The translations under genes and the position numbers were made by a program. Below are positions 1 through 50,036 of a stretch of 50,036 nt of DNA, piece after piece (positions within the stretch are counted from its first letter, which is position 1; the number at the start of each line of letters is the position of its first letter). Origin of the DNA: Candidatus Omnitrophota bacterium. GTDB lineage: Bacteria > Omnitrophota > Gorgyraeia > Tantalellales > Tantalellaceae. The stretch is from positions 1-50,036 of the forward strand of contig JADGBR010000022.1 of NCBI GenBank assembly GCA_015231405.1, read 5' to 3'. The notes beneath the pieces are model-generated. The model searched no databases, had not been told where the DNA came from, and saw nothing but the letters and a program-made list of their open reading frames with translations.

Positions 1-265
1 GTTTATTAGCCCGGTCTATCTCCACGACCTCGCTAAATGTCCGGATATCAAGCTTAAACCTTTTCTTGAGTCTTTCGGGGGTCTGTACGACGAGATCGTC
101 TTTCCGCTCGATGACACCGCCAACGTAATAAGGAAGTCCACATGTGGCGTATGATATGTATCCGCCCCGTTCGAAAACGATTATTTCAGAATCCTCGCTG
201 AGCCTGCGAGCCCTGGCCGCGGCCGCGGCTCCCCCGGCGACGCCGCCTATTATGAGTAGTCTCAT
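1..265 (-). CDS. CoA-disulfide reductase / NADH oxidase-like flavoprotein (5' part only)
   Basis: This is the N-terminal 88 residues of a pyridine nucleotide-disulfide oxidoreductase, reading leftward off the window edge. The protein opens MRLLIIGGVAGGAAAAARAR, an FAD-binding Rossmann motif (GGVAGGAAAA). At about residues 40-55 it has SYATCGLPYYVGG, the hallmark of CoA-disulfide reductases and related NADH oxidases, in which the single Cys (SxxxCGLPY) is the redox-active residue. The family reduces CoA disulfides or O2 with NAD(P)H, often in anaerobes and thermophiles; which substrate applies here cannot be told. The ATG at 263-265 follows GCGGAG at a 6-nt spacing. The C-terminal NAD and dimerisation domains lie outside the window. 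Confidence 0.85.
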   Translation of the reverse strand, partial: MRLLIIGGVAGGAAAAARARRLSEDSEIIVFERGGYISYATCGLPYYVGGVIERKDDLVVQTPERLKKRFKLDIRTFSEVVEIDRANK

Positions 266-290
266 CGTCAACTCCGCATTAGAAAGATCA

Positions 291-388
291 GGGACAAGGG
301 TCAGGGTATTTTCATACTATCTTATTGCTCAAGATCTCTATACAACCCCTACCCCTTTCCTTGACCCTCGACCCATACCCCTTGACCC
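291..388. repeat. Heptamer-armed intergenic element 1
   Basis: This element fills most of the 128-nt gap between the DEAD-box helicase stop and the flavoprotein start. The left arm is GGGACAA, GGGTCAG (291-304). The right arm keeps 7-nt phase as TTGACCC, TCGACCC, ATACCCC, TTGACCC (361-388) and is roughly complementary to the left arm. The unique loop lies between them. Confidence 0.6.
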
Positions 389-393
389 TACAC

Positions 394-1665
394 TTACCGC
401 CCCTTATGCCTGTTGAAGGGACGCGACGAACCCGGCCTGGACGACGACCCGCTTCCGAATCGATAACCCTGCCCCGGCCTTGGCCTGTAGCTTGGCTTAT
501 CTTTAGGCACATAGCCGAGGATGAACTTCTCTCCCGGAAGGTCCGGGTGCTCTCTTATGGCCAGCTGGGTCTTTATGAATTTCTCGATGTTGATAACGTC
601 CTTGCCCTGTTCCGGGGTCGCGAAGGAAATGGCTTTCCCTGCATGCCCCGCGCGGGCGGTTCGCCCTATCCTGTGGACGTACTGTTCCGCGTCCTCGGGA
701 AGATCGTAATTCACGACCAGTTCGATACCCGTCACGTCTATGCCTCTGGAGGCTATGTCGGTAGCCACCAGTATCTTGTACCTTCCGGCCTTAAAACCCT
801 CGAGCGCCTCCTTCCTCTGCCCCAGTGTACGGTCCGAATGTATCTCGGCAGCTGAGTGGCCCTTTTCCTTTATGAAACGCTTTATCTCGGCCGCGCCCCT
901 CTTTGTCCTCGAGAAAATGAGTATCGGCCCACAGGCGTTCTCAAGTATCTTGGACAGAAGTTGCTTCTTTGTGGACCTCTGCACGATAAAAAGCTCCTGT
1001 ATGATATTGTCGGCCGTTGTGCCCGAAGGCGCCACCTCGACGTGTATCGGGAGCTTCATGTATGCCCCGGCTATTTTCAATATCTCGTCGGGAATAGTCG
1101 CCGAAAAAAGCATCGTCTGCCTTTGTCCGGGCATTATCTTAAGTATTTTTTTGATATCCGGAAGAAAACCCATATCAAGCATCCTGTCGGCTTCGTCAAG
1201 GACAAGCGTATCGATATCTCCCAGGACTACCGTCCTCCTCTCTATGTGGTCCAGCAGCCTCCCGGGCGTGGCTATTATGACGCGAGGGTTCCTCCTGAGA
1301 GCCGCTATCTGGGGTTCCATCGATGACCCGCCGATAACTACGGCCGTCCGTATCGAGAAAGCCGGCGCGAGTTTCGAGAAAGTCTCATCGACCTGCAGCG
1401 CGAGTTCCCTTGTGGGAGTAAGGACGAGGCACCGTCCCCTCGAGGCCGAGAACCGCTGTATTATAGGTATAGTAAAGGCCAGCGTCTTACCCGTACCGGT
1501 CTGAGCCACTCCTATAAGGTCCTTGCCCTCTATAGCTACGGGTATGGCCTTTTGCTGTATCGGGGTCGGAACGGTTATCTTCATCTTTTCAAGTATTTCC
1601 AATATCTTGGGCGCGATACCAAGACCATAGAACGTCGCGTTTTCCACGTGCTGTTCTTTCATCAT
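394..1665 (-). CDS. DEAD-box ATP-dependent RNA helicase (RhlE-like)
   Basis: This 423-residue cytoplasmic helicase unwinds structured RNA, typically in ribosome assembly, RNA decay or cold adaptation. Motifs appear in canonical order: Q motif PTPIQQKAIP (about 33-42), motif I AQTGTGKT, Ia PTRELALQ, Ib TPGRLLDH, motif II DEAD, motif III SAT, then in the second RecA lobe ILIFSRTK, VATDIASRGID and HRIGRTARAG. The tail after about residue 390 is rich in Arg, Gly, Ser and Pro, typical of RhlE-type basic RNA-binding tails. The start ATG follows a GAGGAG Shine-Dalgarno sequence; a second ATG comes directly after it. The gene lies 23 nt behind typA and is probably co-transcribed with it, making a translation and stress pair. 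The RhlE subfamily call is by overall appearance and is less certain than the family. Confidence 0.95.
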   Translation of the reverse strand: MMKEQHVENATFYGLGIAPKILEILEKMKITVPTPIQQKAIPVAIEGKDLIGVAQTGTGKTLAFTIPIIQRFSASRGRCLVLTPTRELALQVDETFSKLAPAFSIRTAVVIGGSSMEPQIAALRRNPRVIIATPGRLLDHIERRTVVLGDIDTLVLDEADRMLDMGFLPDIKKILKIMPGQRQTMLFSATIPDEILKIAGAYMKLPIHVEVAPSGTTADNIIQELFIVQRSTKKQLLSKILENACGPILIFSRTKRGAAEIKRFIKEKGHSAAEIHSDRTLGQRKEALEGFKAGRYKILVATDIASRGIDVTGIELVVNYDLPEDAEQYVHRIGRTARAGHAGKAISFATPEQGKDVINIEKFIKTQLAIREHPDLPGEKFILGYVPKDKPSYRPRPGQGYRFGSGSSSRPGSSRPFNRHKGR

Positions 1666-1688
1666 TTTAACTCCTCTTTCCTCTTAGG

Positions 1689-3515
1689 TTAATTTTTCCT
1701 GTTTTGACGCTTCCTGTCCTCTTCCTTGAGAAAAAATTTCCTAAGCCTGAGATTTTTCGGCGTTACCTCAACGAGCTCGTCGTCTTCTATAAATTCGAGC
1801 GCGAATTCGAGCGTCATCGGCCTCGGCGGCGTTAGCTGCATAGCGTCGTCCGAGCCGGATGCCCGCATGTTAGTCAATTTTTTCTCTCTCTGGGCGTTGA
1901 CCACAAGGTCAGCGCCCTTATTGTTCACTCCTATTATCATTCCTTCATAAAGGCTGTCGCCGGGCTTAATGAATATCTCCCCACGCGGTTCCAGACCGAA
2001 AAGCGCGTATGTCACGGCTTCGCCTCCCGTCTGGGAGATAAGGACTCCACGAAGACGTTTGGGCATATCGCCCTTGTAGCTCTGGTACTCGAAAAAGTTC
2101 TGGTACATGACGCCGTTTCCGCGCGTCATAACCAGAAAATCGCTCCTGAACCCGATAAGAGCTCTCGAAGCTATTAGAAATTCCATCCGGATCGAACCGG
2201 CGGATGTGGTCCTTATATCCTTCGTCTGCGCTTTCCTTTCGCCGAGCACCTGCATGACCTGGCCCTGGAATTCCGGCGTTACCTCGATCACCACTTCCTC
2301 TACAGGCTCTAAGGTCTCACTCCCTATATTTTTCATAATGACATTCGGCCTTGAAACTTCCATCTCATAGCCTTCTCTGCGCATAGTCTCAATAAGGATC
2401 TCCAAATGCAGCTCTCCGCGCCCCGAGACCTTGAAACGTTCGCCGTTGTCCACTTCCTCTACCTTCACACCCACATTTATCATGGCCTCGTGCGTAAGCC
2501 TTTCCCGGATATGCCTCGAGGTAAGGAACCGCCCTCCGTCCTTCCCGGCAAGAGGGCTGGTGTTATGACAGAAATTCATGCTTATCGTGGGCTCGTCTAT
2601 TTTGATGGTCGGCAGCGCCTTCGGGTCTTCGATCGACGCGAGCGTTTCGCCAACCTCGACGCCATCTACCCCGGATAAAAGAACGATATCTCCCGCCTGG
2701 GCTTCTTCCTCTTCGACCCTTTTCAAGCCCCGATATTTCAATATTTTGGTGACTTTCCCGCGAGTAACGCTTCCATCGCGCTTAACGAGGGCTATCGGCT
2801 GGGCTACGCGGATCATCCCGTGGAATATCCTCCCTATGGCTATCAGCCCGACATAAGAATCGTAATCCAGCATCGTGACAAGCATCTGGAACGGAAGTTC
2901 AGGGTCGGCTATAGGCGGAAGTACCCTATGAAGTATTGTCTCGAGTAAAGGCTTCATGGATTCACGCGGATCATCCAGGTCTATCATCGCGTAGCCGTCC
3001 TTTCCGGAGGCGTACACTATAGGAAAGTCCAACTGCTCATCTGTGGCGTTCAGGTCACAGAAAAGATCGAACGTCAGGTCGGCGACTTCGTCAGGCCTGG
3101 CATGGACCCTGTCGAGCTTATTTATGACAAGTATCGGCTTTAAATGGAGTTCCAGCGATTTTTTTAGAACGAACTTGGTCTGGGGCATGGGCCCTTCGAA
3201 AGCGTCCACGAGTAGCAGCACTCCGTCCACCATCTTCAGGATACGTTCGACTTCGCTCCCGAAATCGGCATGCCCCGGAGTATCAACTATATTGAACTGC
3301 ACGCCCTTGTATTGAAGGGAAGCGTTCTTCGAAAGTATCGTAATGCCTCTTTCTTTCTCGAGAGGGTTAGAGTCCATAATGGTCGTCTCCCCGTCCTTGA
3401 AAGCGTAAGCACCCGTATATTTCAAAAGCGCGTCGACTAGCGTCGTTTTACCGTGATCGACATGCGCTATTATGGCGATATTTCGTACGTCTTTCCTTCG
3501 CTTCTGATTAATCAT
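1689..3515 (-). CDS. typA: BipA/TypA ribosome-associated GTPase
   Basis: This 608-residue translational GTPase of the EF-G/LepA superfamily binds the 70S ribosome and assists 50S assembly and growth at low temperature or under stress. G1 is AHVDHGKTTL (about 17-26), the switch I region is ERGITI, G3 is DTPGHADFG, and G4 is NKLD. The later domains show the BipA signature, for example GRGELHLEILIETMRREGYE and the C-terminal segment with RALIGFRSDFL. Length matches the family (about 600-615). The helicase gene follows 23 nt downstream and a cold-shock gene lies upstream, so the three form a plausible cold or stress cluster. The upstream ribosome-binding site is weak, with no clear GGAG in the 15 nt before the ATG. 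Confidence 0.97.
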   Translation of the reverse strand: MINQKRRKDVRNIAIIAHVDHGKTTLVDALLKYTGAYAFKDGETTIMDSNPLEKERGITILSKNASLQYKGVQFNIVDTPGHADFGSEVERILKMVDGVLLLVDAFEGPMPQTKFVLKKSLELHLKPILVINKLDRVHARPDEVADLTFDLFCDLNATDEQLDFPIVYASGKDGYAMIDLDDPRESMKPLLETILHRVLPPIADPELPFQMLVTMLDYDSYVGLIAIGRIFHGMIRVAQPIALVKRDGSVTRGKVTKILKYRGLKRVEEEEAQAGDIVLLSGVDGVEVGETLASIEDPKALPTIKIDEPTISMNFCHNTSPLAGKDGGRFLTSRHIRERLTHEAMINVGVKVEEVDNGERFKVSGRGELHLEILIETMRREGYEMEVSRPNVIMKNIGSETLEPVEEVVIEVTPEFQGQVMQVLGERKAQTKDIRTTSAGSIRMEFLIASRALIGFRSDFLVMTRGNGVMYQNFFEYQSYKGDMPKRLRGVLISQTGGEAVTYALFGLEPRGEIFIKPGDSLYEGMIIGVNNKGADLVVNAQREKKLTNMRASGSDDAMQLTPPRPMTLEFALEFIEDDELVEVTPKNLRLRKFFLKEEDRKRQNRKN

Positions 3516-3598
3516 TATTTATTCTTAGCCTTATGATCAGCGATCATGTGTGAAATCATGTAATTAAACCGGGATCTGTGACATCTGTGTTAAAATAA

Positions 3599-3641
3599 CG
3601 GGTCCCGACACGTCATGGATCTCACGCCGCGCCGGGACCCG
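3599..3641 (-). terminator. Probable intrinsic terminator of the cold-shock gene
   Basis: A perfect 9-bp inverted repeat, CGGGTCCCG (3599-3607) and CGGGACCCG (3633-3641), has a GC-rich loop of about 25 nt. Read on the minus strand it is followed by TTATTTT. It begins 29 nt after the csp stop, as expected for its terminator, although the loop is longer than usual and the U-tract is interrupted. Confidence 0.55.
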
Positions 3642-3669
3642 ATAATAGGTGATAAGTGTATAGTACTGA

Positions 3670-3870
3670 TTACTTTTTCACTACGTTTACCGCTTCTTCA
3701 CCTTTAGGGCCCTGCTTGATCTCGAACTCGACTGTCTGCCCTTCGTCCAGGGACCTGTAGCCCTCGCCCTGGATCGCGCTGTGATGCACAAACACATCCT
3801 TGCCCGTTTCCGAAGCGATAAAACCATAACCCTTCTGATTGTTGAACCATTTCACTGTACCTTTTACCAT
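3670..3870 (-). CDS. csp: Cold-shock domain protein (CspA family)
   Basis: This 66-residue single-domain OB-fold protein binds single-stranded RNA and DNA and acts as an RNA chaperone. It contains RNP1 KGYGFI (about 18-23) and RNP2 VFVHH (about 30-34), the start [10 protein letters not shown], and the usual family length. The start is set by AAGGAGG (around 3879-3885) eight nucleotides ahead of the ATG. A TATAAT box lies at 3911-3916 on the minus strand, giving a leader of only about 35 nt. That is far shorter than the long cold-sensing leader of E. coli cspA, so regulation of that type is not evident. It is flanked by terminator-like hairpins on both sides, so it is probably monocistronic. 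Confidence 0.97.
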
Positions 3871-3910
3871 TCTCCTGACCTCCTTGATTTGTTCTAGAGA
3901 ACTTTGTTAC

Positions 3911-3916
3911 ATTATA
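3911..3916 (-). promoter_or_regulatory. -10 box of the cold-shock gene
   Basis: A perfect TATAAT lies on the minus strand about 41 nt upstream of the csp ATG. Any -35 element would overlap the preceding terminator stem (TTGTGG at 18 nt spacing is a weak match). The predicted mRNA starts near 3904. Confidence 0.6.
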
Positions 3917-3931
3917 TACCAATGAATAAAA

Positions 3932-3967
3932 AAACCACAAGGCGAATCTTCTAGAACCTTGTGGTTT
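3932..3967 (-). terminator. Intrinsic terminator downstream of the histidine kinase
   Basis: An 11-bp perfect stem, AAACCACAAGG and CCTTGTGGTTT, has a 14-nt loop. On the minus strand it runs directly into seven T residues. It lies 89 nt past the histidine kinase stop and just ahead of the csp promoter, so it insulates csp from read-through. Confidence 0.8.
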
Positions 3968-4055
3968 AAGATTACTTCATCCTTTACTCATTGGTTATAA
4001 CTGTCTTTATTATACGTTAATTTGCGTTTTTGTCAAGGGAAAAATAAAAAAATCT

Positions 4056-6059
4056 TCATCCGACCGGTATCCTTATCGTAAATGTCGCGCCCTTCCCTGG
4101 CTCGCTGAGGACCAGTATGTCTCCGCCATGTTTTTCCATGATGCTCTTGCAAACGCTCAGTCCAAAACCGGTACCGGTCACCTTGGTCGAAAAAAGAGGG
4201 TCAAAGATCTTTTCCATGTTGTCTTTGGGTATGCCCTTACCTGTATCAGTTATGGATATTTGCGCGTACCGACCCGCGACTTCCGTACTGATAATGAGGC
4301 TTCCTTTGTAATCCATTGCCTGGACGGCATTCATTATGACATTGAACAGAACCTGGTTCATCTGCCCCCTGTCCACCGATACGGGGGGTATCCCTTCGCC
4401 TGGAAAAGTTATCACCCTTATAGTCGAAGGTATTTCTGCTTTTTTCAGATGCTCATTAACGATATCGTTGACGCTGCTTTTCACCAGTTCCGGCTCTTTC
4501 GCCCGGCTGAACGCCATTATGCCGCTTATGATATTGCCGGCTATATTCACTTCTTCGTCTATGATCCCAAGGTACTTGCGAGTCTTTTCTTCCCCGGGCC
4601 CGGCTGTGGGGATGTTCTTCAGGAAGTACACCGCGTTCTTTATCACGCCCAATGGGTTCCTGAGCTCATGCGACACCGTGCCGGCCAGTTTACCCAGGAT
4701 AGCCAGTTTTTCCGAACGGACAAGTTTCTCCTGGGTATCCTGTAATTTGGCGTAAGCTCTTTCCAATTCCTCGGCCTTACGATGTTCCTCTTTAGCCTTG
4801 TCCTCAAGCGCGCGCCGTTTCGCGGCGAGGCTGATCATCATCTTCTCGATGGACTCCGCCAGGGTCCCGACTTCGTCCCGCGCCCACTTCACGCCTCCGA
4901 CGTCAACGCTTAAGTCTCCGGAAGATGCTTTGATGACTATCTCGTTGAGGACCCTTATAGGCCGGGAGATCATAAGAGTCAGGTAGTATGCACACAAGGA
5001 ACTTATAATTATGGCTATCAGGGAGACAAACGCTATGTTCATCTTGATCTTTCCAAGCCCTACGAGAAAATCTTTATTATATGACACCGCGCTTATCACC
5101 CAGTCCCATTCGGGTATGTATAACGAAGCAGAAAGTCTTTGCATCTCCTCTTTTTCCCCTACATTCCTCCAAAGATGAGAGGAATAATAGGGCTCCTTAC
5201 CCGGAGAGGACATAGCGCCCGCTATTATATCCTTTACCACTTGCCTGCCGGTCCTGTCCCGCGTGTCCAGGATATTCTCCCCGTTCCTCAGTTTATTCTT
5301 TGAAACGACATATTCGCCCCTCGAGTTAACGATCCATAAATAACCATTCGCTCCGATACGCTCCCGGGACATCCTGTTCACAAGCTCTTCCTGCAAAAGA
5401 TTCTCAAGCTCATAACTCTTAAAATCAGTGTAATACGTGGTAACCAGTATATAAACGTCCAGAGGTTCGAACCAGCTGGCGACCGTAAGTCTTACCCTTT
5501 CCTCTTTTCCGCCGGAATCCTTTACCGGGTAGCTCAGAGAATACGGAGACCCCTTTCCAGACCTCTTCGCCCCTTCCATTATTCCGCGGATTATCGTGCC
5601 CGACTCCCCGGCCTGGATCATTGTATCCCCGTATCTTTTCCTTTGCTCTTTTGAAAGATAATTCCCGTACCTGTCAATAAGGGCGACGAAGCCGCTCTTT
5701 CCGACCCTCAAGGAAACTATCTTGTCGAACACCTTATCCCTTTTATCTTCCGGAGGGTTATTTCCGTCTATCGCGTACAATATCTCAAGGATCTTGTTTA
5801 CCACGAGGTCCATAGTCTCGAGCCGCTGTTTTACGAGGACCTCCTCCCTTTTAAGGACTCGCTCCTTCTGCTGGACATAGGATTCCGTTACGACTTTCCA
5901 GTCGCTCACAATGGAACCCAGTTTTTCCTTCACCTCTTTATAGGTCTCGGCGCTGTGTATGCTGTAGCTGGCCAGGCCCATGATGACGGTAGGCACGGTC
6001 ACCGCGAAAACCGAGATAAATAAAAGCTTCCACTTGATACTGAGATGTTTAATATCCAT
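4056..6059 (-). CDS. Membrane sensor histidine kinase with double Cache-like sensor and HAMP
   Basis: This 667-residue inner-membrane sensor has a first membrane segment at about 11-31, an extracytoplasmic region at about 32-340 and a second membrane segment at about 341-363. The sensor region contains two Cache-like units, around GKSGFVALIDRYGNYL (120-135) and GANGYLWIVNSRGEYVVSK (236-254). HAMP follows (about 364-420), then a coiled coil, then HisKA with phospho-acceptor His464 in SHELRNP. The ATPase domain has an N box (FNVIMNAVQAM), G1 DTGKGIP, F box and G2 GTGFGLSV. It autophosphorylates and would pass phosphate to a response regulator, but none is encoded nearby, so it is an orphan kinase. 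The Cache type usually senses small organic ligands; the ligand is unknown. The ATG has only a weak Shine-Dalgarno sequence, and a strong hairpin occupies the leader region. Confidence 0.93.
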   Translation of the reverse strand: MDIKHLSIKWKLLFISVFAVTVPTVIMGLASYSIHSAETYKEVKEKLGSIVSDWKVVTESYVQQKERVLKREEVLVKQRLETMDLVVNKILEILYAIDGNNPPEDKRDKVFDKIVSLRVGKSGFVALIDRYGNYLSKEQRKRYGDTMIQAGESGTIIRGIMEGAKRSGKGSPYSLSYPVKDSGGKEERVRLTVASWFEPLDVYILVTTYYTDFKSYELENLLQEELVNRMSRERIGANGYLWIVNSRGEYVVSKNKLRNGENILDTRDRTGRQVVKDIIAGAMSSPGKEPYYSSHLWRNVGEKEEMQRLSASLYIPEWDWVISAVSYNKDFLVGLGKIKMNIAFVSLIAIIISSLCAYYLTLMISRPIRVLNEIVIKASSGDLSVDVGGVKWARDEVGTLAESIEKMMISLAAKRRALEDKAKEEHRKAEELERAYAKLQDTQEKLVRSEKLAILGKLAGTVSHELRNPLGVIKNAVYFLKNIPTAGPGEEKTRKYLGIIDEEVNIAGNIISGIMAFSRAKEPELVKSSVNDIVNEHLKKAEIPSTIRVITFPGEGIPPVSVDRGQMNQVLFNVIMNAVQAMDYKGSLIISTEVAGRYAQISITDTGKGIPKDNMEKIFDPLFSTKVTGTGFGLSVCKSIMEKHGGDILVLSEPGKGATFTIRIPVG

Positions 6060-6079
6060 ATAAACTCGTCGGTGTCCTT

Positions 6080-6141
6080 GGTGTCAGGCCTCCCCATTAG
6101 ACACTTTTTTGATTTATTGTCTAATGGGGAGGCCTGACACC
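6080..6141. repeat. 24-bp-arm palindromic repeat, copy 1
   Basis: A perfect inverted repeat has 24-nt arms beginning GGTGTCAGGCCTCCCC (6080-6103 and 6118-6141) around a 14-nt A/T-rich loop. It fills the gap between the MarC stop (6143) and the histidine kinase start (6059). A second copy with the same arms and a different loop lies at 12782-12846, so this is a dispersed REP- or MITE-like element rather than a gene-specific site. Confidence 0.85.
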
Positions 6142-6142
6142 T

Positions 6143-6727
6143 TTACATGTTTATCATGGCCGTCACGCCCTTCCTTATCATCATTACCGCTATTGCCGCC
6201 AGGAGAAGGCTTATGACCTTGGAAAGAGCCCTTGTCCCGGAGATACCCAGTATCTTTATGATCGAATCGGCAGACAAAAGGACCGCCCCGGCGAGGACAA
6301 TATTCACCAGGACCGCGACGAGCGTCACCGCTATCCCGTGAACGTCCAGCATGAGCAGCGACGTAGTCAGCACCGCTGGCCCAACTATGAGCGGCGTCCC
6401 TAACGGGACGAATCCCATCTCGTCCACCCCGGCTTTTCCCTTATTTTTTGTCGGATTCAGAATATCGATTATCGCAATGGCGAAGAGAAGCAATCCTCCG
6501 GCAACCATAAAATCGGCTATGGTTATGTTCAGTATGTGAAAAACCGCCTTACCCAGAAAAATGAAACCGATCGCGAGACCTGTCGCGGTTAAAAGGGACC
6601 TCCATACCACCAGGAGCCTTTCTTTTTTACTCAGGGATTCCGTTAGGGACACAAAGACCGGCAGGACACCTACAGCGTCAACAGCCACGAATAAAGGTAT
6701 GAAAGCAAGCCAGAAATTCTTCAGCAC
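6143..6727 (-). CDS. MarC family integral membrane protein
   Basis: This 194-residue polytopic membrane protein has about six hydrophobic segments. It carries features of the MarC/UPF0056 family: the N-terminal AFIPLFVAVDAVGVLPVF, the ILNPTKN-like connector, and the central VPLGTPLIVGPAVLTTSLL. MarC was once linked to multiple antibiotic resistance, but its real function is unknown. Translation starts at GTG (6725-6727) behind a G-rich GGGGGGGACGG tract. The stop codon is one nucleotide from a palindromic repeat, with the histidine kinase beyond it. Confidence 0.9.
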   Translation of the reverse strand: MLKNFWLAFIPLFVAVDAVGVLPVFVSLTESLSKKERLLVVWRSLLTATGLAIGFIFLGKAVFHILNITIADFMVAGGLLLFAIAIIDILNPTKNKGKAGVDEMGFVPLGTPLIVGPAVLTTSLLMLDVHGIAVTLVAVLVNIVLAGAVLLSADSIIKILGISGTRALSKVISLLLAAIAVMMIRKGVTAMINM

Positions 6728-6829
6728 CCGTCCCCCCCGGTTTCTTCAGCAGGTTAATCGTCCCTTATCGTTAAGTATAGTCTGTTAGGAGGCGGGAGAC
6801 AAGTTATTAGCGTTGTTCCGATCCCTTTT

Positions 6830-6948
6830 CCGTAGGACGTTGGATGTGGGACGTAGGACGAGAAAAATTGCATACACCATATCGTATCACATCTTACAGA
6901 ACGAGTCGCCTAACTCACGTCCAACGTCCTACATCCTACGTCCCACGG
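6830..6948. repeat. Heptamer-armed inverted element 2
   Basis: The left arm 6830-6860 reads GTAGGAC, GTTGGAT, GTGGGAC, GTAGGAC in exact 7-nt phase. The right arm 6918-6948 reads GTCCAAC, GTCCTAC, ATCCTAC, GTCCCAC. The arms are 31 nt each and largely complementary around a 57-nt loop. Confidence 0.8.
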
Positions 6949-7005
6949 AACATCTATCCCGGCATGTCCTCGCCTGAACTATTTACTTCCCAACCCCCCG
7001 ACATG

Positions 7006-7014
7006 TGCTATAAT
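7006..7014 (+). promoter_or_regulatory. Extended -10 promoter of the gene at 7049
   Basis: TGCTATAAT is a perfect extended -10 box; no convincing -35 hexamer lies 16-18 nt upstream. The predicted start of transcription is near 7021, leaving a leader of about 28 nt that contains AGGAGG. Confidence 0.75.
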
Positions 7015-7048
7015 ATCCGAACAAAAAAGAAGGAGGAAAATAAACCCT

Positions 7049-7453
7049 ATGAATACTACACCCGAAAACAACTCTTTTTATCTGAAGGTCGGAGATAAAT
7101 TCGCGATAAACGGAGAGCTTTTTATCCTCGCCCAAACCGATTTCAGGAACGTCACCCTTGTATCGCTAAAATCCGGGAAACACTGGTCGACCCCGATAAA
7201 GATCAAGAACAGCTCCATGATACCCTGCGAATCCATTTTGAAGATGGTCCTTCCCGACAGCCTTGTGCCGGTCGGCGAAGAGATCGAGAGCACCATCCAG
7301 GAACAGATCGACTCCGCGGTAAAAAATTCGAAGAAGAACCTTTCCGAAAAAGTGTCGGATATTTTCCCGTCAAGATCGGAAGGGGAGAACGCGGATCTGA
7401 CCGTCGAGGATCTCTGGAAAAAATACGCCCGCGACGAGGACGACTCCGAGTAA
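7049..7453 (+). CDS. Hypothetical small acidic protein
   Basis: The family of this 134-residue soluble protein is not recognised. Residues 1-60 look like a compact beta-rich fold (YLKVGDKFAINGELFILAQ, then VTLVSLKSGKHWSTPIKI). Residues 75-134 are charged and probably helical, ending in an acidic tail. There is no signal peptide or membrane segment. It is one of only two genes on the plus strand and has its own well-formed extended -10 promoter and an AGGAGG site, so it is likely expressed. It runs convergently into the gene at 7462 with only 8 nt between stops. A minus-strand ORF inside it has no such signals. Confidence 0.75.
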   Translation: MNTTPENNSFYLKVGDKFAINGELFILAQTDFRNVTLVSLKSGKHWSTPIKIKNSSMIPCESILKMVLPDSLVPVGEEIESTIQEQIDSAVKNSKKNLSEKVSDIFPSRSEGENADLTVEDLWKKYARDEDDSE

Positions 7454-7461
7454 CGGGCCGT

Positions 7462-8142
7462 CTATCGTCCCGATATTTTCTCGCCTTTCAATATGGCCGG
7501 GATGAGAGACGAGTCTATCCTTAACCCCCCGTCATGCTCTATCTTAAGGGTATAGATGATTCCTTTTTTGAACATCGTTCCCGGGGCTTCTATCTGAGCG
7601 TTCTTCACCCCGACCTTATTGGCCTTTGACGGATCGAGCGCGTATTCCCAGAACGACATCCAGAGTTCCTTCTCGAACCTTTCGTCATTCATCCCCGGGA
7701 CCCTGTAGCCCGACGGCACCTCGTCCACCGCCGCGAGGTCGTATTCCTCGGTGTTTTTACCGTCCAGCATGAACACTTTGCGAAAGAGATACACGCTTTT
7801 TCCTTTAAGTTTATCCCCGGCGCGTATGTACTTGTCATCAAACCTGATAACAAGGGACTGGAACTGGATAACGTTCCCTCTGAAAGTGAAATATCTCGGC
7901 TCGAGCGGTTTTCCGTCGACGTCATATTCAAGGAACTTGATAGTAGTAGTCGTCTTTTTTGAGACCTTATCATAAGAGCTTTCCGTGACCATCACCTCCG
8001 CTACCCGGGAATCTGCTTCGAGCCTTGAGATTATTTTTTTCAGCATTGCTACTTCGCCTGTATGTTTCATGTAGAGAACAAGGCCGAGCGCGATCACCGA
8101 TACGGTTATTAGTATCCTTAGAAAACCTGACGTTCTTTCCAT
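7462..8142 (-). CDS. Hypothetical membrane-anchored protein
   Basis: The product is 226 residues, with one N-terminal membrane segment at about 8-26 and a short coiled stretch after it (LKKIISRLEADSRVAEV). A beta-rich extracytoplasmic domain follows (TTTTIKFLEYDVDGKPLEPRYF and so on). No known family was recognised; related hypothetical proteins would be expected in the same lineage. The start MERTSGF was chosen because AGGGGGTG precedes it; the longer version adds ten residues read from repeat-derived upstream DNA. The next gene upstream on the same strand, at 8229, is also a membrane protein of unknown function. Confidence 0.75.
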   Translation of the reverse strand: MERTSGFLRILITVSVIALGLVLYMKHTGEVAMLKKIISRLEADSRVAEVMVTESSYDKVSKKTTTTIKFLEYDVDGKPLEPRYFTFRGNVIQFQSLVIRFDDKYIRAGDKLKGKSVYLFRKVFMLDGKNTEEYDLAAVDEVPSGYRVPGMNDERFEKELWMSFWEYALDPSKANKVGVKNAQIEAPGTMFKKGIIYTLKIEHDGGLRIDSSLIPAILKGEKISGR

Positions 8143-8161
8143 CTCGCACCCCCTATATACC

Positions 8162-8213
8162 GCAAAGCGCATGGCGCATGGCGAAAATATATGCTATGTG
8201 CTCTGCGCTATGC
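8162..8213. repeat. Heptamer-armed inverted element 3
   Basis: The left arm is GCAAAGC, GCATGGC, GCATGGC (8162-8182); the right arm is GCTATGT, GCTCTGC, GCTATGC (8193-8213). The loop is only about 10 nt. It lies in the gap between two minus-strand genes. Confidence 0.75.
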
Positions 8214-8228
8214 CGATTTCTCCGACTC

Positions 8229-9359
8229 TTATTCGAACGACCCGAGAAAAGTAATGACCTGCGCCTTTATCCCGTCTTTGAACGGCGCAAACGATTCGCT
8301 TATGACGGAAATGACGGCGCCGTCTTTCACCGTCCAGTACAGATCGAAATAGAAAACAAGATCCTTCCCCATAAATTTCATTTTCATGGTATTCCGTATA
8401 TTGCCCCACTCCCTGCCGGATATGTCCAGGTATTCTGCCTCCGCCTGTTCAGAGTTGAACCATTTTTTCATCCAATCCATATAGAACGGCGGTTCCCCGA
8501 TACCCGCGAATATCTTTATCTTCCTCAATACGTTTTCGTCCCTCGGGGAATCGAAACCTTTCCCGAACCTCGGCTTATTCTCTATTACGGCTATTATCCC
8601 TTTATAGACCGCTTCAGCGGGAACGTTCCCATCCACGATATAGCCTATTACCCTGGTACCGGGGAAAGCCACATAATTCATGTTCTCGTTCAGGCCGTTC
8701 CCTACCGGCCGTGAAAGTTTAATGGAAAATCCTTCCGGCGGGTCCTTGTAAACGATCCACTCTCCGGGCACTTTCCCGAATTTAACCGTGCCTGCGTCAA
8801 GGGACTTTATCATCCCAGGCTTATTCTGTTTCACGAACGACATCATGGCCTGGGCCGACCTGAACCCTGTGTAAAAAAGGTTGTACGCCAATACCAATAC
8901 GAGAGCTGACCAGAAATACGCCTTAACTTTTCTATATGGCATAGCGGGCCAGAATTTCTCATTTTTAACTTTGTGGAGATAATAATCGTAGTTCGCCATA
9001 AGTCCGAAACAAATGAAGGCGAATATCCACGTATAGGAAGAGACAGAATAAAGCTCGAGATAAAGCGCCGCCCGCTCAAGTGCCCAGAAAAAGATCCCGT
9101 AAAGGAACATTTTCGGCCATAGCCCCTTAAAAAGATACCACAGGAACTGGAATATCGCCGCGAACCAGTTCCAGCTGATGATCTCGCCGGAGTCGAATTT
9201 CGCGAAAGCATCGCGAAAATATTTTTTCATCTCTTTTTTCGGAGAGAGAGATCTGTCGGTAACTCCGTCTCCGGCCACGTTATCGAGCCTTTCGCCGCAA
9301 TCCAGGCACATCGCCCAGGTATCGTCGTACTGTTTTTGGCATTTGGAACATTGTTTCAT
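8229..9359 (-). CDS. Zinc-ribbon membrane protein (DUF2628-like)
   Basis: This 376-residue protein starts MKQCSKCQKQ. Residues 1-25 form a zinc ribbon with two CxxC pairs (CSKC, CLDC). Residues about 40-170 hold several hydrophobic segments with SWNWFAAIFQFLWYLFKGLW, which resembles DUF2628-type membrane domains. The rest, about 190-376, is a soluble domain without a recognised family. The second ATG is preferred because GGGGGAG sits just before it; the alternative start adds six residues. Function is unknown. A Trp- and Phe-rich membrane module joined to a zinc ribbon is common among bacterial proteins of unknown role. Confidence 0.75.
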   Translation of the reverse strand: MKQCSKCQKQYDDTWAMCLDCGERLDNVAGDGVTDRSLSPKKEMKKYFRDAFAKFDSGEIISWNWFAAIFQFLWYLFKGLWPKMFLYGIFFWALERAALYLELYSVSSYTWIFAFICFGLMANYDYYLHKVKNEKFWPAMPYRKVKAYFWSALVLVLAYNLFYTGFRSAQAMMSFVKQNKPGMIKSLDAGTVKFGKVPGEWIVYKDPPEGFSIKLSRPVGNGLNENMNYVAFPGTRVIGYIVDGNVPAEAVYKGIIAVIENKPRFGKGFDSPRDENVLRKIKIFAGIGEPPFYMDWMKKWFNSEQAEAEYLDISGREWGNIRNTMKMKFMGKDLVFYFDLYWTVKDGAVISVISESFAPFKDGIKAQVITFLGSFE

Positions 9360-9390
9360 AAACTCCCCCAAGATCATACTTTATTAGTGA

Positions 9391-9463
9391 GTAACCAGTT
9401 ACCAGAAAAGATAAACAACATGTCTTTATTCCCTCTGGTTACCGGCAACTGGTTTCTGGTTAC
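9391..9463. repeat. Heptamer-armed inverted element 4
   Basis: The left arm is GTAACCA, GTTACCA (9391-9404). The right arm is TGGTTAC, CGGCAAC, TGGTTTC, TGGTTAC (9436-9463). The last right-arm unit overlaps the TAA stop (9460-9462) of the flavoprotein gene, so the array enters the coding frame. Confidence 0.8.
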
Positions 9464-10041
9464 TCTTTACAAACCGCCTTCCCGAACTCCACAACCTTTT
9501 CACGAACACCCGGCAGCTTAACGATATCCCCCGAAACACCCGCGTTTGGAATAACCAGGGACTTATACTTCATACCCGTGTACTCCGCGGTCAGGATGAA
9601 CGGTTTCTCGAGAGCGTCAAACCCGACATCCTCGTAAGCGCTGGCGAGAACAGCGAGCGTTTTCCCCTTAAGCGGCGTTTCCATGGTTCCCGAGCCGTTA
9701 TCCCATTTATAAAGGGAGAACATGCGGTCGAATATGACCTTGATCTGGGCGCTCGCCGAAAAGAAATATAGCGGCGTGGCCATAACAATAGCATCGACCT
9801 CCGCCATCCTCTTAAGGACGGGTCCGGCGCCGTCATCTATGACGCATTCGTATTTCTCGAGCTTCTGACAGGCTCTGCAGGAAGAGCATCCCGGCACCTT
9901 GTATTTCAGCGCCCCGGCTTTGACCGTCTCAATTTCCGCGCCCGAAGACATAGCCCCTTGGGCGAACCATCCCGCCAATAACGCGGTATTCCCGTCATTC
10001 CTGGGGCTTCCGGTTATGATCAATATTTTTTTATCCGTCAT
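9460..10041 (-). CDS. NADPH-dependent FMN reductase / iron-sulfur flavoprotein family
   Basis: This 193-residue flavodoxin-fold protein begins KKILIITGSPRNDGNTALLAG, the FMN phosphate loop (GSPRxxGNT). A Cys cluster CSSCRACQKLEKYEC (about 52-66) resembles the compact [4Fe-4S] motif of iron-sulfur flavoproteins and thiol-rich NAD(P)H oxidoreductases of anaerobes. ATPLYFFSASAQIKVIFDR is the second flavin-contact segment. Such proteins transfer electrons from ferredoxin or NAD(P)H to small acceptors and often act in oxygen detoxification. The desulfoferrodoxin gene lies 81 nt upstream, which fits that role. The start MTDKK is preferred because GGGGGAGAGG precedes it; the longer form would read through a heptamer repeat. 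Its stop codon lies inside another heptamer array. Confidence 0.88.
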   Translation of the reverse strand: MTDKKILIITGSPRNDGNTALLAGWFAQGAMSSGAEIETVKAGALKYKVPGCSSCRACQKLEKYECVIDDGAGPVLKRMAEVDAIVMATPLYFFSASAQIKVIFDRMFSLYKWDNGSGTMETPLKGKTLAVLASAYEDVGFDALEKPFILTAEYTGMKYKSLVIPNAGVSGDIVKLPGVREKVVEFGKAVCKE

Positions 10042-10054
10042 CCTCTCCCCCACA

Positions 10055-10111
10055 CGTAATTCGTAGTTCGACAAAATTCCAGCCTTGCCCGCGTAAAACG
10101 AACCACGCTCT
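10055..10111. repeat. Heptamer-armed element 5 (weak)
   Basis: CGTAATT, CGTAGTT, CGACAAA (10055-10075) faces CGTAAAA, CGAACCA (10092-10105). The arms are partly complementary and keep 7-nt phase. It lies between the desulfoferrodoxin and flavoprotein genes. Confidence 0.5.
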
Positions 10112-10122
10112 ATCCCGCCCCC

Positions 10123-10500
10123 TTACGCTTTCCAGAGACCGTGGACCGTGCAGAACTCCCTGACCTCCAGTATCGACGCCTTGTCTACCTTAAATAACGC
10201 GGACGGGCTCATGCCGAATTTCAGGTCCCTCCGGAGCACCCCCTCACCGGTAATTATCTCTATGAACTTAATATAATGCCGCTCTTCCATCGGATGGGCT
10301 ATCGCCCCTACGGAAATATTCACGCCGCCGTCTTTCTCCTGCATTACCGGGACATGTTTTTCTTTCCCTTCCTCCGCTGTTTTCGCTTCGACCTTTACCA
10401 TATCCTGATCGCAACAGACGAGCGACGGAACGCCCCCCTTAAGTATTTCAACTACATTACCGCAAAGATTACATGTATAGATCTCTCCAACCCTTGTCAT
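10123..10500 (-). CDS. dfx: Desulfoferrodoxin (class I superoxide reductase)
   Basis: This 125-residue cytoplasmic enzyme reduces superoxide to hydrogen peroxide without making O2, a defence typical of anaerobes. The N-terminal desulforedoxin domain has Cys10, Cys13, Cys29 and Cys30 for the FeCys4 centre. The catalytic domain shows Glu47-Lys48-His49, His69, His75, Cys117 and His120, which match the four-His one-Cys iron site and the catalytic Glu/Lys pair. Length and residue spacing agree with the Desulfovibrio-type protein. The flavoprotein gene downstream could supply electrons, although rubredoxin is the usual donor and none is seen here. Confidence 0.96.
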   Translation of the reverse strand: MTRVGEIYTCNLCGNVVEILKGGVPSLVCCDQDMVKVEAKTAEEGKEKHVPVMQEKDGGVNISVGAIAHPMEERHYIKFIEIITGEGVLRRDLKFGMSPSALFKVDKASILEVREFCTVHGLWKA

Positions 10501-10524
10501 TTGAACACCCCCCTTAACAGAATT

Positions 10525-11340
10525 TTATTTATTTATTTCCTCTATCTTATCCAAATGGAATTTACGGTATTCGCTGCGCATGTGGCAATAAGAATATACG
10601 TATCCGTCCCGTATGCTTATCGGCGTTATGGTCCTTTCCGTGACTTCTCCGTTCCACACAGACCTGTACTTTATCTTTAGCCGGCTTTTCGTCTCTATGG
10701 CCGTTGTCAAGGCCTCCTCCATCCTGGAGGCCCCCGGCACACGGTCTCGCCCGGGCCGCGTCCGGGGTATTTTCTCGCGGTATACCGAAGAGATCTCCTC
10801 GACCAGGGTGACGCCTTCATCCTCAAGAATGCTTATCTCTCTCATAAAAACAGCGAGCGCCGCGCGCGCGTCCTCGATGGCCCTGTGCTCGACGCCGGTC
10901 TTTATCCCAAGATGCCCCGTTACCTTGCCTAGGGAATACCCGCCGGTGAATCCGAAACAGCGCCGGGCCAGGGTCAGAGCGTCTATGACCTGATATCCCA
11001 GGACCATCTCTTTCTTATCCCCAAGCTCCGCGACGAGAAAACCCATATCGAACCCCGCGTTGTACGCGACAAGGACGGAGCCTTCTATGAATTCCAGAAA
11101 AGAAGGAAGGACTTCGCTTATTACGGGCTTATCCCCGAGCATTTCTGAAGTTATCCCGTTCACCCGGAACGCCCCGTCCGATAACGGCCTCATAGGGTTC
11201 ACTAGGGCATTGAATTCCCTCGTGGTACCGTCGGGCTCTACCCTTATCGCCCCGATCTCGCAGATCTTGTCCCCGTAATTCGGAAAAAGCCCGGTCGTCT
11301 CAAAATCGAACGCGGTGTATGTCGCCTCGGATAGTTTCAT
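10525..11340 (-). CDS. DnaQ-family 3'-5' exonuclease fused to a WYL domain
   Basis: This 271-residue protein has a DEDDh exonuclease (about 5-175) with FDFETTG (Asp and Glu of ExoI), AYNAGFDMGFL (ExoII) and EHRAIEDARAAL (ExoIII His and Asp). The C-terminal 65 residues resemble a WYL domain: alternating strands with KIKYRSVWNG, R.ITPI.I, YSYCHMRSEYRKFHLDKI. WYL domains bind ligands or nucleic acids and often control DNA-damage or phage-defence functions, so the nuclease may be ligand-gated; that is inference. The ATG at 11338-11340 was chosen over a longer ORF because the extra 71 codons read the GTGCAGG repeat array. A perfect extended -10 box ends 6 nt before this ATG, predicting a leaderless mRNA. 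Confidence 0.88.
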   Translation of the reverse strand: MKLSEATYTAFDFETTGLFPNYGDKICEIGAIRVEPDGTTREFNALVNPMRPLSDGAFRVNGITSEMLGDKPVISEVLPSFLEFIEGSVLVAYNAGFDMGFLVAELGDKKEMVLGYQVIDALTLARRCFGFTGGYSLGKVTGHLGIKTGVEHRAIEDARAALAVFMREISILEDEGVTLVEEISSVYREKIPRTRPGRDRVPGASRMEEALTTAIETKSRLKIKYRSVWNGEVTERTITPISIRDGYVYSYCHMRSEYRKFHLDKIEEINK

Positions 11341-11346
11341 AATGAT

Positions 11347-11355
11347 ATTATAGCA
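11347..11355 (-). promoter_or_regulatory. Extended -10 promoter, predicted leaderless start for the exonuclease-WYL gene
   Basis: TGCTATAAT on the minus strand is followed by six nucleotides and then ATG, so transcription would begin at or next to the start codon. No Shine-Dalgarno sequence is present. Confidence 0.7.
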
Positions 11356-11362
11356 TGTCCGG

Positions 11363-11497
11363 GGACAATGGACTATGGACAACGGACCTGTCAGCATGGA
11401 GCATGGTGCAGGGTGCAGGGTGCAGGGTGCAGGGTGCAGGGTGCAGGGTGCAGGGTAGATAATTCGGCACCCCATGCCCCATGCCCCATGCGCTATG
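11363..11497. repeat. Compound heptamer element with GTGCAGG array
   Basis: In phase from the left are GGACAAT, GGACTAT, GGACAAC, GGACCTG (11363-11390). Then come seven perfect copies of GTGCAGG (11406-11454) and then CCCCATG three times and CGCTATG (11470-11497). The last unit contains the TAG stop (11493-11495) of the prmA-like gene. Three different 7-bp words therefore share one gap. Confidence 0.85.
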
Positions 11498-12359
11498 CTT
11501 TTCGTCTGTACAGCACCGCGCACCATTCCTTGTCCTTCTCGACCCGGAGGCATTTGAGCTCGGGGGAATCGAAATTCTCGCGGAAATATTTATAATTGCC
11601 TCGCGATATCCCGGAAACGGCGAGATATTTCCCGCCGTTCACATGTCCGATGAGCTTGTCACGCAACGCGACAAGATCGCGTGTGAAAAGATTGGCTATG
11701 ACCATATCGAACTTTTTCTTTTTTTTGAATTTATAGAAATCCCCGGCGATAGATGAGAAACCGGAGCGCTTATTCAGCCTGAAATTGGCTAGAGCCGTCT
11801 TAACGGCTTCTTTATCGATGTCTATGGCCCATACTTCGCGTGCTCCGTATATCCCGGCGACAAGACACAGAAGCCCGGTGCCCGAACCGACATCCATGAC
11901 GCTCGCGTAATCACCCTTTTTCGTCTTAAGAAATAAAGCGAGACGGCATGTGGTAAAATGCCTGCCCGAGCCGAAAACGTTGTTTATGAAAAGGCGTATC
12001 GTTCTTTCCCCGGGACAAGCTGCCTTGAACCGCGCGCCGGGCTTAGCCGGAATAACTCTTATATCTCCGTTCAGGGTGAATGGCTTATTGTAGAGCGCGC
12101 ATTTCTTCACCCAGTTTTTCTCGTCCACCCCGGATGTCCGCACCCTCGCGTTCAGAAGACCAAGGGACAAGATCCGCTTACGGATCCTATCGCGGGCCTG
12201 CTTCAGCCTGAAATATACCGTTATCCCGGACGACCGGATGTCCATGGTCTCTACAATATTTCCGAGAGAAACGCCCATGCCCGTAAGGACCTCCCTTAGA
12301 AGGCCGGCGGAATACGGATCGGCTCCGGGAAAAGTGATGGTTATCTGGTAGAGTTTCAT
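11493..12359 (-). CDS. prmA: PrmA-like ribosomal protein L11 methyltransferase
   Basis: This 288-residue SAM-dependent methyltransferase has an N-terminal alpha/beta domain (about 1-95) that would bind L11. The linker GSGRHFTTCRLALFL is a variant of the PrmA motif FGTGxHxTT. The Rossmann methyltransferase fold shows motif I MDVGSGTGLLCLVA, the acidic AIDIDKEAV of motif II, and VIANLF in the motif IV position where PrmA has NI/NL. It trimethylates L11 in the large ribosomal subunit in known cases. The DUF486 gene lies 3 nt upstream, so both are co-transcribed. The stop codon lies inside a heptamer repeat array. The divergent H-F-T-T motif leaves open a different protein substrate. Confidence 0.85.
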   Translation of the reverse strand: MKLYQITITFPGADPYSAGLLREVLTGMGVSLGNIVETMDIRSSGITVYFRLKQARDRIRKRILSLGLLNARVRTSGVDEKNWVKKCALYNKPFTLNGDIRVIPAKPGARFKAACPGERTIRLFINNVFGSGRHFTTCRLALFLKTKKGDYASVMDVGSGTGLLCLVAGIYGAREVWAIDIDKEAVKTALANFRLNKRSGFSSIAGDFYKFKKKKKFDMVIANLFTRDLVALRDKLIGHVNGGKYLAVSGISRGNYKYFRENFDSPELKCLRVEKDKEWCAVLYRRKA

Positions 12360-12362
12360 GAG

Positions 12363-12689
12363 TTACTTCTTGAAAATGACTATTACTGCCAGAACTATCA
12401 GGCCGAACCCTACCGCGTAATTCCACCTGAATTCTTCTTTAAGATACAATATCGAGAAGAGCGAAAAAACGACAAGCGTTATTACTTCCTGTATGGTCTT
12501 AAGCTGCGCGGCAGTGAATTCCCCGTGCCCGATACGGTTAGCCGGGACCTGAAAACAGTACTCGAAGAACGCTATGCCCCAGCTTATGAGGATCACCATG
12601 GCGATAGGCGAGGATTTGTACTTGAGATGGCCATACCAGGCGACTGTCATGAAGATGTTCGAGATCACTAAAAGTATGATTGTTCGCAT
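12363..12689 (-). CDS. DMT superfamily small membrane protein (DUF486)
   Basis: This 108-residue protein has four predicted membrane helices. The segment TAAQLKTIQEVITLVVFSLFSILYLKEEF matches the conserved core of DUF486 proteins, which are small relatives of drug/metabolite transporters; the final helix follows from WNYAVGFG. Substrate is unknown. A TATAAT box lies about 30 nt upstream (12718-12723, minus strand). The PrmA-like gene begins 3 nt after its stop. Confidence 0.88.
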   Translation of the reverse strand: MRTIILLVISNIFMTVAWYGHLKYKSSPIAMVILISWGIAFFEYCFQVPANRIGHGEFTAAQLKTIQEVITLVVFSLFSILYLKEEFRWNYAVGFGLIVLAVIVIFKK

Positions 12690-12781
12690 GTGTGTTTCTC
12701 AGTTCGGTTATTGTGGGATTATACTCCGTTGTTCATGCTGTTGTGAAGGGAAAAATTGTTTAGTGATTAGAAATTAACTGC

Positions 12782-12846
12782 GGTGTCAGGCCTCCCCATT
12801 GGACATTACTCAGCATTAGTTTTGTCTAATGGGGAGGCCTGACACC
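12782..12846. repeat. 24-bp-arm palindromic repeat, copy 2
   Basis: Arms 12782-12805 and 12823-12846 match each other except for one base and are the same sequence as the repeat at 6080-6141 (GGTGTCAGGCCTCCCC...). The 17-nt loop is unrelated. It sits between the divergent DUF486 and thioredoxin-CcdA genes. Confidence 0.85.
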
Positions 12847-12854
12847 GCAACTTG

Positions 12855-12882
12855 CTGACCCCTGACCCTTGCCCCTTGACCC
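12855..12882. repeat. Single heptamer arm
   Basis: CTGACCC, CTGACCC, TTGCCCC, TTGACCC lie in exact 7-nt phase next to the palindrome. No opposing arm was seen. The words match those of the element at 291-388. Confidence 0.6.
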
Positions 12883-12912
12883 TACGTTCCCCTTCTCCTC
12901 CTCCCGCCAATA

Positions 12913-12921
12913 TGCTAAAAT
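12913..12921 (+). promoter_or_regulatory. Extended -10 promoter, predicted leaderless start for the thioredoxin-CcdA gene
   Basis: TGCTAAAAT is followed by six nucleotides (ACCCCC) and the ATG at 12928. There is no Shine-Dalgarno sequence, so the mRNA probably begins at the start codon. Confidence 0.65.
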
Positions 12922-12927
12922 ACCCCC

Positions 12928-14067
12928 ATGCTCAAGAAAACCTTTCTAAGTATTCTCTTATTCTTCGCGATATCTGAAGCGCATGCCGAAGAGAAGCAGG
13001 TTGATCCGGAAATATTATTTTTCTACTCCTCGCACTGCGAAGAGTGCGTGTATCTCAAAGCGGAGTTCTTTCCTCCTTTAAAAGAGAAGTTCTCCGGCAA
13101 GATATCGTGGCGCGAGATAAATATCGACGACAGCAAAGAGAACCTGGAGCTGGCCTTAAGAATAGTAATGGGCGGCAGGAAGACCGGGACCCTGACTCCT
13201 TCCGTCGCCGCCGGGAGTACCATCCTCATGGGGACGAGAGCCATCGAGTCGGGGCTTGCCGAGGCTATAACAAAAATGCTGGCTTCGCCGGGGCTCGGGC
13301 TCGACATAATAGCGGCGGACTCTCCGCCTCCTACCCTTAGAAACATCTCTCCGGGACTTATCTTCCTCTCAGGGATCGTCGACGGCTTCAACCCCTGCGC
13401 TTTCGCCGCCGTGGCTTTCCTTATATCGGTAATGTACGTCCATTCTTTCTCGAAGGCCCAGGCGGCCATCGTAGCGCTGTCGTACTCACTCGCGGTTTTT
13501 ATTGCCTATTTCCTCATCGGTCTCGGGTTATTTAAAGCTCTTTATTCTCTCGAACATTTCAGAGCCATCAGCCTTGTGTTCAGATACTCTATAGCCGGAG
13601 GATGTTTTCTCCTCGCGGTCATCTCCGCTCGCGATTTCATGGTTTACAAGCGGACGGGCGCTCCCAAGGACCTTATCCTTACCCTCCCGGACAATGTTAA
13701 AAAAAAGATCAGCCTTTTGATAGGCTCGAGGCTCAGGGACAATAAAAAGGGTCTTTTACAGCTTTCAGCTGCCGCATTCGCGGCCGGAGCGGCGGTATCC
13801 TGCCTTGAGATGATCTGCACCGGGCAGGTATATGTCCCAACGCTGGTCTACATCCTGAAAAGTTCCGATAATAAGATCACCTCTTTCCTTTACCTCTTCT
13901 TTTATAATGTGCTCTTCGTTCTTCCTCTCATCATCGTAACAGTGCTGTATATTCTTGGCGTAAACTCCAGAACTTTCGGCGATTTCCTCAAAAAGAACAC
14001 CGGCTGGCTGAAACTCGCGCTTGCCGCAATCTTTGCCGCGCTCGGAACTGGAATACTATTCTTCTAG
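12928..14067 (+). CDS. Thioredoxin-like domain fused to CcdA/DsbD-type membrane domain
   Basis: This 379-residue protein has a signal peptide (1-20), an extracytoplasmic thioredoxin-like domain with a redox pair CEEC (Cys37, Cys40), and from about 138 on a polytopic domain of the CcdA/DsbD type. The membrane part has FNPCAF in its first helix and a second Cys-bearing helix (SCLEMICTGQVY, about 288-300), matching the cysteine pair that carries electrons across the membrane. It probably moves reducing power from cytoplasmic thioredoxin to periplasmic substrates. Domain order is the reverse of classical DsbD, where a thioredoxin domain is at the C-terminus. It is transcribed on the plus strand from a leaderless-type promoter, and a 159-bp structured element follows its stop directly. 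Confidence 0.87.
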   Translation: MLKKTFLSILLFFAISEAHAEEKQVDPEILFFYSSHCEECVYLKAEFFPPLKEKFSGKISWREINIDDSKENLELALRIVMGGRKTGTLTPSVAAGSTILMGTRAIESGLAEAITKMLASPGLGLDIIAADSPPPTLRNISPGLIFLSGIVDGFNPCAFAAVAFLISVMYVHSFSKAQAAIVALSYSLAVFIAYFLIGLGLFKALYSLEHFRAISLVFRYSIAGGCFLLAVISARDFMVYKRTGAPKDLILTLPDNVKKKISLLIGSRLRDNKKGLLQLSAAAFAAGAAVSCLEMICTGQVYVPTLVYILKSSDNKITSFLYLFFYNVLFVLPLIIVTVLYILGVNSRTFGDFLKKNTGWLKLALAAIFAALGTGILFF

Positions 14068-14226
14068 CGATGGCGTAAAGGAGATGGGAACCTTCTACCG
14101 GCACTTTGCAAACTTCTAGTTCGGCATGTGGTATTCATCGCAATTTTTGCAAGGTCCACGCACAAGGCTAATTCGAATGGTGGGACAGCAAAGTGCCGTA
14201 CGAAGAACCCCATCTCCTTCACGCCC
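14068..14226 (+). repeat. 159-bp dispersed structured element, copy 1
   Basis: It starts at the base after the TAG stop of the thioredoxin-CcdA gene. A copy of equal length in inverse orientation occupies 27573-27731. The ends form imperfect inverted repeats of about 37 nt with shared blocks AAGGAGATGGG and GGCACTTTGC; the centre keeps GCAAGGTCCACGCACAAGG (19 nt). It could be a MITE-like element or a structured 3' RNA. Confidence 0.8.
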
Positions 14227-14307
14227 ACACCCCTATCGCAGAAACCTGGAAAATACCGTGTAAAAAAAACCAGCGCGCGTGCAATGGGTTAGCCCTATCA
14301 ATGACCC

Positions 14308-16128
14308 TTACTTAGATAGTCCCTTATGTTCCTTCACCACTTTAATGAATATATCCGCGTATGACGTGAGTTTGCTCTGGCCTACGCCGTAGATGCCTTC
14401 GAACTCGGCTTTTGTTAGGGGTTTTTTGGCGGCTATGTCCCGGAGGGTCTTGTCGCTGAAGATTATGTAAGCGGGGACGCCCTTATTCGCGGCGAGCTCC
14501 GTTCTTTTTTCGCGTAGTTCCTGAAAGAGACCCCGGTCGGCTTCGGCCCATTCCTCGACGCGTTTACGCGCGGCGCGGACGGTTATTTCCTTCTTTTTAG
14601 CGGCGACCAGCGGTTTAACCAGTACGGGCGAAATTTCCCCGAGTAGAAGCTGTTTCCCCTTTTGTGTCACGGCCAGCGTCAGATATTCTCCTTCTTTCAC
14701 AAGAAACCCCTGGCCGACGAGCTGTTCTATCATATTTCTTACGAACATATCGGACTCATCGCGCATCAGGGCAAAGGACGGGATCTCGTTATGCCCGAGG
14801 CGTTCCACCCTTTCATCCATTTTGCCTTTAAGCACATCCGCGACATATCCCGCCCCGAAGCCGTATCGCCCCTCGGAGACCTTTAACACACATGACAGTA
14901 TTTTCTGCCCGACCGTGAGCGCGTCTTCGACCATCTCGAGCTCGGACAAACAATAATCGCATGAGCCGCAAGGGACCTTAGAGAGCTCCTCGCCGAAATA
15001 GTTGACAAGCGTTCTGTGACGGCAGTTGGGCCTCGAGGCGAAATTGTACATATCGCCCAGCTTTTTCATCATCACTTCGCGGTCCCTCGACTGCTCCGCG
15101 AAATAGCTCCAGAGCCGGTAATCCGCGCCCGAATAGAACATATAGCAGAAAGCCGGAAGTCCGTCCCTGCCCGCGCGGCCCGTCTCCTGCTGGTAATGCT
15201 CGAGGCTCTTAGGCATACCGGCGTGTATTATATACCGTATATTGGAGCGGTCTATGCCCATGCCGAAGGCTATAGTCGCGACGATAACGTCGACTTCCTC
15301 GCGTGAGAACTTATCCTGTGAGACATGCCGGTCTTTGTCGCTCATGCCGGCGTGGTACCTTACATTGACTATCCCCATCTTATCGAGGTCATGAGACACC
15401 GAATCGACGTCTTTGCGTCTCAGGCAGTAAATTATACCCCCTTCCCCTTTATGTTTATCCAGGACACCCTTTATCTCTCTCATTATGTTGTTGCGCAGAT
15501 ATATCCTATAGGTAAGATTAGGCCTGTCTATCCTCCCTATATGTATGCCCGGATCTTTAAGTTTCAGCTGCCCGACTATATCGCGCTGAACTTCCCTGGT
15601 CGCCGTAGCCGTAAAAGCGTGGACGGGGATATTTTTGAACGTTTCTTTTATCACCCGGAGGTTACGGTATTCCTCGCGGAAGTCATGGCCCCAGTGGCTT
15701 ATGCAGTGCGCCTCGTCGATAACGAAGAACGAAACTTTGCTGTACGCGAGGAGTTCGATCGTACTTTCGGCAAGGAGCCTTTCCGGTGACAGATACAGGA
15801 GTTTTATCTTCCCTTCCCTCACATCCAGCGCGGCGTCGAACTGCTCTTCGCTTGTCATGGTGGAATTCAGATAACACGCCCGGATTCCCATATCGCTGAG
15901 CGAGTCCACCTGGTCCTTCATAAGTGAGATGAGCGGCGAGACGACGACCGCCATCCCCGGCGCCATAAGCGCCGGGAGCTGGAAACAAAGAGACTTCCCC
16001 CCGCCGGTCGATAAGACGGTGAGCGTATCCCTCTTCTCCACCACCGACGCTATGACGTCTTCCTGGTTCGCGAGGAACGACTCATAGCCCCAGTGTTGCT
16101 TCAGTAGTGATAGCATCTGTTGTTTCAA
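14308..16128 (-). CDS. recQ: ATP-dependent DNA helicase RecQ
   Basis: This 606-residue 3'-5' DNA helicase serves recombination and fork repair. Its motifs are motif 0 and I (GYESFLANQEDVI, LSTGGGKSLCFQ), motif II DEAHCISHWGHDFR, the aromatic loop region, QETGRAGRDG (motif VI), and a zinc subdomain with CRHRTLVNYFGE and CGSCDYC. The winged-helix RQC region and a C-terminal HRDC domain (about 525-600, with FSDKTLRDIAAKKP and GVGQSKL) complete the full-length architecture. Translation most likely begins at TTG (16126-16128), placed 8-9 nt after AAGGGG; an ATG four codons in is the alternative. Confidence 0.96.
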   Translation of the reverse strand: MKQQMLSLLKQHWGYESFLANQEDVIASVVEKRDTLTVLSTGGGKSLCFQLPALMAPGMAVVVSPLISLMKDQVDSLSDMGIRACYLNSTMTSEEQFDAALDVREGKIKLLYLSPERLLAESTIELLAYSKVSFFVIDEAHCISHWGHDFREEYRNLRVIKETFKNIPVHAFTATATREVQRDIVGQLKLKDPGIHIGRIDRPNLTYRIYLRNNIMREIKGVLDKHKGEGGIIYCLRRKDVDSVSHDLDKMGIVNVRYHAGMSDKDRHVSQDKFSREEVDVIVATIAFGMGIDRSNIRYIIHAGMPKSLEHYQQETGRAGRDGLPAFCYMFYSGADYRLWSYFAEQSRDREVMMKKLGDMYNFASRPNCRHRTLVNYFGEELSKVPCGSCDYCLSELEMVEDALTVGQKILSCVLKVSEGRYGFGAGYVADVLKGKMDERVERLGHNEIPSFALMRDESDMFVRNMIEQLVGQGFLVKEGEYLTLAVTQKGKQLLLGEISPVLVKPLVAAKKKEITVRAARKRVEEWAEADRGLFQELREKRTELAANKGVPAYIIFSDKTLRDIAAKKPLTKAEFEGIYGVGQSKLTSYADIFIKVVKEHKGLSK

Positions 16129-16144
16129 GTAATAGCCCCTTTAT

Positions 16145-16424
16145 GCATAGCGCATGGCGCATGCAGACTGTGTCGCAATTCGTATATTAGCTTGATCCGT
16201 CATTGCGAGGAATGAGCGACGAAGGAGCGAATGACGAAGCAATCCCTGTAAATTATTATTTTACTAGAGATTGCTTCGTCGCCTTCGGCTCCTCGCAATG
16301 ACGGCGGTCTTTTCCTACTCGCAATGACGGCGGCCTTTTTCCACTAGCAATAACGGCCAGTTTGTCAAAAAAATTATTGTGCCCTAGCCTGCCTGCTCCA
16401 TGCGCCATGCGCTCTGCGCTTTGC
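16145..16424. repeat. Heptamer-armed inverted element 6, with nested repeat
   Basis: The left arm is GCATAGC, GCATGGC, GCATGCA (16145-16165). The right arm is TCCATGC, GCCATGC, GCTCTGC, GCTTTGC (16397-16424). The loop is enlarged by a GTCATTGCGAGG-type insertion, which suggests that repeat entered a pre-existing element. Confidence 0.75.
16198..16304. repeat. GTCATTGCGAGG-type interspersed repeat, copy A
   Basis: CGTCATTGCGAGG at the left and CCTCGCAATGACGG at the right form terminal inverted repeats. Inner GAAGCAATCC and GATTGCTTCGTCG blocks are also complementary. Two relatives lie at 37527-37620 and 38841-38970. Similar repeats are widespread in metagenomic bacterial genomes. Confidence 0.8.
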
Positions 16425-16484
16425 CTTTCAACCACTACTATTATAGACACATCTTCCCGCGAAAATGTTTCAAACTATTTTCAA

Positions 16485-17159
16485 CTATTTTTTGATCCGC
16501 CCAAGGAGTCTGAGCAGGCCGTCGAGGGTAGTAAGCGGATGGGGGGGGCATCCGGGGATGTATAGGTCGACCGGGATGATACCGGTGACGCCATTTGTAT
16601 TCTCCGGGCCGCCGGCGAACATGCCTCCCGAGATCGCGCAGGCACCGACGGCGATGACTATCTTAGGCTCGGGCATCGCTTCGTAGGTCTTAATAAGAGC
16701 CTCACGCATGTTACGCGGGACCGCTCCGCTGACTACGAGCCCATCCGCGTGCCGGGGCGAGGCCACGAACTGTATACCAAAACGGCTGAGGTCAAATACC
16801 ACGGTATTCAAGACATTCACATCCGCTTCGCAGGCGTTACATCCTCCGGCCGATACGTAACGGAGCTTGAGCGAACGGCCCAGGATCTTCCGCAGTTTTT
16901 CGCCCAGCGCGTTCGCGAGAGCCAATTCGTCCCCGCGGACGATGAGCCCCTCCCTATTAGAAGAAGACATGCGATAGTCGTTGGAATAACCGGTATTATC
17001 ATCCGGCGCATATAGCGTTTTCCCCATATCAGGGCCGACCCCGCTCTCGTCAGCCAGCGGACGTCCGCGGTAACGCGGAGGAAGCGCCGGAGGCCTCCCC
17101 GCCGGGAACCGGAGCGTCCGGCGTCCCTGTTTCAGCCTGTTCATTATTATCTTCAGCAT
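16485..17159 (-). CDS. hyfI: Small iron-sulfur subunit (HyfI/NuoB-like) of an Ehr-type complex, with HyfH-like N-terminal remnant
   Basis: This 224-residue cytoplasmic electron-transfer subunit has four cluster ligands, Cys107 and Cys110 (GGCNACE), Cys174 (VGACAISGG) and Cys204 (PGCPPHP), which bind the proximal [4Fe-4S] cluster equivalent to N2 of complex I. Residues 1-36 look like the start of a HyfH/NuoI ferredoxin subunit: MLKIIMNRLKQGRRT followed by PALPPRYRGRPL. The cysteine clusters that should follow are absent, and there is no Cys before residue 107. The piece therefore seems to be a vestigial or docking remnant. The gene lies 42 nt after the large-subunit gene and is the last gene of the operon. 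The symbol refers to the nearest E. coli counterpart. Confidence 0.88.
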   Translation of the reverse strand: MLKIIMNRLKQGRRTLRFPAGRPPALPPRYRGRPLADESGVGPDMGKTLYAPDDNTGYSNDYRMSSSNREGLIVRGDELALANALGEKLRKILGRSLKLRYVSAGGCNACEADVNVLNTVVFDLSRFGIQFVASPRHADGLVVSGAVPRNMREALIKTYEAMPEPKIVIAVGACAISGGMFAGGPENTNGVTGIIPVDLYIPGCPPHPLTTLDGLLRLLGRIKK

Positions 17160-17201
17160 ATTTATCTTCTTTGTTCCAATTCAACGATATCCGGCGGACC
17201 A

Positions 17202-18713
17202 CTACAGATCATGGCCCGCGTAGGACAGATTGAAACTTTTATTACAGAGCGGGAAGTCCGATATCTCCTGGTTGCGCATAGCCCATGCCAGACCGAACCA
17301 GTTATTAAATGACGGGTCCTTGATCTTGTACCGGGCGAAAGCCCCCTTATCATCAGTGATACCGACATGCATTATCTCACCGCGCCACCCTTCGACCAGC
17401 GATAACGCCAGCATATCCGCCCGCATCGCCGGAAGCCGGACGAAAATACCGCCGTGAGGCAAAGACGGGAGGACCTTCAGGAGGAACTCGAGCGACCGCA
17501 TGACTTCCTGGCGCCTGACGAGAGCCCGCGAATAGACGTCCCCCGTAGCGCCTAAAGAGATAGGGATATGGTAGAACTGCCACATCCCTGACGCGTGGTC
17601 GATACGGATATCGCGCTCCAGCTGGCATGCCCTTGACGCTGGTCCGACAAGCCCGAACTTTTTCGCGCTCTTTAAGGATATCGCCCCGACATCCTCGAAA
17701 CGCGCCAGGACTGATGTCCTGGTGAATATCAGCTCGCTTACGTCCTCGAACTCCTTTTTATATACGGTGAGTTTACGGCAAAGATCCAGGGCCATTTCAT
17801 TATCGATATCGAAGAGAACGCCTCCGGGCCTCGACAGCCCCTTCCCGAAACGGCTGCCGGTAATGGCAAGGAGGAGGTTCAGATAGTCCCCGCGCATACG
17901 CCCTGAGTACGCGCTTCCCGGCATAAAACCCGCGTCGGCGCTCAAAGCCCCCAGGTCTCCGACGTGATTTGCCAGCCTTTCTATTTCAAGCGCGATGGCG
18001 CGGATGGCCTGAGCCCTGGGAGGAGCCGCGCATCCTGCGAGGGATTCGACGACCTCCGAGAAGGCTATCGAATGCCCGATGGCCGTATCCCCGGCGACAG
18101 CCTCGCTTAAATAAGCCGAGCGAACGAGATCGCCTCCATTCATCATCCGTTCGATCCCGCGATGCTGGTATCCCAATTGGATCTCGAGATGCATAACTTC
18201 TTCACCGCTCGACTGGAACCTGAAATGGCCGGGCTCAATGATCCCGGCATGTACGGGACCGACCCCCATCTCATGCACTTCTTCTCCTGCCATCGCGTAA
18301 AAAGGATACGACCCGGGGATATCGCGCCCGGATATCCCCTCCCATATATCGGGGACCCCGCGGTAATTCGCGTGATACCTTACAGGCTTCAGCCAAGGAT
18401 GGGCCTCTGGGACGATCGCCCACTGCTCCGCTATCTCACGCTCAAAAAGATGCGCCTGGAAAAGATCCTTGGTAATAGACTCGTATGCGGGATCATCGGA
18501 TGATATGACCGTGGATACAGCCCGTATCACGGCGTCCTCGTCAAATCCCATAAAAGCGAACAACCGCACGCCTCCGGATGGTTCCGGGCAGCCGAAGAGG
18601 TTCATTAACCTCGCGTCATTCTGGCAACGTCGAACGACCTCGAGGCGGAATTCTCCCTTTGACATCACGTGGATATCCGATAAACGAACGTTCGCGCCGT
18701 TAAATAATCCCAT
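17202..18713 (-). CDS. hyfG: Large catalytic-type subunit (HyfG/NuoCD-like) lacking Ni-Fe ligands
   Basis: This 503-residue subunit has a NuoC-like N-terminal domain (about 1-125) fused to a NuoD/hydrogenase large-subunit domain (about 145-503; GPVHAGIIEPGHFRF, LGYQHRGIERMM). In group 4 hydrogenases two CxxC pairs hold Ni-Fe. Here the first site reads EAVAGDTAIGHS (204-215) and the C-terminal site reads DFPLCNKSFNLSYAGHDL (486-503). No CxxC occurs anywhere in the protein. It therefore cannot bind a Ni-Fe centre and belongs with energy-converting-hydrogenase-related (Ehr) proteins that bridge hydrogenases and complex I. No C-terminal protease-cleaved extension is present, as expected without Ni insertion. 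It starts 1 nt after the preceding antiporter gene. Confidence 0.92.
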   Translation of the reverse strand: MGLFNGANVRLSDIHVMSKGEFRLEVVRRCQNDARLMNLFGCPEPSGGVRLFAFMGFDEDAVIRAVSTVISSDDPAYESITKDLFQAHLFEREIAEQWAIVPEAHPWLKPVRYHANYRGVPDIWEGISGRDIPGSYPFYAMAGEEVHEMGVGPVHAGIIEPGHFRFQSSGEEVMHLEIQLGYQHRGIERMMNGGDLVRSAYLSEAVAGDTAIGHSIAFSEVVESLAGCAAPPRAQAIRAIALEIERLANHVGDLGALSADAGFMPGSAYSGRMRGDYLNLLLAITGSRFGKGLSRPGGVLFDIDNEMALDLCRKLTVYKKEFEDVSELIFTRTSVLARFEDVGAISLKSAKKFGLVGPASRACQLERDIRIDHASGMWQFYHIPISLGATGDVYSRALVRRQEVMRSLEFLLKVLPSLPHGGIFVRLPAMRADMLALSLVEGWRGEIMHVGITDDKGAFARYKIKDPSFNNWFGLAWAMRNQEISDFPLCNKSFNLSYAGHDL

Positions 18714-18714
18714 A

Positions 18715-20124
18715 TTACGCCCCTATCATGGACACCGCGTCCTGCAGCATCTTCTTTAAAGGTTCGGGCATCCAAAGCCCGAGCACGATCATTATACAAG
18801 CGGAAACAGCAATAGCCGCGTTCATCATGAAATTCTCTTTTCTGGCGAGGATAGGCTCCGTGGGTTCGCCGTAAACCATCTCAAGGACGACCTTTCCTAA
18901 ACCGGTAAAAATAAGCGCTAAACAGATGATAGCGATAACGAACAGGATATACCGGCCCGACATGATCGCGGAATTAAGGATCATAAGCTCGCTATGGAAC
19001 GTCGCGAAAGGGAACATCCCTGTCCCGCCGAAGAGCGCGAAGAGGAGAAATATCCCCGTGACGGGATAGGCCCGGATGACGCCTCTTACATCCCCGACGC
19101 GCGACGAGCCGTATTTCTGAGCTATCGATCCCGCCGTTAAGAACATCACGACTTTCGAAAGGGCGTTATTGATCATATGGAATAAAGAGCCGAATATGCC
19201 CGCGCTCCCCAGGCTAAGCCCCAAGACAAGGATCCCCATATGCTCGACCGAAGAATACGCGAACAACCTCTTAACGTTCCTTTCGCCCAGCATAAATACC
19301 GCCGGCACGATAAGCGACAGGACGGCGGTCACTACCAGGATGGACGAGTAAAACTCGTAAAGTCCCGTCTTAAAACAGATCTGGCTTACGCGTACGAGCG
19401 CCAGGAACGCGCACTGCGTTAAAGCCCCGGCCATTATCACGACCACCATTCCCGTCGCCTGTCCGTACGCTTCCGGCTTCCAGCTATGCGTTGGCGCGAG
19501 ACCCATTTTGCAGCCGTATCCGACGACGAGGAATATGACGGAGAGCTTCAGCCAGTTTATGGTCATGCTCCCTTGCCCGGCGAGCAGCTCCGGAAGAAGC
19601 AGAGTATGCGAATCATGAGCGGCGATAGCGAGAAAGAACGTGCCCAGGAGCGCGAGCGCTATCCCCACGGAACATACCAGGAGATATTTCCAGGTCGCCT
19701 CAAGGCTCTGCTTATTACGGTGAAAACTGATGAGCGGCGCGCTGAATAACGTCGTCGTCTCTATCGCGACCCACATTAGCCCCATATGGTAACTTACGGA
19801 GACCAGGGTCATCGTGGACAAGAGGAACAATAAACATGCCACGAGCGTACGGCCGTCCCTTTTTTCATTGTCGAAATATCCGATCATGTAAGCCGAAACG
19901 CTTAAGAACAGGAAGCTTATCACGGAAAGGAAGATGAGCCCTATGGGATCCAGCGTTAGATACGCGCTGAATTCCGGAGGCGGGAGCTCCCTCCAAAATG
20001 ACCCGGCGATAACGGCATGGATAGATGAGACACCGAAAAGGAGCCAGAGCCTGGATTTCTTCCCGATGGGGAGAAAAACGAGAAACGCGCATAAAAAAGG
20101 CATAAGTATCAGGAATATCAGCAT
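18715..20124 (-). CDS. hyfF: Antiporter-like membrane subunit (HyfF/NuoM-N type)
   Basis: This 469-residue polytopic protein has about 13-14 helices and belongs to the proton-conducting antiporter family of complex I and hydrogenase 4. It carries the HyfF signature ETTTLFSAPLISFHRN with LEATWKYLLVCSVGIALALLGTFF, the broken-helix segment GLAPTHSWKPEAYGQATG, and NNALSKVVMFLTAGSI with its conserved Lys. The Glu of ETTTL and the buried Lys expected for ion transfer are present, whereas the usual mid-channel Lys position reads Gln (GALTQCAFLALVR), as in several HyfF-like proteins. Its ATG overlaps the stop of hyfE by one base (TAATG), so the two are translationally coupled. Confidence 0.92.
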   Translation of the reverse strand: MLIFLILMPFLCAFLVFLPIGKKSRLWLLFGVSSIHAVIAGSFWRELPPPEFSAYLTLDPIGLIFLSVISFLFLSVSAYMIGYFDNEKRDGRTLVACLLFLLSTMTLVSVSYHMGLMWVAIETTTLFSAPLISFHRNKQSLEATWKYLLVCSVGIALALLGTFFLAIAAHDSHTLLLPELLAGQGSMTINWLKLSVIFLVVGYGCKMGLAPTHSWKPEAYGQATGMVVVIMAGALTQCAFLALVRVSQICFKTGLYEFYSSILVVTAVLSLIVPAVFMLGERNVKRLFAYSSVEHMGILVLGLSLGSAGIFGSLFHMINNALSKVVMFLTAGSIAQKYGSSRVGDVRGVIRAYPVTGIFLLFALFGGTGMFPFATFHSELMILNSAIMSGRYILFVIAIICLALIFTGLGKVVLEMVYGEPTEPILARKENFMMNAAIAVSACIMIVLGLWMPEPLKKMLQDAVSMIGA

Positions 20125-20777
20125 TATGGGCTCTCTCCCATCTTGGAGTAACTCGATGCGGCCGGGGCGCTCTCGAACTCCTCGTTGATATGGTTGATCA
20201 CAATGGCCATGATAAAGACGGCGACGAATATATCCAGAAGGATCCCCATTTCGATAAGCAGCGGCATCGCGTCAAAGAGCGACAGAGCGAAAAGGAATAT
20301 CCCGTTCTCCATGACGAGGTATCCGAGGACCTGGGTCACCGCCCTGTAGCGGGTGACCATGATCATGAAACCCATAAGGACGGTAGCGAGCGAACAGGGG
20401 ATAATAAGATCGGATACCTGAGTTCCCGGGAGCTTGAGAGACGACGCGACCCAGAAAGCGCCGGCGATCAACAGAGTGCCGCCCATAATGGACGCGCCTA
20501 ATCCGATGATAGACTTCGTCTCCGCGCGCATTGATACATGCCTGATAGCCCATGTCAGGATATAAGGCACGAGGACCGCCTTTAACGCCAGCGTCCCGAC
20601 GAACAACGTCGCGTCCCGGACCGACAAGGCGTCGGCGTGCATGAATAGGGGTGTAAGGCTCAAAACAAAAGACTGAAGCGCGAATACCCGTATCATTCCG
20701 ACGGTACGATATGTCGATATGATCGCCAGAGAAAAGAACACGATCAGTATACAACTCGCATCAAGCCAGATAGCCAT
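20124..20777 (-). CDS. hyfE: Membrane subunit HyfE-like (NuoK-like)
   Basis: This 217-residue membrane protein has about seven helices and corresponds to HyfE of hydrogenase 4, whose core is related to NuoK and MrpC. Supporting segments are VLGYLVMENGIFLFALSLF (with the membrane Glu in the NuoK-like helix) and the Asp-rich LLIEMGILLDIFVAVFIMAIVINHINEEF. Position between the NuoH-like and HyfF-like genes matches the order in hyf operons. It lies 3 nt after the stop of the NuoH-like gene and overlaps hyfF by one base. Confidence 0.88.
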   Translation of the reverse strand: MAIWLDASCILIVFFSLAIISTYRTVGMIRVFALQSFVLSLTPLFMHADALSVRDATLFVGTLALKAVLVPYILTWAIRHVSMRAETKSIIGLGASIMGGTLLIAGAFWVASSLKLPGTQVSDLIIPCSLATVLMGFMIMVTRYRAVTQVLGYLVMENGIFLFALSLFDAMPLLIEMGILLDIFVAVFIMAIVINHINEEFESAPAASSYSKMGESP

Positions 20778-20780
20778 ACG

Positions 20781-21707
20781 CTACTTCCTCCATAACGACA
20801 CGATAAACCCGAAGAACGCCAACCCGAAAGATATCAAAAGAAGATATTTGACCCGGTCGAGGCGCAAACGCGCCATACACGATTCGACTACGCCTATAAG
20901 TATCGAGACGAACATCATTCCGGCCAGATATATACCTATGCCCACCGCGCGGTCGCCGGCCGCTCCGGGCACGATCATCTGCACAACTATCGCTGAAAAT
21001 ACGAAGAGCTTGGCGGTCTGCGCGACGAGAAGATACGCCAGATCAATTCCGCTATGGTCCAGGACCATGACTTCATGTATCATGGTAAGTTCGAGATGCG
21101 TATCGGGATCATCGACCGGTATCCGGCAGTTCTCCGCCAGGAGCAAAATGAAAAAACTTGAGACCACAAGTATCAGCGCCGGGGTGAGCGTCCCGCCGGA
21201 TAACGGCATCTCCTCGCCGATCATACGCGACAAAGAGATGTTGCCGGAGCATGAAGCGAGCGCGATAAAATTCATGAAGAGCGCCAGTTCCGAAAAACAC
21301 GAGAAGAACGCCTCGCGGCTGGCGCCTAAGCCTTCCATGCTCGAACCAGTATCCATAGCCGCCGCTATCATAAAAAACCTCGCCAGAGCCAGGAGGTACG
21401 CCGCCAAAAGGATATCGCCCGGGAACCCGAGAGGCGCCCGGATCTCGCCGAAAGGTACGGTCAATGAGAAGGCCATGACCGCCGCTAACACGACCACGGG
21501 AGAGGCGCGAAATACCCATGTCGTCGTACGGCTGTATACGCATTTCTTCCGGAACAATTTCACGATGTCGAAGTACGGCTGGACGAGCGGCGGCCCCACC
21601 CTTCCGGCAAAAACCGCCTTGACCCTGGCGGTCACGCCGAAAAAGAACGGCGAGAGCGCCATCACTATGGCTAAATGAGCGAATACCGGGAGTATCCCGT
21701 TCATCAC
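20781..21707 (-). CDS. hyfC: Membrane anchor subunit (HyfC/HycD, NuoH-like)
   Basis: This 308-residue membrane subunit has about eight helices and anchors the peripheral arm; it is homologous to NuoH. Conserved blocks are GVTARVKAVFAGRVGPPLVQPYFDI (loop 1 region, GRVGPP being diagnostic), ELALFMNFIALAS, and ELTMIHEVMVLDHSGIDLAYL with acidic residues of the half-channel. It starts 1 nt after the HyfB-like stop, so the operon is tightly packed. A separate HyfD antiporter, present in E. coli hyf between C and E, is missing here. Confidence 0.92.
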   Translation of the reverse strand: MMNGILPVFAHLAIVMALSPFFFGVTARVKAVFAGRVGPPLVQPYFDIVKLFRKKCVYSRTTTWVFRASPVVVLAAVMAFSLTVPFGEIRAPLGFPGDILLAAYLLALARFFMIAAAMDTGSSMEGLGASREAFFSCFSELALFMNFIALASCSGNISLSRMIGEEMPLSGGTLTPALILVVSSFFILLLAENCRIPVDDPDTHLELTMIHEVMVLDHSGIDLAYLLVAQTAKLFVFSAIVVQMIVPGAAGDRAVGIGIYLAGMMFVSILIGVVESCMARLRLDRVKYLLLISFGLAFFGFIVSLWRK

Positions 21708-21708
21708 G

Positions 21709-23532
21709 CTACCTCATTTTCCAGGCTATTAAAAATATCAGGAACGCGAATATGTACACCAGATACATCTGAGTGTAACGGATACGCTTCAAGTCGAACA
21801 TCCTCGATAGACCGCATAGCCGGTCAAAGAGAGGTTTGAACATCTTTTCTTCAGACGCGTCATGCACCGACGAAGAGAGATGTGATCTCCCCGGCAGTTC
21901 TCCCGATACCCGTCCTCCGTGACGGCGGAATAGCAGTGCCTCCCGCGCGACCTCGACGATAGACCTGGCAAAAGAAGAAGAAGTGTACTGGAATCTGGGC
22001 GACATTTGCGAGAACGCGCATCTCCAGGTATCACGTACCGGCATCGGTTCGGACCCGAGGATAAACCTGCGTAGGAACTGAAGCGCCAAGATCGCGGCAA
22101 GCGTCAGGATAGCGGCCCCTGATACCATAGACAAGGACCTGAATATCGTACCAAGGCCTTGGAGAGAGATATCACCATGCGCCAAATACCTGCCTCCAAT
22201 AAATGTTAAATTAGCCATGAACTTAGGGGCCAGCCCTATCCAGACACAAAGGGCCGCGAGAAATATCATAGGGAAGAGCATCCATTTGGACGTCTTTCCC
22301 CCTATCTCAACCCCGTCCGCGCGCGAGCTGCCTGAAAATACCGTCCCGTACACCTTGGTAAAACACGCCAGGGCCAAAGCGCCCATGAGCGCGAGCGCCA
22401 GTATAGCTAAAGCACAGATGACCGCGTTCGAAAGGGACAGGGTAAGAAGCCCGCGGAAAAGTCCGGAAAAAATAATGAATTCGCTTATAAACCCGTTGAA
22501 TATCGGCATACCCGTGATCGATAAAGCCCCCACCATGAATAACCCGCTTACAAGAGGCATTTTCTTCGCTATTCCGCCCATCTCATCCATGACGCCTGTA
22601 TTAGTATTCTGGATCACGGCGCCGCCCGCAAAAAACAGTAGCCCTTTGAAAAAAGCGTGGTTGAGCACATGTAAAAGCGCTCCGCCGAACCCGAGAGCGG
22701 CCAGGAACGGATCGCGATGGCTCACGCCCAACAAACCGATACCAAGCCCGAGAGCGATGATCCCGATATTTTCTATACTGTGATACGCTAAAAGTTTTTT
22801 CAGCTCATGCTGCCCGATGGCGTATAGCACCCCGAAGATGCCCGAGACGCATCCGATAGCCATGAGAATGTAAGCGCACCAATCCGGAAGCGCGCCGACC
22901 ATCCAAAAAACACGGCAAATACCGTAGATCCCTGTTTTTATCGTCACTCCCGAGAGAAGCGCCGAAATGTGCGATGGCGCCGCCGGGTGAGCTTCAGGCA
23001 GCCAGATGTGCAGAGGGATAAAGCCCGATTTCACCCCAAAACCAATAAGAGATAAAATAAACACCGTCGCCGCTATCGCCGGCGGGAACGGCGTCCGGGC
23101 GATCACGTCAAAATTCATGGACCCGGCAGTATGCGCCAAGAGGAAGAACATCAGGAACAGGCAAAATGTCCCGCAATGGGCCATGACGAGATACAGGAAC
23201 CCGGCCTTTCGTATGGAAGGTTTTTCATCGTTAAAGATGATCAGGAAATATGTGGAGATCGACAACACTTCCCAGGCCGAGAGGAACAGGATCACGTTAT
23301 TCGCGGTTATGATAGTCAAGAGGTCCGCTACGAGAAGCGCGAAGAAGAATGAGTGGGCCCATAAAGGCTTACGTCCTGCGTACCGGCGCATGTATCCCAC
23401 ACCGTAGATCCCGGCTGAAACGGCGAGGACAGCGATAGCGACGAGGAATATCAGGCTAAGCGGATCAAGCCTCAGCGACAACTCGCCGAACGGGGTCTTC
23501 CATGGCAAACTGATCACCTTCTCCATCCTCAC
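21709..23532 (-). CDS. hyfB: Antiporter-like membrane subunit (HyfB/NuoL type)
   Basis: This 607-residue antiporter-like subunit has the key residues for ion translocation: Glu in FLSAWEVLSISTYFLI, Lys in SALLSGVTIKTGIYGICRVFW, His and Lys in LKKLLAYHSIENIG and Lys in HAFFKGLLFFAGG. A soluble stretch (about 490-580) separates the last two helices and ends in a final membrane segment (QMYLVYIFAFLIFLIAWKM). The start is GTG at 23530-23532, overlapping the TGA of the upstream EIIA gene by 4 nt (GTGA), or the ATG two codons later. With the other subunits it should couple electron transfer to H+ or Na+ movement. Confidence 0.92.
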   Translation of the reverse strand: MRMEKVISLPWKTPFGELSLRLDPLSLIFLVAIAVLAVSAGIYGVGYMRRYAGRKPLWAHSFFFALLVADLLTIITANNVILFLSAWEVLSISTYFLIIFNDEKPSIRKAGFLYLVMAHCGTFCLFLMFFLLAHTAGSMNFDVIARTPFPPAIAATVFILSLIGFGVKSGFIPLHIWLPEAHPAAPSHISALLSGVTIKTGIYGICRVFWMVGALPDWCAYILMAIGCVSGIFGVLYAIGQHELKKLLAYHSIENIGIIALGLGIGLLGVSHRDPFLAALGFGGALLHVLNHAFFKGLLFFAGGAVIQNTNTGVMDEMGGIAKKMPLVSGLFMVGALSITGMPIFNGFISEFIIFSGLFRGLLTLSLSNAVICALAILALALMGALALACFTKVYGTVFSGSSRADGVEIGGKTSKWMLFPMIFLAALCVWIGLAPKFMANLTFIGGRYLAHGDISLQGLGTIFRSLSMVSGAAILTLAAILALQFLRRFILGSEPMPVRDTWRCAFSQMSPRFQYTSSSFARSIVEVAREALLFRRHGGRVSGELPGRSHLSSSVHDASEEKMFKPLFDRLCGLSRMFDLKRIRYTQMYLVYIFAFLIFLIAWKMR

Positions 23533-24209
23533 CTCTTCGCGATCTTCGACTCCACCACTTTGAACATAGCCATGATCTCTTCGCGCGCCGCACGGCGCCC
23601 CAACATCTCCGTCATATCCTTATCCTGCAGACAATAAGCGAGCCTGGCCAAGAGAGACAGGTGCCCTTTGAACGACGAAGTAAGGATCACAAAAAGTGTG
23701 TGCACGCCTTTCCCGTCAGGGGCGGAAAAATCCACTTCATTCTCCAGAAAGAAGAGCCCGATCATCGGCCTCATCCCCGCCAGGACGACCGGGTGTTTAA
23801 CGTGCGGGATCGCGATCCCGCTCCCTACACCGGTCGAACCCATCTGCTCACGCGCGAGCAGCATCTCTTTCATCTGGGCTTTCTCTACATGCTCCGGCAA
23901 AGACAGAAGATCGAGGATATTACCCAGCACCTCTTCACGCTTAGAACCTTTGACCGCGAAATGCACCCCCCCGTCCATAAGCGCCGGCGTAACGATGTCC
24001 CGATCGTCCTCAGTCCTCTCGGAGAGTTTCAACGTGCCGGGAGTAAGGGGAATACGGTTTTTAAGGGCCCATTCCAGGACTTCCACGGAATTGAAATAAT
24101 ACTGGTCGTTGGCTTTGACCGCGGGTAATCCCCGGACATTAAGCCATTGGTAAAGCGTGTTTTCATCGATCTCGAAAGCTTTTTCTATTTCACGGAACTT
24201 TAGCTGCAT
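23529..24209 (-). CDS. HTH-PTS EIIA (nitrogen/fructose-type) fusion protein
   Basis: This 226-residue protein has an N-terminal MerR/excisionase-like DNA-binding-type unit (about 1-50: EKAFEIDENTLYQWLNVRGLPAVKANDQYYFNSVEVLEWALKNR). A PTS EIIA-2 domain of the EIIA-Ntr class follows at about 78-222. His136 in GIAIPHVKHP is the predicted phosphorylation site, and GSTGVGSGIAIPH matches the family pattern. No EI, HPr, EIIB or EIIC gene is near, so the role is regulatory rather than sugar uptake. Its gene lies between SulP (16 nt) and hyfB (4-nt overlap), which points to control of the transporter and membrane complex by phosphorylation state. That role is inference from context. Confidence 0.88.
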   Translation of the reverse strand: MQLKFREIEKAFEIDENTLYQWLNVRGLPAVKANDQYYFNSVEVLEWALKNRIPLTPGTLKLSERTEDDRDIVTPALMDGGVHFAVKGSKREEVLGNILDLLSLPEHVEKAQMKEMLLAREQMGSTGVGSGIAIPHVKHPVVLAGMRPMIGLFFLENEVDFSAPDGKGVHTLFVILTSSFKGHLSLLARLAYCLQDKDMTEMLGRRAAREEIMAMFKVVESKIAKR

Positions 24210-24225
24210 ACAAATCCGCTTTTAC

Positions 24226-25878
24226 TCACTTCGGGTTCATCATCTCGTTCGCCCTCGCGAGAGACTCTTTCATGCTTCCGAACACGTTCTCTTCCCCTAT
24301 AAGATCGTACAGGTTCGACTTTATCATCTCGTTCAGGGGCTGGACATGGAGTCCCGTGATGATCAGCTTGATATTAGAGCTTTTGCATTTATTATAGAAG
24401 CTCCGGAGCGCCTGCATACCGGTCGAATCGATGATAGGAACATCTTTGAACCTGAGGATCCTTACCTTAGGCCTCGCTCCGACCTGCCTGTCGATCTCAT
24501 CGAAACTGTTCGCCACGCCGAAAAAAAGCGGCCCGTTGATCTCATACACCTCGACGCCGGCGGGTATCGAAAATTTCGGCAACGGGTAGTCATCGCCGGT
24601 CTCATCGTCCTCTAGATCTTTCGCGTAGGTCTTAACGATAGCCGCGTCGGACATGCGTTTCATAAAAAGGAACATCGCCAGTATCATCCCTATCTCGATA
24701 GCCACGTTCAGATCGACAAAAACAGTTAACAGGAACGTTGAAACGAGGACTAAGCTTCCTCCCTGCGACCATTTAATTACCTGGCAAAAAGATCTCCACT
24801 CGCTCATATGATAAGCCACGACCACAAGTATACCGGCTAAACACGCCAGCGGAACGAATTTGATCCAGGCGCCCAGGAACAGCATGATGACAAGGACCGT
24901 TATAGCGTGGACCATACCGGCGACCGGAGTTCTGCCGCCGTTCTTCACGTTCGTGACCGTCCTCGCGATGGCGCCGGTCGCGGGTATCCCCCCGAAAAGC
25001 GCGGACCCTATATTAGCCGCGCCCTGGGCGATCAATTCCGTATTGGACCGGTGTTTTCCTCCGATCATTCCGTCGGCCACAATGGCCGAAAGCAGGGACT
25101 CTATCGCCCCTAAGATCGCGATCGTCATGGCCGGATGAAAAAGTTCCCGGACCCTGGCGATGCCGATACGCGGCAAATGGGGAACGGGTAAAGTATGCGG
25201 CAGGTCCCCGAAACGGCTCCCGATCGTTTCCGCGTTCATGTGAAAGAACGCCGCCACGGACGATACGACTATGAGGGCTACGAGGGCTCCGGGTACGCGC
25301 CTGGAGAGCTTGGGCACAATAGCGATGATCAATATCGTCATAACGCTCAATATGACGGCATCGAGGTTGACAGTGCCCATATTTTCAATAAAAACACGCC
25401 ATTTTCCTATAAACTCCGCCGGGACCTTGTCGATGCTTAGCCCCATAAGATCTTTTATCTGCGAAGAGAATATTATGACCGCGATACCACTGGTGAAGCC
25501 GACGATCACCGAGTGCGGGATGAATTTTACCGCCGTACCCAGCTTCGCGAACCCCATTATCATGAGAATAACGCCGCCCATCAGCGTAGCCACAATTAGA
25601 CCGTCCACACCGTATTTCTGGACGATCCCATAAACAATAACGACGAAGGCACCCGTGGGCCCGCCTATCTGAACGCGGCTTCCTCCTATCGCGGATATGA
25701 TGAACCCGGCGATAATGGCTGTAAAAAGGCCCTTATCGGGGGTAACGCCCGAAGCGATAGCGAAAGCGATAGCCAAAGGGATAGCCACCACGCCTACGAT
25801 CACGCCGGATACGCAATCAGACATGAACTGTTCTTTCGAATAATTCTTAAGACAGGTGAACAATTTAGGAGAGAACAC
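24226..25878 (-). CDS. SulP (SLC26) family anion transporter with STAS domain
   Basis: This 550-residue inner-membrane transporter has about 14 membrane segments (about 20-420) and a C-terminal STAS domain (about 440-545) with the DSTGMQAL motif whose Ser is a phosphorylation site in related proteins. Conserved transporter segments are GVIVGVVAIPLAIAFAIASG and GLFTAIIAGFIISAIGGSRVQIGGPTGAF. Family substrates include sulfate, bicarbonate (BicA), chloride and dicarboxylates. The neighbouring complex and lack of sulfate-assimilation genes make bicarbonate as plausible as sulfate, but sequence alone does not decide. The start is GTG behind AAGGAAG. EIIA genes flank it on both sides. Confidence 0.92.
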   Translation of the reverse strand: MFSPKLFTCLKNYSKEQFMSDCVSGVIVGVVAIPLAIAFAIASGVTPDKGLFTAIIAGFIISAIGGSRVQIGGPTGAFVVIVYGIVQKYGVDGLIVATLMGGVILMIMGFAKLGTAVKFIPHSVIVGFTSGIAVIIFSSQIKDLMGLSIDKVPAEFIGKWRVFIENMGTVNLDAVILSVMTILIIAIVPKLSRRVPGALVALIVVSSVAAFFHMNAETIGSRFGDLPHTLPVPHLPRIGIARVRELFHPAMTIAILGAIESLLSAIVADGMIGGKHRSNTELIAQGAANIGSALFGGIPATGAIARTVTNVKNGGRTPVAGMVHAITVLVIMLFLGAWIKFVPLACLAGILVVVAYHMSEWRSFCQVIKWSQGGSLVLVSTFLLTVFVDLNVAIEIGMILAMFLFMKRMSDAAIVKTYAKDLEDDETGDDYPLPKFSIPAGVEVYEINGPLFFGVANSFDEIDRQVGARPKVRILRFKDVPIIDSTGMQALRSFYNKCKSSNIKLIITGLHVQPLNEMIKSNLYDLIGEENVFGSMKESLARANEMMNPK

Positions 25879-25922
25879 GGCTACTTCCTTTCTTTTTACT
25901 TGCTACACCAAGCCTAAATCGT

Positions 25923-25940
25923 ATTTTTGGCATCAAAAAT
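25923..25940. promoter_or_regulatory. Perfect 7-bp inverted repeat upstream of sulP
   Basis: ATTTTTG and CAAAAAT are separated by 4 nt, 45 nt ahead of the sulP start in the 101-nt gap after the EIIA gene. It could be an operator or a small RNA hairpin; no T-tract follows, so a terminator is unlikely. Confidence 0.35.
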
Positions 25941-25979
25941 CAATAATATTCCTTTTTCGGGCAGGATGCAACGGTTTTC

Positions 25980-26465
25980 TTAGCGGCGATATTTCCCGAC
26001 GCGCTCGATCTCCTCGAATATCCTGCTCTCCTCGCTATGGTCAAGGACCGTCTTCATAAAAACCGGGTCTTTCAGAGCGAACATGAGACGGGAAAGAAGA
26101 TGAAGGTGAATTCGAGCCGTTGGGCTCACCATAATGAAAAGCGTGTGAACCGGTTCATTATCTACCGCGAGAAAATCCACCGGCCCTTCCAGGAAACAGA
26201 GCGCTATCCCGGAAACTCTTCCGGAGACCACGTGAGGCACCGCTATCCCATCGCCTATCCCGGTCGACCCCTGGCTCTCCCTTTTGAGAATAGTACCGAG
26301 AAGAGTTTCCCTGTCCATGCCCTCGGGTATTCTTATGGCTTCGATAACGTTTCTGAGCGCCGAACTTTTATCATTACCGCCGATGTTGTAGTATATCCCG
26401 CCTCTCTTTATGGCTTCGCCGAGAGTGGGCATCACGTTCTCGTTGTCGGCTCCCGTCAACTGCAT
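25980..26465 (-). CDS. PTS EIIA (nitrogen-type) regulatory protein
   Basis: This 161-residue stand-alone EIIA-2 domain carries GSTGIGDGIAVPHVV with predicted phospho-acceptor His78. EIIA-Ntr proteins sense the PEP/pyruvate or nitrogen state and bind transporters and kinases in other bacteria. This gene begins 11 nt after the DUF4197 stop, so it is probably in the same transcript, and precedes sulP. Together with the HTH-EIIA protein on the other side of sulP it makes a two-EIIA arrangement. The ribosome-binding site for the first ATG is poor; an internal ATG at codon 12 (MPTLGEAIKRGG) aligns better with typical EIIA-Ntr starts and may be the true one. Confidence 0.9.
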   Translation of the reverse strand: MQLTGADNENVMPTLGEAIKRGGIYYNIGGNDKSSALRNVIEAIRIPEGMDRETLLGTILKRESQGSTGIGDGIAVPHVVSGRVSGIALCFLEGPVDFLAVDNEPVHTLFIMVSPTARIHLHLLSRLMFALKDPVFMKTVLDHSEESRIFEEIERVGKYRR

Positions 26466-26476
26466 ATTGTACGATC

Positions 26477-27202
26477 TTATTTGAACACTTCTTTCAAAAG
26501 CTGAGTAGCCCTAGCCGAGGGATTCGTGCGGATATTCTTCTCTTCCTGGGCTAAGGTATAGAAAAGCCCGTCCAGCGCCTTTCCGGCGACGTATTTGTTC
26601 AGGTCAAGATTCGTAACTTTACTGACCATCGGTATAGTGTTCACCTTTGCCGTGATCTCGGAAAATTTTTTCGTGACAGCGTACTGATTCATGGCGCTCT
26701 CTACAGCCGGCTGAAATTTGGTAAGGAGAGTTCCATAGGTTTTAGCCTTGAAATAATCCGTAGCCGCCGTATCTCCGCCTTTCATGAGCTTCTGGGTATC
26801 GTCTATCGTCATATCGGTGATAGCGGTAGCGAACACATCCGCCGCTACGGGAGCGGCCTTCTCCGCGGCCCTGTTCATGCTGAGCGTGAATTCGTCAATT
26901 TTGGGCCCGAACCCGACTCCCCTGAGTATGGGTTCAGCCTTCTGAATAATGTCCGGCATAAGGATCTTGACGGCCTTATTCCCCAGATACCCATCCTGTT
27001 TCCCCAGGGTTTTAATTGTGTTCTCTATCCCGACCTTAAGCGCCTCCTTGAGCCCGGCGCCTATCTTCGTATCGCTGAGTTTCGCGGACGTGAGCGCCTG
27101 AGACTGAGTCTTAAGCCAGTCCAACGCCGAAGCGGCGTGGCAATTGCCCGCGACATATACGCATAGCGCCGACAAAATAATACCCGTAATTACTCTCTTC
27201 AT
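26477..27202 (-). CDS. DUF4197 secreted protein
   Basis: This 241-residue protein has a signal peptide (MKRVITGIILSALCVYVAGNCHA) and then an all-helical DUF4197 domain: IGAGLKEALKVGIENTIKTLGKQDGYLGN, VKILMPDIIQKAEPILRGVG, and repeated helices to the C-terminus. The function of DUF4197 is unknown; it is predicted periplasmic. The start was moved ten codons in from the longest ORF because GGGGAGGG precedes this ATG. An extended -10 box lies at 27231-27239, giving a short leader. It is the first gene of the probable operon with EIIA, SulP and the Ehr-type complex, and link to that complex is by position only. Confidence 0.88.
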   Translation of the reverse strand: MKRVITGIILSALCVYVAGNCHAASALDWLKTQSQALTSAKLSDTKIGAGLKEALKVGIENTIKTLGKQDGYLGNKAVKILMPDIIQKAEPILRGVGFGPKIDEFTLSMNRAAEKAAPVAADVFATAITDMTIDDTQKLMKGGDTAATDYFKAKTYGTLLTKFQPAVESAMNQYAVTKKFSEITAKVNTIPMVSKVTNLDLNKYVAGKALDGLFYTLAQEEKNIRTNPSARATQLLKEVFK

Positions 27203-27230
27203 GATCTTCCCTCCCCGTATCCTTTTTGTC

Positions 27231-27239
27231 ATTATACCA
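27231..27239 (-). promoter_or_regulatory. Extended -10 promoter of the DUF4197-EIIA-SulP-Ehr operon
   Basis: TGGTATAAT on the minus strand lies 28 nt upstream of the DUF4197 ATG. No good -35 hexamer is seen. It may drive all ten genes down to 16485. Confidence 0.65.
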
Positions 27240-27317
27240 CTTGCGAGACGGAGCGGATCATAAATTTATCAAGATAGTGTAACCATTTGCGCTGACTTTG
27301 ATCACGTGATCGGCGAG

Positions 27318-27513
27318 GTGTGGACATCCTCTTCAAGCCTTCCCCCGGGAATTTCTTAACGCCTTTAACATGCCGTTTTTAGACTTTGCGCATTCACCTT
27401 CCTCCGCCTTCGGCTTCGGAGGGTGAGCCGCAAACAAGGTGGTTGTCATAAAAACGGCATGTTAAAGGCTGAAATTCCCAAGGGGCCCCTTTGCTTAAAG
27501 AGGATATCCACAC
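27318..27513. repeat. 196-nt imperfect palindrome
   Basis: Outer arms GTGTGGACATCCTCTT (27318-27333) and AAGAGGATATCCACAC (27498-27513) differ at one position. Inner arms of 19 nt are perfect (27361-27379 and 27451-27469; GCCTTTAACATGCCG...). The centre folds again around CCTCCGCCTTCGG and CTTCGGAGG. The shape is that of a long cruciform or a structured RNA. Confidence 0.75.
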
Positions 27514-27572
27514 CCTGACCCGTTCCCGTCATAAATCAGTTCGGAATTTTCAGGTTATTGCGCGAGGGGTGA

Positions 27573-27731
27573 GGGCGTGAAGGAGATGGGGTTCTTCGTA
27601 CGGCACTTTGCCGTCCCAACACCCAAAATAGCCTTGTGCGTGGACCTTGCAAATATTACAACGCAGGACACAAACCCAACTAGAAGTTTGAAAAGTGCCG
27701 GTAGAAGGTTCCCATCTTCTTCACGCCATCG
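27573..27731 (-). repeat. 159-bp dispersed structured element, copy 2
   Basis: This is the reverse complement of the element at 14068-14226, with identical length and conserved blocks at both ends and in the centre (GCAAGGTCCACGCACAAGG). Relative to transcription it lies 3' of the LamG gene, as copy 1 lies 3' of the thioredoxin-CcdA gene. Confidence 0.8.
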
Positions 27732-27806
27732 GCAAAAGAAGCAATGAACACTTCTAAAGTCGTCATACTTCCTTACACTATTATTACCAACAGAGGCACA
27801 TGTTCC

Positions 27807-27872
27807 GTAGAACTTAGGACACGGGAAACGGAATATACCCTCACGTCCCGCATTCTACGCCACACGTCCCAC
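27807..27872. repeat. Heptamer-armed inverted element 7
   Basis: The left arm is GTAGAAC, TTAGGAC, ACGGGAA (27807-27827). The right arm is GTCCCGC, ATTCTAC, GCCACAC, GTCCCAC (27845-27872). It lies 13 nt past the stop of the LamG protein gene. The words are related to those of element 2 but more decayed. Confidence 0.65.
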
Positions 27873-27885
27873 AGCAGGCAGAAGA

Positions 27886-30800
27886 TCACTTCTTCAAAGT
27901 ATCTACCAGGTCGCTGAGGGTATTATCCAGCGTATTCACCGTAAAGAGTTCGGTGTTCGTCTCCTCGGCTTTTTTCTTGGATTCGAGTTCGTCCAAAATG
28001 GACTTCATCGTACTGTCCCGGTTCGGGTCAGGCTCGGCGGCGGCCTGGCCTCTCGCCGGATATTGACCGCCGAAAGAACCGCCGGCGCCTAAAATTGCCC
28101 CTGTATAGTAATTTTTCTTTACTCTCGACAAGATAGTGGGATCAGTCGGATCGGAGGGATCCGCGTACTCGTATTCATAGTAGTAGCTATCGCCGGATAT
28201 CCCTTCATCGTTCCAGTCGGCACCGATGATAACGGCGTCGTTCGTCCCGGCTGAATCGCCCGCCGTAAAACCGCTGCCTTCACCAAGCTTCCATTCGGAC
28301 ACAAGTCCGTCCTTAAGCGCGACCCCGTTATAAAGGTTCACCATATCGGCATGGTCAAGGGCGGTATTATATACCGAAACGTCCTTCATCTTCCCGTTAA
28401 GCGTTTCGCTCGGATAATTCCTGGCTCCCAGGAGAAGATCTCCCGCGAAGTTCATAGCGTCCAGGCTCATGTCATTCGAGCGGACAAGCGAACCGTTAAG
28501 ATAGATAGAAATGGTGGTCCCATCATAAGTTATGCCTATGTTGTACCATGTATCCTTCGTGAACGGTAACGCCGCGGTCTTAAATCCCACATAGTTACCC
28601 GAGCCGTCCGTTCCGGAAAAATACAGCTTGTCATCGTTCGTTTTGAATAACTCGAACATCCTGGACGAATCCGACGCTCTTTTAACGAATATCGGCTGCC
28701 ATGCCGCCATGCCTGCTTCCGAGAAATTGACCCAGCCCGAAACCGTCAATGTCTGGAGCTCGAGCGTCGCCGCTGACCCGCAATTAACGGCGTCGCCTTT
28801 TTCGCTGAACGAAAGCGAGTAGTCGTATGTCAGAACATCGACCCTTTCAACCCTTCCCTTCCCGGAGCCGTCATCCTCATTGAGGTAATAATACTTCACG
28901 TGCCGGTCCTTGAATTCACCGAACGCAGTCTCTTTCACGACCTCACGGGTCTCGAGCCTATTATCCGCGTCGGTATAATATTCCTCTATTTCGATAACTA
29001 TTTCGGTATTGCTATTTTTCATTGTCCTTTTCGATACTGTGCGATCGGCCGGATCAGCTGGACTAGCGTACTCGTACTCATAGAACCAGCTGTCTTTGGC
29101 GAAGCCCGTCGTAGACCAATCCGGACCGTCTACCACCCCGTCATTACCACCGACGCTGTCGATAACTTTACCGCCGGAGCCGTCATTCATCTGCCAATGA
29201 GAGACAAGTCCGTCCGTCACGTCGATATCGTTCAATAAACTCACCGCTTCGGTATTACTGATGACCCTGTTAAAAACGCTGACGTCCTTTATCTTTCCCG
29301 AAAGGCTCATGTTCCCGGCCGCCCTATACCCCAGGAACATATCCGCGTCGAAATCAAGGCCTATCGAATCAAAGCTCCCCTCAAAGACCATGACCCCGTC
29401 GATATACACCTTCAATATCGATCCGTCAGTGGTCAAAGCGATGTCATACCATTTGTTCGCATCCAGGAACGCGGTCGATGTCACCTTGGTGTAAACGTAC
29501 CCGCCGGGACCGGTAGCCATTATGTAGAGCTGGTCCTTATCGTTCTTGAAGATATCTAACGCTTTCCCGTCCGTACCCCTTTTTGTAAGAATGGGCTGCC
29601 ATGTCCCGAGAGCGCTTACGTCAAAATTGACCTTCATGTCGACGCTGAACGCACCCAGTTTTAAGCCCTCGGGGTTACCTATATTGATCTTATCCCCCGA
29701 CTCCGAGAAAACAAGCACCCCTTCCGGTTTAATTAACTCGGCCTTGGAAAGCCTGCCCGCTCCGCCCGCTGAATTCTCGTCCGAGTAATAGTACTTGAAG
29801 TGCCCGCCATAAAACTCGCCGGGATCGGATTCTTCATACACTTCGCGTATCATGAGCCTGTTATCCTGATTATCATAATAGTACTCCGCCTCGAACAACT
29901 TATCGCCTAAAGTATACTTTTTCTGCTTCGCGGATATCCTCTTATCGTCAGGATCGCCGGGAGTTAAGTACTCATATTCACAATACCAGCTCTTATCGGA
30001 TGAGCCGGCGTTGGACCATACCGGGCCTGAAATAATACCTTCGTTATCTCCGGCGCTGTCAATAGCTATGCCGCCGGACCCTTCGTCAAGCTTCCACTCC
30101 GACACTATCCCTGGAACACCGTTGGAGCCGTTCTTGACTTCTATGATCTCCGAAGCAGAAAGAGCCCTGTTGTATACCCTGACGTCCCTCTGAGCGCCTT
30201 CCAAAGAGTTAGCAGCGGAACCATCCCTGCATCCGAGTACCACATCCGCGTCAAAATCCAATCCCAGGCCCGTAAAGGCTTGGGTGAAAACCATGCTCCC
30301 GTCAATATACGCGTTCAACGCGCTGCCATCGAACGTAACGACTATGTTGTACCATCTTTCCGCCGTATCGAGACCCGCCTCGGATTGAACGCCGTAAACG
30401 TAAGTTGTACCGTCATACCCTGTAAAATAGAGCTTATTGGCCGGGGATCTCCATATCTCGAACGTTTTTCCCGAAGCCGATTTTTTGATGAATACAGGCT
30501 GCCAGGAGTTCATGGCGGCCTCGTCGAATTTAACCCAGACGCTTACCGTCCCTTTATTGAGATCAAGGCTCGGATCGGAACCGCAGTTGATATTGTCGCC
30601 TGCGCCGTTAAACCTCATTTCCCAACTATCAAGAGCGACCTCCACCTTAAGAAGCCTGCCGTCAAGCCCCTCACCTGTCTCTTTCAGATAGTATTTTGTT
30701 ATCCCGGTAGTCCTAGGGTCTATTTCCCCCAGGTCGGGATCGGTGGTCCCGGGCAGAAATATCTCCTTTGTCCTGATCCCTCCGGTCGTGTAGTAATGCG

Positions 30801-33450
30801 AAACGCTTACAACAGGCCATTTCCCGATATTTTCCAGCCCGGGATCCTGCCCGTTACGATATACGGCGGAAAAAACCTTCTCATCCGCCCCGTCATCGTT
30901 ATGGTCATACGACATGGTCATTTCCATCTGGCCGTCGACGGGCGTATCCCAAAGATAGGTATATACCGTATCCATCATATCGTTCGTGTCGTACCTGGCG
31001 TCTATCCTCCCGTCATCGTCTTCATCTTCCAACCGGCTCGATAGCGGCGGGAATTCCGGAACGATGTTATTGTCAGAACACCATTCCCCCCAGTCGCCGA
31101 GTTCGGGAAGTATTAGGCTAGACGGGTCCGCGACCGGGCCTATAAGCGTCCAGCCGTCCAAAAGCTCCGGAACGCTATGGGTATTTGGTATGAATGTGTA
31201 AGCCGTCCACTCTCCGCCCGCCGTTCTCTTAATGACAACATTGTCTTTCCCTTCATAAACGTTTTCGCCCCATAGGAACCAGTAAGTGCTGTTATCCCCG
31301 GGAATATCGTATAATTTAGTGAACTTTACCCCGTCCGTTCCGTTGGGTAGAGGAATAGCCTCACCTTTAACGCCGTTATCAAAAACTCCGCTGTAACCGG
31401 TGCTACGACCCGTCAACGGGTCCATGAAACTATACGCCAGCACATTGCCGTAAGACGAAGGGAAGGAAAAATCACTTGGGGTACCGTATTGGATCAGGAC
31501 ATCCCCTGAGTTAAGGCCGAAAGCGTAACAATACATCCCGGTCGAGAGGCCGTCTTTGATCTTTGTGTTCTTATAGTCTCTCCCGGATTCCCATGCGCCG
31601 TACCAGATACCGCTGTAATATATTCCCAGGGCGCTTCTCTCGACCGATACCCTTTGCCCTTCCGAATTAAAAGTGACAGCGTAGTCGTCCAGATCAGAAT
31701 CAGACCCGTCATACTGATCGCCATGTATGGTCACCGAGCCATCCGCGTTCACGATTAGGTATCCTCCGGCATCCTGATGCCCGGAATCGTATGTCTCACT
31801 CCAGAACGAAGTGAGATCGGGAGCTATCTTAACGACATACAAGTCCCTGAGCGTGTAATCACCCGCGGGATAAGTCGTACCCGTCACAAAAACATTATTC
31901 GAGGTATCCACTCCAATGGATGACACCGTCTCATAATTCCCCAGATCAAGCCGGTATGACACACCTGCCTCAACGCCCGAAGCGCTATACTTGTGAACGA
32001 CAAGGTCCGTGTTACCGACGTTCCAGGATTCAGCCGCGACATAAACATTATCCGCCCCGTCGACCGCCACTACCGTGTTAAAAGCGGAGGTCGTGTTCAC
32101 CGCGAATTCCTTTTTCCATAAAACGTCGCCGGAAGACGAGTATTTGACGACATGAGCCTTCAGCCCGTTTTCCTGGCTCATGACCAGGGTCGTTACTATT
32201 TTGTTCCCTTCGGAATCGACCGCGACCCTCGGGTTCTTTATGAACCCTTCGGTGTAAAAGGTCTCTTCCACTCGCCCGCCCGGGACCGGAACACCGCCCT
32301 CCCAGAGAGACTGACTCAATTTTTTTACTTGGAGAGTGTCGCCCTCGTATTCACATTCCCGAAAGGAAACGGTCCCGTCGTTGTTCTTGTTCTCATATTT
32401 CAGGAGCCTGCCCTGGCCGTGGTTGTGGTTGGGGTCTCCCTCCACGTAGTAGTCATAGTAATCCGCGTCCTCGAACGTATACCTTGTATAACTCGCGCCA
32501 TTATTCCATTCGCAATAATACGCTTTAAGGTTCCCTGTCTCGGGGTAATACTCATACCGGCTCTGCAGCCCGCCGTTCGACATATAATTCGCGACGGAAA
32601 TAAACGCTCCGTTCGAATTGTACTCCTCGACCAGCTGAGGCGTTTCCGTGTTCCCCCAGTAGCCTTTCACCAGCAAGTAACTCCCGTCCGCGCGCTGTTC
32701 CCTGGAAACGCGACCATATCCCCTCGAGTTGAAATTCTCGTCCCTGTACTCGTAGTAGACATACCCTTTCTGGTCGGCAGCGCTTAACAGCTCAGCTTTC
32801 TTACGGCCTGAGGCGAAATGCGTCACGCCGTCCCTGATAACCCTCGTTTCAAGTCCGTTATCTCTGGCCCTTACCATCCCAAAATTCTCGACGAACCACA
32901 TCTCGGTGACGAAAGTGCTTACGCTCTCGTCATTAAGATCGGTATTTGTCATTGTCCTCGTTATCTTCATAGCTCTAAAAGTCCTGCCGACAAGCGTAAT
33001 ATTCTCAAAACCGGTTATGGTCATGACGCATTCATTGCTCATGTTCATACCGGGGCTTACGCCCACGGCGGTCGAAGTATAGCTCGCTCCAATTGTCATC
33101 GTTCTCGGTATCGCTTTGAGAGGAGGGTTGAACATGTAATCGCCCCAGGTATCTTTCAACCCGTAAACCGTGAACCATGAAGCATCTATGGTATAATAAT
33201 TCTCATCGAGGCTCGGCGAATCCACGAAACGGACCGCTTCGTAGGTTCCGCTTGGCACCGTTATCGTCCGCTTGCCGTTCACCGTCTCGGTCTGGATACC
33301 GCTCTGTTCGTAATACGCGCGTGTATCGGTGTTAACTATCGGGAAATAATCGGCGATATCATATGTGGCATCCGCATAAGCTTCGATAGCATAAAACACC
33401 GACGACATGAACACACTAAAAATAAGTACTGATAACAATTTCCTGCCCAT
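27886..33450 (-). CDS. Large secreted protein with three LamG-like modules
   Basis: This 1854-residue protein has a signal peptide (about 1-28) and N-terminal beta-rich regions with tyrosine-rich strands (Y.YEY.DE.FNSRGYGR). A middle stretch resembles a beta-propeller (VAVDGADNVYVAAESW, GVDTSNNVFVTGTTY). From about 940 on come three tandem units of roughly 300 residues. Each has an EYEYxxPxDPxD lead-in, a KYYY linker and a LamG/concanavalin-like domain (GDNINCGSDPSLDL, GDKINIGNPEGLKL, GDAVNCGSAATLEL; then W..I..T.DG....YIDG). LamG folds bind carbohydrate or protein ligands, so it may be an adhesin or sheath protein. There is no membrane anchor or sortase motif; the C-terminus is charged and helical. 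The ATG follows GGGGGGAAAAA. Confidence 0.88.
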   Translation of the reverse strand: MGRKLLSVLIFSVFMSSVFYAIEAYADATYDIADYFPIVNTDTRAYYEQSGIQTETVNGKRTITVPSGTYEAVRFVDSPSLDENYYTIDASWFTVYGLKDTWGDYMFNPPLKAIPRTMTIGASYTSTAVGVSPGMNMSNECVMTITGFENITLVGRTFRAMKITRTMTNTDLNDESVSTFVTEMWFVENFGMVRARDNGLETRVIRDGVTHFASGRKKAELLSAADQKGYVYYEYRDENFNSRGYGRVSREQRADGSYLLVKGYWGNTETPQLVEEYNSNGAFISVANYMSNGGLQSRYEYYPETGNLKAYYCEWNNGASYTRYTFEDADYYDYYVEGDPNHNHGQGRLLKYENKNNDGTVSFRECEYEGDTLQVKKLSQSLWEGGVPVPGGRVEETFYTEGFIKNPRVAVDSEGNKIVTTLVMSQENGLKAHVVKYSSSGDVLWKKEFAVNTTSAFNTVVAVDGADNVYVAAESWNVGNTDLVVHKYSASGVEAGVSYRLDLGNYETVSSIGVDTSNNVFVTGTTYPAGDYTLRDLYVVKIAPDLTSFWSETYDSGHQDAGGYLIVNADGSVTIHGDQYDGSDSDLDDYAVTFNSEGQRVSVERSALGIYYSGIWYGAWESGRDYKNTKIKDGLSTGMYCYAFGLNSGDVLIQYGTPSDFSFPSSYGNVLAYSFMDPLTGRSTGYSGVFDNGVKGEAIPLPNGTDGVKFTKLYDIPGDNSTYWFLWGENVYEGKDNVVIKRTAGGEWTAYTFIPNTHSVPELLDGWTLIGPVADPSSLILPELGDWGEWCSDNNIVPEFPPLSSRLEDEDDDGRIDARYDTNDMMDTVYTYLWDTPVDGQMEMTMSYDHNDDGADEKVFSAVYRNGQDPGLENIGKWPVVSVSHYYTTGGIRTKEIFLPGTTDPDLGEIDPRTTGITKYYLKETGEGLDGRLLKVEVALDSWEMRFNGAGDNINCGSDPSLDLNKGTVSVWVKFDEAAMNSWQPVFIKKSASGKTFEIWRSPANKLYFTGYDGTTYVYGVQSEAGLDTAERWYNIVVTFDGSALNAYIDGSMVFTQAFTGLGLDFDADVVLGCRDGSAANSLEGAQRDVRVYNRALSASEIIEVKNGSNGVPGIVSEWKLDEGSGGIAIDSAGDNEGIISGPVWSNAGSSDKSWYCEYEYLTPGDPDDKRISAKQKKYTLGDKLFEAEYYYDNQDNRLMIREVYEESDPGEFYGGHFKYYYSDENSAGGAGRLSKAELIKPEGVLVFSESGDKINIGNPEGLKLGAFSVDMKVNFDVSALGTWQPILTKRGTDGKALDIFKNDKDQLYIMATGPGGYVYTKVTSTAFLDANKWYDIALTTDGSILKVYIDGVMVFEGSFDSIGLDFDADMFLGYRAAGNMSLSGKIKDVSVFNRVISNTEAVSLLNDIDVTDGLVSHWQMNDGSGGKVIDSVGGNDGVVDGPDWSTTGFAKDSWFYEYEYASPADPADRTVSKRTMKNSNTEIVIEIEEYYTDADNRLETREVVKETAFGEFKDRHVKYYYLNEDDGSGKGRVERVDVLTYDYSLSFSEKGDAVNCGSAATLELQTLTVSGWVNFSEAGMAAWQPIFVKRASDSSRMFELFKTNDDKLYFSGTDGSGNYVGFKTAALPFTKDTWYNIGITYDGTTISIYLNGSLVRSNDMSLDAMNFAGDLLLGARNYPSETLNGKMKDVSVYNTALDHADMVNLYNGVALKDGLVSEWKLGEGSGFTAGDSAGTNDAVIIGADWNDEGISGDSYYYEYEYADPSDPTDPTILSRVKKNYYTGAILGAGGSFGGQYPARGQAAAEPDPNRDSTMKSILDELESKKKAEETNTELFTVNTLDNTLSDLVDTLKK

Positions 33451-33484
33451 TTTTTCCCCCCGTTTTTCCTTGCGGCTACATTTA

Positions 33485-33497
33485 GATAAGTCTTATC
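33485..33497. promoter_or_regulatory. GATAAG-N-CTTATC palindrome upstream of the LamG gene
   Basis: A perfect 6-bp inverted repeat with a 1-nt centre lies 35 nt ahead of the LamG start, a plausible operator position. No regulator can be named. Confidence 0.35.
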
Positions 33498-33580
33498 AAA
33501 CTGATCCGTTAAAATTCTGTGTTAAAAAACAAATACTTTGTTATTTTAACATTTTGCCCGGAATATGTCAATCTCAATTT

Positions 33581-34930
33581 CTAATTTTTTAATTGTTGCC
33601 CCAAGACGTATTTGAGAACGCGGTTGGCTAAGATACCAGATAAGACATAAGCCAGAGAAATAGATATGAATATACCATTTATGCCGAAAAACCGCTCGCC
33701 TATATAAGCCATGGGGAGACAGAGGACCAGCATCTGGGTCGCCATAAGGCCTGTTCCGTAAAAAGGCTTGTTTATCACGGTAAGGGTCATCGCGGTGATT
33801 ATCAGGATGCCGAAAAGGCCGTACCCCACGGGCACTATCCTGAGATAGGCCGTCACGGTCGATATAAACACCGGATCGTCGTTAAAAATGCCGGCTATGG
33901 GCCTGGCGAGGAACCCGAGAACGAATATCATGCCAAACCCCCATATCATAGAGAATTTTTTGGATATCCCGATGCCGGAAAGAGCTCGTTCCTTTTTCCC
34001 GGCGCCCCAGTTTTGCCCGATAAAAGGGCCCAGGACCGTCGAGAGTGACACGACCACCGTGAGAGCGAAGAATTCCACACGCGACGATACTCCGTACCCA
34101 GCCACGGCTTCCGGCCCAAAACCGGATATCATCTTCACTATGATCCCTGACGCTACAGGCATTATTATACGGGTACAGGCTGCCGGAACTCCGAGATACA
34201 GGACAGGTTTTATCGAAGCGGCTACAACTCCGAACGGCCTTCCAAAGAACGGAAGAAGATCGTCCCTCTTAAGAAGGATGACAAGAGCCCAAATTACAGC
34301 GCTCACCCTCGCGATAACCGCGGCCAAAGCGGCCCCCCCTATCCCCATTTCGGGGAATGGCCCCATGCCGAAAATAAGCAAAGGGTCAAGCGCGAGGTTA
34401 ACGACTATCGCGACGAGCATTAATATCGTGGGCGTTTTGATATCACCGGTGGCCCTTATCGCGTTGTTCCCTATCATGGATACGGGCATGAGTATGACCC
34501 CGGAATACCATATGTACATATATTTTTTCACGAGCGGCATCACGTCGGGATGGGCGCCGAGCGCGCGAAAAAGAGGCTCTACCGTCAGGAAACCCGAGGC
34601 GGCAAAGACCACCCCTAAGACCGTCCCCATAATGAGGCTGTCGGTCGTCAGCTCCTGGACCTTGTGATGGTTCCCGGACCCTATGCTCCTGGATATGACG
34701 GATGAAACGCCTTCCCCGAGCCCGAGAGTAAAACTGCCTAAGACCATTACCACCGGGAACGTGAAAGAAATAGCCGCGAGTTCCAGTGTTCCCAGCTTGC
34801 CGATGAAAAAAGTATCGACAAGCGTGAAGATGACAAGACCAAGTACCCCGAAGAACATAGGCACGGTCATCCCGGCGAGTAAACGCCCGACGGGGCCTTC
34901 GGTCAGTTTGGCTTTTTTTGAGTGATTCAT
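33581..34930 (-). CDS. MATE family efflux transporter
   Basis: This 449-residue inner-membrane antiporter has 12 predicted helices in two MATE repeats. Typical segments are GPVGRLLAGMTVPMFFGVLGLVIFTLVDTFFIG at the N-terminus, GLGEGVSSVISRSIGSGN (family-conserved G-x-G region), NNAIRATGDIKTP and, in the second half, GPFIGQNWGAGKKERA. MATE proteins expel cationic drugs or metabolites using Na+ or H+. Upstream lies heptamer element 8, and a TATAAG box sits about 5 nt before the ATG, so this start may also be leaderless, with weaker support than for the exonuclease gene. Confidence 0.95.
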   Translation of the reverse strand: MNHSKKAKLTEGPVGRLLAGMTVPMFFGVLGLVIFTLVDTFFIGKLGTLELAAISFTFPVVMVLGSFTLGLGEGVSSVISRSIGSGNHHKVQELTTDSLIMGTVLGVVFAASGFLTVEPLFRALGAHPDVMPLVKKYMYIWYSGVILMPVSMIGNNAIRATGDIKTPTILMLVAIVVNLALDPLLIFGMGPFPEMGIGGAALAAVIARVSAVIWALVILLKRDDLLPFFGRPFGVVAASIKPVLYLGVPAACTRIIMPVASGIIVKMISGFGPEAVAGYGVSSRVEFFALTVVVSLSTVLGPFIGQNWGAGKKERALSGIGISKKFSMIWGFGMIFVLGFLARPIAGIFNDDPVFISTVTAYLRIVPVGYGLFGILIITAMTLTVINKPFYGTGLMATQMLVLCLPMAYIGERFFGINGIFISISLAYVLSGILANRVLKYVLGQQLKN

Positions 34931-34942
34931 GTCGTCTTATAC

Positions 34943-35050
34943 CGTGTTACGTGTCACGTGTTACGTGGAGGTTGAGTGTGGGAAGAAGATAATGCCATCC
35001 AACCCTACAAATACGTAACACGTAACACGTAACACGTTTTACGTAACACG
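34943..35050. repeat. Heptamer-armed inverted element 8 (upstream copy flanking smr)
   Basis: The left arm is GTGTTAC, GTGTCAC, GTGTTAC. The right arm is GTAACAC three times, then GTTTTAC, GTAACAC. The loop includes GGTTGAGTGTGGGAAGAAG and ATCCAACCCTAC-type blocks, which form an inner stem. The element at 35334-35421 shares both arms and loop. Confidence 0.9.
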
Positions 35051-35057
35051 AAGTCGT

Positions 35058-35315
35058 CTATTTCTTCTTAAAATGAACGAACAACCGCCCCCAGTTCTTC
35101 GAATCTTTCTCCAGCCGATGATACATGGCCTTAACGTGCTTCTCCTCGAGGAACCTGAGAACCCTCTTCTTCAGCTGGCCGCTGCCTTTCCCGGGGATTA
35201 TCTCGACCAGGTCTATCCCGTTCTCGGCCGCTTCGCTGATCACGCGGTTAAGCTCGGACTCTATGGCATTGCCTTTATTGAAGATGTCGTGCAGATCTAA
35301 CTTCAGTTTGCTCAT
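35058..35315 (-). CDS. Smr domain protein
   Basis: This 85-residue stand-alone Smr (small MutS-related) domain has LKLDLHDIFNKGNAIESELNRVISEA (LDLH motif with charged helix), VEIIPGKGSGQLKKRVLRFL (the G-K-G-S-G loop of Smr nucleases) and a final HYRLEKDSKNWGRLFVHF-like strand. The family cleaves or binds nucleic acids; many single-domain members act in RNA processing or ribosome rescue. The start MSKLKL was chosen because AAGGAGA precedes it at 5 nt. The longer ORF would begin inside heptamer element 9. The gene is boxed between two copies of the same repeat element. Confidence 0.85.
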   Translation of the reverse strand: MSKLKLDLHDIFNKGNAIESELNRVISEAAENGIDLVEIIPGKGSGQLKKRVLRFLEEKHVKAMYHRLEKDSKNWGRLFVHFKKK

Positions 35316-35333
35316 GTATGTCTCCTTACTTAT

Positions 35334-35421
35334 CGTGTTACGTGTCACGCGTTACGTAAAGGTTGAGTGTGGGAAGAAGATCAATACAATCCAACCCTAC
35401 AAACACGTAACACGTAACACG
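35334..35421. repeat. Heptamer-armed inverted element 9 (downstream copy flanking smr)
   Basis: The left arm is CGTGTTA, CGTGTCA, CGCGTTA; the right arm is CGTAACA, CGTAACA. The loop matches element 8 (GGTTGAGTGTGGGAAGAAG... ATCCAACCCTACAAA in separate blocks). It lies 8 nt from the ABC-F stop. The right arm has three fewer units than in element 8, as expected from loss or gain of units. Confidence 0.9.
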
Positions 35422-35428
35422 AACTCGT

Positions 35429-37312
35429 CTACTCACTTATCTCCTTCCCAGCCTCCTCCAACGACTTAAGCAACGCTTCCATCTCATCATACTTCCTGTC
35501 TATCTCGAGCTTCATCTCGTTAAGCTTTCTCGTAAGCCGCGCGACGGCCCTATGGTCCCTTTTCTCCGAATTTTTTATTATCTCGTTCGTTATCTCCGCC
35601 TGCTCCCGCTCGAGATAAGCTATCTCGACCTCGAGCCCCTTTATACCCGTTTCGAGCGGCCCTATCTTTTCGCGGCGTATGGCCAGCTGTTTGGCTCTTT
35701 CAACGCGCTCGTCCTTCTTGCTCATCGGGGGCTTATTGGCCGGCGGCTCGGCCGGTTTATTAGCCGCGGGCTGGACCGGTTTTGGCTTCTCGGGCTTTTT
35801 AACCAGGACCGGCGGCTTAGTAACGACATCTCCCCATCCGCCCTGCTCAAGGAACTCCGTATAATTTCCGAGGAATATCTTTATCTTCTCGCCCGTGAAG
35901 ATGATCAGTTTTGTCGCGACCTCATGCAGTAACCGCTCGTCATGGGTCACGACTATAGCCGCTCCGCTATAATCGAGCACCGCGTGAAAAAGCGCCGAAC
36001 ATGATTCCATGTCAAGGTGATGGGTCGGCTCGTCGAGGATGAGAAGGTTCGACGGGAACAAGAGGGTCTTCGCGAGAAGGACCCTGCTCCTTTCGCCTCC
36101 CGAAAGGACCGATATCCTTTTAAGAGCGTTCGATCCGGAGAACATCATCGCGCCGCATATACCCCTTATGGAAGTTTTATCCTTACGGGGATCGGACGAG
36201 CTAACCTCGTCCTCTATCGTGTTCGAAAGGGTAAGTTTAGCGGTATTCCCCTGTTCGTAATACGCCATCGCCACCTGCGGGTTGACGTTCACCGAACCCG
36301 CAGCCGGCTTGAGGACTCCCGCCAGCATTTTGGAAAGAGTTGTCTTCCCTTTACCGTTAGCCCCGACTATGCAAACCTTGTCGCCCCTTTCAAGAGTAAA
36401 AGACAGATCATTTATCAGATAAGGCTGAGTTCCGTCATACGAAAAACTTATGCCCCTCACGTCCATGACCACAGGCGGCCTGAAAGGGGTCTCGTTGAAA
36501 GAGAAAGAAAGGGTCCTTATGTCCTCGAGCTTCTCCATCCTCCCCATCCGCTCGAGCATCTTCACGCTGGACTGCACCGATTTGGCTCTCCTCGCCTTCG
36601 ACCTGAAGGTGGATATATATTCCTCGATCTGCTTTACCTTTTTCTCCTCGTTAAGGCGCCTCTTCTCGTGTATCTCCTCGTCCTTGCCGACAGTTGAATA
36701 ATAGTTGGAAGTGTTCCCGGCGATCTTCCTGACTTTCTGCCTGTGTATGCCGACGACATGCGTAACGACGCTATCCATGAAATCCCTGTCGTGGCTGATG
36801 ATCACATATTCGCCTTTCCATTCTTTGAGGAATTTCTCTATCCAGCGGATTGAGACGATATCCAGGAAGTTAGTCGGCTCGTCAAGGAGAAGCATATCCG
36901 GCTCGGATACCAGGACCCGCGCGAGTTCCACTCTCATCTGGTACCCCCCCGAGAAAACCCGCGGGGACTTAAGAAAATCCTCCTCGCTGAAGCCCAGGCC
37001 CATCAATATCTTCTCGGCCTTCCACTGGTTCGTGTCACGGTCGTCGACTAGCCCTTTACAGACTTCGTCGAGGACCGTGTTCTCGGTAAAATTCAAAATC
37101 TGGTTGAGGTGCCCTATCCTGTATCTTTTAGGGATGGAAATTGTCCCGGAATCGCATGTTTCCTCCCCCGTTATGAGCCGGAGGAGCGTACTCTTCCCGT
37201 GTCCGTTCCTCCCCACAAGCCCTACCCGCTCGCCCGGGAGTATGACGAAATCGGCGTTCTCGAAGAGAAGCTGGTCGCTGTAAGCTTTTGTAAGGCCTTT
37301 GATCTCTATCAT
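35429..37312 (-). CDS. ABC-F family ATPase
   Basis: This 627-residue soluble protein has two ABC domains in tandem and no membrane segments. Domain 1 has GRNGHGKST (Walker A), FSGGYQMRVELA (signature) and LLLDEPTNFLD (Walker B). Domain 2 has GANGKGKTT, LSGGERSRVLLA and LILDEPTHHLD. The linker between them is long, charged and coiled (about 190-260), matching the P-site tRNA interaction motif. A Pro-Lys-rich hinge (about 520-550) leads to a C-terminal coiled coil. ABC-F factors act on stalled ribosomes or protect them from antibiotics; the closest subtype appears Uup/YheS-like. A good promoter (TTGAAA-17-TATACT with TG extension) lies directly upstream. Confidence 0.95.
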   Translation of the reverse strand: MIEIKGLTKAYSDQLLFENADFVILPGERVGLVGRNGHGKSTLLRLITGEETCDSGTISIPKRYRIGHLNQILNFTENTVLDEVCKGLVDDRDTNQWKAEKILMGLGFSEEDFLKSPRVFSGGYQMRVELARVLVSEPDMLLLDEPTNFLDIVSIRWIEKFLKEWKGEYVIISHDRDFMDSVVTHVVGIHRQKVRKIAGNTSNYYSTVGKDEEIHEKRRLNEEKKVKQIEEYISTFRSKARRAKSVQSSVKMLERMGRMEKLEDIRTLSFSFNETPFRPPVVMDVRGISFSYDGTQPYLINDLSFTLERGDKVCIVGANGKGKTTLSKMLAGVLKPAAGSVNVNPQVAMAYYEQGNTAKLTLSNTIEDEVSSSDPRKDKTSIRGICGAMMFSGSNALKRISVLSGGERSRVLLAKTLLFPSNLLILDEPTHHLDMESCSALFHAVLDYSGAAIVVTHDERLLHEVATKLIIFTGEKIKIFLGNYTEFLEQGGWGDVVTKPPVLVKKPEKPKPVQPAANKPAEPPANKPPMSKKDERVERAKQLAIRREKIGPLETGIKGLEVEIAYLEREQAEITNEIIKNSEKRDHRAVARLTRKLNEMKLEIDRKYDEMEALLKSLEEAGKEISE

Positions 37313-37334
37313 TCATTCCTTTTGAATTTTTTTA

Positions 37335-37363
37335 AGTATATCAGCTATAATTAGATGTTTCAA
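37335..37363 (-). promoter_or_regulatory. Promoter of the ABC-F gene
   Basis: On the minus strand, -35 TTGAAA (37358-37363), a 17-nt spacer and -10 TATACT (37335-37340) are present, the latter with a TGn extension. Predicted transcription starts near 37328, leaving a leader of about 15 nt with AAAGGA. Confidence 0.75.
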
Positions 37364-37526
37364 CCCCGTTTTTTCAAGTCTTCCGCCCCGTGGAACATAA
37401 TAAAATACTAATGTTGTTTTAACCGTTCACTAACCGCGCTCGCGATAAAATCGCTTTGTTTAAGTTAGTTCGGTTTATCAACAAAAATGAAGGAAAAGAA
37501 ATGGAGAAGTTATTTGCTGTTCTGTT

Positions 37527-37620
37527 CGTCATTGCGGGGAGGCCAACAGGCCGACGAAGCAATCCATATGATCATATTTCACAGGGATTGCTTCGTCGCT
37601 ATCGCTCCTCGCAATGACGG
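37527..37620. repeat. GTCATTGCGAGG-type interspersed repeat, copy B
   Basis: Starts CGTCATTGCGGGGAGG and ends CTCCTCGCAATGACGG, with inner ACGAAGCAATCC and GGATTGCTTCGTCG. It lies between the ABC-F and aminotransferase genes. Confidence 0.8.
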
Positions 37621-37633
37621 CGTTAAGACTTTA

Positions 37634-38785
37634 TTACATGCGGCAAAGAAACCTCTCTATCCGCGACATAGCTTCCCTGATATTATCAAAGCTCGCCGCG
37701 TAACACATCCTGACATAGCCTTCGCCCGAAGCGCCGAAAGCCGTGCCAGGGACGACCGCTACCTTCTCCTCCTTGAGGAGCCGATGCGCGAAATCCATCG
37801 ACGAAAGGCCGGAAGACTTAATCGAGGGGAAAGCGTAAAAAGCCCCTTCCGGTTTGTGGCATGAAAGGCCCATCTCGTTGAGTCTCGAGATCAGATATTC
37901 CCTGCGCCTTCTATACTCTCGCGTCATTTCGGCCACCGCGCGGCCGCCGTTCCTCATGGCTTCCATAGCGGCCATCTGAGATATTATCGAGGCGCACAGC
38001 ATAGTGTACTGGTGGACCTTCGTCATAGCGGCTATTATTTCCTTAGGACCCGCGGCGTAGGCTATCCTCCATCCGGTCATGGCGTACGCCTTTGAGAAAC
38101 CGTTAAGGTATATTGTCCTTTCCCTCATTCCGGGGAGCGTCGGGAACGCCGTATGTTTTCCGTCATACGTAAGATCCTCGTAGACCTCATCGCTGATGAC
38201 CGTTATATCCTTTTTCTTCGCGATATCGGCGATAGCCAAAAGCTCTTTCCTTGTGTATGCAGCTCCTGTGGGGTTATTGGGATAATTAAGGACCATCGCG
38301 ATAGTTCCCTTATCGCAGGTCGCGAGAAGATCTTCCGGCCTCAGCTTGAAACCGTCTTCCGCCTTTGTCCGGAGGTATACCGCCTTCCCGCCCGAAAGGT
38401 CAACGATAGGGCCGTAAGCCACATAATACGGCTCCGGGACTATGACCTTATCCCCTCTTTCTACCATCGCCCTGATCGCGAGGTCATACCCTTCGCTCAC
38501 GCCGACCGTTATAAGTATCTCATCCTCGGGATCATAATCAAGCCCGTGTTTATTCTTAAGAAATTTGGATATGGCTTTACGGAGCTCCATAAGGCCCTTA
38601 TTGGAAGTATAGGAAGTATAGCCCTTCTCGACGGCGTATATCCCGCTTTCGCGGATATGCCACGGAGTGACGAAATCCGGCTCGCCGACCCCCAGGGAAA
38701 TAACGTCCTTCATCCCGATCACGAGATCGAAGAAAGCGCGGATCCCCGAAGGAGCCATGTTCAGTACTTTGCTTGAGATCTTCAT
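37634..38785 (-). CDS. Class I/II PLP-dependent aminotransferase (aspartate/alanine type)
   Basis: This 383-residue fold-type I aminotransferase shows SLGVGEPDFVTP near the N-terminus, NYPNNPTGA (Asn contact with the cofactor ring), ISDEVYEDLTYDG (Asp and Tyr), and the catalytic lysine in GFSKAYAMTGWRIAYA (around residue 232). EGYVRMCYAAS carries the Arg that binds the substrate carboxylate. It belongs to the PatA/AlaT/AspB class; the amino acid cannot be fixed from sequence. AAGGA lies 6 nt before the ATG. An Lrp/AsnC regulator gene lies about 200 nt upstream on the same strand, which suggests amino-acid-responsive control. Confidence 0.93.
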   Translation of the reverse strand: MKISSKVLNMAPSGIRAFFDLVIGMKDVISLGVGEPDFVTPWHIRESGIYAVEKGYTSYTSNKGLMELRKAISKFLKNKHGLDYDPEDEILITVGVSEGYDLAIRAMVERGDKVIVPEPYYVAYGPIVDLSGGKAVYLRTKAEDGFKLRPEDLLATCDKGTIAMVLNYPNNPTGAAYTRKELLAIADIAKKKDITVISDEVYEDLTYDGKHTAFPTLPGMRERTIYLNGFSKAYAMTGWRIAYAAGPKEIIAAMTKVHQYTMLCASIISQMAAMEAMRNGGRAVAEMTREYRRRREYLISRLNEMGLSCHKPEGAFYAFPSIKSSGLSSMDFAHRLLKEEKVAVVPGTAFGASGEGYVRMCYAASFDNIREAMSRIERFLCRM

Positions 38786-38840
38786 GCAGTATCCTTCAAG
38801 TAGAAATTCAAACCTGCTTAATTACGAACCCCACTAAGCT

Positions 38841-38970
38841 CGTCATTGAGAACCCCGCTTCGGCCGTCATTGCGAACCCCGCGGAAGCGGGGTGAAGCAA
38901 TCCCTATAGAGATTGCTTCGTCGCTATCGCTCCTCGCAATGACGGTGTCACTCGCTCCTCGCAATGACGG
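38841..38970. repeat. GTCATTGCGAGG-type interspersed repeat, copy C (compound)
   Basis: It starts CGTCATTGAGAACCCCGC, repeats as CGTCATTGCGAACCCCGC, passes GAAGCAATCCC and GATTGCTTCGTCG, and ends with CTCCTCGCAATGACGG present twice. It seems to be an element with extra end duplications, and occupies the gap between the AsnC and aminotransferase genes. Confidence 0.8.
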
Positions 38971-38986
38971 TCCTAATGGTCTGAAC

Positions 38987-39487
38987 TTATAGCGCTATCG
39001 CCGGCCTTTTACTTTTTTCCGGCTGCTTCAAAATATCCCCGTCTTCCTTGTACTTCTTAAGTATGAAATGCGTCGCCGTGCCGCGTATATTATCTATCGT
39101 CGAGAGCTTTTCCGACACGAACCCCGCTACGCTCCTGAGGCTCGTACCCTCGACTATAACGAGAAGGTCGTAAGTCCCGGACATGAGATAACAGCTCTTC
39201 ACTTCCGGAAAGCTGTAAATGCGGTCCGCTATATGGTCGAACCCGACAGTCCTCTCCGGGGTAACTTTCACCTCGATAAGCGCCCTCACGCATTCAGGCT
39301 CATCGCCATCGTCTAAAAGCTCGCGGTTGATGACGGTTTTGTATTTAAGTATAACCCCATCCTTCTCCATCTTCTTTATGGCGCTCGTGACCGCTTTCGG
39401 AGTCATGTTGAGCATTTTCGCGATCTCGTCGGCCGTCACGGTAGCGTCTTTCTCGAGTATTTCAAGAATGTCCCTCATTTCCTTCAT
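38987..39487 (-). CDS. Lrp/AsnC family transcriptional regulator
   Basis: This 166-residue regulator has an N-terminal winged HTH (about 5-55: EILEKDATVTADEIAKMLNMTPKAVTSAIKKMEKDGVI) and an AsnC ligand-binding (RAM) domain (about 68-150: ALIEVKVTPER, VKSCYLMSGTYDLLVIVEG). Proteins of this type form octamers and bind amino acids. The HTH helix is preceded by a slightly short N-terminus, and the tail is 15 residues longer than usual and rich in Lys and Pro. The start is set by GGAGG. A promoter TTGACC-17-TACACT lies upstream with a palindrome over its -10 box, suggesting autoregulation. The probable target is the aminotransferase gene next to it. Confidence 0.93.
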   Translation of the reverse strand: MKEMRDILEILEKDATVTADEIAKMLNMTPKAVTSAIKKMEKDGVILKYKTVINRELLDDGDEPECVRALIEVKVTPERTVGFDHIADRIYSFPEVKSCYLMSGTYDLLVIVEGTSLRSVAGFVSEKLSTIDNIRGTATHFILKKYKEDGDILKQPEKSKRPAIAL

Positions 39488-39518
39488 TTTTCCCTCCGGT
39501 AAGGTTGATATTACAACG

Positions 39519-39550
39519 ATAAGTGTATCTTATTACGGGAGGATGGTCAA
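39519..39550 (-). promoter_or_regulatory. Promoter and candidate operator of the AsnC-type regulator
   Basis: On the minus strand, -35 TTGACC (39545-39550), a 17-nt spacer and -10 TACACT (39522-39527) are present. ATAAG-TGTAT-CTTAT (39519-39533) is a perfect 5-bp inverted repeat with 5-nt spacer over the -10 box, the size of site Lrp-type dimers bind. Confidence 0.65.
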
Positions 39551-39558
39551 TACTGAGA

Positions 39559-40890
39559 CTACCTAGCCCTGAGATCCCGGCTGCCATCGGTCTGGACGAC
39601 GTACTTGAAATCCACCGAATATGGGGAAGTAACACCGTTAGTTGAGAGGATCTCCATCTTTCCGTAATAGCCTTCATCCGTTATGAAGATATAGACGTTC
39701 CCCGGCGCGCATGTGGCGTTACCCTCATCTACGAAATCCGGCGCGGTGGTCATATCGCCAAAAGTAGTACCGCCTGTGACCAGGGCGATCTGGCTGGACC
39801 CGGCGGTGAACATCGCTGTCTGGTCAAAATCGAAATCCCCAGACCCCGAGCCCACTTCGTTCCCGCTCACAAGATCGTACCCGTGCATTACGGTCCCGGG
39901 ACCGGGCACGGCGTCTTCCGAAGTTCCCGTCCCGTACCTCACCGTAAGCGTCCGCGCAGTTGTTAGACCTCCTGTCTCCTGGGTCGAGCCGGCGCCGGGC
40001 TGGGTCGGGTTCCCCGCGTCCCTAGCCTCGCGTATCTCGTTAACTACGGTCTGTTTCAGGCCGCTTGAAGCGGCTACTTCCGGAGAAAGCGTCGCGTAAA
40101 TCAGGTTCCCTTTCAGGTTGCGTATTTTCATAGCCCCGTCCTCGATCACGAAAACCATTCTCGTCGAGCCGCTTGTGCGCTGCTGGTCCCCCGTATTTTT
40201 GGGGACCTGGGTCTTCTGCCACCTTGTATCGGCTATATACATCGCTTTGGACCTCTCCAGCCTGTCGATAAAGATCGTCATCTGTATACTGTCGAACATA
40301 TCGAAATCGAACCTGACGCCTTCCTCGAGGAATACCTTGTCCCCTTCGAAATCGGAGGATATCAGGTCCGCGAACGCCGATATATCTTTATCCTCATAGG
40401 CCTGGGATATCCGCCTCACCGCTTCTATGGACATCTCCTTATATCCCGAACGGTCGTACATTATCCCTTCTATAGAGCCGAAAACATCGATGGTGATCTC
40501 TTCGAGATCGTCGGTCTTGATCTTAAGGACCGGTCGATATATCTTCCCCGGAATGGGCGCGAACGAATACGCCGCGTTCTCTCCGGGAGTCAGCTCATGC
40601 CAGGACATATCGCCGTCCTCGGAAATAAGCATCGCCTTGACGCCTTTCAAGTTCGAAAGCCTGAAAGTCAACTCCACGTTCCCGCCTCCCGCCAGGTCGT
40701 CTTCCGAGATAACGACAATGCCCTTAGCGCCGTCGAGGCTCGAGCCGTTAAGGCGCGGATCGTCGATGAAATATCCGTAACGCTGAGCCTGCTCGGCGTT
40801 GTCATTCTTTTTCTCATCCGCCCATCCCTCACAAGTGAAGGAAGAAAAGGCCGTCACACAGAGCATGAAGAACACCAGCATCCTTCTCAA
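39559..40890 (-). CDS. Secreted protein with NTF2-like domain
   Basis: The product is about 443 residues with a signal peptide (MLVFFMLCVTAFSSFTCEGWA region). Residues about 25-145 form a beta-rich domain with a charged segment. Residues about 150-275 resemble an NTF2/SnoaL-like fold (AVRRISQAYEDKDISAFADLISSDF, then strands, RMVFVIEDGAMKIRNLKGNLIY). The C-terminal half is Gly- and Thr-rich (SGSGDFDFDQ and so on), looks like a beta-strand surface domain and ends YVVQTDGSRDLRAR. Function is unknown; an envelope role is likely. The start is uncertain: TTG at 40890 has GGAGG at 7 nt spacing, whereas ATG at 40905 has none. The outer-membrane barrel gene lies upstream in the same direction. Confidence 0.75.
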   Translation of the reverse strand: MRRMLVFFMLCVTAFSSFTCEGWADEKKNDNAEQAQRYGYFIDDPRLNGSSLDGAKGIVVISEDDLAGGGNVELTFRLSNLKGVKAMLISEDGDMSWHELTPGENAAYSFAPIPGKIYRPVLKIKTDDLEEITIDVFGSIEGIMYDRSGYKEMSIEAVRRISQAYEDKDISAFADLISSDFEGDKVFLEEGVRFDFDMFDSIQMTIFIDRLERSKAMYIADTRWQKTQVPKNTGDQQRTSGSTRMVFVIEDGAMKIRNLKGNLIYATLSPEVAASSGLKQTVVNEIREARDAGNPTQPGAGSTQETGGLTTARTLTVRYGTGTSEDAVPGPGTVMHGYDLVSGNEVGSGSGDFDFDQTAMFTAGSSQIALVTGGTTFGDMTTAPDFVDEGNATCAPGNVYIFITDEGYYGKMEILSTNGVTSPYSVDFKYVVQTDGSRDLRAR

Positions 40891-40968
40891 TCTTATTCCT
40901 CCCATTTGATTATCGCCTTTTTTATCCGGATTTCGTGATCATTATACGCCTCGATCCGCCATGCTTGT

Positions 40969-40992
40969 CCTCCGAAGCCTTGGCGAAGGAGG
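40969..40992. repeat. CCTCCGAAGCC-type short palindromic repeat
   Basis: CCTCCGAAGCCTTGGCGAAG and flanks form a near-palindrome (24 nt). Related CCTCCGCCTTCGG sequence occurs inside the palindrome at 27318-27513. Similar short repeats are common in uncultured bacterial genomes. Confidence 0.5.
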
Positions 40993-41002
40993 GCCTGTCT
41001 TC

Positions 41003-42775
41003 TTAGAAATTGCTAATCACCTTCGTTATGATCCGCGACTCGTCGTACTCGTTATTGGATACGTCGTGGATATAGTTATTATTTTCTACCCTCGCGACAA
41101 AATGCGCGTTCCTTTTCTTCTCGATAAGAAAGTCCAGCTCCAGGTAGCTCCGGTTGATCACGTAATCCGATCTGGGCCTGGCGTTATCGGCGGCCTGCAC
41201 ATTGTGACCGAACTTGAACTTGCCTGCGGCAGAGAAGAAATACTGCCCGGTAACAGCTATCCCGGCCTTGATGTCCTCATCGTCCTCGTTCCTGGGGTTC
41301 CTGATATCGGAAGTAAGATCCGTTTTCCACTGGAATCTTTTCGAGAAAAGCTCTATGTCGTCTCCCACGCCAAAACCGAGGCGGTTGTAGAAATCCGACC
41401 TTACCGGGTCATAGTCGTTCACGGATTCCCTGTACTCGTATTTCATGTTATAGTTCATCCCGTTCGCGAGCGAATGGGTAAGGCTTGTCCCGGTGGTCCT
41501 ATTGGTCACTTCGCCCGTATTCCCGGGATCGTCGGCATTCGCGGCGCGGTTGTTGAAGTACCCGCTCACCCGGACGCGCTTATTATCCTCGATAGGGTAC
41601 AGTGAAAGGTTCACGTACTGCTCGTCATAATACGTCCTCTTCGTGACGAACTCGCTCCCCTTAAGATGATCCCAGTAATAATTCTCGGTAAGGGACAATG
41701 TCGCCATTTTCCCGAAATTATAGGAAGTCATCCACTCGTGCTGTTGTTTGTCCGCCATGACGGACCCGGCGTCGGTATAAAAATCGGGATCCGCTTTGTA
41801 ATAAAGGTACTTGGCGTAAAACGGTCCCATCCTGAGATCAGGCTTGATATTGAAAGCCGTGCCATAAGCAGGGTCTCTTATGAAGCGGCTCTTCTCGTCC
41901 TCTACGTACTCGCTCCTTGCCAGTTCATAGGATAGCTTGAGATCCTTCATTATTTTGAGTGCGCCGTCCACGCTGACAACGGTATTATTGATGGCCATCG
42001 CGCCGTCGACCCTGTCTATGGTGGAACTGTCGTCCCGGGAGGTTATCCCCTGAAAACCTGTACGGAGCTCGCTCTCCCCTTTCTCGTCAAATGGGATCAG
42101 ATAGTCGAGTTTACCGCCGTTCACGCGCCGGAGATACGCTTGAAGAGGCTGGTCCGGGCTCTGGCTCCGGCCGGATACCGCCTGCAAAGAAAGGCTGTCG
42201 GAAGGCTGCATGATGACGTCGAACCCCTGGAAAGAATTGCTGAGAGTGTACGGCGTCAGGTCGCCGTACTGATCGCCGAACCCGTAATAGTTCTTCTCGT
42301 TCGCCAGGCTGACATCGAACTGTTTAAGCCTCACGTCTTTCCTCGACTCTATCCGCCTGTCGTCGGTTTTCCGGACGAAAGTATTGGATTCGAGCTCATA
42401 ATCCTCCCAGAGCCGCTCGAACACCGTTGTGTTCACTTCAGTGTTCTGGTAAACCCCGCGCCGGAGGAACGACTTCGCGCCGTTGCCGTCGACGGCGTTG
42501 AAATTGACCTCCTCGCTGACGTTCCCCGTGATCCATCCCGACCTCTCATCTGTCTGTTCCCCGTAAGCCTTGAGATCAAAAAGGTCCCGCGCTCTATCCT
42601 CGAAAGTGAATTTTCGCTTTTCGGCCGGAGCGCCCGCCGCCTTCTTCGCCCCGCCCCCCCCAACGTAATAAACATTAAGCGCGTGAACGGAGCTGTCTGA
42701 CAGAAAAAACATGAAAAGGACGGTTATCGTTCGCCGAAGGATGCTCCTCGGCATAATGAAAAGATCTCTCGGCAT
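41003..42775 (-). CDS. Outer-membrane beta-barrel protein
   Basis: The product is about 590 residues. A signal peptide is encoded near the N-terminus (IMPRSILRRTITVLFMFFLS, ending near VHA). The rest is a chain of amphipathic strands with alternating aromatic and polar residues, such as LSLTENYYWDHL, VNLSLYPI and YNMKYEYRESV, consistent with a 16- to 20-strand barrel. It ends RIITKVISNF; a C-terminal Phe is the usual BAM recognition signal, so the cell has an outer membrane. It could be a porin or polysaccharide-export barrel; no family is recognised. The ATG at 42775 is chosen because AAAGGGA precedes it; ATG 42754 is an alternative. The giant multidomain gene ends about 85 nt upstream. Confidence 0.82.
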   Translation of the reverse strand: MPRDLFIMPRSILRRTITVLFMFFLSDSSVHALNVYYVGGGGAKKAAGAPAEKRKFTFEDRARDLFDLKAYGEQTDERSGWITGNVSEEVNFNAVDGNGAKSFLRRGVYQNTEVNTTVFERLWEDYELESNTFVRKTDDRRIESRKDVRLKQFDVSLANEKNYYGFGDQYGDLTPYTLSNSFQGFDVIMQPSDSLSLQAVSGRSQSPDQPLQAYLRRVNGGKLDYLIPFDEKGESELRTGFQGITSRDDSSTIDRVDGAMAINNTVVSVDGALKIMKDLKLSYELARSEYVEDEKSRFIRDPAYGTAFNIKPDLRMGPFYAKYLYYKADPDFYTDAGSVMADKQQHEWMTSYNFGKMATLSLTENYYWDHLKGSEFVTKRTYYDEQYVNLSLYPIEDNKRVRVSGYFNNRAANADDPGNTGEVTNRTTGTSLTHSLANGMNYNMKYEYRESVNDYDPVRSDFYNRLGFGVGDDIELFSKRFQWKTDLTSDIRNPRNEDDEDIKAGIAVTGQYFFSAAGKFKFGHNVQAADNARPRSDYVINRSYLELDFLIEKKRNAHFVARVENNNYIHDVSNNEYDESRIITKVISNF

Positions 42776-42859
42776 TGTTCCCTTTATCGCGACCCGTGCG
42801 TGATCTGAACGGTTTTTTCTAAAGTATACATTCCGGCGAAAGTTTTGCAAGAAAAATAA

Positions 42860-45800
42860 CTACGCGGCTACAAGGTATTCTTTCAGGCGGGAGTAACGCT
42901 TGATGAGTTCCTGTTTGGAGTATTTTTCGGCTCCCGGAAGGAGCTTGAAAACGAGGTTCGTGCCGATTTTCTCTATCTCCTCTACCATAAGATCGTTAAG
43001 CGTGATGCCGAGTTGCCTGAGGTTCTCGTAGACGCCGTCCAGGCCGAAAAGATGTTCAGCGAGGGCGAGCGTAACTACTTCCGCGAGCGGGCAGTAATCG
43101 CCGGACTCAAGCCTGGATAGATCCAGGTAATACATATTCGCCTTCCCGTTCTTCTCAACCCCCCGGAGCGTCTCCTTATTTTTGAGGTCGGCGAAGATCA
43201 GTATATCGGCGTTATCTTCGGAAAAATATCCCTGTATCCTGTTATGTATGCCCGCGGCGTTCTTTTCGATTATTTCGATATTATCGAGAAGTTTGGCGTA
43301 TACCTCGTCTTTCTTGAGAGACTTCAGGCGCCTCATGATAGTTAATGGCGCCGCTTCCTGGTTGGAACCTATCTCCGTATCGAAGACGAGGACCAGCTTA
43401 CGGCCGGAAACGGCTCTTGAAAGCAAAAGGTCGCCCATGGTCTTCATTAGCTCGTTCTCTTTTCGTATGTCACGGAGAAAATCCGTCCGAAGCGCGTCTT
43501 TGGTAGCCGTCATAGCGGCACCCACCGTTCTTCCCGACGCTTTGACGACGTACTCCCCAGAAGCGCCGGTGGAGGCGCCGTCCGAAACCCCGACAGGCGT
43601 TCTATCGTCTCCGGAATGCCCCTTACCGTTTCGGAAGCACTCCTCCAAGACCACTTTCGCGTTCCTCCGTATCCTCGCCGCTTCTTTTTTCATCGCTCCG
43701 AACGACGCTTTACCGAGATATTTTTGTACCATTTTCTCTATTTCACCGAGAACTACATCCTCCGGCTTCCTGTCCTTAAGACCGCGCCGCTCGATGAAAT
43801 CCCTTGTCAATACGCCCCTCATGGCCTCTATTTTACTTGAAAGGAACCGGTCCGAGCCGTGGGAGGCGAATTTATCCAGATATCCCAGATTTTCCCTTCC
43901 CGCTTTCTCTCGGACTTTGTCTAGATATCCGAGATACAACCGCCGCGTCTCATAGTCCCTGAGATGCGCGGCGAATATCTGTTTAAGATACCTTAAAGCT
44001 CCGAATTTTAGCCTCTTGTCCAAAACCGTTATTTTTTCTTCGGCTAGCCCGGGAGTATCGGCGTAGACCTCGGTTAAAGTGTCTTTCATCATCCTCACGG
44101 CTCCGGGCCGCGTCAACTCTTCCCATTTCTGAAGATATTTCTCCTTCCAATCTTTGAATAGCTCTATCCTGGCTCTCAACCTTTCCTTATAGGTCGGTCC
44201 TTCCCCTTCCCTGTAATCGTCAAGCAGGGATAGCAGTGTTATCTCGCCTATCCCCTGTTTCACATCCTCCCTGGCCCAGTCATAGTTGAGGAACCAGCCG
44301 TCCGGCCTCGTGTTATCCTCGTCAAGAAATTCGGCTACGTCAAACCCCGTCATGTCCTTGAGGACCAGCCCGTTCCTCACCGATATCCTCGTATTCGAAT
44401 ACTTCCTGTCGTTCCTCCCGACAAGGTCCCCAAAAGCCGCGACATAAGCCAGATTATCGATAATGTCCCGCATAAGCCTTTCCTCGCCGAGAATATGTTT
44501 CCCGTACGCGATGAGGTCAGCTCCTGTCACGTCGCCGATCTTTTCAAGAGTAGAGGCCCTTTCGCGAAGCATATCCGCCCTCGACCGCGAGGCGGTCTCC
44601 GGAGGAACGCTTAAAAACCCGTTCTTATCCCTCGCGCCGAACAGGAGGTCCCTTCCACTCTGGCCGTGATAATCGCTCTCGTTGAGGCGCACGACCGGAA
44701 AAGTCCCGTAGAACGGGTTTGACCGGTCAAGTTGGATGAGCATGCCCCGGAGCTCGTCGATATCCTCTTCGCTCATCCCGCTCCCGAACATCCCTATGGC
44801 CTGGAAACCCGGTCTCCTCAGACCGTCGACCTCTACCGTCGCGTATCTTTCAAAAAGGCTCCTTATCTTCCTCACTCTGGTCGGCACCACTTTCGCGTGC
44901 CTGAGAGGATGCGGCAGGGAAGTCACCCCGCCCATGCGAGCGGAAAGGGTTAATATCTCCTCAATATCCATACTGCTTCTTCCGCCGGGGACAATGTGAT
45001 CGCGTGCCTCGTCTATGTATTGAACCTTGATCTCCTCCTGCGTAGCCGCTCCCAGAGCCGTTTCGCCGTATTTCTTAAGCAATATCCCGGAGAGCGTCCA
45101 GAACGTCATCATCTTCTGGGGCACGGACAGGATGTCCTCTTCCGTAAGGACAAACCCGTGTTCCTTATGGATCTCGTTGAATTTTTTTACGACCGCGCGG
45201 ACATTCGCCTCCCTATTCCCCGCCACTTTGAGCATTTCCCTGTAATCTCCGTTCTTTCCTATTTTTTCCATAAATGGCTTCACATCATCAGCTGTCTTAA
45301 CCAGCGGAAAATAAACTATAACGTGAAGATTTATCAAATTCTCCTTCTTATCCCCGGTATAGAACTCGATCCCGGGTATCACTTCGATATCTCCGAGTAT
45401 TGCCGCCGCGTCCATGGCTTCGGGTATACCGCCAAGCGAGATGTGGTCCGTTATCGCTATGGCGTTCATCCCGTTAAGCCACGCTTTGAACACGAGCGAC
45501 TCGGGCGTATTGTCGCCGTCGGAGTATATCGTATGGGCATGGAGGTCGGCCTTCCCTTTCAGCCGTTCGCTTCTAATGATAAATCTTTCGTTATCCTTGA
45601 GAACCCTGAGCGCTTCCAGCCTCTCTTCCCCCGGGAGCCTCGCGTCCTGAATATCCGAGAACGCTCTGTAAACCTGATGCGCGCTCCGTATCCCCGCCTC
45701 CGTAAGCTCCGGCTCTTCCGTCAAAGACGGTTCTTTCTCCCTGGCCGCGTCATAACCCGATACGGCCATAAGCTCTTTCAGGCTGAGGTCCAGGGATCTT

Positions 45801-48800
45801 TCTCCTATTACCGGAGTTATCAGGATCCCGGGATATTTATCATCCGGATTGGGATAATACAACGACTCGGACCCCGGCATCGAGACGGGTACCATAGCGG
45901 CCTGGAATCTCGAGAAAGCGACGTCGTTCCTGAGATCCCCGTGCCCTTTATGCTGCCTTTTAAGGAAAAGCTCCACCGTCCCCGCGTCATTTCCGGAGTT
46001 ATCATTGACCCGGAAAACGGCTTTATAAACCCCTGTGCCTATACTGGTATCTGTTATGTCGGATATCCGCGGCCCATCTTCCTTTAATCGCAGGCCTTTG
46101 CCCGCGAGATACAGTTCGATACCGTTATCCCAGCCCAAAAGCCCGATATTCTCCTCGAACACTTTCAGAATGATTTTTTTAACACGCTCCGGAGCCTCAT
46201 TTATAAAGTCCCTGTGCTTATTGATAACTTCCATGGGAACATGAGGGTTATTACCGCTCGAATTGTTACTGTTAAAATAGATACTCCTTATCACATTGCG
46301 GGAGAAAAAACCCTTATCCATATCGAATAATTCGGCTAAAAGTTCCCGGGCAGATATGTCGACCCTTGTTTTCAGATGGCCCTCAACAGCCTTCCTGAAC
46401 GCCGGGACGGATTCTTTGTAATACGAGACGAGCTCGCGCGCCTCGAGCCATTCCCCGTCAAGGCCTTCGCATTGAGACAGGTCGATTTCCTTGAGCGCCA
46501 GTATCTTTATCTTGCCGGAAAAAGATATGTCATTCAGCCCGCGAAGCATATCCGGAGCGAGGTCGCCGGCCGTGACGGTCCTTTCGTCGCCGCCTTTCCC
46601 TATAACCGTCAGTTTCTTCGGTCTTATTCTGACCACTTTGAGCGAATGCCAGTATTTAAAACCGTCCTTCGGAGCCTTATCGTCGACGATGAGCCCCCTT
46701 TCGGCGAGCCAGTCCATCCACCTCGCGTCCATGCGTTCGATCTTTAAAGGGACCTTGAAACCCTCGCTTAAGACCTCAACATCGACCATTTGGCCGTATG
46801 CCCTGAGATAATTATCCATATCCTCCTGGGCGAGCTCGCTGTAATTCATTATTATCCCGGCGTCGGGATTGTCGGGATTAAGTTTGCTCATCCCATCTCT
46901 CACCATCTCCCTCATGAGCCCGGTGCCTTTGAACGGGTCGTCCAAAGCGCCGGCGGGGCCGTTCTCCCACGGCGGCGTCGGAAGGTACGGCGGGTTCAGA
47001 ACGATAAGATCGGCTTTGGCCTCTATCTTCGATACCCCTTTGCCGAGAAAGGTCCTGACCTTGACGCCCAGAGATTCGCAAAGAGGTGCGGTATTACGTT
47101 TCGCCGCCATCAGCGAATAAAGGCTGACATCCGTCATGATAAGTTCTTTAAGCCCCGGCAGTTTCGCCGCGCAAGCCGCCGAAACATGCCCCCCGCCGAC
47201 GCCCACTTCCATGACGGTCTTAATATCTCCCCTATTAAGGATGCCTTTCTCCTCGAGCGTCTTATGCAGAAAGACCGTATCAATATTGGTTGACCATGTG
47301 TCCAGATCGACCCTGGCGTCGTTGTTGGTCACGACGCCCCTGTATTCCGTATATTTGCCGCCGCGCGCGAAAAGCGTGAGTATCCTGGAAAGCGTTATGC
47401 CGGAAAAATGTTTCGCCACATAATTGTCGGGGAACATAAGATGGAAACTCGGGAACGAGGCTATAAGTTCCTTCCTGAGCCTGGAATAGTCCGGGGCGAG
47501 GCCAGGCGTGTATACGCCGTCGTCACCCGTGACCTTATAGAGCGTCACCGTCTCGAGATCATCGCTCATATGCACGTACAGCTCCAGGTTCCGCTCTATC
47601 GGCTGGACGGGGAGGTTATCGATCTCGGCAAGGTCTCCCCGATCCTTGATCATTTCGCCGTATACGGCAAGAGTTTTGGCGGTATCAACCACTCCCGGGT
47701 ACCCTTTCGCCAGGATACCCCTTATCTTTTTCATCGGATCGGACTCTTCCCTCGCAAGGCTTACGATATCGTATTCACTCACGTCCCTCAATTTTCGCGA
47801 CGTATACGCGTCAAGCAGGTCACGGATCTTGGATACCTCCCCCGCAAGGACCGAGTTCTCATCACCGATAAGCCCCTGTTTAATGGACCGTTCCACTTCT
47901 AGAACAAGGTCCAACCTCCTCGCCCTGAACTCATTTATCGTCTTATAGAGGGTTTCGGCGTCGTCTACGCTACCCACCAGCGCGTCCAGAAAATCTATTT
48001 CCATTTTGTTGTATCCTATGAAGAACCTCTTAAGTTCGTCCTTTTCGCCGGCCTCATCCGGTCGGTCGTTGAGCATGGCTGTCCTATACATGTATTTGAT
48101 GACGTAGAAAACCGACCCGATCTCGCGGGCGTAGGTGTTTATGATATCCGCTATCCTCCCCACCGCCGAGTCTTCGTACCCGCATTCGAAAGTGTGGACG
48201 GTATTTCGCCTCCGGCCCAAAAGCCCTTTTGAAAGGGTGATATTGTAATAATCGGTATTAGCCTGCACCTTGAGCTGGTTAAGAGGGAATGATACTTCCA
48301 GATAAAGGTCGTTCTTCCTTATGAACCGCACGTTCTCCCTCAGGTCTTCGAGGTTGGCAAGCGGGTCCAGCGGGATGAACCCGATACAGACATTGAAACC
48401 GAGTCCCCTGAGGACGCGTATAGCGCCTTCGTTCTCCTCGACCTTTATCCCCTTGACGTAATGCCTGAGCTGCCTGTCCGAGCCGGACTCAATGCCGAGG
48501 AAAAGGCTTTCGAACCCGGCGCGTTTTAAAAGCTCGAAAGTCTCCCGTTTTTCTTGTCTCAGCTCCTCGCTGTCGTTTTTCGCGAATACCGTATCGGCCC
48601 TTAACGAAACGGCTATCCTGAGCTTTATCCCTCTTTCTATCATGCCTTCGGCTATCCGTCTGGCTCTCCGGAGCCCGTTCAGGGTCTCTTTACCGCCGCC
48701 AAAGAATTCGGGGTCGGTGAACGACACATGCTTCGCGCCGTTTTCCTGGAGATATTTAAGCCCCTCAAAAATGACCTCGTCCGGGAAAGGCTCCCATTTA

Positions 48801-50036
48801 TGGGCCCTGTAAGGGTCCTTAAAACAGAACGCGCATTTGCCCCAGCCGCATCCACGGCTCGTCTCCATCCATATGTCCCCGCCGCGCCGCAGTATCTCCT
48901 GAAGCTCATCGCGCGAAGGGAGCCCTAGGTCGGCGACGCTGACCGGGACCCCGTCGTTCTCCACTATCTTGCCGTCGATAACGAAAGATGCGGCCGGTAC
49001 ATCGTAGGGAGATATCTCGCCCCGCTGGAACCTGACAAGCTCACGAAGCGCCATCTCACCTTCACCGCGCACGGTGACCAGATTGGGATACTTTAGAAGT
49101 ATCGACCTGTTCTCATTCGTCGGAAGGTTGCTTCCCATTACCGTCATCATTTTCCTTGTCTTATATTCATCCTGGTCCTTGAGAATATCCAGGAACTCGT
49201 ACAGCAATTTATCTGATTCGAGCTGAGCCGAGAGACCGAGGATATCCGGGGATTGCTTCCTCACCTCGTCCATGAGCTCCACCGCTTTCATCCCGAACTG
49301 GGTATCGACCATGGATATTATGACGTCTTCCCCGTATTTTCTCCGGAGATCACCCATGAGGGCGTTTATTCCGGCCGGCTCGGTGATGACCTGATGCCTG
49401 GGAGAAGTGAAATTGACCATCACTATTTTGACAGGCTCCCGCGTTATTACCTTCACCTCGTCTTTCCTGGGTTTCGCCTTGTACAGGCCGAGCCCCTTTA
49501 TTATCCTGAGCGCCCTCGGCGTTATAAGGGTGTTCTCGGGAGTGTTCTCGCGTATCCTTCTCCTCACTTCCGTCGAAGAGTCGAACCGGTTCTCCCTCGG
49601 AAGGATAAAAGTGTCCACATACCTCGATATATATTCCGGGAGATCGTTCTCTATAAGGACCCTCGTGATATCCTTTTTCGAGGCATATCCCCTCGGGACT
49701 ACCGATATCCTGGAATAAGTGAAAAACTCCTCTATGACGGGCTTCGGATTACCGGTCATCATTTGCTCAAAATTATCGAACCCCATTATGAACCTGTAAT
49801 CCGTCTTCCGGTGATACTTCCGGAGGACTTTCGCCATACCCGCGAATCTCGGGGTTTGAGTTATCACTATGGATACCTTCGGAAGGTCTTTGAGCTCTTC
49901 TTTAAGCATGAACAGCCTCTGGGCGAGAGTAGAGGCGAAATTCTCTTTAGAGACATGCCCGACGCTGACTACCACGACCACCTCGTCCAGGGTATCGTCT
50001 TTCGCGGCGTTCTCTATTATCCACCTGTGCGCCCTG
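42860..50036 (-). CDS. Giant multidomain protein: NadD-like + B12/radical SAM + methyltransferase + kinase-like + PHP (5' end missing)
   Basis: At least 2391 residues are visible; the frame stays open to the right edge, so the true start is outside. Domains (visible numbering): 1-185 NadD-like nucleotidyltransferase (RFIMGFDNFEQMM, SSTEVRRRI, GLGLYK); about 200-360 B12-binding-type domain; about 370-640 radical SAM with Cys396, Cys401, Cys404 (CX4CX2C) and a following helical part; about 930-1130 HemK-like methyltransferase (EVGVGGGHVSAA, NPPY at 1014-1017); about 1330-1450 kinase-like N-lobe (GTGVYKAVFRV, ELFLKRQ) without HRD or DFG; about 1495-1765 PHP phosphoesterase (DLHAHTIYSD at 1497, TDH, LPHPLRH, NESDYHG); then about 600 residues of unknown helical domain. 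It is cytoplasmic, with no signal or membrane segment. Function is unknown; domains point to tRNA, cofactor or nucleotide chemistry. Confidence 0.87.
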   Translation of the reverse strand, partial: RAHRWIIENAAKDDTLDEVVVVVSVGHVSKENFASTLAQRLFMLKEELKDLPKVSIVITQTPRFAGMAKVLRKYHRKTDYRFIMGFDNFEQMMTGNPKPVIEEFFTYSRISVVPRGYASKKDITRVLIENDLPEYISRYVDTFILPRENRFDSSTEVRRRIRENTPENTLITPRALRIIKGLGLYKAKPRKDEVKVITREPVKIVMVNFTSPRHQVITEPAGINALMGDLRRKYGEDVIISMVDTQFGMKAVELMDEVRKQSPDILGLSAQLESDKLLYEFLDILKDQDEYKTRKMMTVMGSNLPTNENRSILLKYPNLVTVRGEGEMALRELVRFQRGEISPYDVPAASFVIDGKIVENDGVPVSVADLGLPSRDELQEILRRGGDIWMETSRGCGWGKCAFCFKDPYRAHKWEPFPDEVIFEGLKYLQENGAKHVSFTDPEFFGGGKETLNGLRRARRIAEGMIERGIKLRIAVSLRADTVFAKNDSEELRQEKRETFELLKRAGFESLFLGIESGSDRQLRHYVKGIKVEENEGAIRVLRGLGFNVCIGFIPLDPLANLEDLRENVRFIRKNDLYLEVSFPLNQLKVQANTDYYNITLSKGLLGRRRNTVHTFECGYEDSAVGRIADIINTYAREIGSVFYVIKYMYRTAMLNDRPDEAGEKDELKRFFIGYNKMEIDFLDALVGSVDDAETLYKTINEFRARRLDLVLEVERSIKQGLIGDENSVLAGEVSKIRDLLDAYTSRKLRDVSEYDIVSLAREESDPMKKIRGILAKGYPGVVDTAKTLAVYGEMIKDRGDLAEIDNLPVQPIERNLELYVHMSDDLETVTLYKVTGDDGVYTPGLAPDYSRLRKELIASFPSFHLMFPDNYVAKHFSGITLSRILTLFARGGKYTEYRGVVTNNDARVDLDTWSTNIDTVFLHKTLEEKGILNRGDIKTVMEVGVGGGHVSAACAAKLPGLKELIMTDVSLYSLMAAKRNTAPLCESLGVKVRTFLGKGVSKIEAKADLIVLNPPYLPTPPWENGPAGALDDPFKGTGLMREMVRDGMSKLNPDNPDAGIIMNYSELAQEDMDNYLRAYGQMVDVEVLSEGFKVPLKIERMDARWMDWLAERGLIVDDKAPKDGFKYWHSLKVVRIRPKKLTVIGKGGDERTVTAGDLAPDMLRGLNDISFSGKIKILALKEIDLSQCEGLDGEWLEARELVSYYKESVPAFRKAVEGHLKTRVDISARELLAELFDMDKGFFSRNVIRSIYFNSNNSSGNNPHVPMEVINKHRDFINEAPERVKKIILKVFEENIGLLGWDNGIELYLAGKGLRLKEDGPRISDITDTSIGTGVYKAVFRVNDNSGNDAGTVELFLKRQHKGHGDLRNDVAFSRFQAAMVPVSMPGSESLYYPNPDDKYPGILITPVIGERSLDLSLKELMAVSGYDAAREKEPSLTEEPELTEAGIRSAHQVYRAFSDIQDARLPGEERLEALRVLKDNERFIIRSERLKGKADLHAHTIYSDGDNTPESLVFKAWLNGMNAIAITDHISLGGIPEAMDAAAILGDIEVIPGIEFYTGDKKENLINLHVIVYFPLVKTADDVKPFMEKIGKNGDYREMLKVAGNREANVRAVVKKFNEIHKEHGFVLTEEDILSVPQKMMTFWTLSGILLKKYGETALGAATQEEIKVQYIDEARDHIVPGGRSSMDIEEILTLSARMGGVTSLPHPLRHAKVVPTRVRKIRSLFERYATVEVDGLRRPGFQAIGMFGSGMSEEDIDELRGMLIQLDRSNPFYGTFPVVRLNESDYHGQSGRDLLFGARDKNGFLSVPPETASRSRADMLRERASTLEKIGDVTGADLIAYGKHILGEERLMRDIIDNLAYVAAFGDLVGRNDRKYSNTRISVRNGLVLKDMTGFDVAEFLDEDNTRPDGWFLNYDWAREDVKQGIGEITLLSLLDDYREGEGPTYKERLRARIELFKDWKEKYLQKWEELTRPGAVRMMKDTLTEVYADTPGLAEEKITVLDKRLKFGALRYLKQIFAAHLRDYETRRLYLGYLDKVREKAGRENLGYLDKFASHGSDRFLSSKIEAMRGVLTRDFIERRGLKDRKPEDVVLGEIEKMVQKYLGKASFGAMKKEAARIRRNAKVVLEECFRNGKGHSGDDRTPVGVSDGASTGASGEYVVKASGRTVGAAMTATKDALRTDFLRDIRKENELMKTMGDLLLSRAVSGRKLVLVFDTEIGSNQEAAPLTIMRRLKSLKKDEVYAKLLDNIEIIEKNAAGIHNRIQGYFSEDNADILIFADLKNKETLRGVEKNGKANMYYLDLSRLESGDYCPLAEVVTLALAEHLFGLDGVYENLRQLGITLNDLMVEEIEKIGTNLVFKLLPGAEKYSKQELIKRYSRLKEYLVAA

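Follow-up and report, generated by a model that had tools for sequence, protein, structure and literature searches.

Enzyme-packed giant proteins with signal-type N-termini in Omnitrophota: a giant with NadD-like and OxsB-like radical-SAM domains and its NAD-salvage partner

In the polyvalent proteins of phages and conjugative elements, which mobile elements encode and deliver along with DNA, numerous unrelated enzyme domains are strung together in shuffled order. The giant protein described here shares this build and differs from these in bearing a signal segment, in residing in cellular genomes and in ending with a C-terminal module for which no viral relative could be confirmed among 2.9 million viral contigs. 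The Preiss-Handler pathway of NAD salvage comprises PncA, PncB, NadD and NadE, which are normally separate soluble cytosolic proteins. All four enzyme types are present on two neighbouring giants of the locus, but here they are fused with unrelated enzymes in two signal-tagged chains. No description of fused NAD salvage enzymes was found in the literature searched, which covered few subscription papers.

Published accounts present the giant ORFs known from Omnitrophota as adhesin-like or as degraders of carbohydrates; transmembrane helices are often numerous in them and annotated domains few (PMC10066038). They are also the subject of a preprint by West-Roberts et al., in so far as it is represented in PMC12057145. 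As far as these accounts go, the present proteins resemble them in phylum, in being very long single ORFs and in the extracytoplasmic location proposed (PMC10066038, PMC12057145); they differ in that their cargo consists of cofactor and nucleotide enzymes with intact motifs, set between modules that recur at both termini. The literature searched (few subscription papers covered) contains no account of giants packed with enzymes and framed in this way, and the family is apparently undescribed, with a fair chance of being a kind of its own. OxsB, to which one domain of the giant is related, is a cobalamin-dependent radical-SAM enzyme of oxetanocin A biosynthesis that contracts the ring of a deoxyadenosine nucleotide (PMC13331322), and its partner OxsA is an HD-domain protein (PMC13331322, PMC7074753).

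The giant frame and its orthologue

The window, i.e. the whole stretch of 50,036 nucleotides analysed, corresponds to bases 1-50036 of contig C14 (56,467 bp) of the source genome, with a 61-N scaffold gap at its edge. The sequence-only reading had claimed a single long open frame, and this is borne out, the frame being N-free and uninterrupted over 2391 codons (Table 1); chance is rejected for a frame this long with several intact enzyme signatures. As the window stops at the scaffold gap, the frame is incomplete and its true N-terminus lies ~1.8 kb further. The upstream sequence, in which the true start was earlier proposed to be sought, contains a further N-terminal frame of 593 codons past the gap (P0001, C14:50098-51876), which represents the N-terminal ~590 residues of the window protein and begins with the signal-peptide-type sequence MTKEEHYGMRIIKINKTITIILLTAFLFENVVAADIPAR..TTLGVPSGF. 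The two frames are nominally different across the 61-N gap, the size of which is presumably estimated.

The orthologue of the window protein is an N-free ORF of 3512 aa in Candidatus Omnitrophus magneticus SKK-01 (contig JYNY01000401.1), a member of the same family as the source genome, whose single-cell assembly is independent of the source assembly. Residues 26-150 of the joined window protein align to residues 36-158 of the O. magneticus protein, residues 164-2035 to 1075-2958 with 48% identity (~1870 residues) and residues 2461-2986 to 2976-3495 with 31% identity. Since the O. magneticus ORF aligns on both sides of the gap, the two frames of the source genome represent one protein of about 3,000 aa. 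Both orthologues have in common the order HD-like domain, NadD, B12-radical-SAM, methyltransferase, kinase-like domain and C-module. The earlier claim of a single chain is thus upheld, and the same order, which the sequence-only reading had suggested looking for in other genomes, is present in O. magneticus and, among the 384 class genomes searched, exactly so in O. magneticus only. A chimera or frameshift is ruled out by this shared order together with the even GC3 across the domains (0.66 in the PHP insert and 0.57-0.68 in the neighbouring parts).

Behind its N-module the O. magneticus orthologue has an insert of L-aspartate oxidase, NadB (TIGR00551, 481 bits, cut-off 452.75), an enzyme found in that genome in the giant only. 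Neither this insert nor the PHP insert of the window protein is common to both orthologues, so that whole enzymes have been gained by or lost from a common scaffold. The O. magneticus contig also bears several near-identical AAA-ATPase-like genes of ~520 aa, in tandem, next to the giant and once more at the distal end of the contig (L033:1-4791, L057:5049-8221), which are either a repeat family or an assembly duplication.

Enzyme domains of the window protein

Table 1. Features of the window protein gene, in window coordinates
Feature	Position	Strand	Basis
Giant ORF, window protein	42860..50035	(-)	2391 codons, stop at 42860-42862
NadD-like nucleotidyltransferase	49466..50035	(-)	residues 1-190; TIGR00482 E 2.9e-9 and motifs
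Cobalamin-binding and radical-SAM module, OxsB-like	48086..49465	(-)	OxsB match; Pfam
Methyltransferase module	46601..47626	(-)	HemK2/N6AMT1 E 3e-8; MTS
Kinase-like domain, N-terminal half	45761..46315	(-)	SIGTGVYK, FLKRQH, DLRND; alignment with O. magneticus
PHP phosphoesterase, nested in kinase-like domain	44486..45760	(-)	PF02811 4.7e-13
Kinase-like domain, C-terminal half, and helical region	43484..44485	(-)	GDLVGRNDRKYSN, GFDVAEFLD
C-terminal module type A	42863..43483	(-)	ends ...LKEYLVAA; recurrent in Omnitrophota giants

All motifs named in the sequence-only reading for the NadD-like, radical-SAM, methyltransferase and PHP domains were located. The NadD-like domain matches TIGR00482 along its length, with a score of 37 bits (54 bits in O. 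magneticus) that lies under the cut-off of 112, and it has GFDNFEQM at 49760-49783 and SSTEVRRRI at 49553-49579. The HxGH motif falls partly within the N gap in the window protein, its last His being present, and reads QRSH in O. magneticus, where the first His is replaced by Gln. The HD-like domain matches nothing in the PDB and is recognised by eye only, as its HD motif reads MD.

The radical-SAM module bears the CX4CX2C motif (ETSRGCGWGKCAFC) at 48824-48865 (-) and matches Pfam Radical_SAM at 1e-13; its core is preceded by a B12-binding domain (Pfam 5e-6), which the earlier reading did not mention. Its closest solved relative is OxsB (PDB 5UL2; E 4.2e-47, profile 1.6e-54), the alignment being significant over ~340 residues (153-500 of the 744 of OxsB). 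The two share the succession of B12-binding and radical-SAM domains, the CX4CX2C motif (CDYSRCTFC here, CGWGKCAFC in OxsB) and an amide residue, Gln in the window module, which corresponds to the Asn186 that sits beneath the cobalt in OxsB (PMC13331322). They differ in that the outer domains of OxsB are not covered by the similarity, its N-terminal and C-terminal helical-bundle domains being without a significant sequence match in the window module. From the likeness to the nucleotide-acting OxsB, a nucleotide may reasonably be predicted as the substrate of the window module. The Cys triad is kept in all 12 of the 12 modules compared, as CX4CX2C in most and as CX3CX2C in three. OxsB-like modules were also seen in frames of 11,663 to 20,993 codons within one family of the class, f3 (G119:C1, G297:C14/C17, G100:C5).

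The methyltransferase module recurs in other giants with a conserved N-terminal extension of ~130 aa. Its motifs are intact, EVGVGGG at 47189-47209 and NPPY at 46985-46996, this NPPY and the glycine-rich SAM loop being of PrmC/HemK type; it matches Pfam MTS at 4e-7, and the release-factor methylase model TIGR03534 gives 40 bits, under the cut-off of 199. The putative kinase-like domain is recognised by motifs only (SIGTGVYK, FLKRQH and DLRND in its N-terminal half); no match was found among the PDB sequences, and the AlphaFold model is poor (pLDDT 41).

This domain is split by the PHP phosphoesterase, an insert of ~400 residues that follows the hinge-like LITPVIGERSLD and precedes the catalytic-loop-like GDLVGRNDRKYSN. 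The PHP domain scores 50 bits against a Pfam cut-off of 26.4, and its metal-ligand motifs are complete (DLHAHTIYSDG at 45515-45547, AITDH, GIEF, INLH, SLPH and SDYH). The alignment with O. magneticus reveals no PHP domain at the corresponding point of its kinase-like domain. The earlier proposal that PHP hydrolysis is a required step of the chain is therefore not borne out, the domain being an insertion that the orthologue does not have.

The partner giant and the wider family

Both genomes encode a second giant upstream in the same orientation, at a distance of 108 bp in the source genome and about 310 bp in O. magneticus; the 108-bp spacer of the source genome contains no minus-strand terminator. 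In O. magneticus the partner has 2201 codons and consists of a signal-type start, PncB, PncA, a second PncB, a NUDIX-like domain, glutamine-dependent NadE and a C-module. In the source genome it is divided between the ends of two contigs. The end of C40 holds the N-terminal half, with the start MKKLIAFITLILFSLNELSFGLG.., PncB, PncA and the beginning of the second PncB, and the end of C14 holds the remainder of the second PncB, an extra HAD-like insert (by eye), the NUDIX-like domain and NadE. As the halves of the partner terminate on each, these ends very probably adjoin.

NadE of the partner scores 713 bits in O. magneticus and 629 bits in the source genome (cut-off 479), and PncB 576 bits in O. 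magneticus (cut-off 469); the first PncB copy scores 315 and 323 bits (cut-off 297). PncA of O. magneticus is identified by a sub-cut-off match to NF008623 (108 bits, cut-off 174) together with its Asp, Lys and Cys motifs, and the NUDIX-like domain by motifs read by eye. The catalytic motifs of the partner are intact, as evident from the NadE triad and P-loop, the PncA Asp/Lys/Cys residues and the PncB GTMAH. Together the two giants carry PncA, PncB, NadD-like and NadE, with NadB in addition in O. magneticus, and the complete pair was found in two genera only. The NadE domains of the two partner giants form a clade (support 100/99) nested among the stand-alone NadE of the class, which points to one fusion followed by vertical descent.

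The source genome also has stand-alone copies of NadD (C15) and NadE (C7), so the giants as the only source of NAD enzymes are ruled out for these two. PncB was found in the source genome in the giant only; as genome completeness is about 96-97%, the absences of PncB and NadB elsewhere are suggestive rather than proof. O. magneticus has at least seven near-identical NadE copies (contigs C71, C263, C318, C359, C372, C471 and C510), which may be repeats or single-cell amplification chimeras.

The type A C-module of ~205 residues also terminates other long ORFs, with the strong matches lying exactly at the C-terminus, and closes dozens of giant ORFs in the class. It occurs in 17 of the 19 genomes of the family (eight matches in the source genome, and family frames of up to 7,588 aa), in 22 of 197 class genomes and in 15 of 193 phylum genomes, all but one in the class, these counts including weak matches that are perhaps not terminal. 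The module is not in Pfam and finds nothing credible among PDB sequences or PDB folds, and its assignment to a known domain was rejected. It is modelled as a confident alpha/beta domain (pLDDT 89.6), and its invariant residues (Ser, Phe, Tyr, Pro, Phe and Pro) have no catalytic pattern, which makes an active site unlikely; the module probably serves in sorting or assembly and not in catalysis. A second type of C-module, ending in F[WL]xYA or similar, is borne by the partner giant and four others.

At the other end, a signal-type N-terminus of basic segment and hydrophobic core is present in all 21 giants with a visible start, the start choice being automatic and four of them read by eye. In many of these giants [ST]WA-D or a similar sequence comes next, together with an LxVxSxF motif. 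The N-module GKR.EG.NW.IPC....Y.AVI occurs in 13 of 265 ORFs, nearly all giants, and the window giant has the signal-type start, an LxVxSxF-like motif and the N-module. The earlier reading had overlooked this export-type signal, as well as the modules shared at both termini and the existence of the partner giant. Between such ends other giants carry MoxR-type AAA with VWA, DeoC aldolase, HD, deoxyribosyltransferase, GNAT, sugar transferases, LOG, malic enzyme, CheR, guanylate kinase and other radical-SAM domains.

When residues 1-1150 of the window protein were searched against the class at E <= 1e-20, matches were obtained in 30 of 384 genomes, and 31 of the 32 matches lie in frames of >1,000 aa, the longest of 20,993. 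The statement that each family normally exists alone does not hold for this class, whose radical-SAM and methyltransferase modules of this kind are nearly confined to giant ORFs and vary in their order.

Several further long frames were noted. A third giant of 1383 aa (G000:C40:2826-6974), encoded on C40, the very probable neighbour of the window contig, has LOG/lysine-decarboxylase-type domains and a HAD-like stretch; its methyltransferase module shares 37% identity with that of the window protein. Another, from a different genome (L047:1966-8325), appears by eye to join arginase-like, 4-alpha-glucanotransferase-like and glycogen-debranching-like domains, which suggests that a single giant may gather the enzymes of one pathway. 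The DeMMO2_5 giant (L050:2860-10594) consists of two overlapping frames of 1668 and 937 aa, owing to a frameshift or a sequencing error. Within the window, a signal-bearing protein of 1854 aa with three LamG-like repeats, by eye, at 27886-33450 (-) is a candidate conventional giant adhesin, and a gene run at 17202-23532 (-) resembles, by eye, a membrane-bound (group 4) hydrogenase or complex-I-like cluster.

Joint function and placement of the chains

As the two chains together carry PncA, PncB, NadD-like and NadE, the pair may be interpreted as a tethered metabolon within one superfamily of signal-tagged giants, an interpretation to which we give an even chance. The plan of such a chain is an N-terminal signal-type segment, in many a short N-module, a cargo of cytosolic-type enzymes and a C-module of ~200 residues. 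The four salvage enzymes would produce NAD or an NAD-like nucleotide from nicotinamide, the OxsB-like radical-SAM, methyltransferase, kinase-like and PHP domains would then modify the product, and the N-terminal segment would set the chain at or beyond the inner membrane. The earlier suggestion that the chain performs nucleotide or cofactor chemistry is strengthened by PncA, PncB and NadE of the partner and by the OxsB-like module. The sub-cut-off score of the NadD-like domain and the Gln in place of its first His in O. magneticus count against the metabolon, as do the stand-alone NadD and NadE of the source genome, the PHP and NadB inserts present in one orthologue each and the finding of the complete pair in two genera only. 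The sequences themselves establish the domain layout, a pair conserved in both genomes, unbroken catalytic motifs and modules that recur; the joint function, the membrane or export location and the nucleotide substrate are what we infer from them.

A broader and more tentative reading, which we regard as falling short of probable, treats the giants as a class-wide set with interchangeable cargo, including complete NAD salvage and OxsB-like radical-SAM domains, that would be framed by a dedicated N-module and a C-terminal sorting module and delivered as single chains outside the ordinary cytoplasm, into a periplasmic or membrane compartment or another cell. The chains may thus be placed in an export compartment, in a tethered cytoplasmic metabolon or, after delivery, in another cell. 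Export is strained by the need for ATP, PRPP, SAM, cobalamin and an iron-sulfur cluster, which an exported protein could hardly use.

This demand would be removed if the N-terminus were an anchor only and the enzyme domains faced the cytoplasm, where the pair would channel NAD salvage with the stand-alone NadD and NadE as backup. All substrates and cofactors are cytoplasmic, the catalytic motifs are intact and the giant, as the sole place of PncB in the source genome, would fill a metabolic gap. However, the segments resemble cleaved Sec signals, as judged from the primary structure, in their basic n-region, their hydrophobic core and the small residues at -3/-1, and the positive-inside rule predicts a translocated C-terminus. 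NAD salvage, moreover, needs none of the radical-SAM, methyltransferase, PHP and kinase-like parts. A plain cytoplasmic metabolon of this kind is rather improbable.

Alternatively, the giants could leave the producing cell and work inside, or against, a neighbour, drawing on its nicotinamide or producing a nucleotide antimetabolite by means of the OxsB-like module. Many Omnitrophota are proposed to be predators or parasites, with giant ORFs thought to be surface weapons (PMC10066038, and PMC12057145 as far as its account extends), OxsB and AlsB make toxic nucleosides (PMC13331322), and cytosolic-type enzymes behind signal-type N-termini could function in a foreign cytoplasm. Nevertheless, no delivery system is tied to the gene, no toxin-like domain is present and the pathway makes NAD rather than destroying it, and O. 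magneticus is a large-celled magnetotactic organism of a class thought to be more often free-living (PMC10066038). Such an interaction factor is unlikely.

Still less probable, and given little weight here, is the possibility that the enzymes are inactive recruited folds serving as spacers or surface patterns. The NadD-like and PncA domains do score under their curated cut-offs, and the domain order is shuffled between giants, but NadE, PncB and NadB lie above curated equivalog cut-offs, the catalytic motifs are kept at ~50% identity between genera and the Cys triad is retained in every radical-SAM module compared. An assembly artefact or read-through of separate genes is hardly tenable, for although one scaffold gap cuts the window gene, another gap and a contig end cut the partner and the source assembly is a draft of 93 contigs, the order recurs in the independent, N-free O. 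magneticus assembly, GC3 is even across the domains and such ORFs occur throughout the class.

If the chains are exported, cofactor synthesis would proceed in a place from which it is not known; if they remain in the cytoplasm, the pair would rank with the most extreme pathway fusions that bacteria have evolved. In the NAD pair there is a defined product that could be assayed, and the OxsB-like modules add up to a large and so far unexplored collection of cobalamin radical-SAM enzymes. The conserved end modules serve as handles by which enzyme giants can be found, counted and expressed. Until now such genes in Omnitrophota have been interpreted as encoding adhesins or weapons that degrade cell walls; some of the giants described here are packed with intact metabolic enzymes.
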